A DNA stretch of 44,289 bases, taken from the NCBI GenBank assembly GCA_947475225.1, contig CANJMQ010000029.1:1-44289 (forward strand), in the 5' to 3' direction. The notes beneath the pieces are model-generated. The model did not search any database. It was not told the DNA's origin and saw only the letters and a list, made by a program, of their open reading frames with translations. Each line of letters begins with the position of its first letter. Position 1 is the first letter of the stretch. Origin of the DNA: Bradyrhizobiaceae bacterium (GTDB lineage: Bacteria; Pseudomonadota; Alphaproteobacteria; Rhizobiales; Aestuariivirgaceae). A program made the translations under genes and the position numbers. This document shows, one piece after another, positions 1-44,289 of this stretch.

Positions 1-389
1 GGCGCCGCGGTATCGCGCGCAATGAGGATGTACGGGAACGACTTGTCGTCGCGCATCAGCACGTTGAAGCGCGGACGGAAGCGCTTAATGAGGTTGGCTT
101 CGAGCAGCAGCGCCTCGGCCTCGGTGGAGGTGGTCACGAACTCCATGTTGGCGGTCAGCGAGATCATGGTGGCGATGCGCGCCGTGTGCCCCCAGGCGCG
201 GGTGTAGTTCGAGACGCGGTTCTTCAGGTTCCGTGCCTTGCCGACATAGATGACATCGCCCTTGGCGTCATACATGCGGTAGACGCCGGGCCTGGCCGGA
301 AGCCGCGACACGAAATCGCGAATGAGATCGGTGCCCCGCGCGTCAGGAACGGGCGACTCGTCTGGTGCCTGGGAGGGTTCGGACGTCAT
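1..389 (-). CDS. uvrC: UvrABC system protein C (N-terminal part, runs off left edge)
   Basis: UvrC makes both incisions around a bulky DNA lesion in nucleotide excision repair, acting with UvrA and UvrB. Only the first 129 codons are in the window. They contain the GIY-YIG nuclease domain: [10 protein letters not shown] at about residue 35, then [14 protein letters not shown], the form in which this family carries its GIY...YIG core. Further on come [19 protein letters not shown] and [18 protein letters not shown], both typical UvrC blocks. The ATG at 387-389 is followed by a polar leader of about 30 residues before the nuclease domain, common in alphaproteobacterial UvrC. The reading frame is open to base 1. 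The UvrB-binding and RNase H-like halves lie outside the window. Family assignment is near certain. Confidence 0.95.
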
Positions 390-445
390 GTGGCTTTCTT
401 ACATCCCTCCTCCTCACTTGGCGAAGGCTGTGCCATTGCGCAACG

Positions 446-476
446 AAAAACCGGCACCCCAAGGGAGCGCCGGTTT
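446..476 (-). terminator. Rho-independent terminator of the BA14K gene
   Basis: On the minus strand, an 8-bp GC-rich stem (arms 469-476 and 448-455) with further partial pairing of CCC and GGG inside the loop is followed by a run of five T. It begins about 30 bases past the BA14K stop codon and just before uvrC, so it probably separates the two transcripts. Confidence 0.75.
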
Positions 477-508
477 CCGGTCTCAGTTTCCGATCCGGGC
501 GTTGAGCC

Positions 509-973
509 TCAGTAGGGGCTGACGCACTTGCGGACCTGGCCGCTGTTGGAAATCCACGTATTGTTGCGTCGATTGTAGGAACGGTAGCGGCTCTCGCACC
601 ACGCCACGTGGCGGCTGGAATGGCTGCCGGCAATGGCGAGGCCAACGCCCACACCCACCGCCGGGGCGATCCACCACTGATTGGAATACCAATAGCCATT
701 GTAGCGGTAGCGGCAATAGTTGGTCCAACCATTGCAGCGGCGGCCATAGCTATGGTTCCAATAGGGGCGGTGGTTGTAATATGGGCGGTGGTGATAATTG
801 CCGTGGTAGCTGCCATGGCCACCGTTGTACCTGACGTCCGTGATGGACGGCGATACGGCCCCGGACTGCAACCCTGGCTGGATGATGATCGGAAAGGCAG
901 ATGCCTGCGTGCCCGAATAACCGATCATGCCCGCGACCAGCGTCACAAGCATCAAGAAGCTGGCTCTCAACAT
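509..973 (-). CDS. BA14K family protein, secreted or membrane-anchored
   Basis: A 154-residue envelope protein. It has an N-terminal signal sequence (LMLVTLVAGMIGYSGTQASA, roughly residues 7-26), then a long His/Tyr/Asn/Trp-rich low-complexity stretch, a hydrophobic Gly/Val/Ala segment near residue 105, and a C-terminal BA14K block (HVAWCESRYRSYNRRNNTW... CVSPY). BA14K proteins are typical of Hyphomicrobiales; the Brucella member is immunoreactive and has been described as lectin-like. The start at 971-973 was chosen over upstream in-frame ATGs at 1003 and 1024 because AGGAGG lies at 984-989, ten bases before it, and because it places the signal peptide at the N terminus. It is monocistronic with its own terminator. 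Function here is unknown beyond an envelope location. Confidence 0.88.
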   Translation of the reverse strand: MLRASFLMLVTLVAGMIGYSGTQASAFPIIIQPGLQSGAVSPSITDVRYNGGHGSYHGNYHHRPYYNHRPYWNHSYGRRCNGWTNYCRYRYNGYWYSNQWWIAPAVGVGVGLAIAGSHSSRHVAWCESRYRSYNRRNNTWISNSGQVRKCVSPY

Positions 974-1233
974 GTACAGTGTACCTCCTGAATATCCGCG
1001 CATCGTGAATTTCTGCGCATTCATTCAAAAAGCACGCCAAAAGTGTTGTTTCAACTGAAAGTTCTGCCTATCGGGAGATGTCGGAAAAACAACAACTATA
1101 GATTGAAAAAACCGATTTTCTCGCACCCGCAAGCCTACTATTGTGGCCTTGCGGGCCGCAGGGAGAGCGGGTGGCTGAGACCATCAAACTGCCACCACTG
1201 CCACAGCTAAGCGAAGCCTGGTGCAGGAGGCGC

Positions 1234-1632
1234 CTATCGCTGGCGCTCGATCTCCACGCCCACACTGCGGGCGTTCTTGATGATGTCCGGCTTTTCGACG
1301 CGCACGCGGGCGGCCATCACGCGCTTGTCCTTGAGGCAGGCGGCGGCGATCTTCTCGCACAATGTTTCGACGAGATTGATGTGGCCATCGGCGATGATCT
1401 GCTCCACCTTCTTGACCACGATCTCGTAGGAGACGACGTGGCCGATGTCATCGCTCTGCGGGCCCTTGCCCTCGCTGACGGAGAGGTCGATGTTGACGAT
1501 GATGCGCTGCGGATCGGTCTTCTCGTGCTCGTAGATGCCGATCAGTGCCATCAGGTCGAGGTCGCGCACGAAGACGTGGCGCAGGCCCGAGACGGCACTT
1601 GCCACGTGATGGCTGATCATCGGCTTCTTCAT
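1234..1632 (-). CDS. folB: Dihydroneopterin aldolase
   Basis: FolB converts 7,8-dihydroneopterin to 6-hydroxymethyl-dihydropterin in folate synthesis, in the cytoplasm. The 132-residue length is normal for the family (about 120). Family features visible are IGIYEHEKTDPQRI near residues 31-43 with the pterin-site Glu35, Tyr69 in VSYE, the VETLCEKIA block at 88-96, and the catalytic-type Lys114 in VRVEKPD. The ATG at 1630-1632 overlaps the stop of the upstream SDR gene as ATGA, so the two are probably translationally coupled. It is the last gene of a six-gene minus-strand operon. I see no clear terminator in the 260 bases between it and the BA14K start. Confidence 0.93.
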   Translation of the reverse strand: MKKPMISHHVASAVSGLRHVFVRDLDLMALIGIYEHEKTDPQRIIVNIDLSVSEGKGPQSDDIGHVVSYEIVVKKVEQIIADGHINLVETLCEKIAAACLKDKRVMAARVRVEKPDIIKNARSVGVEIERQR

Positions 1633-2384
1633 TCATTCACCTCGACGACGTCCGGCGTCTGCCAGACAAGATGCTGACCGCCATCCAGCGCGATCATCTG
1701 CCCCGTCAGCGACGGTTGTGACAATATGAATTTGACGGCAGCGGAAATCTCCTCTGGCGACGTGCCGCGGCCCAGAAGCGTCAGTTTCGCCTGTTTGTCG
1801 AACTCCGCCTGGTCCATGCGGGCGGAGGGAAGTGCGGGGCCGGGGCCGATGGCATTGACGCGGATGTTGGGCGCCAGCGCCTGGGCCAGCGTGCGGGTGG
1901 CGGTCCACAGCCCTGACTTTGACGTGGTGTAGGAGAAGAACTTCGGGTTCAGCTTCCACACGCGCTGATCGATGATGGAGATTATGTTGCCTTCCTCATC
2001 GGCGGGCAGTTGCCGGGCGAATGCCTGCGACAGGAAGACCGGGGCGCGCAGGTTGGTGTCGAGATGCGCGGCCCAGCTTTCCTTGGTGATGGAGCCCACC
2101 TCGTCGGGCTCGAACAACGAGGCATTGTTGATGAGACAGGTGAGGCCGCCGAAGGCTGCGGAGGCTTCCGCCACCAACCGGTCCGGCACATCGACTTCAG
2201 AGAGATCACCACGCACGATGACGGCCTTGCGCCCGCTGCGGCGAATCTCGGCGGCAACCTCTTCAGCCTCGGCGAGCGAGGCGTTGCAGTGGACGGCCAC
2301 GTCCCAGCCGTCCCTGGCAAGATCGAGCGCCAGCCTGCGACCGATGCGTTTGGCGGAACCGGTGACGAGAACGGATTTCTTCAT
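1629..2384 (-). CDS. SDR oxidoreductase, pteridine reductase/FolM-like
   Basis: Short-chain dehydrogenase of 251 residues. It has the NADP-binding motif TGSAKRIG (residues 8-15), NNAS in the central sheet, and the catalytic YTTSK (Tyr-x3-Lys). The TGSAKRIGRRLA form resembles pteridine reductases (PTR1) and FolM, in which an Arg follows the glycine-rich turn. Direct coupling to folB supports a role in reducing a pterin such as dihydromonapterin or dihydrofolate, but this is inference; SDR substrates cannot be read from sequence alone. The start at 2382-2384 is fixed by an ATGA overlap with the cupin stop. An upstream in-frame start at 2444 would put 20 non-homologous-looking residues ahead of the Rossmann fold. 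Confidence 0.85.
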   Translation of the reverse strand: MKKSVLVTGSAKRIGRRLALDLARDGWDVAVHCNASLAEAEEVAAEIRRSGRKAVIVRGDLSEVDVPDRLVAEASAAFGGLTCLINNASLFEPDEVGSITKESWAAHLDTNLRAPVFLSQAFARQLPADEEGNIISIIDQRVWKLNPKFFSYTTSKSGLWTATRTLAQALAPNIRVNAIGPGPALPSARMDQAEFDKQAKLTLLGRGTSPEEISAAVKFILSQPSLTGQMIALDGGQHLVWQTPDVVEVNE

Positions 2385-2752
2385 GCTGAGGGCTTGGGCT
2401 GCAGGATGACGTAGTGCTTCTTGACCTTCTTCACCGTCTCCCACGTCCCCTTGAAGCCGGCGGGAATGATGAAGGCATCGCCCTTCTTCAGCGTCCAGGA
2501 CTTGCCCTCCTCATTGGTGAGGATCGCCTTGCCCTCGATGAAGTGGCAGAACTCCCACTCCGAATAATCGACCTTCACCTTGCCGGGGGTCGATTCCCAG
2601 ATGCCACAATAGAGGCGGTCGTCCTCGCCGGTGAAGTGGTTCCAAGTTCGCGTGTGATACTTGCCCTTGACGAGTTTTTCCGTGTCGGGCTTGCCCTTCT
2701 CGGGTTCGGGCGCATGCTTGCCCTTGCTCTTCATCACCAGAATGTCGGCCAT
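2381..2752 (-). CDS. Cupin domain protein (Cupin_3 / DUF861 type)
   Basis: A 123-residue single-domain cupin. The visible core is GIWESTPGKVKVDYSEWEFCHFIEGKAILTNEEGKSW followed by LKKGDAFIIPAGFKGTWETV. This is the (S)-ureidoglycine aminohydrolase-like Cupin_3 pattern, in which a Trp-Glu-Phe-Cys-His segment supplies metal-ligand positions. The substrate is unknown; the folate-operon setting does not settle it. A GAGG lies about nine bases ahead of the ATG at 2750-2752, only nine bases after the CCA-adding enzyme's stop. The first 40 residues are Lys/Glu/Pro-rich and probably disordered. The family call is solid, the function is not. Confidence 0.85.
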   Translation of the reverse strand: MADILVMKSKGKHAPEPEKGKPDTEKLVKGKYHTRTWNHFTGEDDRLYCGIWESTPGKVKVDYSEWEFCHFIEGKAILTNEEGKSWTLKKGDAFIIPAGFKGTWETVKKVKKHYVILQPKPSA

Positions 2753-2761
2753 GTCAGTCCC

Positions 2762-3943
2762 TCATGTCAGTCGTTTCAACAGCTCGTCGCGGCTCGGCTG
2801 AAAGTCGGAGGCGACCCACCAGTCCTCGAGCTTATTCAGCACTACGCCGATTTCGGGTCCGGGGCTCATGCCCGCCGCAAGAAGATCGCGGCCTGCCACC
2901 GGCAAGGTAGGAATGGGCCAACGGTTGGGCAGGTCCAGCAAGTCTTTCCAGCCCGGGTCATCAAGCGGCGCATCGGAGCGGGCCCAGGCAACATGGACCA
3001 GGTCGCGCCAGGCCTGCGCCCCATGCTGGTAGAGGATGATGCGCTGCTCTTGCGGGCGCAGGCCGGGCGATGGTGGCATAAGCGAAACAATGGCTTCAAG
3101 GCGATTGGCTTCATGGTTCGACAGCCGCAAGCGCGCCGGCATGGCGGGCGGATCCTGCGCGAGGACGGCCAGCTGCAATACTGGGTCGGGCGGCAGCCGC
3201 TCCAGCACACGCCAGTCTTCCGTATACGGAATAAGATGCGAAAGAATGCCGCCGCTGGCCATCAGCTGCAGCGTTTCGACAGCACCTGGTGCGCCCATCA
3301 GCTTGAACATTTCCTGCCGGATGCGCTCCGCCGAGAGACCATCGAGGCCGGCCTTCAGGCGTGTGCAGGCTTCAAGCCCCGCCGCATCAGGCGTGCCGTG
3401 CCCATAACGCGCATGGAAGCGGAAGAAGCGGAGGATGCGCAGGTAATCCTCGGTGATGCGCTGGTCAGGATCGCCGACGAAGATCACGCGGCGGCGCTGC
3501 ACGTCAGGCCAGCCATCCACGAAATCATAGATCATGCCGCGCGCATCGCAGTAGAGCGCATTCATCGTAAAGTCGCGCCGCTCCGCATCGGCTTGCCAGT
3601 CGCCGGTGAACTTCACCTTGGCGCGGCGGCCGTCGGTCTCGACGTCATGGCGCAGCGTGGTGACTTCGAAGGGGTGGTGATCCACCACCACCGTCACAGT
3701 GCCGTGCTCGATGCCAGTGGGATGCACGCTCATGCCCACGGCGGTGCAGGCCGCCGTCACTTGCTCGGGTGACAGCGTGGTGGCGACGTCCACCTCCGTC
3801 ACCGGCTCGCCCAAGAGCGCGTTGCGCACCGCACCGCCCGCCACGCGGCCCTCGCCGCCCGCCTTGCCAAGTGCGGCGAACAGCCGCTGCAGCGCGGGAT
3901 CGGCGAGCCACGCCTCGGCGGCAAGTGAAGGAAGATTCGTCAT
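2762..3943 (-). CDS. cca: CCA tRNA nucleotidyltransferase
   Basis: Adds or repairs the 3' CCA end of tRNAs (class II poly(A) polymerase/CCA-adding family). 393 residues, normal for alphaproteobacteria. Motifs in order: the nucleotidyltransferase head VAGGAVRNALLGEPVTEVDVATT (residues about 33-55), RRDFTMNALYCD for sugar recognition, and GDPDQRITEDYLRILRFFRFHARYG, the neck motif. The catalytic pair reads E-V-D where D-x-D is more usual, a conservative change also seen in relatives. The start at 3941-3943 is fixed by an ATGA overlap with the upstream Nudix stop; 19 further in-frame codons upstream lie inside that gene and are not needed. It sits in the middle of the operon. Confidence 0.94.
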   Translation of the reverse strand: MTNLPSLAAEAWLADPALQRLFAALGKAGGEGRVAGGAVRNALLGEPVTEVDVATTLSPEQVTAACTAVGMSVHPTGIEHGTVTVVVDHHPFEVTTLRHDVETDGRRAKVKFTGDWQADAERRDFTMNALYCDARGMIYDFVDGWPDVQRRRVIFVGDPDQRITEDYLRILRFFRFHARYGHGTPDAAGLEACTRLKAGLDGLSAERIRQEMFKLMGAPGAVETLQLMASGGILSHLIPYTEDWRVLERLPPDPVLQLAVLAQDPPAMPARLRLSNHEANRLEAIVSLMPPSPGLRPQEQRIILYQHGAQAWRDLVHVAWARSDAPLDDPGWKDLLDLPNRWPIPTLPVAGRDLLAAGMSPGPEIGVVLNKLEDWWVASDFQPSRDELLKRLT

Positions 3944-4569
3944 GTCGGTTCGTACATCAGGCGATAAAGGTTGCGGATCATGCCGGCGGTGGCACCCCAT
4001 ATGTAGCGCCCCTGCCAGGGCATCGCATAATAATAGCGTGTATGGCCCTGCCAGTCCCGCGAATGAAGCTCATGGTTGGCGGGGTCCATCAGGAAGGCCA
4101 GCGGCACCTCGAAGACGTCCTTCACCTCCGCCTCCTGCGGCATCACAGAGAAGCCCGGCCGGACGAAGGCCACCACCGGCACGACGCGGTAGTTGGTGGA
4201 GGTGAGATAGGTATCGAGAAATCCGACGGGCTCCACGAAGGAGGGCGAGATGCCGGTCTCTTCCTGTGTCTCGCGCAGGGCAGCTGCCACGGCATCCGTG
4301 TCCGTGTCGTCGATTCGCCCACCGGGGAATGCGATCTGCCCGGCATGGCGGCGCAGATGCGGCTGGCGTTCGGTGAGCAGCAGGTGAAGGCCGTCCTCGC
4401 GCGGCACCAGCGGCACCAGCACGGCGGCAGGCTTCGGTTCCTCATTGTCAAGGATCATCCGCGCCGTGGGGTTCAGGTCGTCGTCACTGAAACTGTGATG
4501 GGGCGGGGCCGCGGCATGAAGCCGCCGGGCCGCGAGCGCACGGAAATCCGCCTCGGCGATGCGGCTCAA
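3940..4569 (-). CDS. Nudix hydrolase, CoA pyrophosphatase (NudL/YeaB type)
   Basis: A 209-residue Nudix protein predicted to cleave coenzyme A or acyl-CoA to phosphopantetheine and 3',5'-ADP. The NudL-specific block LLTERQPHLRRHAGQIAFPGGR (about residues 68-89) precedes a Nudix box reading GGRIDDTD...AAALRETQEETGI, with Asp where the general box has Glu, which is usual for this subfamily. The start appears to be TTG at 4567-4569, overlapping the DUF1285 stop (TTGA); no nearby ATG keeps the N-terminal region. DUF1285, NudL and CCA enzyme occur together in many alphaproteobacteria, so this order is probably conserved. Confidence 0.9.
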   Translation of the reverse strand: MSRIAEADFRALAARRLHAAAPPHHSFSDDDLNPTARMILDNEEPKPAAVLVPLVPREDGLHLLLTERQPHLRRHAGQIAFPGGRIDDTDTDAVAAALRETQEETGISPSFVEPVGFLDTYLTSTNYRVVPVVAFVRPGFSVMPQEAEVKDVFEVPLAFLMDPANHELHSRDWQGHTRYYYAMPWQGRYIWGATAGMIRNLYRLMYEPT

Positions 4570-5147
4570 GAGGCGATCCCGATCTCGGCAGCCTTCTGCA
4601 TCGGGTAGAAGTGGCCCGATGACCAGACACCGAACCAGCCATCTTCCACCATGCCCACAGCGGCAAGGTCATAGAAAAGCGTCCGGCTGACCAGCGACTC
4701 GAGTCCGTCGCGCACCAGCACATAGGGCTTGAGCCCCCCCGTGCCATCCTCCTCCGCAAAGCGCAGGGGATGAGCCTCGCCGACCGTCACCTCGTCATCC
4801 ACATTGGTCTCGATATGGATGATCTGGTGGCGGCCCTCGCCCTCAACGTGCATCCGGATGGCGGTGAAGGGCGCGTCATCAACCCGGATGCCGACCTTCT
4901 CCACCGGGGTGACGAGATAGTATTTACCGTCAGCGTCAAGCCGCAGCACCGAGGCGAACAGCTGGACCAGCGGTTTGCGGCCAATCGGCGAGTTCATGTA
5001 GAACCACGTGCCGTCCTGGGCGATGCGCATGTCGATGTCGCCGCAGAAGGGTGGATTCCACAGGTGGACAGGTGGCGGCCCCTTCGCCTTCCGCGCCTCG
5101 CCCAGCCCCTTCAGGGGATTGCTCGCATCTCGCTGATCCGTGTTCAT
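4566..5147 (-). CDS. DUF1285 domain-containing protein
   Basis: Conserved protein of 193 residues and first gene of the minus-strand operon ending in folB. Recognisable DUF1285 segments are PPVHLWNPPFCGDIDMRIAQDGTWFYMNSPIGR near the N terminus, LVTPVEKVGIRVDDAPFTAI in the middle, and VLVRDGLESLVSRTLFYDLAAVG near the C terminus. No enzymatic function is established for the family as far as I know. The ATG at 5145-5147 is preferred to a TTG 22 codons upstream, because the family homology begins well after it and the extra residues look non-coding. The ribosome site is weak. The 123 bases separating it from moxR must hold divergent promoters, but I could not pick convincing boxes. Confidence 0.85.
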   Translation of the reverse strand: MNTDQRDASNPLKGLGEARKAKGPPPVHLWNPPFCGDIDMRIAQDGTWFYMNSPIGRKPLVQLFASVLRLDADGKYYLVTPVEKVGIRVDDAPFTAIRMHVEGEGRHQIIHIETNVDDEVTVGEAHPLRFAEEDGTGGLKPYVLVRDGLESLVSRTLFYDLAAVGMVEDGWFGVWSSGHFYPMQKAAEIGIAS

Positions 5148-5270
5148 TTTCGTGTCATTACAGTTGAGTCGGACTGTCCTTCCCGCCTCTTTTAGGCCAT
5201 TCTCGGTCGGCAAGGATCAAATCAATTGAGCGGGCCGTCGGCAAGGCGGTCCCATACGATAGTGAGTGCA

Positions 5271-6269
<999 letters not shown>

Positions 6270-6273
6270 GCTG

Positions 6274-7152
6274 ATGTCATCCACCAACGCCCTCACCCTT
6301 GCTGACCGCGCGGCAGCCCGAGCCAGCGCGCTGCCTCCGCTTCTGATCGAGGCTGAGCGCATCGCTGCGACCGTCATCCTTGGTGAGCATGGCAGAAAGC
6401 GTGCCGGGCCAGGCGAATCCTTCTGGCAATACCGTCCCTACAGTTTCGGCGACTCAACGCAGCGCATCGACTGGCACAAATCGGCCCGCTCGACCCACGT
6501 CTATATCCGCGAGAATGAGTGGGAGGCCGCCAACACGCTGTGGATCTGGTCATCGCCATCCGTCTCGATGACCTTCCGCTCCCACCTTTCACAGGTCACC
6601 AAGGGTGAGCGCGCACAGCTGCTGATGCTGGCGCTTGCCGCGATGGCGCTGCGGGGAAATGAGCGGGTGAGTGCGTTGGGCTCGCCCTATGCGCCGGACC
6701 ACACGCGCATCCAGCTCGTGAGGATCGCCGATTGGTTTCTCAGGTCCGAGGGACCGGCACTCCCGTCCTTCACCCGCATGCCGCGCTTCTCTGGCGCCGT
6801 CATGGCGGGTGACTTCTTCGAGACGCCGGAACAGATTGCCAGTGCCATCACCCCGGTCGCTGCGGCGGGCGTGAAGGGCCACCTCGTGCAGGTGGTCGAT
6901 CCGGCTGAGGAAACGCTGCCCTATTCCGGCCGCGTCGAGTTTCAAGACATGGCGGGGCCACTGAAGTTCCTGTCCTCGCGCACCGAGACGCTGCGCGACG
7001 CCTATGCCGCGCGGCTTGCCGAACATCGCGCGGCCCTGCGCGAGCTGTGCCGCAGGATCGGCTGGACCTTTCTCGTCCACCGGACCGACGAGCCGCCGGC
7101 GCGCACCCTTCTGACCCTTCACGCCCTGATTTCAGGCGGGGCTGGCCGATGA
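6274..7152 (+). CDS. DUF58 domain-containing protein
   Basis: A 292-residue soluble protein with the DUF58 hallmark ESFWQYRPYSFGDSTQRIDWHKSARSTHVYIRENEWE (about residues 47-83), in which GDS..RIDW and SAR are invariant in the family. The rest is a vWA-like alpha/beta fold with a degenerate metal site: the position corresponding to DxSxS reads WIWSSPS. DUF58 proteins are almost always beside moxR and probably are its direct partner. Start ATG at 6274 lies four bases after the moxR stop codon. The gene ends in an ATGA overlap with the next, so the unit is probably co-translated. Confidence 0.9.
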   Translation: MSSTNALTLADRAAARASALPPLLIEAERIAATVILGEHGRKRAGPGESFWQYRPYSFGDSTQRIDWHKSARSTHVYIRENEWEAANTLWIWSSPSVSMTFRSHLSQVTKGERAQLLMLALAAMALRGNERVSALGSPYAPDHTRIQLVRIADWFLRSEGPALPSFTRMPRFSGAVMAGDFFETPEQIASAITPVAAAGVKGHLVQVVDPAEETLPYSGRVEFQDMAGPLKFLSSRTETLRDAYAARLAEHRAALRELCRRIGWTFLVHRTDEPPARTLLTLHALISGGAGR

Positions 7153-9944
7153 GCCTGCTGTCGTCATTCACCTTCATGACACCGGCGGCGCTTGGTGCGC
7201 TGCTGCTGCTGCCGGTGATCTGGTGGTTGCTGCGCTTCACGCCACCGCGCCCTGAAACCGTTCGCTTCCCGGCCATCCGTCTTCTGCTTGGCCTGCGCAA
7301 CCGCGAGGAGCAGCCGGACAAGACACCCTGGTGGCTGCTGCTGCTGCGCATGCTGCTCGCCGGTTTTGTCATTCTCGGCGTGTCGCAGCCGCTGTTTGCG
7401 CCGGGCCGCGTCGCCGAGCTGACGCAGGCGCCGCTGCTCGTCGTCGTCGATGACAGCTGGCCCGCCGCCAAGGACTGGCAGGCGCGGCAGGACGTGATGG
7501 CTGAAATCCTCGACAGCGCCGCCTCCTCGGGCACGCCGGTGACACTCGCCACATCGACACCGGAACTTCGGCCGCAATCGCTGGAGCCGGCTGCAGCCGC
7601 CACGCTCAAGGCACGCGCCGCTGCATTGCAGCCGCGCGCCTTCGAACCCGACCGCGCAGGATTTCTGAAAAGCCTGCAGGAGCCCTTCGGCAAATTGCAG
7701 GCGCTGCGGGTGATCTGGCTCTCGGACGGCATCGACGAGGGCAATGCCAGGGATTTCGCGGTCGGGCTTCTGGCTTTGGCGAATGGTACGGCCACCGTGT
7801 CAGTCGTGCTGCCTGGCACCTCACAGCTGCCGATGGCGCTGACCACGCCAACCTTCGACGGCGGACACATCAAGGTCACCGTGCTGCGCGCGCCGGGTGG
7901 TGCTGCACAAACGGCGCAGGTCACCGCGCTGGCCAGCAATGGCCGCAGCTTCGGCGACATTGTGGTCAAGTTCGGCGCCGGCGCCACCTCGGCCAATGGC
8001 GTAATCGACCTTCCAACCGAACTGCGCAACGAGATCGGCCGCATCGCCATCAAGGATGAGCGCAACGCCTCAGCGGTCTTCCTGATGGATGACCGCTGGC
8101 GGCGCAAGACGGTGGCCATGATGTCAGGCACGTCGTCCGAAATGTCGGAGCCGCTGTTGGCGCCTCTTTACTATGTGTCGCGCGCGCTTGATCCCTATGC
8201 CGAAGTGAGCCAACCCGACGACACCTCAGCCCTCAAGAGCCTTCTCGACCAGGGGCTGTCGATGCTGGTGCTCGCCGACATTGGGGTGCTGCCGGGTGAA
8301 CAGCAGGAGATGATCTCGCGCTGGGTGGACGGTGGTGGCGTGCTGGTGCGCTTTGCAGGCCCGCGTTTCGCCGGCGCCCAGGACGGCCTCGTGCCCGTGA
8401 CGCTCCGCCAGGGTGACCGGTCGCTGGGCAGCGCGTTGAGCTGGGAAACACCGCAACCCATGCAGCCCTTTCCGGAGAAGGGGCCCTTCGCCGGCCTGAC
8501 GCCGGACCCGTCCGTGAAGATCACCCGGCAAGTTCTGGCAGAACCCGATTCCGATCTGCCGGGCAAGGTCTGGGCGAGCCTCGCGGACGGCACGCCCCTC
8601 GTGACGGCAAAGAAGACAGGCAAGGGCCTGGTCGTGCTGTTCCACGTCACCGCCAATGCCGACTGGTCCAACCTTCCCGTGACCGGGCTGTTCGTCGACA
8701 TGCTGCGCCGCGTGCTCGATCTCGCGCCGGCGGCGGGTAGCGGCGTCACGAGCACTGCCACCGCGCCGGATGCCCAGGCCTATGCACCCTATCTGGCGCT
8801 CGACGGCTTCGGCGATCTTGCAAGCCCCTCGCCCGACATCCAGCCCATTCAGGCCGCGGCCATCGACAAGGCGCTGGCGAGCCCGGCAACGCCCCCCGGC
8901 CTCTACCGCCGCGGCGAGCAGGAACGCTCCATCAACATCACGCGCAGCGGCAGCATGCTGACACCGATCAGCGACCTTCCCGACGGCATCTCGCAGCGCG
9001 CGCTGGCGCCGTTGCCCGCCATTGCACTAGCGCCCTATGCCTTCAGCCTCGCAGCGCTGCTGTTCCTCACCGACTGCCTCGCCTCGCTGTTTCTGGGTGG
9101 CGGGCTGTCACGCATCCGGCAGCGCCGGGCCACCGTGGCGGGCCTGCTGGCAGTGTTCCTGATCGCCGCATGGCAGCCAGTTCCCGGCCACGCACAGTCA
9201 GCCGACGACTTCGCCATGCAGAACGCGCTGGAAACCCGCCTCGCCTATGTGAAGACCGGCGATGCCGAGATTGACAATATCAGCGAGGAAGGCCTCAAAG
9301 GCCTTGGCGAAATGTTGCGCGAGCGCACCTCCGTCAGCATCGGTGACCCTACCGGCGTCAACATCGAGCATGATGAACTGGTGTTCTTCCCGCTGCTCTA
9401 CTGGCCCATCCGCCCGCAGGCCACCGTGCCCTCGGACGCGGCGCTGGCCAGGATCGACGCCTACATGAAGGGTGGCGGCACCATATTCTTCGACCTGCGC
9501 GAAGATGGTTCGAGCGCTGATGCACTGAGCGATGGCGCCACAGCCTCCTCCGAGGCACTGCGCCGCATTCTCGCAAAGCTCGATATCCCGCCGCTTGAAC
9601 CGGTGCCGCCATCGCATGTGCTGACCAAGAGCTTCTACCTGCTCGACCGCTTTCCCGGACGCTATGACGGCGGCAAGCTGTGGGTGGAGCGCACCGACAG
9701 CGAGGGCGCGACGACTGGCAATACGGATGGCGTCAGCGGCATCATCATCGGCTCCAACGACTATGCCGCGGCCTGGGCGATGGACGTGAACGGCGACCCG
9801 CTTTACGCCTCCGTGCCCGGCAGCGACCGGCAGCGCGAGTTCGCCTTCCGAACCGGCATCAACATCGTGATGTATGCTCTCACCGGCAACTACAAGGCCG
9901 ACCAGGTCCATGTGCCCGACCTTCTTGACAGGCTGGGGCAGTGA
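7149..9944 (+). CDS. BatA/DUF4159 membrane protein
   Basis: Large membrane protein of 931 residues. The N terminus is a BatA-type domain with two membrane segments (ALGALLLLPVIWWLLRF near 12-28; LLLLRMLLAGFVILGVS near 59-75). A vWA-like domain follows at about 95-200 (LLVVVDDSW), then a class I amidotransferase-like fold at about 390-530 (GLSMLVLADIGVLPGEQQEMISRWVDGGGVLVRF) without an obvious catalytic triad. Further membrane segments lie around 620-690. The C-terminal DUF4159 domain is at about 710-925 (FFPLLYWPIRPQA, AYMKGGGTIFFDLRE). Start ATG at 7149 overlaps the DUF58 stop as ATGA. Probably a membrane partner of the MoxR/DUF58 system; the process served is unknown. Confidence 0.88.
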   Translation: MSLLSSFTFMTPAALGALLLLPVIWWLLRFTPPRPETVRFPAIRLLLGLRNREEQPDKTPWWLLLLRMLLAGFVILGVSQPLFAPGRVAELTQAPLLVVVDDSWPAAKDWQARQDVMAEILDSAASSGTPVTLATSTPELRPQSLEPAAAATLKARAAALQPRAFEPDRAGFLKSLQEPFGKLQALRVIWLSDGIDEGNARDFAVGLLALANGTATVSVVLPGTSQLPMALTTPTFDGGHIKVTVLRAPGGAAQTAQVTALASNGRSFGDIVVKFGAGATSANGVIDLPTELRNEIGRIAIKDERNASAVFLMDDRWRRKTVAMMSGTSSEMSEPLLAPLYYVSRALDPYAEVSQPDDTSALKSLLDQGLSMLVLADIGVLPGEQQEMISRWVDGGGVLVRFAGPRFAGAQDGLVPVTLRQGDRSLGSALSWETPQPMQPFPEKGPFAGLTPDPSVKITRQVLAEPDSDLPGKVWASLADGTPLVTAKKTGKGLVVLFHVTANADWSNLPVTGLFVDMLRRVLDLAPAAGSGVTSTATAPDAQAYAPYLALDGFGDLASPSPDIQPIQAAAIDKALASPATPPGLYRRGEQERSINITRSGSMLTPISDLPDGISQRALAPLPAIALAPYAFSLAALLFLTDCLASLFLGGGLSRIRQRRATVAGLLAVFLIAAWQPVPGHAQSADDFAMQNALETRLAYVKTGDAEIDNISEEGLKGLGEMLRERTSVSIGDPTGVNIEHDELVFFPLLYWPIRPQATVPSDAALARIDAYMKGGGTIFFDLREDGSSADALSDGATASSEALRRILAKLDIPPLEPVPPSHVLTKSFYLLDRFPGRYDGGKLWVERTDSEGATTGNTDGVSGIIIGSNDYAAAWAMDVNGDPLYASVPGSDRQREFAFRTGINIVMYALTGNYKADQVHVPDLLDRLGQ

Positions 9945-12001
9945 TGAACTGGAACATCACCTTTGAGCCGCTGCTGCCCTGGGCATTGATCGTGGCGATC
10001 GGCGTGGCGGGCGTGGCCCTGCTCATCGCACTTGCCCTGGGCCGGTCGCGTGGCATTTGGTTACGGGCTCTGTCCTTCGCGTTGATCGTGGCCGCGCTTG
10101 CCAATCCGGTGATCCGCAGCGAGCAGCGACAGCCCCTCCCCGACATCGCCGTCGCCGTGGTCGACCACTCACTAAGCCAGCAGAACGGCGATCGCCCGAA
10201 GCAGGCCGAAGCGGCCGTCACGGCCCTGAAGGAAGCCGTGGCGCGGCTTCCCAACACCGAACTCCGCACTGTCGAGGTGAAGTCCGGAGCGGGAAGCGAC
10301 GACGACGGCACGCGCGCCTTCGAGGCGCTGAACCGGGCGCTTGCCGACGTTCCGCCGGAACGCTTCGCTGGCGCCGTGATGATCACCGATGGCCAGGTCC
10401 ACGATGCACCGGCCGATCCGTCCAAGAGCGGCATCGGCGGCCCGTTGCATGCGCTCATCACCGGTTCGAAATCCGAAAAGGACCGCCAGATCGTCATCGA
10501 GAAGGCGCCACGCTTTGGCATCGTTGGCCAGCAACAGACCATCGCCTTCCGGCTTGATGAGGCCAACGGGCCCGGCCAGGTCGTTCCTGTCACCGTGACG
10601 GTGGACGGCGGCACGCCAACCACCATCGACGTCTCACCCGGGCAGACCGTCGATGTGCCCGTCACCGTCGACCACGCCGGCCAGAACATCGTGGAGATCA
10701 CGGCGCCGCCGCTCGACGGCGAGATTTCGCTGCAGAACAACCGTGCGGTCGCCGTCATCGAAGGCGTGCGCGACCGGCTGCGCGTGCTGCTGGTCTCGGG
10801 CGAGCCGCATCCTGGCGAGCGCACCTGGCGCAACCTGCTGAAGTCGGATGCATCCGTCGACCTCGTGCACTTCACCATTCTGCGTCCGCCCGAGAAGCAG
10901 GACGGCACGCCGACCAAGGAGCTTGCCCTCATCGCCTTCCCGACGCGCGAACTCTTCGTCGACAAGCTCGACCAGTTCGACCTCGTGATCTTCGACCGCT
11001 ACCGCCGCCAATCGGTGCTGCCCGCCGCCTACATGTTCAACATCGCGCAATATGTGAAGAACGGCGGCGCAGTGCTGATCGCCTCCGGCCCCGATCTCGC
11101 GGCGGATGACGGCCTCTACTCAACGCCGCTCTCCGACATCATGGCGGCGGTGCCCACGGGCGATGTGGTGGAAAAGCCGTTCAAGCCCGAACTCACCGGC
11201 CAGGGCAGGAAGCACCCGGTGACCAAGGATCTGCCGGGATCGGACGGAAAGGAGCCGAGCTGGGGCCGCTGGTTCCGCCTCGTCGATACCACCACCAATT
11301 CCGGTGAGACGGTAATGGCAGGGCCGGACGGCAAGCCGCTCCTCGTTCTGGCCCGCCAGGACAAGGGCCGGGTTGCGCAACTCCTCTCCGACCAGGGCTG
11401 GTTGTGGGCGCGCGGCTATGAGGGCGGCGGCCCGCAGACCGAACTGCTGCGCCGCCTCGCCCACTGGCTGATGAAGGAACCCGACCTTGAGGAAGAGGCC
11501 CTCACCGGTAAGCAGAAGGGCAACAGTCTCGTCATCGAGCGCCGCACCATGTCGGACAGCGCCGATCCGGTGACGGTGACGCTGCCCTCCGGCAAGACCG
11601 AGACGGTGAAGCTGGAGAAGGTGTCGCCCGGCCGTTTCGATGGTGCGGTGCCTGTGACCGAGGCCGGGCTGTACCGCCTGGCCGACGGCAAGCTGATGTC
11701 GGTGGCTGCGGCGGGCAGCGGCGAAGCCAAGGAAATGGCCAACCTTCGGGCCACAGCCGACGTCCTCGAACCCGTTGCCAAGGCCTCGGGCGGAGGTTTT
11801 GACTGGCTGGAGGATGGCATGCCGCAGGTCATCAAGGTGTCGGCCGGGCGCCAGATGGCGGGGGCCGGCTGGATCGGTCTGCGGGCCAACGACAAGTTCA
11901 GGGTCGAGACGGTGTCCGATACGCCGCTCTTCGCAACGCTGCTAAGCCTCGCAGTGATTCTGCTCGCCTTTGCTGGCATGTGGTACCGCGAGGGCCATTG
12001 A
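9944..12001 (+). CDS. Membrane protein with vWA/amidotransferase-like domains
   Basis: Last gene of the MoxR unit, 685 residues. Two membrane segments at the N terminus (LLPWALIVAIGVAGVALLIALAL; LRALSFALIVAALANPVI) lead to a vWA-like domain (DIAVAVVDHSLSQ, about 68-80; AVMITDGQVHDAP near 145). A beta-sandwich-like region follows, then an amidotransferase-like fold (LRVLLVSGEPHPGERTWRNLLK near 280; YVKNGGAVLIASGPDLA near 367). A single C-terminal membrane segment (LLSLAVILLAFAGMW) ends the protein, so the bulk is probably periplasmic. Either GTG 9941 or ATG 9944 could start it; the ATG overlaps the previous stop as TGATG and is preferred. The last 60 bases overlap the 3' end of the opposite-strand GNAT gene. 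Confidence 0.85.
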   Translation: MNWNITFEPLLPWALIVAIGVAGVALLIALALGRSRGIWLRALSFALIVAALANPVIRSEQRQPLPDIAVAVVDHSLSQQNGDRPKQAEAAVTALKEAVARLPNTELRTVEVKSGAGSDDDGTRAFEALNRALADVPPERFAGAVMITDGQVHDAPADPSKSGIGGPLHALITGSKSEKDRQIVIEKAPRFGIVGQQQTIAFRLDEANGPGQVVPVTVTVDGGTPTTIDVSPGQTVDVPVTVDHAGQNIVEITAPPLDGEISLQNNRAVAVIEGVRDRLRVLLVSGEPHPGERTWRNLLKSDASVDLVHFTILRPPEKQDGTPTKELALIAFPTRELFVDKLDQFDLVIFDRYRRQSVLPAAYMFNIAQYVKNGGAVLIASGPDLAADDGLYSTPLSDIMAAVPTGDVVEKPFKPELTGQGRKHPVTKDLPGSDGKEPSWGRWFRLVDTTTNSGETVMAGPDGKPLLVLARQDKGRVAQLLSDQGWLWARGYEGGGPQTELLRRLAHWLMKEPDLEEEALTGKQKGNSLVIERRTMSDSADPVTVTLPSGKTETVKLEKVSPGRFDGAVPVTEAGLYRLADGKLMSVAAAGSGEAKEMANLRATADVLEPVAKASGGGFDWLEDGMPQVIKVSAGRQMAGAGWIGLRANDKFRVETVSDTPLFATLLSLAVILLAFAGMWYREGH

Positions 12002-12505
12002 GCCCGGAACCTGCGCCAAGCCGGTTACGCCGGCCAGGGCGCCAGGCGTGAGTTCCACATAGAGGAATCGCCTGGGATCGACTGGCCCCGGTAGGCTGAT
12101 CAGCCCCTCCGGCAGCTTTGCGAAACCCACCTTGGCGTAATAGGGCTCATCGCCCACCAGCAGCACCAGACCATGACCCTGCGCCTTTGCCCGCGCCAGG
12201 CCCTCCTGCATAAGGGCGATGCCCAGCCCCAGGCCCTGCCGGTCCGGATGGACGGCCAGCGGCCCCAGCAGCAAGGCCGGCGCCTGCGTCGCGCCAATGG
12301 CCAGCGGCCAGAAGCTGATGGTGCCGGACAGGCCCACGCCCGTATCGCGCGTGACCAGCGACAGGCCCGGAACGGCACTGTTGCCTTCGCGCAGGCGATA
12401 GGAGGTCTTGCTGCGCCGATCTGAGCCGAAGGCCAGGTCAAGCAGGTGCTCGACGGATTGAAGATCGTTGGGGGTGGTATCGTCGCAGGCGGTGGGGCCA
12501 CACAT
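11942..12505 (-). CDS. GNAT family N-acetyltransferase (YhbS-like)
   Basis: A 187-residue GNAT protein. The acetyl-CoA binding motif A is LLLGPLAVHPDRQGLGLGIALMQEGLARAKAQG (about 80-112), with the Q-x-x-G-x-G/A signature as RQGLGLG, and motif B follows as LVLLVGDEPYYAKVGF. This matches the YhbS/COG3153 group of predicted acyltransferases; no substrate can be inferred. Start ATG 12503-12505 was chosen because the homology begins shortly after; an ATG 63 bases upstream adds residues with no family match. Its last 60 bases run antisense to the end of the large membrane protein gene, so the two transcripts converge and overlap. Confidence 0.85.
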   Translation of the reverse strand: MCGPTACDDTTPNDLQSVEHLLDLAFGSDRRSKTSYRLREGNSAVPGLSLVTRDTGVGLSGTISFWPLAIGATQAPALLLGPLAVHPDRQGLGLGIALMQEGLARAKAQGHGLVLLVGDEPYYAKVGFAKLPEGLISLPGPVDPRRFLYVELTPGALAGVTGLAQVPGSMALAVPHASKGEQNHCEA

Positions 12506-12719
12506 GGCTGTATCTCGGGACTTCAGGGCTTCACGGGTCGCCCGGAGCCCCGGACCACAAGACGGCAACGTCTCGTGCAGTAGGGATGACCGGACGCGTT
12601 CAGGCGCGCGGGCTGCCGCGCAGGGTGCGGGCTCGTCGTCGCAGGCTGATGGCGTGCTTCACGGTCATGATTTGCGAATTAGCTTGAACCGGACGGAACG
12701 TCAAGGTGGGGTAAATGTT

Positions 12720-13199
12720 TCACCAGACCTTCGCCGGGACGACGCCACCCAGGACCTCGTCGATGCGGCGCCGTGTGCCGGGCGTGGTGGTCTCGGGCAG
12801 CGCCGCCGCAGGAAAGAAGCGCGCCTCGGCAATCTCGGCATTGGGCGTGAAGCCCGCCTCGCGGAAGCGCCGGAGCACATAGCAGGCTACGTGATCACCC
12901 ACAAATTGGGCATCGTTGAGGTAAAAGCCATGAAGGACTGGCGCTTCCTCAGCGACAATTCCCCCCTCCTCCAGCACTTCGCGGATGGCGGAATCCACGA
13001 GCGTCTCGCCGCGCTCCACACCACCGCCCGGCAGCAGCCAACCCGGCGCATAGCCGTGGCGCACCAGCAGCACCTCCGGTGGCTCACCCTTGAGCACAAG
13101 CACGCGCGTTCCCAGCGTCATGCCCCGCGTCTGCCGGTAGGCGGCATGCAGGAGTGGCTTTACTGCGCGAAACAGCACGCGCTTTACGGTTTCGGGCAT
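12720..13199 (-). CDS. Nudix hydrolase
   Basis: A 159-residue Nudix protein. The Nudix box GGGVERGETLVDSAIREVLEEGGI (about residues 57-80) is complete, with the REVLEEGG core and the upstream Glu. It is preceded by TLGTRVLVLKGEPPEVLLVRHGYAPGWLLPGGG, a pattern common in house-cleaning NUDT/MutT-like enzymes. Substrate unknown. The gene starts at ATG 13197-13199, 73 bases from the divergent plus-strand gene at 13273, so that gap must hold both promoters. The N-terminal leader VKRVLFRAVKPLLHAAYRQTRG is basic and amphipathic, a recurring feature of alphaproteobacterial members. Confidence 0.88.
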   Translation of the reverse strand: MPETVKRVLFRAVKPLLHAAYRQTRGMTLGTRVLVLKGEPPEVLLVRHGYAPGWLLPGGGVERGETLVDSAIREVLEEGGIVAEEAPVLHGFYLNDAQFVGDHVACYVLRRFREAGFTPNAEIAEARFFPAAALPETTTPGTRRRIDEVLGGVVPAKVW

Positions 13200-13272
13200 T
13201 GTGACTGGTTAGCGCCTCGCGTCGTGCTCGCCAAGCTTGAGTTCCAAAGGCGCGCTTGTTAAGGCTCTCTGC

Positions 13273-14415
13273 ATGACCCAGTCCGTCGCCGTGCGCGCAG
13301 TACGTGGCAAGGAAGACCTCAAGGCCTTCCTCGACGTTCCTTTCGCGCTCTACGCCAAGGACCCCAACTGGGTTGCGCCGCTCTATGTCGAGCGCATGGA
13401 ACACCTCGATCCCGCGAAGAATCCTTATTATCAGCATGCCGAGGTCGAACTCTTCCTCGCCTTGCGCGGCGCCAGGCCCGTAGGCCGCATCTCGGCCCAG
13501 CTCTGCCGCCTGCGCAGCGAGCGCTACAACGATGGCGTCGGCCAGTTCGGCTTTCTCGAGGCCGAAAACGATCCCGCAGTCTTCGCAGCGTTGTTTGAGT
13601 CCGCGGCAGACTGGCTGAAGCAGCGCGGCGCGACCACGATCCAGGGGCCGTTCAGCTTTTCGATCAATGACGAGACGGGTCTGCTCATCGACGGGTTCGA
13701 CACACCGCCCTCGGTAATGATGGGCCATGGCCTGCCCTATTACGCCATGCGGATGGAAGAGTCCGGGTTCACCAAGGCCAAGGATGTGATTGCATATGAT
13801 TTCATCCACAAGGGTGAAATGCCGCGCGCGCTGAATTCCGCCTACAGGAAGGCACTCGCCGACAAGGACGTGACGCTTCGCCCGCTCGACAAGAAGCAGT
13901 TGATGAAGGAACTGCAGATCGTCGTCTCCATCGCCAATGACGCATGGTCGGACAACTGGGGCTTCGTGCCCTGGACCGAGGAGGAGATGACGGCACTTGC
14001 CAACAATCTCAAGATGCTGGTGACCGGCGATTACATTGCAATCGCTGAATACAAGGGCGAGCCAGTCGCCATGGCCATCACGCTGCCCAACATCAATGAC
14101 TGGATCGCCGGCCTCAATGGCAAGCTGCTGCCCTTCGGCTGGACGAAGCTCGCGTGGAGTCTCTATGCCAGACCCCCGGAGGCCGTGCGCATGCCGCTGA
14201 TGGGGCTTCGCAGGAAATATCACGGAACGCCGCTGGGCGCGGTGCTCGGCATGGCGGCGATCGGGCGGGTGATGAAATATCACTTGGGCCGCGGCACAAA
14301 GCGTGGCGAGGCCTCATGGATCCTCGAGGACAACATGCCGATGCGCCGCATGATCGAGAGTTTCGGTGGCCTCCCTTACAAGACCTACCGTGTCTATGAG
14401 AAGTTAATCGGTTAG
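13273..14415 (+). CDS. GNAT-fold acyltransferase, candidate bacterial ceramide synthase (bCerS)
   Basis: A 380-residue protein of the large GNAT-like group often annotated only as N-acetyltransferase or YghO-like. The N-terminal block, VRAVRGKEDLKAFLDVPFALY and then PNWVAPLYVERMEHLDPAKNP (about 7-51), is characteristic of this group. A second conserved block is GPFSFSINDETGLLIDGF (near 120) and a third is IAIAEYKGEPVAMAITLPNIN (near 255). In Caulobacter a GNAT-type acyltransferase, bCerS, N-acylates the sphingoid intermediate and is encoded close to spt. Here the gene opens the plus-strand arm of a locus that converges on spt. The ceramide synthase role is inferred from context and family resemblance. 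Start ATG at 13273; in-frame codons upstream look non-coding. Confidence 0.72.
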   Translation: MTQSVAVRAVRGKEDLKAFLDVPFALYAKDPNWVAPLYVERMEHLDPAKNPYYQHAEVELFLALRGARPVGRISAQLCRLRSERYNDGVGQFGFLEAENDPAVFAALFESAADWLKQRGATTIQGPFSFSINDETGLLIDGFDTPPSVMMGHGLPYYAMRMEESGFTKAKDVIAYDFIHKGEMPRALNSAYRKALADKDVTLRPLDKKQLMKELQIVVSIANDAWSDNWGFVPWTEEEMTALANNLKMLVTGDYIAIAEYKGEPVAMAITLPNINDWIAGLNGKLLPFGWTKLAWSLYARPPEAVRMPLMGLRRKYHGTPLGAVLGMAAIGRVMKYHLGRGTKRGEASWILEDNMPMRRMIESFGGLPYKTYRVYEKLIG

Positions 14416-14430
14416 GCCCCACCCGCGTGA

Positions 14431-14447
14431 GGCAGCGAAGCGCTGCC
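14431..14447 (+). other. Perfect hairpin between acyltransferase and metallophosphoesterase genes
   Basis: GGCAGCG and CGCTGCC form a perfect 7-bp stem with loop AAG, 15 bases after the acyltransferase stop. There is no T-run, so it is not a typical terminator; it may be an RNA-stabilising or processing hairpin. Its position favours the downstream start at 14487 over GTG 14427. Confidence 0.5.
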
Positions 14448-14486
14448 CATCAAGTCCGATCGCAACTCAGAAACCCGCTGTCCCCC

Positions 14487-15407
14487 GTGTTCACGCTCGC
14501 TCATCTCTCAGACCTTCACCTCGGGCCCCTGCCCAAGGGCTCGGCGTACCGGCATTTTGCCGTCAAGCGCGCCGTAGGCGTGATGAACTGGCGGCTCAAC
14601 CGCAACCGGATTCACAACCCCGACGTCGCACTGGCCATCGCCGCCGACATCACCCGCAATGCGCCCGATCACGTGGCCCTGACGGGCGACATCGTGAACG
14701 TCGCGGCACGCGCGGAATTCGCGGCGGCGGCGCGCTGGCTGCAGGCCTTCGGCGCCCCCGACTGGATCAGTTTCGTGCCCGGCAACCATGACTGCTACGT
14801 GCGCGTGGCCTGGCAGCACGGCCTCGCGCACCTTGCGCCCTACATGCTGGGCGACATGCGCGTGCCACTCACCCAGGAGACGGCGCAGATCGCCACGCCA
14901 TTCCCCTATGTGAGGCTGCGCCGAAACGTGGCCGTCATCGGCGTCTCCTCCGGCTTGCCGCAGCCCCTGCACCGGGCCAGCGGCCAGCTCGGGCACATCC
15001 AGCTGAAGTCGCTGGCCTACCTCCTGTCGGACCTTCGCGAGCGCGGCTATGCAAGGGTGGTGATGATCCACCATCCGCCGCTTCCGGGCCTCGCCCGCCC
15101 GCGAAAGGCACTCATCGACGCGGGACCCCTGCGCGACGTTCTGGAGGAACAGGGTGCCGAACTCGTGCTGCACGGGCACAACCACGAACACATGCTGAAC
15201 ACGCTGAATTCGCGCTTCGGCGCGGTGCATGTTCTGGGTGTGCCGTCCGCCTCGACCGTCGCGGACGAGCACCACCCGGTGGCCGCCTGGAACCTCTACC
15301 GAATCCAGCGCCAGGCCGGAAAATGGCAGATCGACGTGTCGATCCGCAGCTATGACCCGGCCAGCCGGCAGATCGGCACCCTCACCGAATTCGCCCTTTC
15401 TTCCTGA
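14487..15407 (+). CDS. Calcineurin-like metallophosphoesterase
   Basis: A 306-residue phosphoesterase with every metal-site motif intact: HLSDLHLG (residues 5-12), ALTGDIVN, FVPGNHDCY, MIHHPP and LHGHNHEH. Related enzymes cleave cyclic nucleotides or lipid-linked phosphoesters (CpdA, LpxH/LpxG-like), so the class alone does not give the substrate. Position between the candidate ceramide synthase and the LptFG pair suggests a lipid-phosphate or headgroup reaction, which is inference. The start is uncertain. GTG 14487 places the first beta strand at the N terminus as in relatives; GTG 14427 would add 20 residues that overlap a perfect hairpin and look non-coding. No strong ribosome site is visible at either. 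Confidence 0.87.
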   Translation: MFTLAHLSDLHLGPLPKGSAYRHFAVKRAVGVMNWRLNRNRIHNPDVALAIAADITRNAPDHVALTGDIVNVAARAEFAAAARWLQAFGAPDWISFVPGNHDCYVRVAWQHGLAHLAPYMLGDMRVPLTQETAQIATPFPYVRLRRNVAVIGVSSGLPQPLHRASGQLGHIQLKSLAYLLSDLRERGYARVVMIHHPPLPGLARPRKALIDAGPLRDVLEEQGAELVLHGHNHEHMLNTLNSRFGAVHVLGVPSASTVADEHHPVAAWNLYRIQRQAGKWQIDVSIRSYDPASRQIGTLTEFALSS

Positions 15408-15470
15408 GCGGGGGGTGGCTAGATTGCAATCGTCACCGAGCCCCCCCTCTCCCGGAAGCTGAAACCCGCC

Positions 15471-16691
15471 TTGCTGCTCCCCATCCTCGACAGGCATGTC
15501 ATGCGGCAGGTGTCGCTGCCCCTCGCCGGCGCGCTGATCATTGGCCTGCTCATGCTGCTCGCTGACCGCATGGTGCGCCTGCTTGACACTACGCTTGGCA
15601 AGAAAAACTCCTTCTCGGTGGTCTTCGAGATGCTGGCCTATCTTGTGCCGCACTATCTCGGCACGGCGCTTCCCGCAGCGCTCTTCCTCGGATTGCTGCT
15701 CGGCTTCGGCAAGATGTCGGCCAATTCCGAAACCGATGCCTTCATGGCGACCGGCGTGGGCCTCAACCGCATGGCCCGCCCGGTGATCCTGATGGGCGTG
15801 GCGATCAGTCTCCTCTCGCTGGTGATCATGGGCTGGCTACAGCCCTATGCGCGCTATGCCTACCGCTCGGTGGTGTTCGACGTACAGAATGTCGAGGTGT
15901 TCTATCTTGCCGAGGAAGGCGTGTTCATGCAGGCGGGCGACCGCACCTTCATAATCGACAAGCTGAACCGCAGTGCGAATTCCTTCGACCATGTGTTCAT
16001 CTATGAGAACAAGGGCGACAAGGGATCCGACACGGTCACCGCCTCGCGCGGGCGTCTGCTTGAAAGCCCGGAAGGCCAGCGGCCCACGCTCCATCTCGAG
16101 GACGGTCACCGCCTCACCTTCAAGACGCCACCAGACGTGACCTCAACTGACCCGGCCATCGGCGAGGCCACCGAATTCGCGCTTGCTGACACGCCGCTCG
16201 GCCGCATCTCCAAAGACATCTTCCGCCCGCGCGGCGATGACGAGCGCGAGTTGACGCTGCCTGAGCTCGTCACCGCCCTCGGCAACCCGCCCCCCAAGGC
16301 AACCTACGCAAACGTCAGTTCTGAACTGAGCGAACGGCTGGTGACGGCTGTGAGCATCCTGATCCTGCCCTTTCTCGCCATTCCCTTCGCCGTGGGCAAC
16401 CGGCGCAGCGCACGGGGCTTTCGCACTGGCGTTGCCCTTGTGCTGATCGTCGTCTACAACGAGATCATTCACCAGGGCGCATCGCTTTCCAACCATGGCA
16501 TCGCCTCGCCGCTGCTCACCATGTGGCTCCCTTGCCTGCTGTTGGCGCTCTTCGCCGCATGGCGCTACATCGGCACCTGCTTCACGCTGCGCAACGATCC
16601 GATCAGCGCGATCATCGACCGCGTAGGAGACGTCTTCGGCAACCTGCGCCATGTCGTGGTTCGCCGCCTTGGATGGGGAACATCGTCATGA
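15471..16691 (+). CDS. lptF: LptF/LptG family permease (LptF-like)
   Basis: A 406-residue YjgP/YjgQ-family membrane protein. Three membrane segments at about residues 15-35, 58-78 and 98-120 are followed by a periplasmic beta-jellyroll region (about 125-270, with FYLAEEGVFMQAGDRTFIIDKL) and three more segments (near 295-315, 325-345 and 350-372). In Lpt systems LptF and LptG with LptB extract a lipid from the inner membrane and pass it to the LptC/LptA bridge. Normally lptFG lie near lptD in alphaproteobacteria; here they lie inside a sphingolipid locus. That suggests a dedicated paralogue, but this is untested. The start is TTG 15471; the next in-frame ATG (15501) would cut the conserved DRHVMRQ lead-in. 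Ends in ATGA with the next gene. Confidence 0.85.
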   Translation: MLLPILDRHVMRQVSLPLAGALIIGLLMLLADRMVRLLDTTLGKKNSFSVVFEMLAYLVPHYLGTALPAALFLGLLLGFGKMSANSETDAFMATGVGLNRMARPVILMGVAISLLSLVIMGWLQPYARYAYRSVVFDVQNVEVFYLAEEGVFMQAGDRTFIIDKLNRSANSFDHVFIYENKGDKGSDTVTASRGRLLESPEGQRPTLHLEDGHRLTFKTPPDVTSTDPAIGEATEFALADTPLGRISKDIFRPRGDDERELTLPELVTALGNPPPKATYANVSSELSERLVTAVSILILPFLAIPFAVGNRRSARGFRTGVALVLIVVYNEIIHQGASLSNHGIASPLLTMWLPCLLLALFAAWRYIGTCFTLRNDPISAIIDRVGDVFGNLRHVVVRRLGWGTSS

Positions 16692-17764
16692 TGAAGATCA
16701 TCGGCTGGATGCTGAACCGCATGGTCGCCATCCGCTTCTTCGGCATATTGCTTGGAATCTCCTTCTTCGTCCTGTCGCTGGACGTTCTGACCAATGCCAA
16801 GGACCTGCAAGCGCTGCGCCCCAACGACTTGACCATCCTGCTGCAGTACATGCTGTACCGCGCGCCTGCGGTGCTCGTAAACTACATGGGCATCAGCATG
16901 CTGCTCGCCATGCTGCTGAGCCTCACGGAACTGAGCTACCGCAACGAAATGGCTGCCATGTGGGCGGCCGGCCTGTCGCCGGGTCGCCTCATCGTGATGC
17001 TGCTGCCGCTGGCCTTCGTGGCGGGGGGCATCAACTTCCTGCTTTCGGATGCGGCCATTCCCGCCACCACCCCGCAACTGCGCGATTGGGGTGTGGGCGA
17101 CTATGGCGCGGAAAAGCTCAAGCTTGGTGACAAGGACCCAATCTGGATGCGCGCCGGGCCGGACATCCTGCGTGCCGGCACCGCAAACGCTGACTCGACC
17201 ACGCTTGACGATGTCATCATCTTCCGCCGTGACGAGCAGGGCCTGCTGCGCGAGCAGATCTATGCAAAACAGGCTGAACTGGCGGACGGCCGCTGGACGC
17301 TCTCCAAGGTGCTCGTCTATTACCGCGACAATCTCCAGCCTTCGCATCTCGACACGCTGGTCTATTCCGGCAACATGAAGCCAGCCCAGGCGGGTGCGCG
17401 CTCCGGCGCGCCGGAAGACATGGCGCTGACCGAGCTGTTCTATTTCATCGACAACCAGGGCTTTGGCATCAGGCCGGTATGGGTCTACGAGACCTGGGCC
17501 AACAAGCGCATCTCGCTGTTTTTCTCTGGCCTGCTGATGATGTGCCTGTGCATCCCGCTGGCCACCCGCTTCCGTCGTGGCGGAGGCCTGGGCGCGCTGT
17601 TCGCGGTGGGCGTAGGCATCGGCTTCATCTATTTCATCATCGACGGCATCTCGCTCACCATGGGCGAACTGGGCTTCGTCAGGCCATGGATGGCTGCCTG
17701 GCTGCCGATCCTCGCTTTTGGGTCACTCGCCGTCGTCATGACGCTCAGGTCGGAAACGGTGTGA
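16688..17764 (+). CDS. lptG: LptF/LptG family permease (LptG-like)
   Basis: A 358-residue partner of the preceding permease, same YjgP/YjgQ fold. N-terminal segments include FFGILLGISFFVLSLDVL (about 17-34), a second near 60-80 and a third near 100-118. The periplasmic jellyroll spans about 125-260 (DPIWMRAGPDILRAGTAN; LREQIYAKQAELADGRWTL), and three segments close the C terminus (LFFSGLLMMCLCIPLATRF; FAVGVGIGFIYFIIDGIS; AAWLPILAFGSLAVVM). The start ATG 16688 overlaps the LptF stop as ATGA; a second ATG follows at 16691. It overlaps the lipid kinase gene by GTGA at its end. Tight coupling of permease, permease and lipid kinase is strong evidence for one pathway. No LptB, LptC or LptA gene is in the window. 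Confidence 0.86.
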   Translation: MMKIIGWMLNRMVAIRFFGILLGISFFVLSLDVLTNAKDLQALRPNDLTILLQYMLYRAPAVLVNYMGISMLLAMLLSLTELSYRNEMAAMWAAGLSPGRLIVMLLPLAFVAGGINFLLSDAAIPATTPQLRDWGVGDYGAEKLKLGDKDPIWMRAGPDILRAGTANADSTTLDDVIIFRRDEQGLLREQIYAKQAELADGRWTLSKVLVYYRDNLQPSHLDTLVYSGNMKPAQAGARSGAPEDMALTELFYFIDNQGFGIRPVWVYETWANKRISLFFSGLLMMCLCIPLATRFRRGGGLGALFAVGVGIGFIYFIIDGISLTMGELGFVRPWMAAWLPILAFGSLAVVMTLRSETV

Positions 17765-18729
17765 GCGGGCCGTTGCGGCGTGCAGGGCTGATCGTCAATC
17801 CACGGTCCGGAAAGGGCAGTGGCAAGGGTCAGGCGCTGGCGGAAGCGCTGAGGGGCGACAGCAGCATCTCTCTGCACGTGATCGAGCACTTCGGGCATCT
17901 CGAGGACATCATCTCCAGCATGGCGCGCGAACAGGTGACCGACCTGTTCATCAGCTCTGGCGACGGCACCATCCAGGAGATTCTCACGCTGCTGGCCGAA
18001 CGACGGCCCTTTCCGGAGTTGCCGCGCATCTGCCTCCTGCCGCATGGCACCACCAACCTCAGCGCCAATGACCTCGGCTTCGTGAGCCGCTCCATCGCGA
18101 CGCAGGCGGCCTTCCTGAGAAAACCGGAAGCCCGCAGCCTCGTCACGCGCAACACCATCCGCTGCCTCAATCCCGGCGACGGCAAGCTGCGCCACGGCAT
18201 GTTCGTCGGCACCGGCGCCATGTCGGTCGCCACGCACTACTGCCAGCAGGCCTTCAACGAACAGGGCGTGACGGGTCAGTGGGCCGTCGCCAAGACGCTG
18301 ATGACCGCGGTAGGCAAGTACCTGTTTTCAAGGCCCGACGCACAAGACGAGGGACGCTTCGACAGGCCCTATGCCATTTCAGTCGACGCCAACGGCCGCC
18401 GCATCGCGCATGGAACGCAGCTTCTCCAGATATCGACAACACTCGATACGCTGCTGCTCAACAGCCACCCCTTCTGGGGCGGCAAGACGGCGCCGATCCG
18501 GACGACCGTCCTCCCCTACCCTGTCCCCTCGGTGCCACGCTGGATGCTACCCATCATGTATGGCGGCGAGAACCACGCCAGTCCGCCGGGTGCCACGAGC
18601 TTCTGTTCAGATGCACTGGAGGTTTACTCCGACGTGATGTTCGTGATCGATGGCGAATTCTTTCCGCCACCCGTCGGCGAGCCGCTGCGGCTCGAAACAG
18701 GCCCATTGTTCACCTTCATCAGGAGCTGA
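17761..18729 (+). CDS. Diacylglycerol kinase-type lipid kinase, candidate ceramide kinase
   Basis: A 322-residue member of the DAGK catalytic/LCB5-YegS superfamily, which phosphorylates lipid hydroxyls with ATP. Motifs: LIVNPRSGKGSGKG (about 10-23), the nucleotide loop FISSGDGTIQEIL (63-75) and LLPHGTTNLSAND (92-104). The loop reads SGDG where most bacterial DAG kinases have GGDG; SGDG is also the form in eukaryotic sphingosine kinases. In Caulobacter a kinase of this superfamily (CpgB) phosphorylates ceramide as the first step of headgroup assembly. Placement beside spt and the candidate ceramide synthase makes the same role likely here. The GTG start at 17761 is fixed by GTGA overlap with lptG and by the first beta strand starting six residues later. 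Confidence 0.82.
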   Translation: MSGPLRRAGLIVNPRSGKGSGKGQALAEALRGDSSISLHVIEHFGHLEDIISSMAREQVTDLFISSGDGTIQEILTLLAERRPFPELPRICLLPHGTTNLSANDLGFVSRSIATQAAFLRKPEARSLVTRNTIRCLNPGDGKLRHGMFVGTGAMSVATHYCQQAFNEQGVTGQWAVAKTLMTAVGKYLFSRPDAQDEGRFDRPYAISVDANGRRIAHGTQLLQISTTLDTLLLNSHPFWGGKTAPIRTTVLPYPVPSVPRWMLPIMYGGENHASPPGATSFCSDALEVYSDVMFVIDGEFFPPPVGEPLRLETGPLFTFIRS

Positions 18730-18861
18730 GCCTCCGCGCTGACCTTTCCTTCGCCTTGCTCCAGCTCGACTGGTGAATCGTTTTCCTGCTGCTGAATAGG
18801 GCTCTACGGATCAGGTCCGGCGAAGGTATTGCAAGAGAATTGTGGACGGTGGATGGGCTGC

Positions 18862-20070
18862 CTAACCGTTGGCGACCTTCTTGCCGTGGCCCTGCGCCAC
18901 CACCGCGCCGAACAGTTCGATGATCCGGTCGATCTCGGCGTCCGAATGCGCAGCGGACACCGAGCAGCGCAGCAGGCAGAGCTTGTTGGGCGTACCGGGC
19001 GGCAGCGCGATGTTGACATAGACACCCGCCTTGAGCAGCGCGCCCCACATCGCAATCGTCGAGGGCTCGTCCGGGCACCGCACCGCCACGACTGGGCTCA
19101 CCACGTCACAGCCAAGCTCCAGGCCCAGATCCTTGAATCCGTGGAACAGCCGCGCCGAATTCTCGGCAAGCTTCTTCCTGCGCTGCGGTTCGGCCGCCAG
19201 CTTGCGGATCGCCGCCAGCGAAGTGGCGATCGACGCCGGTGAGGACGACGCTGTGAACATGTACGGCCGCATGGCATAACGCAGGTATTCGAAATAGGGA
19301 TGGTCACCCGCCCCGAAGCCGCCGATGGCGCCAACGCTCTTCGAGAAGGTGCCGACCACGAAGTCCACTTCCTTCTCGAGCCCCGCTTCATCAGCCAGGC
19401 CACGGCCATGCGGGCCCAGCACGCCGAAGGAATGCGCCTCGTCGACGAGCAGCTGGAAGCCGTGCTTCTTCTTCACCTCGACAAAATCGGCCAAGGGGGC
19501 GCGGTCGCCCATCATCGAATAGATGCCTTCGAGGACGACGAGCTTGCCGCCTTCATCCGCCTCGCCGCGCGCCAGCCGCTTGTCGAGGTCGGCGGCGTCG
19601 TTGTGGCGGAAGCGCACCAGCTTGGCGCCGGACAGCGTGCAGCCGTCATAGATCGAGCTGTGCGAATCGGCGTCGAGATAGATCGTGTCGCGGGCCCCTG
19701 CGAGGCCCGACATCATGCCGAGGTTCGCCTGGTAGCCGGTGGTGAACACGATGCAATGCTTGCGGTCGAGGAAGGTCGCGAACTCAAGCTCGAGCTCACG
19801 GTGGAGCGAAAACGAGCCATTGGCAATGCGTGAGCCCGTTGTGCCGGTGCCGAATTCGGCGAGTGCCTTCTGGCCTGCCGCGATGCACTCGGCATCGAAC
19901 GTGATGCCCATGTAGTTGTTGGTGCCCGCAAGGATCGTCTCGCGGCCGTCGATCAGGGCGCGGGTGGGCGAGATGAGCTTTTCGTTGACCACGCCAACGG
20001 CGTCGCCGCCAAGCGCCTTCATGCGCATGTGACGGTCGGAGATTGTCGCGAGCTTGGCGAGCAGGTCCAT
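18862..20070 (-). CDS. spt: Serine palmitoyltransferase (alpha-oxoamine synthase family)
   Basis: PLP enzyme condensing L-serine with a fatty acyl thioester to 3-ketosphinganine, the first committed sphingolipid step. 402 residues, soluble, normal for bacterial SPT. Landmarks: GTGTTGSRIANGS (74-86), substrate-stacking His137 in DADSHSS, DEAHSFG (210-216) with the pyridine-contacting Asp210, and the Schiff-base Lys244 in GTFSKSVGAIGGF. Relatives (KBL, BioF, HemA) share these, so the SPT call rests on the adjoining ACP, reductase and acyl ligase, the same gene set as the Caulobacter ceramide genes. AAGGGG precedes the ATG at 20068-20070; only three bases separate it from the ACP stop. The gene is last in its unit and converges on the lipid kinase across 132 bases without a clear terminator. 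Confidence 0.9.
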   Translation of the reverse strand: MDLLAKLATISDRHMRMKALGGDAVGVVNEKLISPTRALIDGRETILAGTNNYMGITFDAECIAAGQKALAEFGTGTTGSRIANGSFSLHRELELEFATFLDRKHCIVFTTGYQANLGMMSGLAGARDTIYLDADSHSSIYDGCTLSGAKLVRFRHNDAADLDKRLARGEADEGGKLVVLEGIYSMMGDRAPLADFVEVKKKHGFQLLVDEAHSFGVLGPHGRGLADEAGLEKEVDFVVGTFSKSVGAIGGFGAGDHPYFEYLRYAMRPYMFTASSSPASIATSLAAIRKLAAEPQRRKKLAENSARLFHGFKDLGLELGCDVVSPVVAVRCPDEPSTIAMWGALLKAGVYVNIALPPGTPNKLCLLRCSVSAAHSDAEIDRIIELFGAVVAQGHGKKVANG

Positions 20071-20073
20071 GCC

Positions 20074-20313
20074 TTACCCCTTCTTTGTCCGGGCTTCGAC
20101 CACCTTGGCGAGGTCGGCCACCGTGCGCGTTTCGGAGAGCACGTTGAGCGGGATCTCGATGTCGAAATGGTCCTCAACCTCCATCACGAAGTCCATCACC
20201 GTGACGGAGTCGATGTTGAGGTCGGTCGAGATGTCGGTGGCGGCCGAGAGAACCGTGCCATTGGTATTGAAAGGTTCGAGCAGCTTGCAGAGCTGGGATA
20301 CGGTGTCGGTCAT
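20074..20313 (-). CDS. Acyl carrier protein dedicated to sphingolipid synthesis
   Basis: A 79-residue ACP. Ser36 in NIDSVTVMDFVMEVEDHF is the phosphopantetheine attachment site; DSV replaces the DSL of housekeeping ACPs. The overall pattern (four helices, acidic helix II, a basic tail EARTKKG) fits a specialised ACP. Located between cerR and spt, it most likely carries the fatty acyl group loaded by the upstream ligase and offered to Spt, as shown for the Caulobacter counterpart. The ATG at 20311-20313 overlaps the cerR stop as ATGA, and AAGGA sits seven bases ahead. A longer upstream reading frame is only the antisense or out-of-frame continuation into cerR. Confidence 0.92.
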   Translation of the reverse strand: MTDTVSQLCKLLEPFNTNGTVLSAATDISTDLNIDSVTVMDFVMEVEDHFDIEIPLNVLSETRTVADLAKVVEARTKKG

Positions 20314-21281
20314 TGAGACATCCTTGAACTGGCGGTCCTTGTATCGGTGCCGCGCCCCTGAGGCAACCATCCGGCACTGCGGTACCAGGTCACGGTTTCG
20401 GCAAAACCCCTGTCGAACGAAATGGGGTCGTCCAGCGCCAATGCGCTGGGTCTCGCCACCCAGTCCGGGTGATAGAGTTCGGCGATCTTGCCGCGGTTCA
20501 CCATGCCGGGCTTGCCCGTCAAGCGGGAGAAGCCTTCCGCAACGGCGGCCACGGCGGCCGGGATGGCCCGCGGCAAAAACAGCGGGCGGATCGGAGCACC
20601 ACGGAACAAGGACCCGGTGCGGATCAGGTCGGCCCAGCAATAGCCCCCCGGTTGACCGTCACTCACCTCGTGCAGACCCTGCTCCCGGGTCTCGACCGCC
20701 ATGACGATGAGCCGCGCCAAGTCGCGCCCGTGAATCAGCGAGAAGCGCGCTTCGGGACGGCCAGGAATGACGGCCACCGGTCGCGTCAGTTCCTTGATCA
20801 GCGGGAGCGTGCCGCGATCGCCCGGACCATAGACGGCGGGCGGCCGGAGAAGGATGGCGTTGAGCGCCGTCATGCGGTCGCGCACCATGTCTTCACCTGC
20901 ACGCTTGCTGGCGGCATAGAAGGAGAGCTGCGGCTCGCGCGCGGCGAGCGATGAAACATGCACGAAGCGGCGCACACCCGCCTTCTCTGCGGCATCGGCC
21001 AGAGCCCGCGTACCCAGCGCATTGACACGGAAATAGCCCTCGCGGTCCAGCGCGGTGAGTGCGCCGGCGAGGTGAATGACGGCATCTGCCCCACCCACCA
21101 GCCGCGCCAGCGCGGCACCATCGGCAAGATCGCCCTGCATCGTCTCGACGCCCGCCGCCAGCCCCGCCTTGTCAGGGCTGCGCACCAGCGCGCGCAGCGC
21201 ATAGCCACGCAGCAGCAATTCGGAAACGGCGTGCCGCCCGGCAAAGCCCGTGGCGCCGGTGATGGCGATGATGCGATTCAT
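20310..21281 (-). CDS. cerR: NAD-dependent epimerase/dehydratase family, ceramide reductase-like
   Basis: An extended SDR of 323 residues. The Rossmann motif is ITGATGFAGRHA (7-18), VIHLAGAL marks the central strand, and the active site is SFYAASKRAGE with Tyr-x3-Lys. Its C-terminal half is less conserved, as in the epimerase family. In Caulobacter the epimerase-like gene between the ACP and the acyl ligase (CerR) reduces the 3-keto group of the N-acylated product, and the gene order here is the same. By sequence alone it could act on another ketone or sugar; context carries the call. Start ATG 21279-21281 puts the Rossmann strand at the N terminus. It lies 28 bases after the ligase stop and overlaps the ACP start. 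Confidence 0.83.
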   Translation of the reverse strand: MNRIIAITGATGFAGRHAVSELLLRGYALRALVRSPDKAGLAAGVETMQGDLADGAALARLVGGADAVIHLAGALTALDREGYFRVNALGTRALADAAEKAGVRRFVHVSSLAAREPQLSFYAASKRAGEDMVRDRMTALNAILLRPPAVYGPGDRGTLPLIKELTRPVAVIPGRPEARFSLIHGRDLARLIVMAVETREQGLHEVSDGQPGGYCWADLIRTGSLFRGAPIRPLFLPRAIPAAVAAVAEGFSRLTGKPGMVNRGKIAELYHPDWVARPSALALDDPISFDRGFAETVTWYRSAGWLPQGRGTDTRTASSRMSQ

Positions 21282-21309
21282 GATGGCCTGCGCGAAGGGC
21301 GAAGCCTTC

Positions 21310-23109
21310 TCAGAGGGCGGCCTCGAGGCTATCGGCCACGGCGAGCAACGACGGCGCGGAAACCTCTGCAATCTCGCCGGACAGGAACTTCTGCTTGGCT
21401 GCGGCGCGTGACAGCTTGCCCGATGAGGTGAAGGGCAGGCTCTTCGGCGGCACCATGACGACCCTGCATTCGACACCGGCAGAGCGGTGGATGACGGCGG
21501 ATACCTCATGACGCAGCGCCTCGACGCTTGCCGTGTCCTGCACGCGGCAATGCACCAGCACGGTAACCTCGTCATCACCCTCGTCATTCTCGACGGCGAA
21601 GGCGGCAACATCGCCGGAGCGCAGCGGATCGATCTGTTCGGCGGCCCATTCGATGTCCTGCGGCCAGATGTTGCGGCCATTGTGCAGGATCAGGTCTTTG
21701 GCGCGGCCGGTGATCACAATCTCGCCGTCCAGCCAATAGCCCATGTCGCCGGTATCGAGGAAGCCGTTCTGGCCGATCACCGAGGCAGTGGCTTCGTCAT
21801 TGTGATAGTAGCCGGACATCAGGCTCGGCGTGTTGACGAAGATGCGTCCCACGGCGCGCGCGCCGAGGGCGTTGCCGCGCTGGTCGCGGATCTCGACGGT
21901 GCTGCCCGCCATCGGGCGGCCGCAGACCACGAAGCTGCGGGCGTTGGAGCCACGGGCCGGAACCGCCCGGCCCTCAAGCTTCAGCGCATGGCGATCGATC
22001 GAGTCGACGCGGATGGGGGCGTCAGGGTCGATGAAGGAAATGGCCAGTGTGGTTTCGGCCATGCCGTAGCTCGGCAGGAAGGCATGCGAACGGAAGCCGG
22101 CGACGGAGAGATGTGCGGCGAAGCCCTCGAGGACATCGGCGCGCACCATGTCGCCGCCAATGCCGGCGATGCGCAGGCGCGACAGGTCGAGCGTCACCGC
22201 CTCACCGTTGATGCGGCGCGCAGCAAGGTCATAGCCGAAGCTCGGTGAATAGGTGATCGTCGACTTGTTGTCCGACATCAGCTTCAGCCACAGTGCCGGC
22301 CGGCGGGCAAAAGATGTGGTGGCGAGGAAGTCGACGCTCACCTGACCCATGGCGGCCGACAGGCAGAATCCGACAAGACCCATGTCATGATACAGCGGCA
22401 GCCACGAGAATGCGCGATCCTCGGGATTGATGCGCATGCCATCATTCAGGATGCCACGGGTGTTGGCCATGATGGCCTTCTGCGAGATCAGCACACCCTT
22501 GGGGTTCGACGTCGAGCCGGAGGAATACTGGATATAGGCGTCTTCATCCGCCTTGAAGGCCTCGAGCTTCGTGGCGGCCTCGGGCAGCACCTGCAGTTCG
22601 GCGTGGGTCAGAACGCGGCGCGCACCCGCACGGGCCGCACCTTCGGTGATGTGGCCGAGCAGGTCCTCACCCGTCACCACGGTCTGCGCCTTGGCGGCGG
22701 CAAGCATGCCGGCGACGCGGTCGATGTAGGAGTCCTTGCCGCCGATATACATGGTGTAGGGCATTGGGCAGGGAATGAGGCCGGCATACTGGCAGCCGAA
22801 GAACACCGCCATGAATTCGGGACCCGTCTCGGCGACGACGGCGACGCGGTCGCCGCGCTTCAGGCCGAGAGAGAGAAGCTTGCGCGCCGTGGAAATCGCC
22901 TGGCGGCGAAGTTCGGCATAGGGCAGCACGCTCTGCAGCGCCCCGCGCGGAGAATAGAAGTTGAAGCCGGTGACGCCTTTGGCTGCGTAGTCGAGTCCTT
23001 CGGCGAGCGTGCCGAAGCCGCCGAGATTCTGGGCAAGGCTGCGATTTGAGGTCGGCGTGACCGATCCGGCCGTGTAGGCGTCAGTGCCCCGCTTCAAAGC
23101 GCTCTGCAT
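21310..23109 (-). CDS. Fatty acyl-AMP ligase / acyl-ACP synthetase
   Basis: Adenylate-forming enzyme of 599 residues, the FAAL/acyl-CoA synthetase type. The phosphate loop is YIQYSSGSTSNPKGVLIS (192-209), the A5 motif SYGMAETT (347-354), the A7 motif FLDTGDMGYW (450-459) and A8 GRAKDLILHNGRN (468-480). A SSGKLSRAA block near the C terminus carries the catalytic Lys of motif A10. It likely activates a fatty acid and transfers it to the dedicated ACP to feed Spt, as the homologous gene does in Caulobacter. First gene of the minus-strand arm, after a 169-base upstream gap that probably holds the promoter. The ATG 23107-23109 was chosen as the first one consistent with family length; its ribosome site is weak. 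Confidence 0.88.
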   Translation of the reverse strand: MQSALKRGTDAYTAGSVTPTSNRSLAQNLGGFGTLAEGLDYAAKGVTGFNFYSPRGALQSVLPYAELRRQAISTARKLLSLGLKRGDRVAVVAETGPEFMAVFFGCQYAGLIPCPMPYTMYIGGKDSYIDRVAGMLAAAKAQTVVTGEDLLGHITEGAARAGARRVLTHAELQVLPEAATKLEAFKADEDAYIQYSSGSTSNPKGVLISQKAIMANTRGILNDGMRINPEDRAFSWLPLYHDMGLVGFCLSAAMGQVSVDFLATTSFARRPALWLKLMSDNKSTITYSPSFGYDLAARRINGEAVTLDLSRLRIAGIGGDMVRADVLEGFAAHLSVAGFRSHAFLPSYGMAETTLAISFIDPDAPIRVDSIDRHALKLEGRAVPARGSNARSFVVCGRPMAGSTVEIRDQRGNALGARAVGRIFVNTPSLMSGYYHNDEATASVIGQNGFLDTGDMGYWLDGEIVITGRAKDLILHNGRNIWPQDIEWAAEQIDPLRSGDVAAFAVENDEGDDEVTVLVHCRVQDTASVEALRHEVSAVIHRSAGVECRVVMVPPKSLPFTSSGKLSRAAAKQKFLSGEIAEVSAPSLLAVADSLEAAL

Positions 23110-23141
23110 GCAATCGATACCCTGCGAATTCCAAAACTCTT

Positions 23142-23264
23142 GCCGTAACGCCGCCCAAACCGATCCGGTTCTAGGCAGCATACGGTAATTTTTCGTAACA
23201 GCGGGGGTGAGTCCGGGGAAATCAATTACTGTTTCAGTTTGTAACGATCTGGGGATGGTTACGG
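23142..23264. promoter_or_regulatory. Probable promoter region of the sphingolipid synthesis unit, with repeated GTAAC sites
   Basis: Upstream of the acyl ligase, the hexamer core GTAAC occurs at about 23145, 23195 and 23241 on the plus strand and as GTTAC at about 23258. The stretch is AT-richer than its surroundings. It may contain an operator for a dimeric regulator. I could not assign a specific sigma or repressor site; one half-site, TTAACC next to GTAACC on the minus strand, loosely resembles a CtrA box but its spacing is off. Confidence 0.35.
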
Positions 23265-23278
23265 AAGGTTAAGGTAAA

Positions 23279-23809
23279 TCAATATTTTAAAAGCCCGGTA
23301 TAGAGTGCCGCAGCAACCAGCGCGAGGGCCCCGAACGCAAAGCCCGAAACCCAGGCCAGAATGAGCGTGGCGGAACTGTATCCCAGCCCTGAAACGGGCG
23401 GCAGCACGGCGTTCTGGCGCTCGCGTGCAACCAGGCGGTGCGCCATGTGGCGGCGGATGGCGGCGGCGGCCTGTTCGCGGTCGCTGCCCTCGAAGAGAAT
23501 GTCGCGGCTGTCCTGCCGGTCCTGCAGCACCCGATAGGTGCGATGGTCCGGCTCCATGATGACATAGGAGGTCAGATCAACCCAGAGTTTTGGCGGCTCT
23601 CCGGGGATCAGCGTGAGGTCGAACAGTTCCTTCGCCTCGGCTGTCGCCTGGACAGTGGGAAGAAGCTCGTCCTTGAGGATCTGCAGCCGCAGTGTCTTGG
23701 AATCGCGCAAGTCCAGGGCGGCCTCGAAATGGGCCGCCTCGGCGAGCCGGGCCTCGCGGAGGTCATCCGCCAGGCCGTCCCGATCCTGTCTCACCGCGGA
23801 CTTCACCAC
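23279..23809 (-). CDS. Conserved hypothetical protein with C-terminal membrane anchor
   Basis: A 176-residue protein. Residues 1-125 are soluble and charged (ALDLRDSKTLRLQILKDELLP; LTLIPGEPPKLWVDLTSYVIMEPDHRTYRVLQD), and residues about 145-174 form one membrane segment (ATLILAWVSGFAFGALALVAAALYTGLL) ending at the C terminus. I recognise the soluble part as a family of uncharacterised proteins in Hyphomicrobiales, but know no function. The start is GTG 23807-23809 because GAGGAG lies nine bases upstream; the frame continues upstream without homology to a TTG at 23941. It faces the same way as the sphingolipid synthesis genes, 169 bases ahead of them, so it might be co-regulated, but separate transcription is as likely. 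Confidence 0.68.
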   Translation of the reverse strand: MVKSAVRQDRDGLADDLREARLAEAAHFEAALDLRDSKTLRLQILKDELLPTVQATAEAKELFDLTLIPGEPPKLWVDLTSYVIMEPDHRTYRVLQDRQDSRDILFEGSDREQAAAAIRRHMAHRLVARERQNAVLPPVSGLGYSSATLILAWVSGFAFGALALVAAALYTGLLKY

Positions 23810-23960
23810 GCCTAAACACTCCTCACCTGCCTTTGGCTGTCCCAAAGTGGAACGGCGGAACCAGGGCAGACCCACGTCCCAAGCGATCCCTGCATGCCCC
23901 ATGCCAGCCCCAAGCATTCCCCTCCCGCCGGTCACACGCAAGAGGAAGCCGAAGCTTGCG

Positions 23961-24128
23961 TTAAAGCCCGGCCTCCTCCGCCTCGTCGGCGGCCTCGGAC
24001 AGCAGCTGCCCGATTTCCTTCAGCGCGGCTTTCTGCTTCGGCGACAGCTTGGACGCCTTGTCGTCAAGCAGCGCCGTCACGTCGGTGCGCAACTGGTCGA
24101 TGCGGGCGGTCAGTTCAGGACTTGCCAT
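23961..24128 (-). CDS. Small helical protein, 55 residues
   Basis: Encodes MASPELTARIDQLRTDVTAL and continues as an acidic, Ala/Leu-rich, almost certainly helical peptide ending in EAEEAGL. A good ribosome site (AGGAG, seven bases before the ATG at 24126-24128) and a 14-base overlap with the end of the upstream Ada-domain gene support it as a real, coupled gene. Heptad-like hydrophobic spacing suggests a coiled coil or small helical hairpin. I do not recognise the family. It has no signal or membrane segment. Confidence 0.65.
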   Translation of the reverse strand: MASPELTARIDQLRTDVTALLDDKASKLSPKQKAALKEIGQLLSEAADEAEEAGL

Positions 24129-24363
24129 GGACATGCTCCTTGTCGGGTTGGCAGCGCTTGCAGGCCCTCAGCCCGGCGGCGCGCGCGGACTCCCGCGTGT
24201 TGAAAAATCTCACGTTCTCACGCCGCGGACGGGACGGGCAGTGTGGTCGGCAATAGATACCCGTCGTCACGACACCATACCAGAACCGGCCATTGGCGCC
24301 GCGATCACGGCTCAACACCGCCTGCCAGCGTTCGGCGTCTTGTTCGGGCTGCTGGGGAACCAT
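24115..24363 (-). CDS. Stand-alone Ada metal-binding domain protein
   Basis: An 82-residue protein consisting only of the Ada zinc-binding domain. The four zinc cysteines are Cys38 and Cys42 (IYCRPHCPSRPRRENVRFF) and Cys68 and Cys71 (ACKRC). In Ada, Cys38 takes a methyl group from DNA methylphosphotriesters and so turns on the alkylation response; here no AraC-type helix-turn-helix or methyltransferase domain follows. It may act as a repair scavenger, a sensor with a separate partner, or simply a DNA-binding zinc protein. The start at 24361-24363 is set by AGAGG six bases upstream; the longer in-frame reading to 24594 lies inside the SDR gene. It overlaps the 55-residue gene. Confidence 0.85.
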   Translation of the reverse strand: MVPQQPEQDAERWQAVLSRDRGANGRFWYGVVTTGIYCRPHCPSRPRRENVRFFNTRESARAAGLRACKRCQPDKEHVHGKS

Positions 24364-24428
24364 GTCACACCTCTCGTCTTGCCCGGTCATATGGGCGGCA
24401 AGCGCCCGGCCTCGCCACCCGATTTCCA

Positions 24429-25199
24429 TTATTGCGCGGTGAAACCACCGTCCAGCAGGATGGTCTGGCCGCAGATCATGTCCGAGGCGGATGAGGCAAG
24501 GAAGAGGATGAGATCGGCCACCTCGGTGGTCCGACCAAAGCGCCCGGCCGGAATCTTGGCCTTCATCGGATCGCCCTTGGCGGGATCGCCCCACACCATC
24601 TCTCCCATCGGCGTCAGGATGACCGTCGGGCAGATGGAATTGGACTGGACGTTATGCTTTGCCCACTCCACCGTCATCACCTTGGTCAGCATGTTGAGCC
24701 CGCCCTTGGACGCGCCATAGGCCCCGTGGTCATCGAGCGCCACCACACCGGATTGGGACGAGATGTTGATGACCTTGCCCATCCGTTGTTCGATCATCTT
24801 CGGCACCAGCGCCTGCGCCAGCAGGTAGGGCGCGCGCAGGTTCACGTTGTTCACCCACTCCCAGTCGTCGACCGGCGTGTCGATGATCGACTTGAGCGTC
24901 GTCACGCCGGCATTGTTGACGAGGATGTCGATGGTGCCGAAGGCCTCCAGGGCCCTTCGCGCCGCCTCACGCGGCCCCTCGACGGTGGCGAGGTCGGCGG
25001 CAATCGGAACGCACTTGCGCCCCAGCGCCTCCACCGCCTTCTTGACCTCCGCCAGCCCGGTCTCGTCACGCCCCACGGCGGCGATGTCGGCGCCGGCATC
25101 GGCCAGCACGCGGCAGGTCTCGAAGCCAATGCCCTTGGTGGCGCCGGTCACCAGCGCCCGCCGTCCTTCAAGTGAAAATCGCTTGGTCCATTGCGTCAT
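24429..25199 (-). CDS. SDR family oxidoreductase
   Basis: Classical short-chain dehydrogenase, 256 residues. It has TGATKGIGFETCR (18-30) for NAD(P) binding, NNAG, catalytic Ser in NISSQSG, YGASKGG with Tyr and Lys, and the C-terminal ILLDGGFTAQ typical of the gluconate 5-dehydrogenase/3-oxoacyl-reductase-like subgroup. The substrate cannot be assigned. The hydroxylase stop is only 20 bases upstream, so it may belong to that operon. Its ribosome site GAGAGG and the next bases up to the ATG are the same 16 bases found before the Ada-domain gene. A link to the sphingolipid genes (as a keto reductase) is possible but unsupported beyond proximity. Confidence 0.88.
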   Translation of the reverse strand: MTQWTKRFSLEGRRALVTGATKGIGFETCRVLADAGADIAAVGRDETGLAEVKKAVEALGRKCVPIAADLATVEGPREAARRALEAFGTIDILVNNAGVTTLKSIIDTPVDDWEWVNNVNLRAPYLLAQALVPKMIEQRMGKVINISSQSGVVALDDHGAYGASKGGLNMLTKVMTVEWAKHNVQSNSICPTVILTPMGEMVWGDPAKGDPMKAKIPAGRFGRTTEVADLILFLASSASDMICGQTILLDGGFTAQ

Positions 25200-25219
25200 G
25201 TCACACCTCTCGGCAAAGT

Positions 25220-25984
25220 CTAGCGCTCCTCGAAGGGTCTTGCGAGCAATCCTGTGAAGCCCCTGTCCTTCAGCCCTTGCGTGCCGATCGGCATCTCGGG
25301 TGTGCGCAGCGTCTGGCTGCGGCTACCGAACAGCCGGTCCCACAGGGAGAACAGCGAGGCATAGTTCGAATCCGTGTCGCGCCGGATCGCATGGTGGTGC
25401 ACCCAGTGGATGGAAGGCGTGACGATCACCCATGACATGGCCCGTTCCAACCGCGGCGGCACCCGCAGGTCGGAGTGATGGAACATGGTGTTGAAGGCCA
25501 GCAGCGTCTCGAACACCACCACGCTCACCAGCGGCACGCCGAGAGCCAAGATCACACCCGCCCGCACCAGCGACGAGATCACCACTTCGCCAAAATGGAA
25601 GCGCAGCCCTGAACTTGCGTCCAGAAACTCGTCCAGATGATGAACCTCGTGGAAGCGCCACAGCAGCGGCCACTCATGGTTCGCCCGGTGCCACCAGTAG
25701 ATCCAGACATCGAGCACGGTGATGTCGAGCACCAGCCCCGTCCATCCGCCCCACCACCCTGGCCTCCACCCCAGTGCGTGCGACGCCGCGAACACCGAGA
25801 CGGGCACCACGATCAGTGGCGAGAGCAGCGCGTTGAGCCCGGCGAGCGACAGGTTCTTCGCCACGCGCTTCACCCCACCGACGATGCGGGCCATCGGAAA
25901 CATCCGCTCCGCCACCAGCAGCAGGGCGAGCCAGCCCAGCACGGCGACGGCCTTGTAGGCCAGCAGAGCTGACAGTTGTTCCAT
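25220..25984 (-). CDS. Sterol desaturase/fatty acid hydroxylase family protein
   Basis: A 254-residue integral membrane di-iron enzyme. The histidine clusters that bind the iron pair are complete: H99-x3-H103 (WHRANH), H112-x2-HH (HEVHH, 112-116), FHH at 168-170 and HWVHHH at 193-198. Four or so membrane segments surround them (residues 8-25, 50-68, 82-98, 140-165). Members hydroxylate or desaturate sterols, carotenoids, fatty acids or sphingoid bases. No sterol gene is present in the window, so an acyl or sphingoid lipid is a reasonable but unproven substrate. ATG 25982-25984 overlaps the AbrB stop as TGATG. The frame continuing upstream lies within the AbrB gene. Confidence 0.88.
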   Translation of the reverse strand: MEQLSALLAYKAVAVLGWLALLLVAERMFPMARIVGGVKRVAKNLSLAGLNALLSPLIVVPVSVFAASHALGWRPGWWGGWTGLVLDITVLDVWIYWWHRANHEWPLLWRFHEVHHLDEFLDASSGLRFHFGEVVISSLVRAGVILALGVPLVSVVVFETLLAFNTMFHHSDLRVPPRLERAMSWVIVTPSIHWVHHHAIRRDTDSNYASLFSLWDRLFGSRSQTLRTPEMPIGTQGLKDRGFTGLLARPFEER

Positions 25985-27033
25985 CACCACCCCTCCTTCC
26001 CCGCAACCACCGGAACCCCTATCCGCCGCAGCACATAGGCGGTAGCCGTCGGCATCAGCAGGGCAAGCCCGATATAGCGCGCCATCTGGTGGGCCCCGAC
26101 GTAGGCCGGGTCCAAGTTCAGCGAGAAGGCCATGATGGTCATGGCGTCGAGGCCACCGGGCGAGAAGGCGAGCAGCGTCAGTGCGAAAGGTAACTGCGAG
26201 AAGTAAGCCGCCACCCCCGCCCCGGCCATGGCGATGACCAGCGCGATCAGGAAGCCGGAGAAGCCCTCGACCAGCGCCTCGCGGAATTCGGTGAAGGTGA
26301 AATGCGCAAACCGCGCCCCGATCATCACGCCGAGCACGACATTGGCGGGGATCAGGATCGACATGGGTGCCGCCCCGGCGATGAGCCCTGAAAGCTCCAG
26401 CCCCGCACTCGCCAGCATCGGACCCAGCATCAGCCCTGCCGGCACCTTCAGCCATTCCAGCGCAAAACCTGCAGCGGTGGAGACGGCGACCAGCAGCAGA
26501 ATGTCCCAGACGCCACCGATCTGACTCAGCGTCAGCGCCACCTCGTCATGCGGTCTCAGCCAGGTGATGACGCTGGGCAATGCCGCCACGAGGAAGAACA
26601 GGCGGATGCACTGCGCGATGGTCACCCGCCGCATGTCGGCCTTGGTGCTGCTGGCCAGCAGCAGCGTGAGGGACAATGCGCCGGGCAGGCTGGCGAACAG
26701 TGCGGTGGCCGGGTCCCAGTTGCTGCGCCGGACGTAATAGACTGTGCAGGCCCAGGTGACGGCGACGACCGTGAGGCACAGGAAGGCGATGGACAGCGGC
26801 CAGTGCACGGCCCGGTCCACCGTGTCCCAGGAGACAGCCGTGCCGGTCTGGATGCCGAGGAAGATGAAGGCCACCGTGCGCAACCAGTCCGGCATGCCCA
26901 CCTTGACGCCTGAGAACACGGCGATGATCGCCGCCATCATGCTCCCCGCCAGCCACGGCGCAGGGATGCCGAACGCCCAAAAGGCCAGGCCGCCGGCGAT
27001 GCCGATCAGCAGGCCAATGGCGGTGTCACGCAT
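25984..27033 (-). CDS. AbrB family transporter
   Basis: A 349-residue, strongly hydrophobic protein with about ten membrane segments arranged as two AbrB duplication halves; each has a GI/GAPAPWL- or PAGLMLGPMLASAG-like opening and a G-rich central helix (FIFLGIQTGTAVSWDT; NVVLGVMIGARFAHFT). The family is annotated as ammonia monooxygenase regulator or AbrB permease, but transport substrates are not established. It overlaps the HAD gene upstream by eight bases and the hydroxylase downstream by one, so the genes are probably co-translated. GTG 27036 or ATG 27033 can start it; I prefer the ATG. Confidence 0.86.
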   Translation of the reverse strand: MRDTAIGLLIGIAGGLAFWAFGIPAPWLAGSMMAAIIAVFSGVKVGMPDWLRTVAFIFLGIQTGTAVSWDTVDRAVHWPLSIAFLCLTVVAVTWACTVYYVRRSNWDPATALFASLPGALSLTLLLASSTKADMRRVTIAQCIRLFFLVAALPSVITWLRPHDEVALTLSQIGGVWDILLLVAVSTAAGFALEWLKVPAGLMLGPMLASAGLELSGLIAGAAPMSILIPANVVLGVMIGARFAHFTFTEFREALVEGFSGFLIALVIAMAGAGVAAYFSQLPFALTLLAFSPGGLDAMTIMAFSLNLDPAYVGAHQMARYIGLALLMPTATAYVLRRIGVPVVAGKEGW

Positions 27034-27832
27034 CACGCGCCTTCAGCACAGCGTCGGCGAATTCCGCGAAACCGTGTCCGCCCTCGCCCTGCGTCACATA
27101 ATTCGGCAGATGCGCCATCAACTTCGCATAGGGCCTGATGTTGGCAACGCCGATCCCCAGCGGGAACACCGCATACATCGGTGCATCATTGGGCGAGTCG
27201 CCGCAGTAGGCGATGTGATTCAAGTCCTTTTCGAGTCTGATATCAAAGGATTCGGCCAGGAACCTCTCGCTCATGGTGAGCTTGTCATGATCGCCGAACC
27301 AGGCGTTGACGTGGATCGATGAGACCTTGGCGGCGGCACCTTCCTTGTGGAAGGCCTCGGCAATCGCCTGGGCGGTGGCGAGCGGCAGCGGCGGCACGTC
27401 CTCGCAGAAGTCGATCGCCACGTCGATCTCGCGATAGGCCTGGTCGGAGGCGATCGCCGTGCCGGGAAAGTCCTGCAGCACGCGATGGGCGATCATCCAC
27501 AGCTTCTCGCTGTTGGCGCGCCGCACGTCCGCCGTCTGCGCATAGACGCGGATCATCTTCTTCGCCGCCTCCTCGTAGCGAAAGTAGAAGGCGCCGTTCT
27601 CGCCCACCACGCCGTCGACAGGCCATTGCCTTGCGATCAGGTCGCACCATCCGGCGGGCCGGCCGGTGATGGGCACAACCTTGATGCCGGCGCGGCACAA
27701 TTTCCACAATGCATCAAAGGCTTCCGCCGGAAGCCTGCCATGAAGGGTGAGCGTGTCGTCAATATCGGTGAGGACGGCCTTCACTCCGGCAAGCAGTTTG
27801 CGGGGCGCATCGGCAAGAGGCTTCATGGTCAT
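27026..27832 (-). CDS. HAD-IIB family phosphatase
   Basis: Haloacid dehalogenase-like hydrolase of 268 residues. Motif I is VLTDIDDTLTLHG (20-32) with the nucleophile Asp, motif II PITGRPAGW with Thr, and motif IV CGDSPNDAPMY. A cap domain sits between motifs II and III (IIB arrangement, as in Cof and mannosyl-3-phosphoglycerate phosphatases). The physiological substrate is unknown; sugar phosphates or a phosphoglycerate ester are typical. The start is fixed by an ATGA overlap with the flavoprotein gene at 27829-27832. Its coupling to an amino-acid-oxidase-like enzyme and a permease suggests a small catabolic module. Confidence 0.88.
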   Translation of the reverse strand: MTMKPLADAPRKLLAGVKAVLTDIDDTLTLHGRLPAEAFDALWKLCRAGIKVVPITGRPAGWCDLIARQWPVDGVVGENGAFYFRYEEAAKKMIRVYAQTADVRRANSEKLWMIAHRVLQDFPGTAIASDQAYREIDVAIDFCEDVPPLPLATAQAIAEAFHKEGAAAKVSSIHVNAWFGDHDKLTMSERFLAESFDIRLEKDLNHIAYCGDSPNDAPMYAVFPLGIGVANIRPYAKLMAHLPNYVTQGEGGHGFAEFADAVLKARDA

Positions 27833-28902
27833 GTGAGGGCGGGCCTGTCAGGAGAGAAGGTAGCAAGCCGCGGGTCGCGCGTCCCGCCAAGGAGTTCGTT
27901 GGCCGCGAACAGGCCAAGCGCCGCCGCCAGCGTCACGCCCGAATGGGTGACGACAACGTAGAGGCCGTTCTTGCTGTGCGGCCGCCCGATGGCCGAGAAG
28001 CCATCCGCCGGGGTGGGCCGATAGCCCACTGTATAGAAGTCGAGGCCCAGTCCCTCCGCGCCCTGCACCATGGCCTCCACCTTGGCCTGAAGGTCGGCGG
28101 CAAGGGCATCGGCATTGCCCTCCGGGTCGGCACCCGCAAAGTCGGTGCCCGCCACGATCCGCCCCTCTGTCGTCTGGCGGATATGGAGACCGGGTGTCAT
28201 GACGAGTCCGTTGAGCAGTTTCGGCGCCGGCTTCGAATGCGACAGCAGCCCGGCGGGCGAACTCATCCTGAAGGTCAGCCCCACGCTGTCGAGGAGGTGG
28301 GCAGTCTGGGCGCCCGCCGCCACCACCGTCTCGTCGGCATGGATCACGCCCACTTCGGTCATCACGCCGACCACCCGGCCATGCTCCTCGGCCAACCACT
28401 TGACGGGCGTCTCGGCCAGCACCTCGGCCCCCAGCGCCTTGGCCGCGTCAAGAAGCACCCTGGTTGTCGCCAGCGGCTCCAGCATGCCTTCGCCCGGGGC
28501 GAAATAGCCGTAGTCGGGAACCGTGGCGAGGTTCGGCTCGATCGCATGGATCTCGCCCCGCCCCACCTTGCGCAGCGGCTGGCCCCACTCGGCGCGCTCG
28601 GCGGCATAGGCGTCGAGTTCGGCGGGGGGAATGTCCCAGATCAGCCCGCCGCACCAGTTGATGGCGAGTTGCGGAATCTCCGATTGCATCTTGTGCCACT
28701 GCGCGATGGAGCTCAGGCGCAGCCGGAAATAGGGCTCGGGATTGCCCCAACTGGCATTGATCCACGCCCAGCTGGCGCGGGTGGCCACACCCCCGGGCTC
28801 ACCCGCCTCGATCACCGTCACCTCCGCGCCCTGCTTCGCCAGGTGATAGGCGATGGACGCGCCGATGATGCCCGATCCGATGACGATGACCCGCTTGGCC
28901 AT
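27829..28902 (-). CDS. FAD-dependent oxidoreductase (DAO family)
   Basis: Glycine/D-amino-acid oxidase-like flavoprotein of 357 residues. The FAD-binding beta-alpha-beta motif is RVIVIGSGIIGASIAYHLAKQGAEVTVIEAG (4-34). VVAAGAQTAHLL marks the second FAD contact, and the C-terminal GYRPTPADGFSAIGRP with GLYVVVTHSGVTLAAALG is the family closing signature. Substrates in the family include D-amino acids, sarcosine and related amines. GGGGAG lies seven bases before the ATG, supporting this start. It is the first gene of a coupled group (flavoprotein, HAD, AbrB, hydroxylase), separated from the upstream beta-keto acid cleavage gene by 198 bases containing two palindromes. Confidence 0.88.
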   Translation of the reverse strand: MAKRVIVIGSGIIGASIAYHLAKQGAEVTVIEAGEPGGVATRASWAWINASWGNPEPYFRLRLSSIAQWHKMQSEIPQLAINWCGGLIWDIPPAELDAYAAERAEWGQPLRKVGRGEIHAIEPNLATVPDYGYFAPGEGMLEPLATTRVLLDAAKALGAEVLAETPVKWLAEEHGRVVGVMTEVGVIHADETVVAAGAQTAHLLDSVGLTFRMSSPAGLLSHSKPAPKLLNGLVMTPGLHIRQTTEGRIVAGTDFAGADPEGNADALAADLQAKVEAMVQGAEGLGLDFYTVGYRPTPADGFSAIGRPHSKNGLYVVVTHSGVTLAAALGLFAANELLGGTRDPRLATFSPDRPALT

Positions 28903-29011
28903 TGATTCACTCCCCTGCCCCGGCCCGCAGAACTAGCGGCAAGCCGGCAACTTGGCCAGCGCCCTGCGGAACTTGCCGTCAGGCGCCGCCACGCCTCCCC
29001 CTCTTCACCTT

Positions 29012-29077
29012 CGCCGGACTTGACCCGGCGATCCGCTTCGCTCCTGTGAACAGAGGATGCCCCGGTCGAGCCGGGGC
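29012..29077. repeat. Pair of intergenic palindromes
   Basis: CGCCGG/CCGGCG (29012-29017 and 29025-29030) and GCCCCGG/CCGGGGC (29059-29065 and 29071-29077) form two hairpins with short loops between the cleavage enzyme and flavoprotein genes. Their flanks (ACTTGACCC, GATGCCCCGGTCGAG) resemble dispersed palindromic elements common in alphaproteobacterial intergenic DNA. The second hairpin is not followed by a T-run on the minus strand, so it is a weak terminator at best. Confidence 0.6.
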
Positions 29078-29100
29078 AAGATGAGAATTGCGGCGTGTCC

Positions 29101-30036
29101 TCAGAACTTCACGCTCGAAGCACCCTTGGTTTCCAGCATGGCGCGCGCCTCGTCGGCGCTGGCGATGTCGTAGGACAGCTCCTCGAGGATGTGCCGGATC
29201 TTCGACACCAGTGAGGCGTTGGACGGCGCCAGCTGGCCCTTGCCGAGGTAGAGATTGTCCTCGAGGCCGACGCGGACATTGGCGCCCATGGTCGCCGCCA
29301 TGGTGGTGAAGGGCAGCTGGAAGCGCCCTGCCGCCAGCACCGACCAGTAATACTGGTCGCCGAACAGCCGCTCCGCCGTCTCGCGCATCACCATCACGTT
29401 CTGCGGGTCGGGCCCGATGCCGCCAAGGATGCCGAAGATCGTCTGTACGAACAGCGGCGGCGTCACCAGCTTGCGGTCGAGGAAGTGGGCGAGCGTGTAG
29501 AGGTGGCCCACGTCATAGCATTCGAACTCGAACTTCACGCCGTGCCCCTTGCCCAGCCGCTCGAGGATCTTCTCGATGTCGCCGAAGGTGTTGCGGAAGA
29601 TGAAGTCCTTGGAATTCTCGAGGTGCGCCCGCTCCCACTCGTGCTCGAAGGAGGAATAGCGGTTGAGCATCGGATAGAGCCCGAAGTTCATCGAGCCCAT
29701 GTTGAGCGAGGTCATCTCGGGCGAGAAGGCCTCCGCCGCCTTGATGCGCTCGTCGATGCTCATGCCCTGGCCGCCACCCGTGGTGATGTTCACGATGGCA
29801 TCGCAGCTCTGCTTGATGCGCGGCAGGAAGCGGTTGTAGGTGTCCGGGTCGCCCGACGGCTTGCCGTTTTCCGGGTCGCGCGCATGGAGATGCAGGATGG
29901 CCGCACCCGCCTCCGCCGCCTCCACCGCCTGGTGGGCGATATCGTCCGGCGTCACCGGCAGATGCGGCGACATCGACGGCGTATGGATCGAGCCGGTGAT
30001 GGCGCAGGTGATGATGGTCTTGTTTTTCTTGCGCAA
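29101..30036 (-). CDS. Beta-keto acid cleavage enzyme (BKACE / 3-keto-5-aminohexanoate cleavage family)
   Basis: A 311-residue TIM-barrel zinc enzyme. It transfers an acetyl fragment from a beta-keto acid to acetyl-CoA or another CoA thioester. Zinc ligands His49 and His51 lie in AILHLHARDPENG; other family blocks are TGSIHTPSMSPHLPVTP (14-30), INITTGGGQGMS (near 82) and VRVGLEDNLYLGKGQLA (near 255). The family has many substrates (3-keto-5-aminohexanoate, dehydrocarnitine, other keto acids), so the name should not be read as lysine fermentation. The start is TTG 30034-30036, because GGGAGG lies five bases upstream and homology begins within a few residues; the frame upstream is non-coding. 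Adjacent amine-oxidising flavoprotein fits amino acid or carnitine-like catabolism. Confidence 0.88.
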   Translation of the reverse strand: MRKKNKTIITCAITGSIHTPSMSPHLPVTPDDIAHQAVEAAEAGAAILHLHARDPENGKPSGDPDTYNRFLPRIKQSCDAIVNITTGGGQGMSIDERIKAAEAFSPEMTSLNMGSMNFGLYPMLNRYSSFEHEWERAHLENSKDFIFRNTFGDIEKILERLGKGHGVKFEFECYDVGHLYTLAHFLDRKLVTPPLFVQTIFGILGGIGPDPQNVMVMRETAERLFGDQYYWSVLAAGRFQLPFTTMAATMGANVRVGLEDNLYLGKGQLAPSNASLVSKIRHILEELSYDIASADEARAMLETKGASSVKF

Positions 30037-30196
30037 GTTGGCCTCCCTGGGGCGCTGAATTTTGCGGGCGAGGCTACCGGTCCAAACCCCTCCCGTCACG
30101 TGGAAGTTTGGGCAGGCGAGCCATGCAAGTTTGCCGCAAGCAGCTGCCGCTAGCGTCACCTGCAAACCAAACATGGCAAGAGGCCACGCACGCACC

Positions 30197-31198
30197 ATGA
30201 CCTCGATCCTGCGCATCACCCTTGCCGTCATTTCGGGGTTCGCCGGGCTCGCCGCCCTCTACCTGATCCGCAGCCCCGGCAGTGTCGCTCACGCGAAGGC
30301 CTTCGAAATCTGCGCGGTGACGCTGCTCATCGCCGCCACCCTGCTGAGCACCGTGTGGGACACCCTCCGCACCGCGAAACCCGCACCCGAAGCCTTGCCC
30401 GTTTCGCCCGACGAAGCACCCGCTGGCGACATCCCGTCCGACCCGGTGCAGACCGAGGTGACGAAGCTCCTCACCATGCTGCGCCAGCATGCCGATGCGA
30501 ACGGCAACTTTTCCACCGTGCTCGAGCGCGCCAAGGAAGAACTGCACGAGAGCCTGAGGGCCGAGCAGGTGCGCATCATCATCTCGTATCTCATGATCGA
30601 GAACGACAAGATGAAGGCCCGTACCTCCAACCTGCAGGCCAATCTCGAGACTTCGCAGAAGCAGATCGAGAAGCTGAAGACCAACCTCGCCACGGCGGAA
30701 GCCCAGGGCCTCAGCGATCCGCTCACCGGCCTCAAGAACCGTCGCGGCTTCGACGTGGTTCTGGCCGCCCATCTCGCCACGGCGCGCAGCGGGGGCCAGC
30801 CGCTGTCGCTGGTCATCGCCGACATCGATCATTTCAAGTCGATCAACGACCGCTACGGCCACCCGGCGGGCGACGATGTTCTCAAATGGTTCGCGAAAAT
30901 CCTGTCGAGCAACGTCAAGGGCCGCGACACGGTCGCCCGCTATGGCGGCGAGGAATTCGCCATCGTCCTGCCGGCGACCCCCATCGACAATGCCTTCAAG
31001 ATCGCCTCCCAGATCAAGGCCCAGCTCGAGGCCCAGTTCTGGCAGAAGCCGGGCGCTCCCAACACCCTGCTGCGCGTCACCGCCTCCTTCGGGGTGGCGC
31101 AACTGGCGGAAAACGAGGGCACCAGCGCACTTGTCGCAAAGGCAGACTCGAAGCTCTACGAGGCCAAGCAGGCCGGGCGCAACCGGGTGGCGGCCTGA
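30197..31198 (+). CDS. Membrane-bound diguanylate cyclase (GGDEF domain)
   Basis: Predicted to make cyclic di-GMP from two GTP. 333 residues: two membrane segments (about 4-24 and 36-54), a cytoplasmic linker with a likely coiled coil (residues 105-170, KMKARTSNLQANLETSQKQI), then the GGDEF domain (172-333). The active site GGEEF is at 250-254, with DIDHFKSINDRYGHPAGDD at 209-227, so catalysis should be possible. The allosteric inhibitory site, normally RxxD, reads KGRD (241-244), which may weaken product inhibition. Start ATG 30197 places the first helix at the N terminus; ATG 30173 is an alternative eight codons upstream. Divergent from the cleavage enzyme gene. Confidence 0.9.
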   Translation: MTSILRITLAVISGFAGLAALYLIRSPGSVAHAKAFEICAVTLLIAATLLSTVWDTLRTAKPAPEALPVSPDEAPAGDIPSDPVQTEVTKLLTMLRQHADANGNFSTVLERAKEELHESLRAEQVRIIISYLMIENDKMKARTSNLQANLETSQKQIEKLKTNLATAEAQGLSDPLTGLKNRRGFDVVLAAHLATARSGGQPLSLVIADIDHFKSINDRYGHPAGDDVLKWFAKILSSNVKGRDTVARYGGEEFAIVLPATPIDNAFKIASQIKAQLEAQFWQKPGAPNTLLRVTASFGVAQLAENEGTSALVAKADSKLYEAKQAGRNRVAA

Positions 31199-31249
31199 AA
31201 CCCTAAATTCTCCGCCAAATTTACCTCAATCGGGGTTTTCACAATCCCG

Positions 31250-31279
31250 TTGCACCCTGTTGCATGATTGTCATATTGT
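31250..31279 (+). promoter_or_regulatory. Candidate sigma-70-type promoter of the polyamine transporter
   Basis: TTGCAC (31250-31255) and TATTGT (31274-31279) are spaced by 18 bases in an AT-rich interval upstream of the solute-binding protein gene, which would give a leader of nearly 90 bases. The match is moderate; other hexamers nearby (TTGTCA with CATATG) fit about equally well. Confidence 0.35.
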
Positions 31280-31372
31280 GTTGAAAAAACATATGAAGCC
31301 GGACCCCACCGGACTGGTCATTTAATTGAACGCGGGCACTGATGCCTGCGCGAACACGGAGGACGATCCCTA

Positions 31373-32533
31373 ATGACGAAGTTTACATCCGCGCAGGAAA
31401 CGATGCGCGCTGCGATGCTGTCGCGCCGCGCCCTGCTCAAGTCCGCCGCCGCCCTCGGCGCGGTGGGCCTCGCTGGCCCGCTCTACGTGAAGTCCTCGCT
31501 CGCCTCGTCTGGCGAAGTGAACTTCATGGGCTGGGCCGGTTATCCCGACCTCGCCGCCAAAGTGTTCCCGGCCTTCACCGCCGACACCGGCATCAAGGTG
31601 AACTTCACCGAGCAGGCCAGCCAGGACGACATGTACGCCCAGGCCAAGCTGTCGCTGCAGACCGCTGCCTACGACGTTGTGGAGCCCACGGGCGACCGCG
31701 TCGGCGGCTGGGCCGCTGACGGCCTCGTGCAGGGCTGGGATACCAACAAGCTCTCGATGGACAGCTATCTCCCGGGTCTCGCCGATGGCAAGGCTGGCGA
31801 AATGGCCACCGTTGACGGCAAGCGCATGATCGTCCCGTCCGTCTGGGGCACCGAGGCGATGGTCTACTCCAAGAAGGACTTCCCGACCGAGTACGGCAAG
31901 GCCTCGCTGGGCGACCTCTGGGGTCCGAACCTCGACGGCAAGATCTGCATCCGCGCGCATTCCTCGCTCGCCGCCATGGGCCGCTGGCTGGACGCCGAAG
32001 GCAAGCTGCCGAAGCCCTGGCTCGACAGCTACAAGGACGAAGCCAACATGAAGGAACTGTGGGACATCGCTCTCGCGGAAGCCATCAAGCACAAGGCCAA
32101 CGTCGTGCAGTTCTGGTCGGGTGAGAACGAGGCGCAGGCCGCCTTCCGCACCAACGGCGCCACGCTGGGCCTGTGCTGGGACTCGACCGGCTTCAACCTC
32201 GCGCCCGACGGCTTCGGCTTCGTGGCGCCCAAGGAAGGTGCCTTCGCCTGGAACCAGGGCTTCGTCCTGATGTCCAACGCCAAGAACTCCGAGCAGGCCA
32301 CCGAACTCGCCAAGTGGGTGTCGACCGCCAAGGGCTCTGCCGCCTGGGCCTCGGCCTTCAAGGCGAACGCCGTGGGCAAGGGTGGACCGGAGCTCGCTGA
32401 CGAAGCCGTCAAGGCCTTCTACAACGCTGCCTATCCGGGCGACGCGCTGTCGAAGCTGTGGTGGTGGCCGGCCCAGCCGGGCTGGTTCATCAAGCTGCGC
32501 GGCGAATACGCCGACAAGTGGAAGGCTGCATAA
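31373..32533 (+). CDS. potD: Polyamine ABC transporter, periplasmic substrate-binding protein
   Basis: A 386-residue PotD-type protein. The N terminus carries a twin-arginine-type signal (LSRRALLKSAAALGAVGLAGP, around 16-36), so folded export by Tat is likely. The mature domain begins near VNFMGWAGYPDLAAKVFPAF and shows the SBP_bac_8/PotD pattern, including YDVVEPTGDRVGGW, VPSVWGTEAMVYS and a Trp-rich pocket segment near the end (LWWWPAQPGWF). GGAGGA lies nine bases before the ATG. It leads a potD-A-B-C unit; a stem-loop after it probably keeps its level above that of the membrane parts. Spermidine or putrescine is the usual ligand; related systems import other cationic or opine-like compounds, so specificity is inferred. 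Confidence 0.88.
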   Translation: MTKFTSAQETMRAAMLSRRALLKSAAALGAVGLAGPLYVKSSLASSGEVNFMGWAGYPDLAAKVFPAFTADTGIKVNFTEQASQDDMYAQAKLSLQTAAYDVVEPTGDRVGGWAADGLVQGWDTNKLSMDSYLPGLADGKAGEMATVDGKRMIVPSVWGTEAMVYSKKDFPTEYGKASLGDLWGPNLDGKICIRAHSSLAAMGRWLDAEGKLPKPWLDSYKDEANMKELWDIALAEAIKHKANVVQFWSGENEAQAAFRTNGATLGLCWDSTGFNLAPDGFGFVAPKEGAFAWNQGFVLMSNAKNSEQATELAKWVSTAKGSAAWASAFKANAVGKGGPELADEAVKAFYNAAYPGDALSKLWWWPAQPGWFIKLRGEYADKWKAA

Positions 32534-32556
32534 GCCAGTTCGCACGAATCTCTGGG

Positions 32557-32581
32557 CCGCCGGGTTGAACAGACCCGGCGG
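32557..32581 (+). terminator. Intra-operon stem-loop between potD and potA
   Basis: CCGCCGGGT and ACCCGGCGG make a perfect 9-bp stem with a seven-base loop, followed by TTCGCTTT. It sits 24 bases past the potD stop. Such partial terminators or 3' stabilising hairpins commonly keep binding-protein transcripts abundant relative to ATPase and permease transcripts. Confidence 0.65.
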
Positions 32582-32634
32582 TTCGCTTTATATGGCTGAA
32601 ATTCAGAAATTCCGTTCCGGGGAGTAACGCGCCG

Positions 32635-33738
32635 ATGAGTGCTGGCGTCGATCTGCAAAACGTGTCCTGTGACTTCGGCAGTTTCCGCGCCGTGGACAAG
32701 GCCAACGTCTCAATCAAGCCCGGTGAGTTCTTCTCCTTTCTCGGCCCCTCGGGCTGCGGCAAGACCACGATCCTGCGCATGGTGTCCGGCTTCATCGACC
32801 CCTCCGAGGGCCAGATCAAGATCGGCGGCCAGGACATGAACGGCATCCGCCCCAACAAGCGCCCCACCGCGCTGATCTTCCAGAACCTCGCCCTCTTCCC
32901 GTTGATGCCGGTGTGGGAGAACATCTCCTTCGGCCTTGAGGTGCGTGGCGCCTCCAGGGAAGCCCGCCGCGCCAAGGCGGAAGAACTGCTCAAGCTGGTG
33001 GACCTGCATGATTCCGCCGACAAGGCGATCTCGCAGCTCTCGGGCGGCCAGAAGCAGCGCGTGGCCATTGCCCGCGCGCTCGCCGTCGAGCCGTCCGTCA
33101 TGCTGCTCGACGAGCCGCTTTCCGCGCTCGACCTCAAGCTCCGCCAGCACATGCGCGCCGAGCTGCGCGCCATCCAGAAGCGCACCAAGGTCACCTTCAT
33201 CTACATCACCCATGACCAGGGCGAGGCACTCGCCATGTCGGACCGCGTGGCCGTCATGTCGCAGGGCAAGGTGCAGCAGATCTCCACCCCGCAGGACATC
33301 TACAACGCGCCGGTCAACGGTTTCGTCGCCTCCTTCGTGGGCGAGAACAACATCTTCAAGGGCAAGGTGAAGTCGATCGACGGCGGCAAATGCAGCTTCG
33401 AGACGGATGCCGGCACCTTCACCGCAACGCTCGGGCCCTCGGTCGATGCCAACACCATCGCCCGAATCTACGTCCGCCCTGAATATTCGAGGCTTCAGGC
33501 CGCACCGGCCGAAGGCGGCAACAGCATCCCCGTCACGGTGACGGACATCAGCTTCGAGGGCAACTTCATCCACGTCCACGCCGCCGACAAGACCGGCCGC
33601 CACGTGACGGTCGAGACCCGCAACGACGGCTCGGTCACGCTGCCTGCCATCGGCAGTGCGCAATATCTGTGCTTTGACGCCGCCAGTGCCCGCGTCCTCG
33701 CCGACCAGGGCATGAAAGATCCGGGCATCGACGAATGA
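32635..33738 (+). CDS. potA: Polyamine ABC transporter, ATP-binding protein
   Basis: Cytoplasmic ATPase of the importer, 367 residues. Walker A is GPSGCGKTT (37-45), Q-loop Gln83 (LIFQNLALFP), signature LSGGQKQR (135-142), Walker B VMLLDEPLSALD (155-166) and H-loop His193 (ITHDQ). A C-terminal TOBE domain (about 280-355, IYVRPEYSRL) is typical of PotA and other CUT1/MOI-type ATPases and may bind a regulator or ligand. GGGGAG lies ahead of the ATG at 32635. It ends in an ATGA overlap with potB. Confidence 0.92.
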   Translation: MSAGVDLQNVSCDFGSFRAVDKANVSIKPGEFFSFLGPSGCGKTTILRMVSGFIDPSEGQIKIGGQDMNGIRPNKRPTALIFQNLALFPLMPVWENISFGLEVRGASREARRAKAEELLKLVDLHDSADKAISQLSGGQKQRVAIARALAVEPSVMLLDEPLSALDLKLRQHMRAELRAIQKRTKVTFIYITHDQGEALAMSDRVAVMSQGKVQQISTPQDIYNAPVNGFVASFVGENNIFKGKVKSIDGGKCSFETDAGTFTATLGPSVDANTIARIYVRPEYSRLQAAPAEGGNSIPVTVTDISFEGNFIHVHAADKTGRHVTVETRNDGSVTLPAIGSAQYLCFDAASARVLADQGMKDPGIDE

Positions 33739-34682
33739 AGGAGCTCCTCCGCCGCTACGGCCACACGCTCACCTGGATCTTCGTGGCCCTCACGGCCTTC
33801 TGGCTGCTCGTGCTGGTGATCCTGCCGCAGCTCTATTTGCTGGAGGAGAGCTTCCGCCTCTACCTGCCGCTCGCCGACATCGGCGGCCCGAAGGACGTCT
33901 ACACCCTCGCCAACTACCGCTCCGCCTTCGAGCAGCCAACCGAATGGAAGTTCTGGCTGCCCTTCGCCTGGAAGCCGATCATCCTGCCCTTCGAGGCGCC
34001 GATCCGCATGCAGGTCTTCGTCCACACCCTGCTCTACAGCACGGTCACCACCGTCATCACCCTCATCCTCTGCTACCCCGTGGCCTTCTACCTCGCCAAG
34101 GTGGCAAACCCCAGGAACGTGCCGCTGCTCTTCGTGGGCCTGCTCGTGCCGATGTGGGTGTCGGAAATCCTGCGCGCCTTCGCGTGGTTCATCATCCTCG
34201 CCTTCAAGGGCCCGCTGAACATGGCCCTCGTCAACATGGGCATCATCGAAAGCCCGATCCGCTGGATCACAGGCTTCAACAGCGTCACCTTCGGCCTCAT
34301 CTACGTCTACCTGCTGTTCATGCTGCTGCCGATCTACAACGCCATCCAGTCGCTCGATACCAACCAGATGGAAGCCGCCAAGGATCTTGGCGCGTCCAGC
34401 TGGCGCACCCACTGGCGCGTCATCATCCCGCATTCCAAGCCCGGCATCGCGTCGGGTTGCGTCATGGTGTTCATGCTCGCCGCCGGCTCCATCCTGGTGC
34501 CCACGCTGCTGGCCTCCACCCAGTCGCGCTGGTTCACGGAAATCATCCAGCAGGCCATGTTCGAGTCGCAGGACTGGAACACGGGCTCCGCCTACGCCTT
34601 CATGCTGCTCGTCACCTGCACGGTGTTCGTCATTGGCATGATGCGGGTGTTCCGCGTCAAGCTCTCGGACATTGCGAGGTAA
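33735..34682 (+). CDS. potB: Polyamine ABC transporter permease PotB
   Basis: First membrane subunit, 315 residues, with six predicted segments (first at about 15-35, LTWIFVALTAFWLLVLVILPQLYL). The EAA loop that docks on the ATPase reads MEAAKDLGASSWRTHWRVIIPHSKPGI (about 212-238). A sizeable periplasmic loop follows the first segment, as in PotB/PotH. ATG 33735 overlaps the potA stop as ATGA. Assignment to PotB rather than PotC follows gene order and length. Confidence 0.9.
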   Translation: MKELLRRYGHTLTWIFVALTAFWLLVLVILPQLYLLEESFRLYLPLADIGGPKDVYTLANYRSAFEQPTEWKFWLPFAWKPIILPFEAPIRMQVFVHTLLYSTVTTVITLILCYPVAFYLAKVANPRNVPLLFVGLLVPMWVSEILRAFAWFIILAFKGPLNMALVNMGIIESPIRWITGFNSVTFGLIYVYLLFMLLPIYNAIQSLDTNQMEAAKDLGASSWRTHWRVIIPHSKPGIASGCVMVFMLAAGSILVPTLLASTQSRWFTEIIQQAMFESQDWNTGSAYAFMLLVTCTVFVIGMMRVFRVKLSDIAR

Positions 34683-34686
34683 TCCC

Positions 34687-35565
34687 ATGAACACCTCCAA
34701 GTCCAACTGGCTGTTCAACTTCTATATCTTCATCTTCCTGCTCTACATGCTGCTGCCGCTGGCGGTGATGGGCGGCGCGGCGCTGAACGACTCGCGCTTT
34801 CCGTCGGTCTACCCATGGGTCGGCTTCACCGACCGCTGGTTCATCGAGTTGTTCCAGGACACGCGGATGTGGGAAGCCTTCCGCAACACCATCCTTGTAG
34901 CCATCGCGGTCGTCATCATCTCGGTTCCCATCGGCACTGCGGCGGCGATCCTCATCAACAGCCTCGCCGGCAAGACGCGCACCGTGCTCTACGCGCTCAT
35001 GGTGGCGCCCATCCTCACGCCGGGTGCGGTCATCGGCATCTCCACGCTCTTGTTCTGGAACAAGTTCGGCGTCGCAGCGGGCCTTCACCTCTCGGCACTC
35101 GGCCAGGCCTCCTACATCTCGGCCTTCGTCATGCTCATGGTGCTCGCCCGCCTGCAGAGCTTCGACCGTGGCCTCGAAGAAGCCGCCCTCGACCTCGGCG
35201 CCAACTACAACCAGGTGGTCCGCCGCATCCTGCTGCCGCATCTCTATCCGGCACTGGGCGCAGGTGCGGCCATCGCCTTCTTCCAGTCGATCGAGAACTT
35301 CAACACCACGCTGTTCACCCGCGGCACCTATGACACGCTGACGGTCTACGTCTTCTCGAAGGTCAGGAGCGGCATCACGCCGACCATCAACGCGCTGGCC
35401 CTCATCCTCATCGTGGTGACGCTCGTCATCATGCTCTATTTCGAGTTCGCCCGCCGCCGCAGGGAAAAGGCCGCCCAGGCGCGCGCCGTCACCCGCGAAG
35501 AAACGGCCAAGGCCGAGGCCATCGGCCGCGACCAGCCCCAGGCCGCCTTCCCGCCCACGCAGTAA
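34687..35565 (+). CDS. potC: Polyamine ABC transporter permease PotC
   Basis: Second membrane subunit, 292 residues, six predicted segments beginning with FNFYIFIFLLYMLLPLAVMGG. The EAA motif is LEEAALDLGANYNQVVRRILLPHLYPAL (around residues 163-190). The C terminus has a charged tail rich in Arg, Ala and Glu (REKAAQARAVTREETAKAEA) that is longer than in E. coli PotC and probably cytoplasmic and disordered. GAGGT lies six bases before the ATG at 34687; an upstream start at 34672 overlaps potB and lacks that site. A strong terminator follows the gene. Confidence 0.9.
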   Translation: MNTSKSNWLFNFYIFIFLLYMLLPLAVMGGAALNDSRFPSVYPWVGFTDRWFIELFQDTRMWEAFRNTILVAIAVVIISVPIGTAAAILINSLAGKTRTVLYALMVAPILTPGAVIGISTLLFWNKFGVAAGLHLSALGQASYISAFVMLMVLARLQSFDRGLEEAALDLGANYNQVVRRILLPHLYPALGAGAAIAFFQSIENFNTTLFTRGTYDTLTVYVFSKVRSGITPTINALALILIVVTLVIMLYFEFARRRREKAAQARAVTREETAKAEAIGRDQPQAAFPPTQ

Positions 35566-35591
35566 GCGGCACGCACCATCCGAAACAGAAG

Positions 35592-35619
35592 TGCCCGGGG
35601 CAAGCCCCGGGCATTTTTT
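35592..35619 (+). terminator. Rho-independent terminator of the pot operon
   Basis: TGCCCGGGG and CCCCGGGCA form a 9-bp GC-rich stem with loop CAAG, directly followed by six T. It lies 26 bases after the potC stop codon and is the clearest terminator in the window. Confidence 0.9.
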
Positions 35620-36121
35620 CTGCCCCTCGCAGAAGCGCCGCCAACAGGCCCAGACCGAGTTCGACCAGGAAAGCGCCAAGCACACGGAACCAAGTGACCC
35701 GGTCGAGGCAGGCGCTGCGGGGCTGAAGAAGAACTGTTATCAACGGCACCTCCATGTTTTGGTCTTTCCATTCCACGTCACTCGCAAGCCGAGGCCTGTG
35801 ATCTCTTGTCTTCTCCCACTCCTTCAGCGGGAGAAGACGGGACCCGTTGCGGCAAGCAACGGGAAGATGAGGGGACGCACGCACTGATGACAGGTCGGAG
35901 ACCGCTTCCCTCACCTCCCCCAACTGCGCTGGGTCCCCTTCCTTTCCCGCCTTGCGGGAGAGGACATGCCGTCAACTCCGGCCTTCGCCGGGCTGACGCC
36001 AATGAAAAACACCGCAGCAGTCTCCCGCCTCGGCGCCCAGTCACAATTTTCGAGTGTGCGCCTTGTTAGCGTGGCGAGCGCGCGCTGTCAAGGACTTTCT
36101 TCCTGAAATGGATTTAGACGG
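35620..36121. repeat. Gene-free interval with a mosaic of four palindromes
   Basis: About 500 bases between the pot terminator and the zinc dehydrogenase stop hold no convincing gene. Four inverted repeats lie in a row: CTTCTCCC/GGGAGAAG (35810-35836), CCCGTTGC/GCAACGGG (35843-35863), TCCCGC/GCGGGA (35945-35959) and an imperfect one at 35971-35997 centred on CCGGC/GCCGG. These resemble the dispersed intergenic mosaic elements of rhizobial genomes. The interval 35620-35770 before them has a reading frame on the minus strand that runs back through the terminator into potC and is not credible. Confidence 0.65.
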
Positions 36122-37144
36122 CTAAAGCGCCAGAACCGCCTTCACCGTCCCTGCCTCGGGCCTGATCCATTCCGGCATGCGGGCAGCAGCCTCCCACAGC
36201 GGCGCGCTGTGGGTCAGAATCGCGCGCGTCGGCACCTGTCCCTCGCGCATCGCAGCCATCACCGTCGCGAAATCGGTAAGCGTCGCGTTGCGGCTCGACA
36301 GCAGCGTGGTCTCGCGCTTGTGGAACTCCGGGTCGCTGAAGGAAATCATCCCCTGCACGATGGAGACCAGCACATAGGTGCCGCCATGCGCCACAAAGCC
36401 GAAACCGCGCTCCATGGCCTTGGGAGCCCCCGTGCAGTCGAACACGGTGTCATAGAATTCGCCCACCGTGTTGTCCTTCATGCGCTCCACGTCATGCTCG
36501 CCCAGCCGCACCGTGTGCTGCACGCCGTCGAGGCGGCTGGCAAAGGCCAGCCGGTCCTCGCGCCCGTCCAGCACCGTCACCTCCGCGCCATTGAGGCCAG
36601 CGAAGATCGCCACACCCACGCCGATCGGCCCCGCCCCCACCACCAGCGCTTTGGCACCTCGCGTCACGCGGGCGCGGCCCACGGCATGGGCGCCAATCGC
36701 CAGGAACTCCACCATCGCCGCCTCGTCCAGCGTGATGCCCTCGGCCTTGAACAGGTGCGTCTCTGGCAATGAGAGATACTCACACATGCCGCCGTCGATG
36801 TGGACGCCCAGAACTTTAAGGCTCGTGCAGCAATTGGTCTTCCCCGCCCGGCAGGCGATGCAGTGCCCGCAGTGCAGGTAGGGCACGATATAGACCGGGT
36901 CGCCCGGCTTCAGCGCGGAACCCTTGTCCGCCTCCACGATCTCGCCTGACAGCTCATGTCCCATCACGCGGGGGTAGGTGAAATACGGCTGGTTCCCCTG
37001 GTAGATGTGCATGTCGGTGCCGCACACGCCCACGCGGCGGATCTTCACCAGCGCCTCGCCGGGCTTCCGCTCCGGCACCGGATACTGGACGATCTCGAGA
37101 TCACCGGGGTTGCGGCAGAGAACGGCGCGCATCATCTCGGGCAT
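36122..37144 (-). CDS. Zinc-dependent alcohol dehydrogenase, L-gulonate 5-dehydrogenase-like
   Basis: Medium-chain dehydrogenase of 340 residues. The catalytic zinc site is Cys41 (GVCGTDMH) with His63-Glu64 (MGHE). Structural zinc cysteines are 92, 95, 98 and 106 (HCGHCIACRAGKTNCC). The cofactor fold is ALVVGAGPIGVGVA. Its resemblance to sorbitol/L-gulonate/L-galactonate dehydrogenases and its divergent pairing with uxuBA suggest oxidation of L-gulonate to D-fructuronate, which UxuB then reduces; other polyols remain possible. The ATG at 37142-37144 has AAGGA ten bases upstream and is preferred to a start at 37189; ATG 37135 is another candidate. The 54-base gap to uxuB holds both promoters. 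Confidence 0.85.
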   Translation of the reverse strand: MPEMMRAVLCRNPGDLEIVQYPVPERKPGEALVKIRRVGVCGTDMHIYQGNQPYFTYPRVMGHELSGEIVEADKGSALKPGDPVYIVPYLHCGHCIACRAGKTNCCTSLKVLGVHIDGGMCEYLSLPETHLFKAEGITLDEAAMVEFLAIGAHAVGRARVTRGAKALVVGAGPIGVGVAIFAGLNGAEVTVLDGREDRLAFASRLDGVQHTVRLGEHDVERMKDNTVGEFYDTVFDCTGAPKAMERGFGFVAHGGTYVLVSIVQGMISFSDPEFHKRETTLLSSRNATLTDFATVMAAMREGQVPTRAILTHSAPLWEAAARMPEWIRPEAGTVKAVLAL

Positions 37145-37178
37145 GGGCAGGCGATCCTTCTTGAGCAGGTGAGGCTTG

Positions 37179-37184
37179 TATAAT
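37179..37184 (+). promoter_or_regulatory. Candidate -10 box for uxuB, near-leaderless transcript
   Basis: A perfect TATAAT lies 14 bases before the uxuB ATG. Transcription starting about seven bases downstream would leave a leader of only about eight bases and no Shine-Dalgarno. I see no good -35 at the usual spacing, so an activator or a different use is possible. The same bases read TATTAT on the other strand. Confidence 0.4.
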
Positions 37185-37198
37185 AGCACTATGCCCCG

Positions 37199-38653
37199 AT
37201 GACGAGGCTTTCACGCAGCACCTGCAAGACCCTGCCCTATGACCCGGCCCTCGTGGACATCGGGATCGTGCACCTGGGCGTGGGGGCCTTCCACCGCGCC
37301 CATCAGGCCGATTACACAGACGCCGTGCTGGCAAAGGGCGACCGCCGCTGGGCCATCCTCGGCGCCAGCCTGCGCTCGGGAGAAACGCGCGACGCGCTGG
37401 CCGCACAGGATTACCTCTACACACTCGCCCAGTCCGATGAATCCGGCGAGCGCTGCCGGGTGATCGCGTCCCTGCGGGGCGTGCTCGTTGCACCGGAAAA
37501 CCCGCAGGCCCTGATCGAGGCCATGTGCCTGCCCTCGGTGAAGATCGTCTCCCTCACCGTCACCGAGAAAGGCTATTGCCATGATCCGGCGACGGGCGAA
37601 CTGAATGATCAGCACCCGGACATTCTCCACGATCTCGCCAACCCGGACAGCCCCCGCTCCGCCCCCGGCTTCCTCGTCGAGGCGATCCGCGCCCGCAAGG
37701 CGCGTGGGGCTCGTCCCTTCACCGTGCTGTGCTGCGACAACCTCCCCGCCAATGGCCGCACCGTGGCGAAGGTGGTGACGCGCCTCGCGCAGCTGAGGAG
37801 CCCCGACCTTGGGCGGTACGTGGCCGAGCACATCGCCTTCCCCGCCACCATGGTGGACCGCATCGTGCCCGCCACCACCGACGCTGACCGCGCACGGATC
37901 GCCGCCGCCACCGGCCTCGAAGACGCCTGGCCCGTGGTGACGGAGGCCTTCACCGACTGGGTGATCGAGGATGATTTCCCACAAGGCCGGCCTGACTGGG
38001 CCGCCCGCTTCGTCACCGACATCGCCCCCTTCGAGACGATGAAGCTCAGGCTCCTCAACGGCGCCCACTCCTCCATGTCCTATCTCGGTTATCTTGCAGG
38101 CCATGAGACGATTGCCGACTGCATGAAGGACGAAGCACTTGCCCATTTCGTCAGCCATCTAATGAATTTCGAAGTCACCTCCACTCTTGCCGTTCCTCCG
38201 GACACGGATGTTTCGGCCTACAAGCAGGCGCTCCTCACCCGCTTCCGCAACCCGGGTCTCCGCCACCGCACCTGGCAGATTGCCATGGACGGCTCGCAGA
38301 AACTCCCCCAGCGCCTGCTTGGCACCATTCGCAACCGGCTGAAGGCAGGTGCGCCCATCGATGCGCTGGCCTTGGGCGTCGCGGCCTGGATGCGCTATGT
38401 GACGGGCGTCGACGAGACGGGCGGCGCAATCGACGTGCGCGACCCGCTGAAGGACGAACTCCGTGCCAAGGCCGGTGCCGCAGGCCTCGACGCAAAGCGC
38501 CTCGCCCCCGCCCTGCTGGGCCTCGAGAAGATCTTTGGCCGCGACTTGCCCACCGACCCCCGCTTCACCACGGCCGTCACCGCAGCGCTCGACAGCCTGA
38601 TCCGCCACGGCAGCAAGCAGACTTACGAAAATTTCCGGAGCACCCACCCATGA
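37199..38653 (+). CDS. uxuB: Mannitol dehydrogenase family protein, probable fructuronate reductase
   Basis: NAD-dependent polyol/long-chain dehydrogenase, 484 residues. The N-terminal nucleotide fold opens with IGIVHLGVGAFHRAHQADY (about 21-39). The family's catalytic motif K-x4-N-x2-H is present as MKLRLLNGAH (about 281-290). UxuB interconverts D-fructuronate and D-mannonate; mannitol 2-dehydrogenase and altronate oxidoreductase share the fold. Coupling to a mannonate dehydratase gene by an ATGA overlap makes fructuronate reductase the best call. There is no obvious ribosome site ahead of the ATG at 37199. Confidence 0.9.
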   Translation: MTRLSRSTCKTLPYDPALVDIGIVHLGVGAFHRAHQADYTDAVLAKGDRRWAILGASLRSGETRDALAAQDYLYTLAQSDESGERCRVIASLRGVLVAPENPQALIEAMCLPSVKIVSLTVTEKGYCHDPATGELNDQHPDILHDLANPDSPRSAPGFLVEAIRARKARGARPFTVLCCDNLPANGRTVAKVVTRLAQLRSPDLGRYVAEHIAFPATMVDRIVPATTDADRARIAAATGLEDAWPVVTEAFTDWVIEDDFPQGRPDWAARFVTDIAPFETMKLRLLNGAHSSMSYLGYLAGHETIADCMKDEALAHFVSHLMNFEVTSTLAVPPDTDVSAYKQALLTRFRNPGLRHRTWQIAMDGSQKLPQRLLGTIRNRLKAGAPIDALALGVAAWMRYVTGVDETGGAIDVRDPLKDELRAKAGAAGLDAKRLAPALLGLEKIFGRDLPTDPRFTTAVTAALDSLIRHGSKQTYENFRSTHP

Positions 38654-39822
38654 AGCAGACCTGGCGCTGGTTCGGCCCTGATGACCCTGTGACGCTGGCC
38701 CATGTACGGCAGGCGGGCGCGGTGGGCATCGTCTCCGCACTTCACCACATGAACCGCGGCCAGGCCTGGACTGATGGCGAGGTGCTGAAGCGCAAGGCCG
38801 AGATCGAGGCGGGTGGCCTCAGCTGGGACGTGGTCGAAAGCATCGCCGTGCCCGAAGCCATCAAGACCCGCACGGGTGACTTTCAGGCGAAGATCGATAA
38901 CCACAAGGCCTCGCTCCGCGCCGTGGCCAAGGCCGGGATCAAGGTCTGCTGCTACAATTTCATGGCCATCACCGACTGGACGCGCACCGACCTCGACTGG
39001 CCGCTGCCCAATGGCGGCACGGCGCTGCGCTTCGACATGGTGGATTTCTGTGCCTATGACGTGCTGATCCTCAGGCGCCGCAACGCCGAGGCCGACCACC
39101 CGGCGGAGCGCATCGCCGCCGCCAAGGCGCGCCTCGCCTCATGGCCGGAAAGCAAGCTCGCCCAGCTCGAGCGCAACCTCATCGACTGGGTTCCGGCGCG
39201 CGAGACGGTCTATGACCGCCAGAGCTTCCTGCGCCAGCTCGACGCGTATCGTGACATCACGGTCGACGGCCTGCGCGAGCACCTGTTCCTCTTCGTCCGG
39301 GACATTGCTCAGACGGCGGAGGAAGTGGGTATCAGGCTCGCCATCCACCCGGATGACCCGCCCTTCCCGCTCTTCGGCCTGCCGCGCGTGAACTCCACGC
39401 AGGCCGATACGCAGAAGCTCTTCGATGCGGTGCCGAGCCCCGCCAACGGCGTCACCCTCTGCACCGGCTCCTATGGCGCGAACCCGTCGAACGACCTGGT
39501 GAAGATGGCGCGTGACTTCGGGCCCCGCATCCACTTCGCCCACCTCCGCAACACCACGCGCGAGGCGGACGGCTCCTTCTTCGAGGCCGAGCACCTCGAC
39601 GGCGACACCGACATGATCGGCGTCGTCGCCGCACTCCGCGACCTCGAAACCCGCGAGGCCCGTGAAATTCCCATGCGCCCGGACCACGGCCACCTGATCG
39701 TCGACGACATCGGGAAAAAGGTGAACCCCGGCTATTCCTGCATCGGAAGGCTGAAGGGTCTCGCGGAACTGCGTGGCGTCATGCGCACGGTCGATGCGTT
39801 CCGCGAGAGGCGCGTCAGCTGA
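38650..39822 (+). CDS. uxuA: Mannonate dehydratase
   Basis: Dehydrates D-mannonate to 2-keto-3-deoxygluconate, a metal-dependent TIM-barrel enzyme of the cytoplasm. 390 residues, normal length. Signature segments: MKQTWRWFGPDDPV at the start, GLSWDVVESIAVPEAIK (near 56), RLAIHPDDPPFPLFGLPR (near 231), LCTGSYGANPSNDL (with the conserved Cys, near 273), HFAHLRNT (near 297) and IPMRPDHGHLI (near 340), which together supply the metal-site His, Cys and Asp residues. No KDG kinase or aldolase is in the window, so the rest of the pathway must lie elsewhere. The stop TGA abuts the TCA of the opposing yccF stop. Confidence 0.93.
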   Translation: MKQTWRWFGPDDPVTLAHVRQAGAVGIVSALHHMNRGQAWTDGEVLKRKAEIEAGGLSWDVVESIAVPEAIKTRTGDFQAKIDNHKASLRAVAKAGIKVCCYNFMAITDWTRTDLDWPLPNGGTALRFDMVDFCAYDVLILRRRNAEADHPAERIAAAKARLASWPESKLAQLERNLIDWVPARETVYDRQSFLRQLDAYRDITVDGLREHLFLFVRDIAQTAEEVGIRLAIHPDDPPFPLFGLPRVNSTQADTQKLFDAVPSPANGVTLCTGSYGANPSNDLVKMARDFGPRIHFAHLRNTTREADGSFFEAEHLDGDTDMIGVVAALRDLETREAREIPMRPDHGHLIVDDIGKKVNPGYSCIGRLKGLAELRGVMRTVDAFRERRVS

Positions 39823-40248
39823 TCAGACGCGCGGCGCGGGCATGCCCGCCTGGTCCTTCGGCACGATCATCTTGCCGACGGGCCACAGCGCGATGCCGGC
39901 GAGCTTGAGGTGCGCCCAGGCGAAGGGAATGCCGATGATGGTGATGGCATAGATGAAGGCCCAGAACAGGTGCATGAGCGCCAGCCACCAGCCAGCCAGC
40001 ACCAGCCAGATGATGTTGCCGATGGTTCCGAGCGGCCCGGTGCCGATGTCGTCCTGGCCCGTCACCCGCTCGCGCGGCACGGCGGTGTAGCCGAAGGGCA
40101 TCAGCGTATAGAGCGCGATGTTGATGGCGGCGCGCGCCCACGGGATGCCGACGATTGTCACTGCCATGATGGCCGCCGCGACCAGCCAGCCGAAGGCCAT
40201 CCACGCGCCGCCCAGCAGGATCCAGATGATGTTCAACAGCAGCGACAT
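39823..40248 (-). CDS. YccF domain-containing membrane protein
   Basis: A 141-residue inner membrane protein with the two YccF repeats: LLLNIIWILLGGAWMAFGWLVAAAIMAVTIVGIPWARAAINIA (2-44) and IGNIIWLVLAGWWLALMHLFWAFIYAITIIGIPFAWAHLKLAG (about 76-118), each a pair of membrane helices ending in a GIP motif. Function is not known. The ATG at 40246-40248 is backed by GAGGAGG seven bases upstream; the frame continues upstream without homology. The gene is tail-to-tail with uxuA, with no base between the two stop codons, and divergent from the SbcD-like gene at 40356. Confidence 0.88.
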   Translation of the reverse strand: MSLLLNIIWILLGGAWMAFGWLVAAAIMAVTIVGIPWARAAINIALYTLMPFGYTAVPRERVTGQDDIGTGPLGTIGNIIWLVLAGWWLALMHLFWAFIYAITIIGIPFAWAHLKLAGIALWPVGKMIVPKDQAGMPAPRV

Positions 40249-40355
40249 GGTGACCTCCTCAGTCCTCGGGCAGACATATGGGGAGTTGCAGGCGGTTTCG
40301 CCAGCGGAATCTGCGGCGGTTGACCCTTGGGCCCGGGGCTTCCATTCTCCCACCC

Positions 40356-41483
40356 ATGCGATTCATCCACACCGCCGACTGGCAGATCGGCAAGCCCTTT
40401 CGCAACTTCGGCGAGAAGGAAAGCGTGCTTCGACAGGCGCGGCTTTCAGCCATCGAAACCATCGGCCGCCTCGCCCAGGCCGAGAATGCTGCCCATGTGC
40501 TGGTGGCGGGCGACATCTATGACAATGAGTCCCCCACTCAGAAAACGCTCCTCGAACCGCTGGAGCGCATGCGGAATTTCGCGACCGTCTCCTGGCACAT
40601 CATTCCCGGCAATCATGACTATCACCGCGGCAACGGGCTGTGGGACCGTGCCCAGGCGCTGGGCCTGCCGCCCAACGTGCACCTCCACCTCACGCCGGAA
40701 CCCGCATCGCTGGGCGACAACGCCGTGCTGCTGCCAGCGCCGCTCCGCCGCAAGAGCGAGGTGAACGACCTCACCGGCTGGATGGACACCGCGACGAGTG
40801 GCGCAGGCCAGATCCGCATCGGCCTCGCCCACGGCTCGGTGCAGGGCTTCGATTCCGCCGGCGAGGCGAACAACCCGATCGCTGTCGACCGAGCGAAGCG
40901 TGCAAGTCTTGACTACCTCGCCCTCGGCGACTGGCACCGCACGCTGCAGATCGGCCCCGCCACCTGGTATGCGGGAACCCCTGAGGCCGACCGCTTCAAC
41001 AGCCAGGAGGTGGGCCAGGTGCTGCTGATCGAGATTGCTGCAGCGGGCGCTCCGGCGAAAGTGACAGCACACCGCACCGGCGCCTATCGCTGGCTCAGCC
41101 AGACCGAAGACCTCTCAACCGCCGCCGACCTCGATGGACTCGAAGCCCGCCTGCGCGCAAGGGCCGATCTCTCAAGCCTGCTCATGCGCCTCGACCTGCG
41201 CGGCACGCTGGACCTCACCGCGCGCGCCGATCTCGAGCGCCGCCTCGGCGCGATCGAGGCGGCCATGTTCTGGCTGGAGCCGGACCTCGCCGAACTCCAT
41301 GTGCGACCCACCCTCACAGACCTCGAGAAGATCGACTTCGACGGCGTGCTGCGCGAGGCCGCCGAACAGCTGAAACAAAAAGCCGAGAACCCCGCGGCCA
41401 GCCCGGTGGAACGCCGCCGCGCCGAGGAGGCAATGGTGCAGCTCTACCTCCTCACGCGTGACAGACTGGGAGACGCCGCATGA
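40356..41483 (+). CDS. SbcD/YhaO-like DNA repair metallophosphoesterase
   Basis: A 375-residue nuclease-type phosphoesterase paired with an SMC-like ATPase. Motifs: FIHTADWQIGK (3-13) where SbcD/Mre11 has D-x-H, so the metal-binding His is Gln; VAGDIYDNE and IIPGNHDYHRG intact; IGLAHGS supplies a His; and YLALGDWHR where the usual form is GHxH, so one His is Asp. Similar changes occur in alphaproteobacterial relatives, so this looks like a subfamily trait. It may still bind two metals with altered geometry. The C-terminal part (about 285-375) is probably the domain that contacts the ATPase. Start ATG 40356; the next gene begins in an ATGA overlap. Confidence 0.85.
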   Translation: MRFIHTADWQIGKPFRNFGEKESVLRQARLSAIETIGRLAQAENAAHVLVAGDIYDNESPTQKTLLEPLERMRNFATVSWHIIPGNHDYHRGNGLWDRAQALGLPPNVHLHLTPEPASLGDNAVLLPAPLRRKSEVNDLTGWMDTATSGAGQIRIGLAHGSVQGFDSAGEANNPIAVDRAKRASLDYLALGDWHRTLQIGPATWYAGTPEADRFNSQEVGQVLLIEIAAAGAPAKVTAHRTGAYRWLSQTEDLSTAADLDGLEARLRARADLSSLLMRLDLRGTLDLTARADLERRLGAIEAAMFWLEPDLAELHVRPTLTDLEKIDFDGVLREAAEQLKQKAENPAASPVERRRAEEAMVQLYLLTRDRLGDAA

Positions 41484-44140
41484 AGCTGCTCTCCGTTTCC
41501 GTCGAAGGCTGCGGCCGCTTCGGCACGCCGGCCCGAATCGAGGGCTTCGGGCCCGGCGTCAACATCCTCTCGGCGCGCAACGAGGCGGGCAAGTCCACGC
41601 TGTTCCGCGCCATCCGCACCTGCCTGTTCGAGCGGCACAATACCACCAAGGAGGAGGTAGAGGCACTTGCCACTCAGGGCTTGTCACTTCCAGTGTCAAT
41701 CAGGGTCAGCTTCGAGCATCATGGCACCAATTATGAAATCTCGAAGTCCTTCGTAAAAAACAAGTCTGCAAGCCTCACACGCAACGGTGTGGAGATTGCC
41801 CGAAACGGTGAAGCCGACGAGCGGGTGTGGGAACTTCTCGGGGTCTCGCCCAAATCGACAAAGGCACTTGATGAAGCCAGTTATGGCCTCCTCTGGGTTC
41901 AGCAAGGGCGTTCATTCGATGCTCCGGCGCCTTCAGAGGCAGCAAAGGGTCAACTCAATGCTCTGATCCAGCAGGAAGTTGGAACACTGGTGGGCGGAGA
42001 GCGCGCTCGCTTGCTGCTGAACACACTCAAGGGCGAAATCGGGCGCTACGAAACAGATCAGGGTCGAGCAAAGGCCGGCGGCCCGCTGCATGCGGCCAGG
42101 GAAGCCAATGCGCAGCTGACCACTGAGCGCCTCGACGTTGATACGCGCCTCGCAGCGCTCGATGCAAAGCTCGACGAATTGTCACGACTTCGCGCCGACC
42201 TCCGCGCCGCAAGTGATCCTGCCATGGCACATGCCATGCAGGCAGACCTTGCAGAAACGAAGCGCAAGCTGGAGATGGCCGAGAAGGCCACCGAGGAGCT
42301 GAAGCGCCTGGCCGCGGAGGAAAGGCACGCTCACGACCGCGCCGAAGCGCAGACTGAAAAGCGCAACGAACTGAAACGCCGCGCAACCGCCATCGACGGG
42401 CACCGAACCCGCCTCCAGGAGCTGGTGAAGGCCATTGTCCCCCTCGAGGAGGAGATGACCACAATCACCGCCGCGCTGAAGGACCTCACCGGACGACGCG
42501 CGGCGCTCGATACCGGGGCCGATGGGCTGGACGCCGAGGAGCGCGACATCAACCGCCTCTCTGACCTTGCCGTGAAGATCGAACAGCGTGAGCGCATGGC
42601 GGGCCGGCTGACGCTGCTCGCCTCCCTTCGTCACCGCGCCGCCGAGACCGACGCGGCCCTTAAGGTGGCCCGCGTCGATGATGCCGCAATGAAGGCGCTC
42701 GAAGCGCTGGAAACCGAGGAAGCAAAGCTTCGCGCCCGTCTGGAAGCGGGCGCGCCGCGGGTCGCCGTCGAGGCGAAGCCCGGGGCGGACGTGCGCTTGG
42801 ACGGCACAACGGTGTCCGGCAATGCCGCGCGCTTGGTGACCACGCCTCTGGTCATGACCGTAGGCGGCGAGGTCACCATTACCATCTCGCCGCCGCAGGC
42901 GACGCGTGATGAAGCGGAGAAGGCTCTGGCCGGTCACCGCGACAGGCTGAAGACCCTGCTCGACGCCTGCGGCGCTTCCGATGCAGCCGCCCTGCGCCGC
43001 CTGCGCGCCGAGCGTGTGGCGCTGGAGGAGCAGGTTCGCGAACTCCATGCCGAGCGCAAAGCGCTGGCAGTGAAGGACGGTGTCGCCGCCGAGATCGAAC
43101 AGCTGCGGGCGGCGATCGGCGAGATTGATGCCGAGGCAAAACGCATCCAGACCGATGGCCAGCCCCTGCCCGCCGCCGCCGAGGTGGAGCGCCGCAAGCA
43201 GGAAGTGGCGGCACGGCGCAGCGAACTGCGCGCCCAGCGTGGTGGCATCGAGGCGCAGATCGGCGCGCAGAAGGAAGCCGAAACCAGGATCCTGCAGAAC
43301 CGCGCCGCGATGCAGGGCCAGACCGAGGCCATTCACGGCCAGCTCGGCTCCGAACTGGTGCTTCTGCCCGACGAGAAGCGCGATCAGCTGATCGGAGAAT
43401 GCGAAGCTGAGCTCGCCACGCGGCGCGATGCTCACCGCATCAAGGCCACCCTGGTCTCGGACAAGAAGGCGCAGGCGCCGGAGGATGGCGAGATTGAACG
43501 GCTCCGGTCACGCGTCGAACGTCTCGTCGTGGCGATCAGGAGCCAGCAGGAGAAAGTGGAAAAGCTGGGTGTTCGCATCGCGCATCTCGAGGGCGAGGTG
43601 CAGGTGGCAGGCGGCGACGGGCTGGGCGAACGCGCCGCGACGCTGAAGCTGCAGCAGGAGATGGCACTGGCCGAGGAAGCCCGCATCGCCGAGCGCGTCG
43701 AGGCCCTGAAGCTGCTGCGCGCAACCGTCGACGGCTGCTACACACAGCGCCGCGAGCAGTTGAACGCGCCGCTGCGCCGCCACCTCAAGCCCTTCCTGCA
43801 TGACGTGTTCCCCAAGGCCGAGATCGCGCTTGGCGAGAACTTCGCGATCTCGGGCCTCAGCCGCGCGGGCCCCGCAGCGGAACTCTTCGGCCGGTTGTCG
43901 CTCGGCACGCAGGAGCAGGTCGCCGTGCTGGTGCGGCTTGCCATGGGCGCCATGATCTGTGAGCGCGGAACGGATGTTCCGATCATCCTCGATGATGCGC
44001 TGGTGTTCTCGGATGACGACCGCATCGAACAGATGTTCGATGCCATCAACCGCGCGGGGAAGAACCAGCAGGTCATCGTGCTCACCTGCCGGTCGCGCTC
44101 CTTCACCTCGCTCGGCGGAACGCAGCTGCAGATCGTCTAG
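41480..44140 (+). CDS. SbcC/YhaN-like SMC-family ATPase
   Basis: An 886-residue ABC/SMC-type ATPase with long coiled coils. Walker A is NILSARNEAGKST (28-40), lacking the usual first Gly-Pro but with the family's NEAGKST. The signature is LSLGTQEQVAVLVRLA (near 806-821), and Walker B is VPIILDDALVFSDDD (near 833-847). Two coiled-coil arms (about 195-420 and 475-745) flank a short beta-rich stretch at about 424-472 (VAVEAKPGADVRLDGTTV; MTVGGEVTITISP) in the place of the zinc hook; no CxxC occurs in the arms or hinge. With the upstream phosphoesterase it should form an Mre11-Rad50-like complex on DNA ends. Part of the coding region (about 41640-42180) uses A/T-ending codons unlike its neighbours. 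Confidence 0.86.
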   Translation: MKLLSVSVEGCGRFGTPARIEGFGPGVNILSARNEAGKSTLFRAIRTCLFERHNTTKEEVEALATQGLSLPVSIRVSFEHHGTNYEISKSFVKNKSASLTRNGVEIARNGEADERVWELLGVSPKSTKALDEASYGLLWVQQGRSFDAPAPSEAAKGQLNALIQQEVGTLVGGERARLLLNTLKGEIGRYETDQGRAKAGGPLHAAREANAQLTTERLDVDTRLAALDAKLDELSRLRADLRAASDPAMAHAMQADLAETKRKLEMAEKATEELKRLAAEERHAHDRAEAQTEKRNELKRRATAIDGHRTRLQELVKAIVPLEEEMTTITAALKDLTGRRAALDTGADGLDAEERDINRLSDLAVKIEQRERMAGRLTLLASLRHRAAETDAALKVARVDDAAMKALEALETEEAKLRARLEAGAPRVAVEAKPGADVRLDGTTVSGNAARLVTTPLVMTVGGEVTITISPPQATRDEAEKALAGHRDRLKTLLDACGASDAAALRRLRAERVALEEQVRELHAERKALAVKDGVAAEIEQLRAAIGEIDAEAKRIQTDGQPLPAAAEVERRKQEVAARRSELRAQRGGIEAQIGAQKEAETRILQNRAAMQGQTEAIHGQLGSELVLLPDEKRDQLIGECEAELATRRDAHRIKATLVSDKKAQAPEDGEIERLRSRVERLVVAIRSQQEKVEKLGVRIAHLEGEVQVAGGDGLGERAATLKLQQEMALAEEARIAERVEALKLLRATVDGCYTQRREQLNAPLRRHLKPFLHDVFPKAEIALGENFAISGLSRAGPAAELFGRLSLGTQEQVAVLVRLAMGAMICERGTDVPIILDDALVFSDDDRIEQMFDAINRAGKNQQVIVLTCRSRSFTSLGGTQLQIV

Positions 44141-44150
44141 ACCCGCATTC

Positions 44151-44175
44151 GCCAGATGACACACTTATTTCTGGC
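44151..44175. other. Inverted repeat in the AT-rich interval after the SMC-like gene
   Basis: GCCAGA (44151-44156) and TCTGGC (44170-44175) could pair around a 13-base loop just past the SMC-like stop. The stem is short and the loop long, so it is a weak terminator at best. The following 60 bases are AT-rich (TATATATATC) and contrast sharply with the rest of the window. Confidence 0.3.
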
Positions 44176-44235
44176 AGACTTTCAGCGATTAAGGTATATA
44201 TATCAGTAGTTTAATCTGAACCACATGAGGCCATC

Positions 44236-44289
44236 ATGGAGAACCCAGCGGGTGAATCGAGTGATGGTACCCTCAGGCTCGATTTTGAC
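44236..44289 (+). CDS. Start of a gene, possibly an IS1380-type transposase (cut by right edge)
   Basis: The first 18 codons read MENPAGESSDGTLRLDFD. GAGG lies five bases before the ATG, so translation here is plausible. The LRLDFD ending resembles, from memory, the N terminus of IS1380-family transposases, which continue with RRLMLQFRG. Eighteen residues cannot prove it. The low-GC leader supports recent arrival. If correct, the terminal inverted repeat should lie in roughly 44141-44235, but I could not identify it without the other end. Confidence 0.4.
   Translation, partial: MENPAGESSDGTLRLDFD

Follow-up and report, generated by a model that had tools for sequence, protein, structure and literature searches.

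A sphingolipid locus with its own LptF/LptG pair and a predicted route of phosphosphingolipid export in Aestuariivirga, a genus without LpxC matches

Introduction

What does a bacterial sphingolipid locus deliver, and by which route, if it contains its own LptF/LptG pair and lies in a genome without a match for LpxC? The ceramide pathway itself is already known from Caulobacter. The sphingolipid region of Caulobacter crescentus is given as CC_1168-CC_1152 in a section of PMC11324152, which also speaks of 'second versions' of LptC, F and G, and a passage in PMC11087976 states that no flippases or lipid transporters for bacterial sphingolipids have been identified so far. For the window, a stretch of 44,289 nucleotides from an Aestuariivirga contig, an original prediction had described a probable complete, two-armed sphingolipid locus. 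The reading at which we arrive, and to which we assign a probability of about 70%, is that this locus encodes the synthesis and export of a phosphosphingolipid which replaces lipopolysaccharide (LPS) in the outer membrane, by means of its own LptFG and the ordinary LptD.

Layout and conservation of the locus

Nine intact genes form two convergent arms within approximately 10 kb (13273-23109, Table 1), in agreement with the original prediction for all nine positions, apart from the start of the metallophosphoesterase, which is probably 14487. The order aasR-cerR-acpR-spt in the minus arm is that of Caulobacter crescentus, as had been claimed. The plus arm, with cerS, metallophosphoesterase, lptF, lptG and lipid kinase, has counterparts in Caulobacter cerS, LptF2/LptG2, the ceramide kinase CC_1160 and the phosphoesterase CC_1158, but it is a single convergent gene row, unlike the Caulobacter region. 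Overlaps of 4 bp link lptF to lptG, lptG to the kinase and, in the minus arm, the start of acpR to the stop of cerR. The arms end at 18729 (+) and 18862 (-), leaving a gap of 132 bp. A strong terminator common to both arms was considered and rejected, as the fold of 18725-18870 was no better than that of shuffled sequences (z +1.05) and no terminator-like site was found in this interval. A scan for sigma-70 promoters returned 0 sites, compared to a mean of 1.8 in shuffles, and is not informative.

Table 1. Features of the locus and its flank in the window.
Feature	Position	Strand	Evidence
cerS-like N-acyltransferase, GNAT-like	13273..14415	+	Caulobacter CC_1154 position; 44-45% identity to two Caulobacteraceae CerS
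calcineurin-like metallophosphoesterase	14487..15407	+	PF00149, 45.3 bits; syntenic with Caulobacter CC_1158
lptF, sphingolipid-type (S clade)	15471..16691	+	PF03739, 223.6 bits; LptF tree; Caulobacter LptF2 CC_1156 position
lptG, sphingolipid-type	16688..17764	+	PF03739, 199 bits; LptG2 CC_1155 position
lipid kinase, probable ceramide kinase	17761..18729	+	DAGK_cat, 56.4 bits; SGDGT motif; CpgB/CC_1160 position
spt, serine palmitoyltransferase	18862..20070	-	NF047599, 578.8 bits (cut-off 500); tree; solved SPT relatives
acpR, dedicated acyl carrier protein	20074..20313	-	PF00550 (PP-binding), 39.5 bits
cerR, SDR-type reductase	20310..21281	-	PF01370 (Epimerase), 107.7 bits; 41% identity to Caulobacter sp. 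HMWF025
aasR, fatty acyl-ACP synthetase / fatty acyl-AMP ligase	21310..23109	-	NF006624, 754.3 bits (cut-off 600)
220-aa protein, C-terminal hydrophobic stretch	23279..23941	-	directly upstream of aasR; start codon uncertain
fatty acid hydroxylase, possible sphingolipid hydroxylase	25220..25984	-	PF04116, 94.3 bits in longer ORF; start ATG 25984

Purifying selection acts on each of the nine genes, with Ka/Ks values of 0.06-0.30 against two relatives, and the comparison of spt neighborhoods that had been proposed shows that the locus recurs in named genomes among the best 80 loci, which were taken from a scan of genome contigs and lean towards near relatives. Recurrence and constraint together argue that the locus is not a chance assembly. 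The assignment to Hyphomicrobiales was correct, with Aestuariivirga as the genus, and so was the remark that such loci are unusual in this order: outside Aestuariivirga, Spt is present in 3 of 16 genomes, each from another family. Note that the sphingolipid genes of Sphingomonadales are described as scattered in a section of PMC11324152, in contrast to the single 10-kb locus found here in Hyphomicrobiales.

Genes of ceramide synthesis

The Spt protein passes a single NCBI Spt model, 'BetaP' rather than 'AlphaP', and its closest solved chains are bacterial serine palmitoyltransferases (444 bits). The model name hints at a recent transfer from Betaproteobacteria, which we rejected because the tree, containing no row that is betaproteobacterial by name, places the window Spt in a Hyphomicrobiales-type clade near Rhodovibrionaceae, Kiloniellaceae and Geminicoccaceae. 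KBL, BioF and HemA share the PLP family with Spt and match less strongly, so that the enzyme might in principle be one of their relatives and the cluster might not serve sphingolipids. HemA and KBL are, however, separate genes in the same genome, and in the phylogeny that had been suggested as a check, Spt groups with serine palmitoyltransferases and away from both of them. At the level of sequence such an identity is refuted, its probability being negligible, and by homology Spt is a true serine palmitoyltransferase.

The acyltransferase had been called bCerS-like, and it does share 44-45% identity with the syntenic CerS of two Caulobacteraceae loci, in alignments that span 98-99% of its length. 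A GNAT fold had been claimed as well. The window protein has no Pfam match over the cut-off, but 17 of 26 members of the CerS family match GNAT PF00583 at E values up to 0.1, and these Pfam matches are the one line of evidence that suggests the fold. CerR is 39-42% identical to the Caulobacteraceae proteins of three loci, and genes for a dedicated acyl carrier protein and an acyl-ACP synthetase lie in the same arm as spt. With Spt, acyl carrier protein, acyl-ACP synthetase, CerR and CerS all present, the gene set points to a Caulobacter-type ceramide synthesis locus, and the earlier reading as a sphingolipid locus is thus supported by gene content and homology.

Absence of lipid A genes

LpxC is the committed enzyme of lipid A synthesis. 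While spt was found in 24 of the 25 Aestuariivirga genomes, neither LpxC nor LpxB had a match in any of the 25, with positive controls for LpxC. Among the controls, Caulobacter vibrioides does have LpxC, in contrast to the window genome, which shows neither LpxC nor any further LptFG match. Elsewhere LpxC is widespread, in 328 of 385 genomes of the class Alphaproteobacteria and in 14 of 16 relatives from the order. Families f47, f98 and f111 each contain genomes with LpxC as well as genomes without it. Spt in turn occurs in 29 of 57 LpxC-less class genomes versus 20 of 328 with LpxC; the remaining 28 LpxC-less genomes had no Spt at the cut-off used, 1e-85, which was chosen to be stricter than the best paralogue (4e-67). 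Sphingomonas are LPS-free sphingolipid bacteria, and the window genus resembles them in having Spt and, as read from its genes, no lipopolysaccharide.

Judged on LpxC and LpxB, the lipid A pathway appears to be absent from Aestuariivirga. LpxB is the weaker marker, as it was missed in four LpxC-bearing genomes (G030, G033, G040 and G067) and matched over the cut-off in two LpxC-less ones (G098 and G315), in a search that left out nine Spt-bearing genomes (G198, G267, G303, G304, G320, G354, G365, G380 and G398). The four misses imply that divergent Lpx genes exist, and as LptD is also retained one could envisage a plain Caulobacter-type locus beside normal LPS, with divergent or non-orthologous lipid A enzymes having escaped detection and the LptFG of the locus exporting lipid A. 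We consider this improbable in view of the complete lack of LpxC matches in a genus among mostly LpxC-bearing relatives, and of a window LptF that is of the sphingolipid (S) type, a type seen in 0 of 13 Spt-less rows of the LptF tree.

The LptF/LptG pair and a predicted export route

The LptF/LptG pair, the metallophosphoesterase and the lipid kinase had been predicted for the plus arm and were recovered as matches to PF03739, Metallophos and DAGK_cat, respectively. In the window genome (G000, 87.8% complete), the locus pair is the only LptF/LptG pair found. No lptFG lies beside lptD, and the row lptD-surA-pdxA-rsmA is kept without lptFG upstream, while among the matches listed LptF/G adjoin LptD in 11 of 16 order relatives. 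LptD itself is present in 25 of 25 Aestuariivirga genomes. The other 24 genomes give 54 further LptF/G matches over the cut-off, each with its highest score from an S model; the S training sets included LptF/LptG from the window and from G004, G005 and G012; rows L228, L219, L235, L236 and L237 were held back from training and scored afterwards. Homologues of LptF, LptG and LptD thus link the genus to the canonical LptB2FGC-A-DE system, from which it differs in that the window LptF/LptG belong to a separate S clade linked to spt and not to an lptF-lptG-lptD row.

The same pattern extends through the class. In the LptF tree, 20 LpxC-less class genomes contribute 21 rows, all of which fall on the S side, as do all 6 Aestuariivirga rows, and the H side holds all 13 Spt-less rows. 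By HMM, the pairs of the LpxC-less G235, G303, G304 and G380 are also of S type, and none of the LptF placed from the 24 LpxC-less class genomes that have LptFG falls outside the sphingolipid type; the placement was made without the second pair of G296, the third domain of G284 and one pair of G242. Across 49 Spt-bearing Alphaproteobacteria, at least four LptF/G domains, that is two pairs, were counted in 19 of 20 genomes with LpxC versus 1 of 29 without, the other 28 having two, three or none. Counted by family, the ratio is 12/13 versus 0/13. LptD was found in 25 of 28 LpxC-less Spt-bearing class genomes tested. In 44 named loci among the best 80, each with at least 9 kb on either side of spt, LptF is present in 30 and LptG in 32. 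One of these LptF and two of these LptG score below 60 bits and might belong to the other type.

Exceptions occur in both groups. In G119, where LpxC and Spt are both present, two domains were counted and the sole LptF is of H type. Among LpxC-less genomes, G381 has two S-type pairs, G284 a third domain outside the S/H placement, and G038, from the same order and in 430 contigs, has retained an LptG of H type. G106, G320 and G398, with Spt and without LpxC, match neither LptFG nor LptD, and G111 matches LptD without LptFG, so that Lpt is not needed in every genome with Spt but no LpxC.

A locus-specific LptFG and an LptD are both in place for Lpt-type sphingolipid export, with the cargo as a prediction. 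In the mechanism we propose, the kinase would yield ceramide-1-phosphate, the S-type LptF/LptG with a putative LptB would lift the lipid from the inner membrane, and the Lpt bridge would then take it to the ordinary LptD. Aestuariivirga would have lost LpxC and its ancestral lptFG but retained LptD, which suggests that the bridge now carries sphingolipid. Enzyme activities, cargo and the place of the lipid in the membrane are here deduced from sequence. Sphingolipids might also replace LPS while the locus LptFG and LptD have another cargo, such as an unrelated glycolipid, with the ceramide lipids taking a different route to the outer membrane. Such a route, or no export at all, must work in G106, G320 and G398, and we know of no transport experiment. 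Nevertheless, LptFG sits among the sphingolipid genes in the named loci and the number of LptF/G domains follows the number of surface lipids, so that we rate a different cargo as very unlikely.

Taken further, the outer leaflet of Aestuariivirga would consist of ceramide phosphate and not LPS, with the original LptFG deleted beside lptD and the sphingolipid LptFG feeding LptD, which would act as a translocon for sphingolipid. In Alphaproteobacteria at large there would be one LptFG pair per surface lipid, and several lineages would have dropped LPS independently after the sphingolipid pair had become established. We find this reasonably probable. An LpxC-less genus in which all LptFG found are sphingolipid-type and LptD is kept turns the guess prompted by the second LptFG of Caulobacter into a testable rule, suggests that LPS loss is repeatable where a sphingolipid route exists, and offers a natural system for Lpt machines with non-LPS cargo.

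Headgroup genes and the nature of the product

The locus had been called complete, and this holds for the ceramide genes but not for the headgroup genes. Within the locus we found no CC_1161-type (CpgC), CC_1159-type (CpgA) or CC_1157-type gene, all three of which are present in the Caulobacter locus, and no CC_1166-type flippase. The CC_1161-type gene also had no match in the window genome, at its completeness of 87.8%, and is present in 11 of 25 Aestuariivirga genomes. With CC_1161- and CC_1159-like genes missing beside the kinase, the lipid exported in the clade of the window may be little more than ceramide-1-phosphate. The kinase shares 25-29% identity with those of two Caulobacteraceae loci and has an SGDGT motif versus their GGDGT.

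Alternatively, the product could be a glycosphingolipid or another decorated ceramide, with headgroup genes elsewhere and the kinase and phosphoesterase in side reactions. The kinase is missing from some loci (L084, L085, L088, L089 and L091) in which LptG, metallophosphoesterase and cerS are all retained, and a fatty acid hydroxylase gene lies 2 kb beyond aasR. As the window kinase is intact, constrained (Ka/Ks 0.28) and overlaps lptG, we regard a decorated product as unlikely and retain a phosphosphingolipid as the predicted cargo.

The PF04116 hydroxylase has relatives in 8 named loci among the best 80, and by its position it is a possible member of the sphingolipid pathway. Its identity with the hydroxylase that adjoins cerS elsewhere was rejected, as no such ORF was among the matches. 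The 220-aa protein upstream of aasR has no Pfam or NCBIfam match, and a similar ORF is found in 13 named loci among the best 80. In the metallophosphoesterase, D9, H11, D68, N100, H101, H195, H196 and H231 are invariant in 22 members, and its nearest solved relatives by sequence are Rv0805/Icc-type phosphodiesterases.

The sphingolipid locus and its distribution

The window is C29:1-44289 of the 4.1-Mb draft genome G000 (87.8% complete). The nine genes of the sphingolipid locus occupy 13273-23109 and are arranged as two convergent arms whose final stops are separated by 132 bp. The minus-strand genes aasR, cerR, acpR and spt are closely spaced in this order. Domain assignments are consistent with all gene calls, and Ka/Ks values against two relatives (loci L075 and L081) range from 0.06 to 0.30 across the nine genes, all of which are therefore constrained. 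The two-armed locus that had been proposed from the sequence is thus borne out.

Features of the window, with the sphingolipid genes first
Feature	Position	Strand
aasR	23109-21310	-
cerR	21281-20310	-
acpR	20313-20074	-
spt	20070-18862	-
cerS	13273-14415	+
metallophosphoesterase	14487-15407	+
lptF	15471-16691	+
lptG	16688-17764	+
lipid kinase	17761-18729	+
220-aa protein	23279-23941	-
fatty acid hydroxylase	25220-25984	-
Bat/aerotolerance-like row	5226-12001	+
SbcD-SbcC-like genes	40278-44140	+

The original prediction had set the Spt-like protein against KBL, BioF and HemA, and it stands apart from them. Spt scores 578.8 bits with the NCBI model NF047599 (cut-off 500) and stays under the cut-offs of the AlphaP and CFB serine palmitoyltransferase models and of the BioF and KBL models. 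Its top solved relatives are bacterial serine palmitoyltransferases with 444 bits, 2-amino-3-ketobutyrate ligases reaching at most 193 bits. G000 encodes a separate HemA and KBL, each over its own model's cut-off, and in a tree both fall outside the Spt clade, with 35/35 Spt rows on one side (SH-aLRT 99). The assignment of CerS as a bCerS-like acyltransferase of GNAT fold is consistent with 44-45% identity to the syntenic protein of two Caulobacteraceae loci and with matches of 17 of the 26 family members to the GNAT acetyltransferase family PF00583 at E up to 0.1, the window protein itself having a sub-threshold GNAT match only, to PF13480.

The nearest loci among the matches listed include L076, L081 and L083 from Aestuariivirga (Spt identity 91%, 90% and 78%), a genus placed in the Aestuariivirgaceae, Hyphomicrobiales. 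Spt was detected at 73% identity or more in 24/25 genomes of the genus, being partial in G008, G009 and G010 and carrying one in-match stop codon in each of G004 and G022; it was not found in the 25th, G011, which is 79% complete. Among other families of the order it is present in 3/16 genomes (G028, G030 and G038, 61-76% identity), and in the class-wide draw in 49/385 at E up to 1e-85. The locus is hence standard for the genus and uncommon in the order, in line with the earlier view that such loci are not usual in Hyphomicrobiales.

Gene neighbourhoods were compared, as originally suggested, for 44 of the best 80 named loci, chosen for having 9 kb or more on each side of spt; the named loci lean to near relatives of the window. 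Partners of spt in these 44 are acpR (44), aasR (41), cerR (39), lptG (32), lptF (30), cerS (29), the metallophosphoesterase (28), the kinase (25) and a CC_1161-type gene (23), where one lptF and two lptG fall short of 60 bits and could represent the other type. Of the genomes examined in PMC9386255, just C. crescentus and E. coli BL21 are described as having the five ceramide genes in a cluster; the arrangement is more widespread than this. In L142, a Caulobacteraceae locus, the order spt, X1, kinase, X2, metallophosphoesterase, X3, lptF, lptG, cerS equals that of CC_1162 to CC_1154. From this match X1 is taken as CC_1161, X2, a CDP-alcohol phosphatidyltransferase, as CC_1159, the phosphoesterase as CC_1158 and X3 as CC_1157, equations based on gene order and the published description rather than on C. 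crescentus sequences.

Apparent loss of lipid A genes and retention of Lpt components

The interest lies less in a sphingolipid locus in Hyphomicrobiales than in the surrounding genomes, which have no committed lipid A enzyme, keep LptD, and have their remaining LptFG tied to the ceramide genes. LpxC (PF03331) was found in none of the 25 Aestuariivirga genomes, 19 of which are at least 90% complete, with a search that detected it in E. coli, Caulobacter and two further controls. LpxB was likewise found in 0/25, although LpxB alone is an unreliable marker: four LpxC-bearing genomes (G030, G033, G040, G067) gave no match, and two LpxC-less ones (G098, G315) matched over the cut-off. In the order set LpxC is present in 14/16 genomes, and both exceptions, G028 and G038, have Spt. 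Across the class Spt occurs in 29/57 LpxC-less versus 20/328 LpxC-bearing genomes (Fisher p 2e-15, the genomes not being independent). In families f47 (G199), f98 (G120, G235) and f111 (G133), genomes with Spt and no LpxC have relatives of the opposite constitution.

LptD is present in 25/25 Aestuariivirga genomes and 16/16 order relatives. G000 has exactly two LptF/LptG domains, both inside the sphingolipid locus; its lptD lies in a row with surA, pdxA and rsmA, with no preceding lptF or lptG. In at least 11 of the 16 order relatives LptF/LptG adjoin LptD (G025, G026, G027, G030, G032, G034, G035, G036, G037, G039, G040; surrounding ORFs were listed for G037). As to the other five, G028 and G038 are LpxC-less, G033 has the genes on separate contigs, and the places in G029 and G031 are outside the matches listed.

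The number of LptF/LptG domains follows the lipid genes. Class genomes with both Spt and LpxC have four or five in 19/20 cases and two in G119, while the 29 with Spt and no LpxC have two in 23, three in 1, four in 1 (G381) and none in 4. Family medians reach at least four in 12/13 LpxC-bearing and 0/13 LpxC-less families. Spt-bearing order genomes have five (G030, LpxC-bearing), four (G038, LpxC-less) and two (G028, LpxC-less). LptD was found in 25/28 LpxC-less and 20/20 LpxC-bearing class genomes with Spt, as a single match per genome except in G267 (two fragments). A single LptD thus seems to handle both cargos.

Two types of LptF

In an LptF tree made by a quick method with SH-aLRT support only, one branch at 97 separates 31 H-type rows from 44 S-type rows, S being the type of sphingolipid loci. 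The H side holds all 13 Spt-less rows and 18 labelled as having both lipids, a label that includes G038, in fact LpxC-less. On the S side are all 21 rows of 20 LpxC-less class genomes, all 6 Aestuariivirga rows, the G028 row and 16 both-lipid rows. HMMs of the two types assign the pairs of LpxC-less G235, G303, G304 and G380 to S, and find one S and one H pair in each of G198 and G267. With these, LptFG is typed in each of the 24 LpxC-less class genomes that possess it, G000 not counted and the third domain of G284 excepted. Outside G000, S models give the top score to 54/54 LptF/LptG matches over the Pfam cut-off in Aestuariivirga, including 13 that lie elsewhere than the usual pair or lptG. 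The H pair adjoins LptD in at least 11 two-pair genomes with Spt and LpxC (G066, G163, G164, G198, G203, G242, G270, G354, G383, G395, G412).

Part of the genus has no lptF in the locus any more but keeps lptG beside spt (L084, L085, L086, L089, L098), and a stray lptF of S type was seen in seven such genomes (G003, G012, G015, G019, G020, G021, G022). G001, G008, G017 and G018 likewise have a solitary S-type LptF outside the locus, and in G006 (6% contaminated) a second LptD match lies near one (L265, G006:C783:1-5000).

Several genomes depart from the pattern. G119 has LpxC and Spt, yet LptF of H type only; G286 and G395 have a divergent second pair or gene that leans to S; G038 has no LpxC or LpxB match, yet retains an H-type LptG; and G381 has two S pairs. 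Three Spt-bearing genomes of one genus (G106, G320, G398; loci L252, L253, L254) gave no LpxC, LptFG or LptD match, and of the families sought only aasR, cerR, acpR, spt, phosphoesterase and cerS are present at their spt loci. A genome with Spt and no LpxC can thus dispense with Lpt altogether, and the outer membrane in these three may contain sphingolipid but lack any Lpt system. One may speculate that perhaps only charged sphingolipids need Lpt.

Caulobacter LptC2, LptF2 and LptG2 have been put forward, as a proposal only, as probable movers of phosphosphingolipids (PMC11324152), and the same source notes that lipopolysaccharide is replaceable by sphingolipids, for example in Sphingomonas koreensis; according to PMC11087976 neither a flippase nor a transporter has been identified so far. 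A literature search confined largely to open papers listed no work on sphingolipids or a loss of lipopolysaccharide in Aestuariivirga, nor on a pattern of one LptFG pair per lipid, which is weak evidence of novelty. The sphingolipid pathway is already known; its genomic setting is new.

Headgroup genes and predicted product

The kinase is present and X1, X2 and X3 are all missing at the locus in the window and in L075, L076, L077 and L081; in the close relatives L078, L079 and L083 all three are there. X1 was found in 11/25 genomes of the genus, with no match in G000 at its 87.8% completeness. In Caulobacter CpgB is a ceramide kinase (PMC10331486), CPG requires CpgC, and CPG2 requires CpgA and CpgD (PMC12275187). 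Given these requirements and the missing genes, the window's product is predicted to end near ceramide-1-phosphate, unless genes elsewhere extend it.

Loci L084, L085, L088, L089 and L091 show no kinase and retain LptG, phosphoesterase and cerS, and in G106, G320 and G398 phosphoesterase and cerS stand next to spt with kinase and LptFG absent. This suggests that the phosphoesterase belongs with the ceramide core and not with the addition of a headgroup. Its probable metal ligands do not vary across 22 members, and the closest proteins of solved structure are phosphodiesterases of the Rv0805 type.

Further features of the window

The kinase of the window and its near relatives carries an SGDGT motif, where most of the family has GGDGT; human sphingosine kinase likewise has SGDG. 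The 220-aa protein has a C-terminal hydrophobic stretch and matches to no family, and its relatives lie directly upstream of aasR in at least 13 named loci. The fatty acid hydroxylase (PF04116) lies 2 kb past aasR and has relatives at at least 8 named spt loci, 7 of them without a CC_1161-type gene next to spt; the eighth, L080, shows nothing past spt on that side. Directly preceding the sphingolipid locus, a MoxR-type ATPase, DUF58, BatA/DUF4159 and another large protein stand in one row like a Bat/aerotolerance operon. Towards the end of the window, a gene for a calcineurin-like phosphoesterase precedes one for an AAA/SMC-like protein, an arrangement that resembles an SbcD-SbcC pair.
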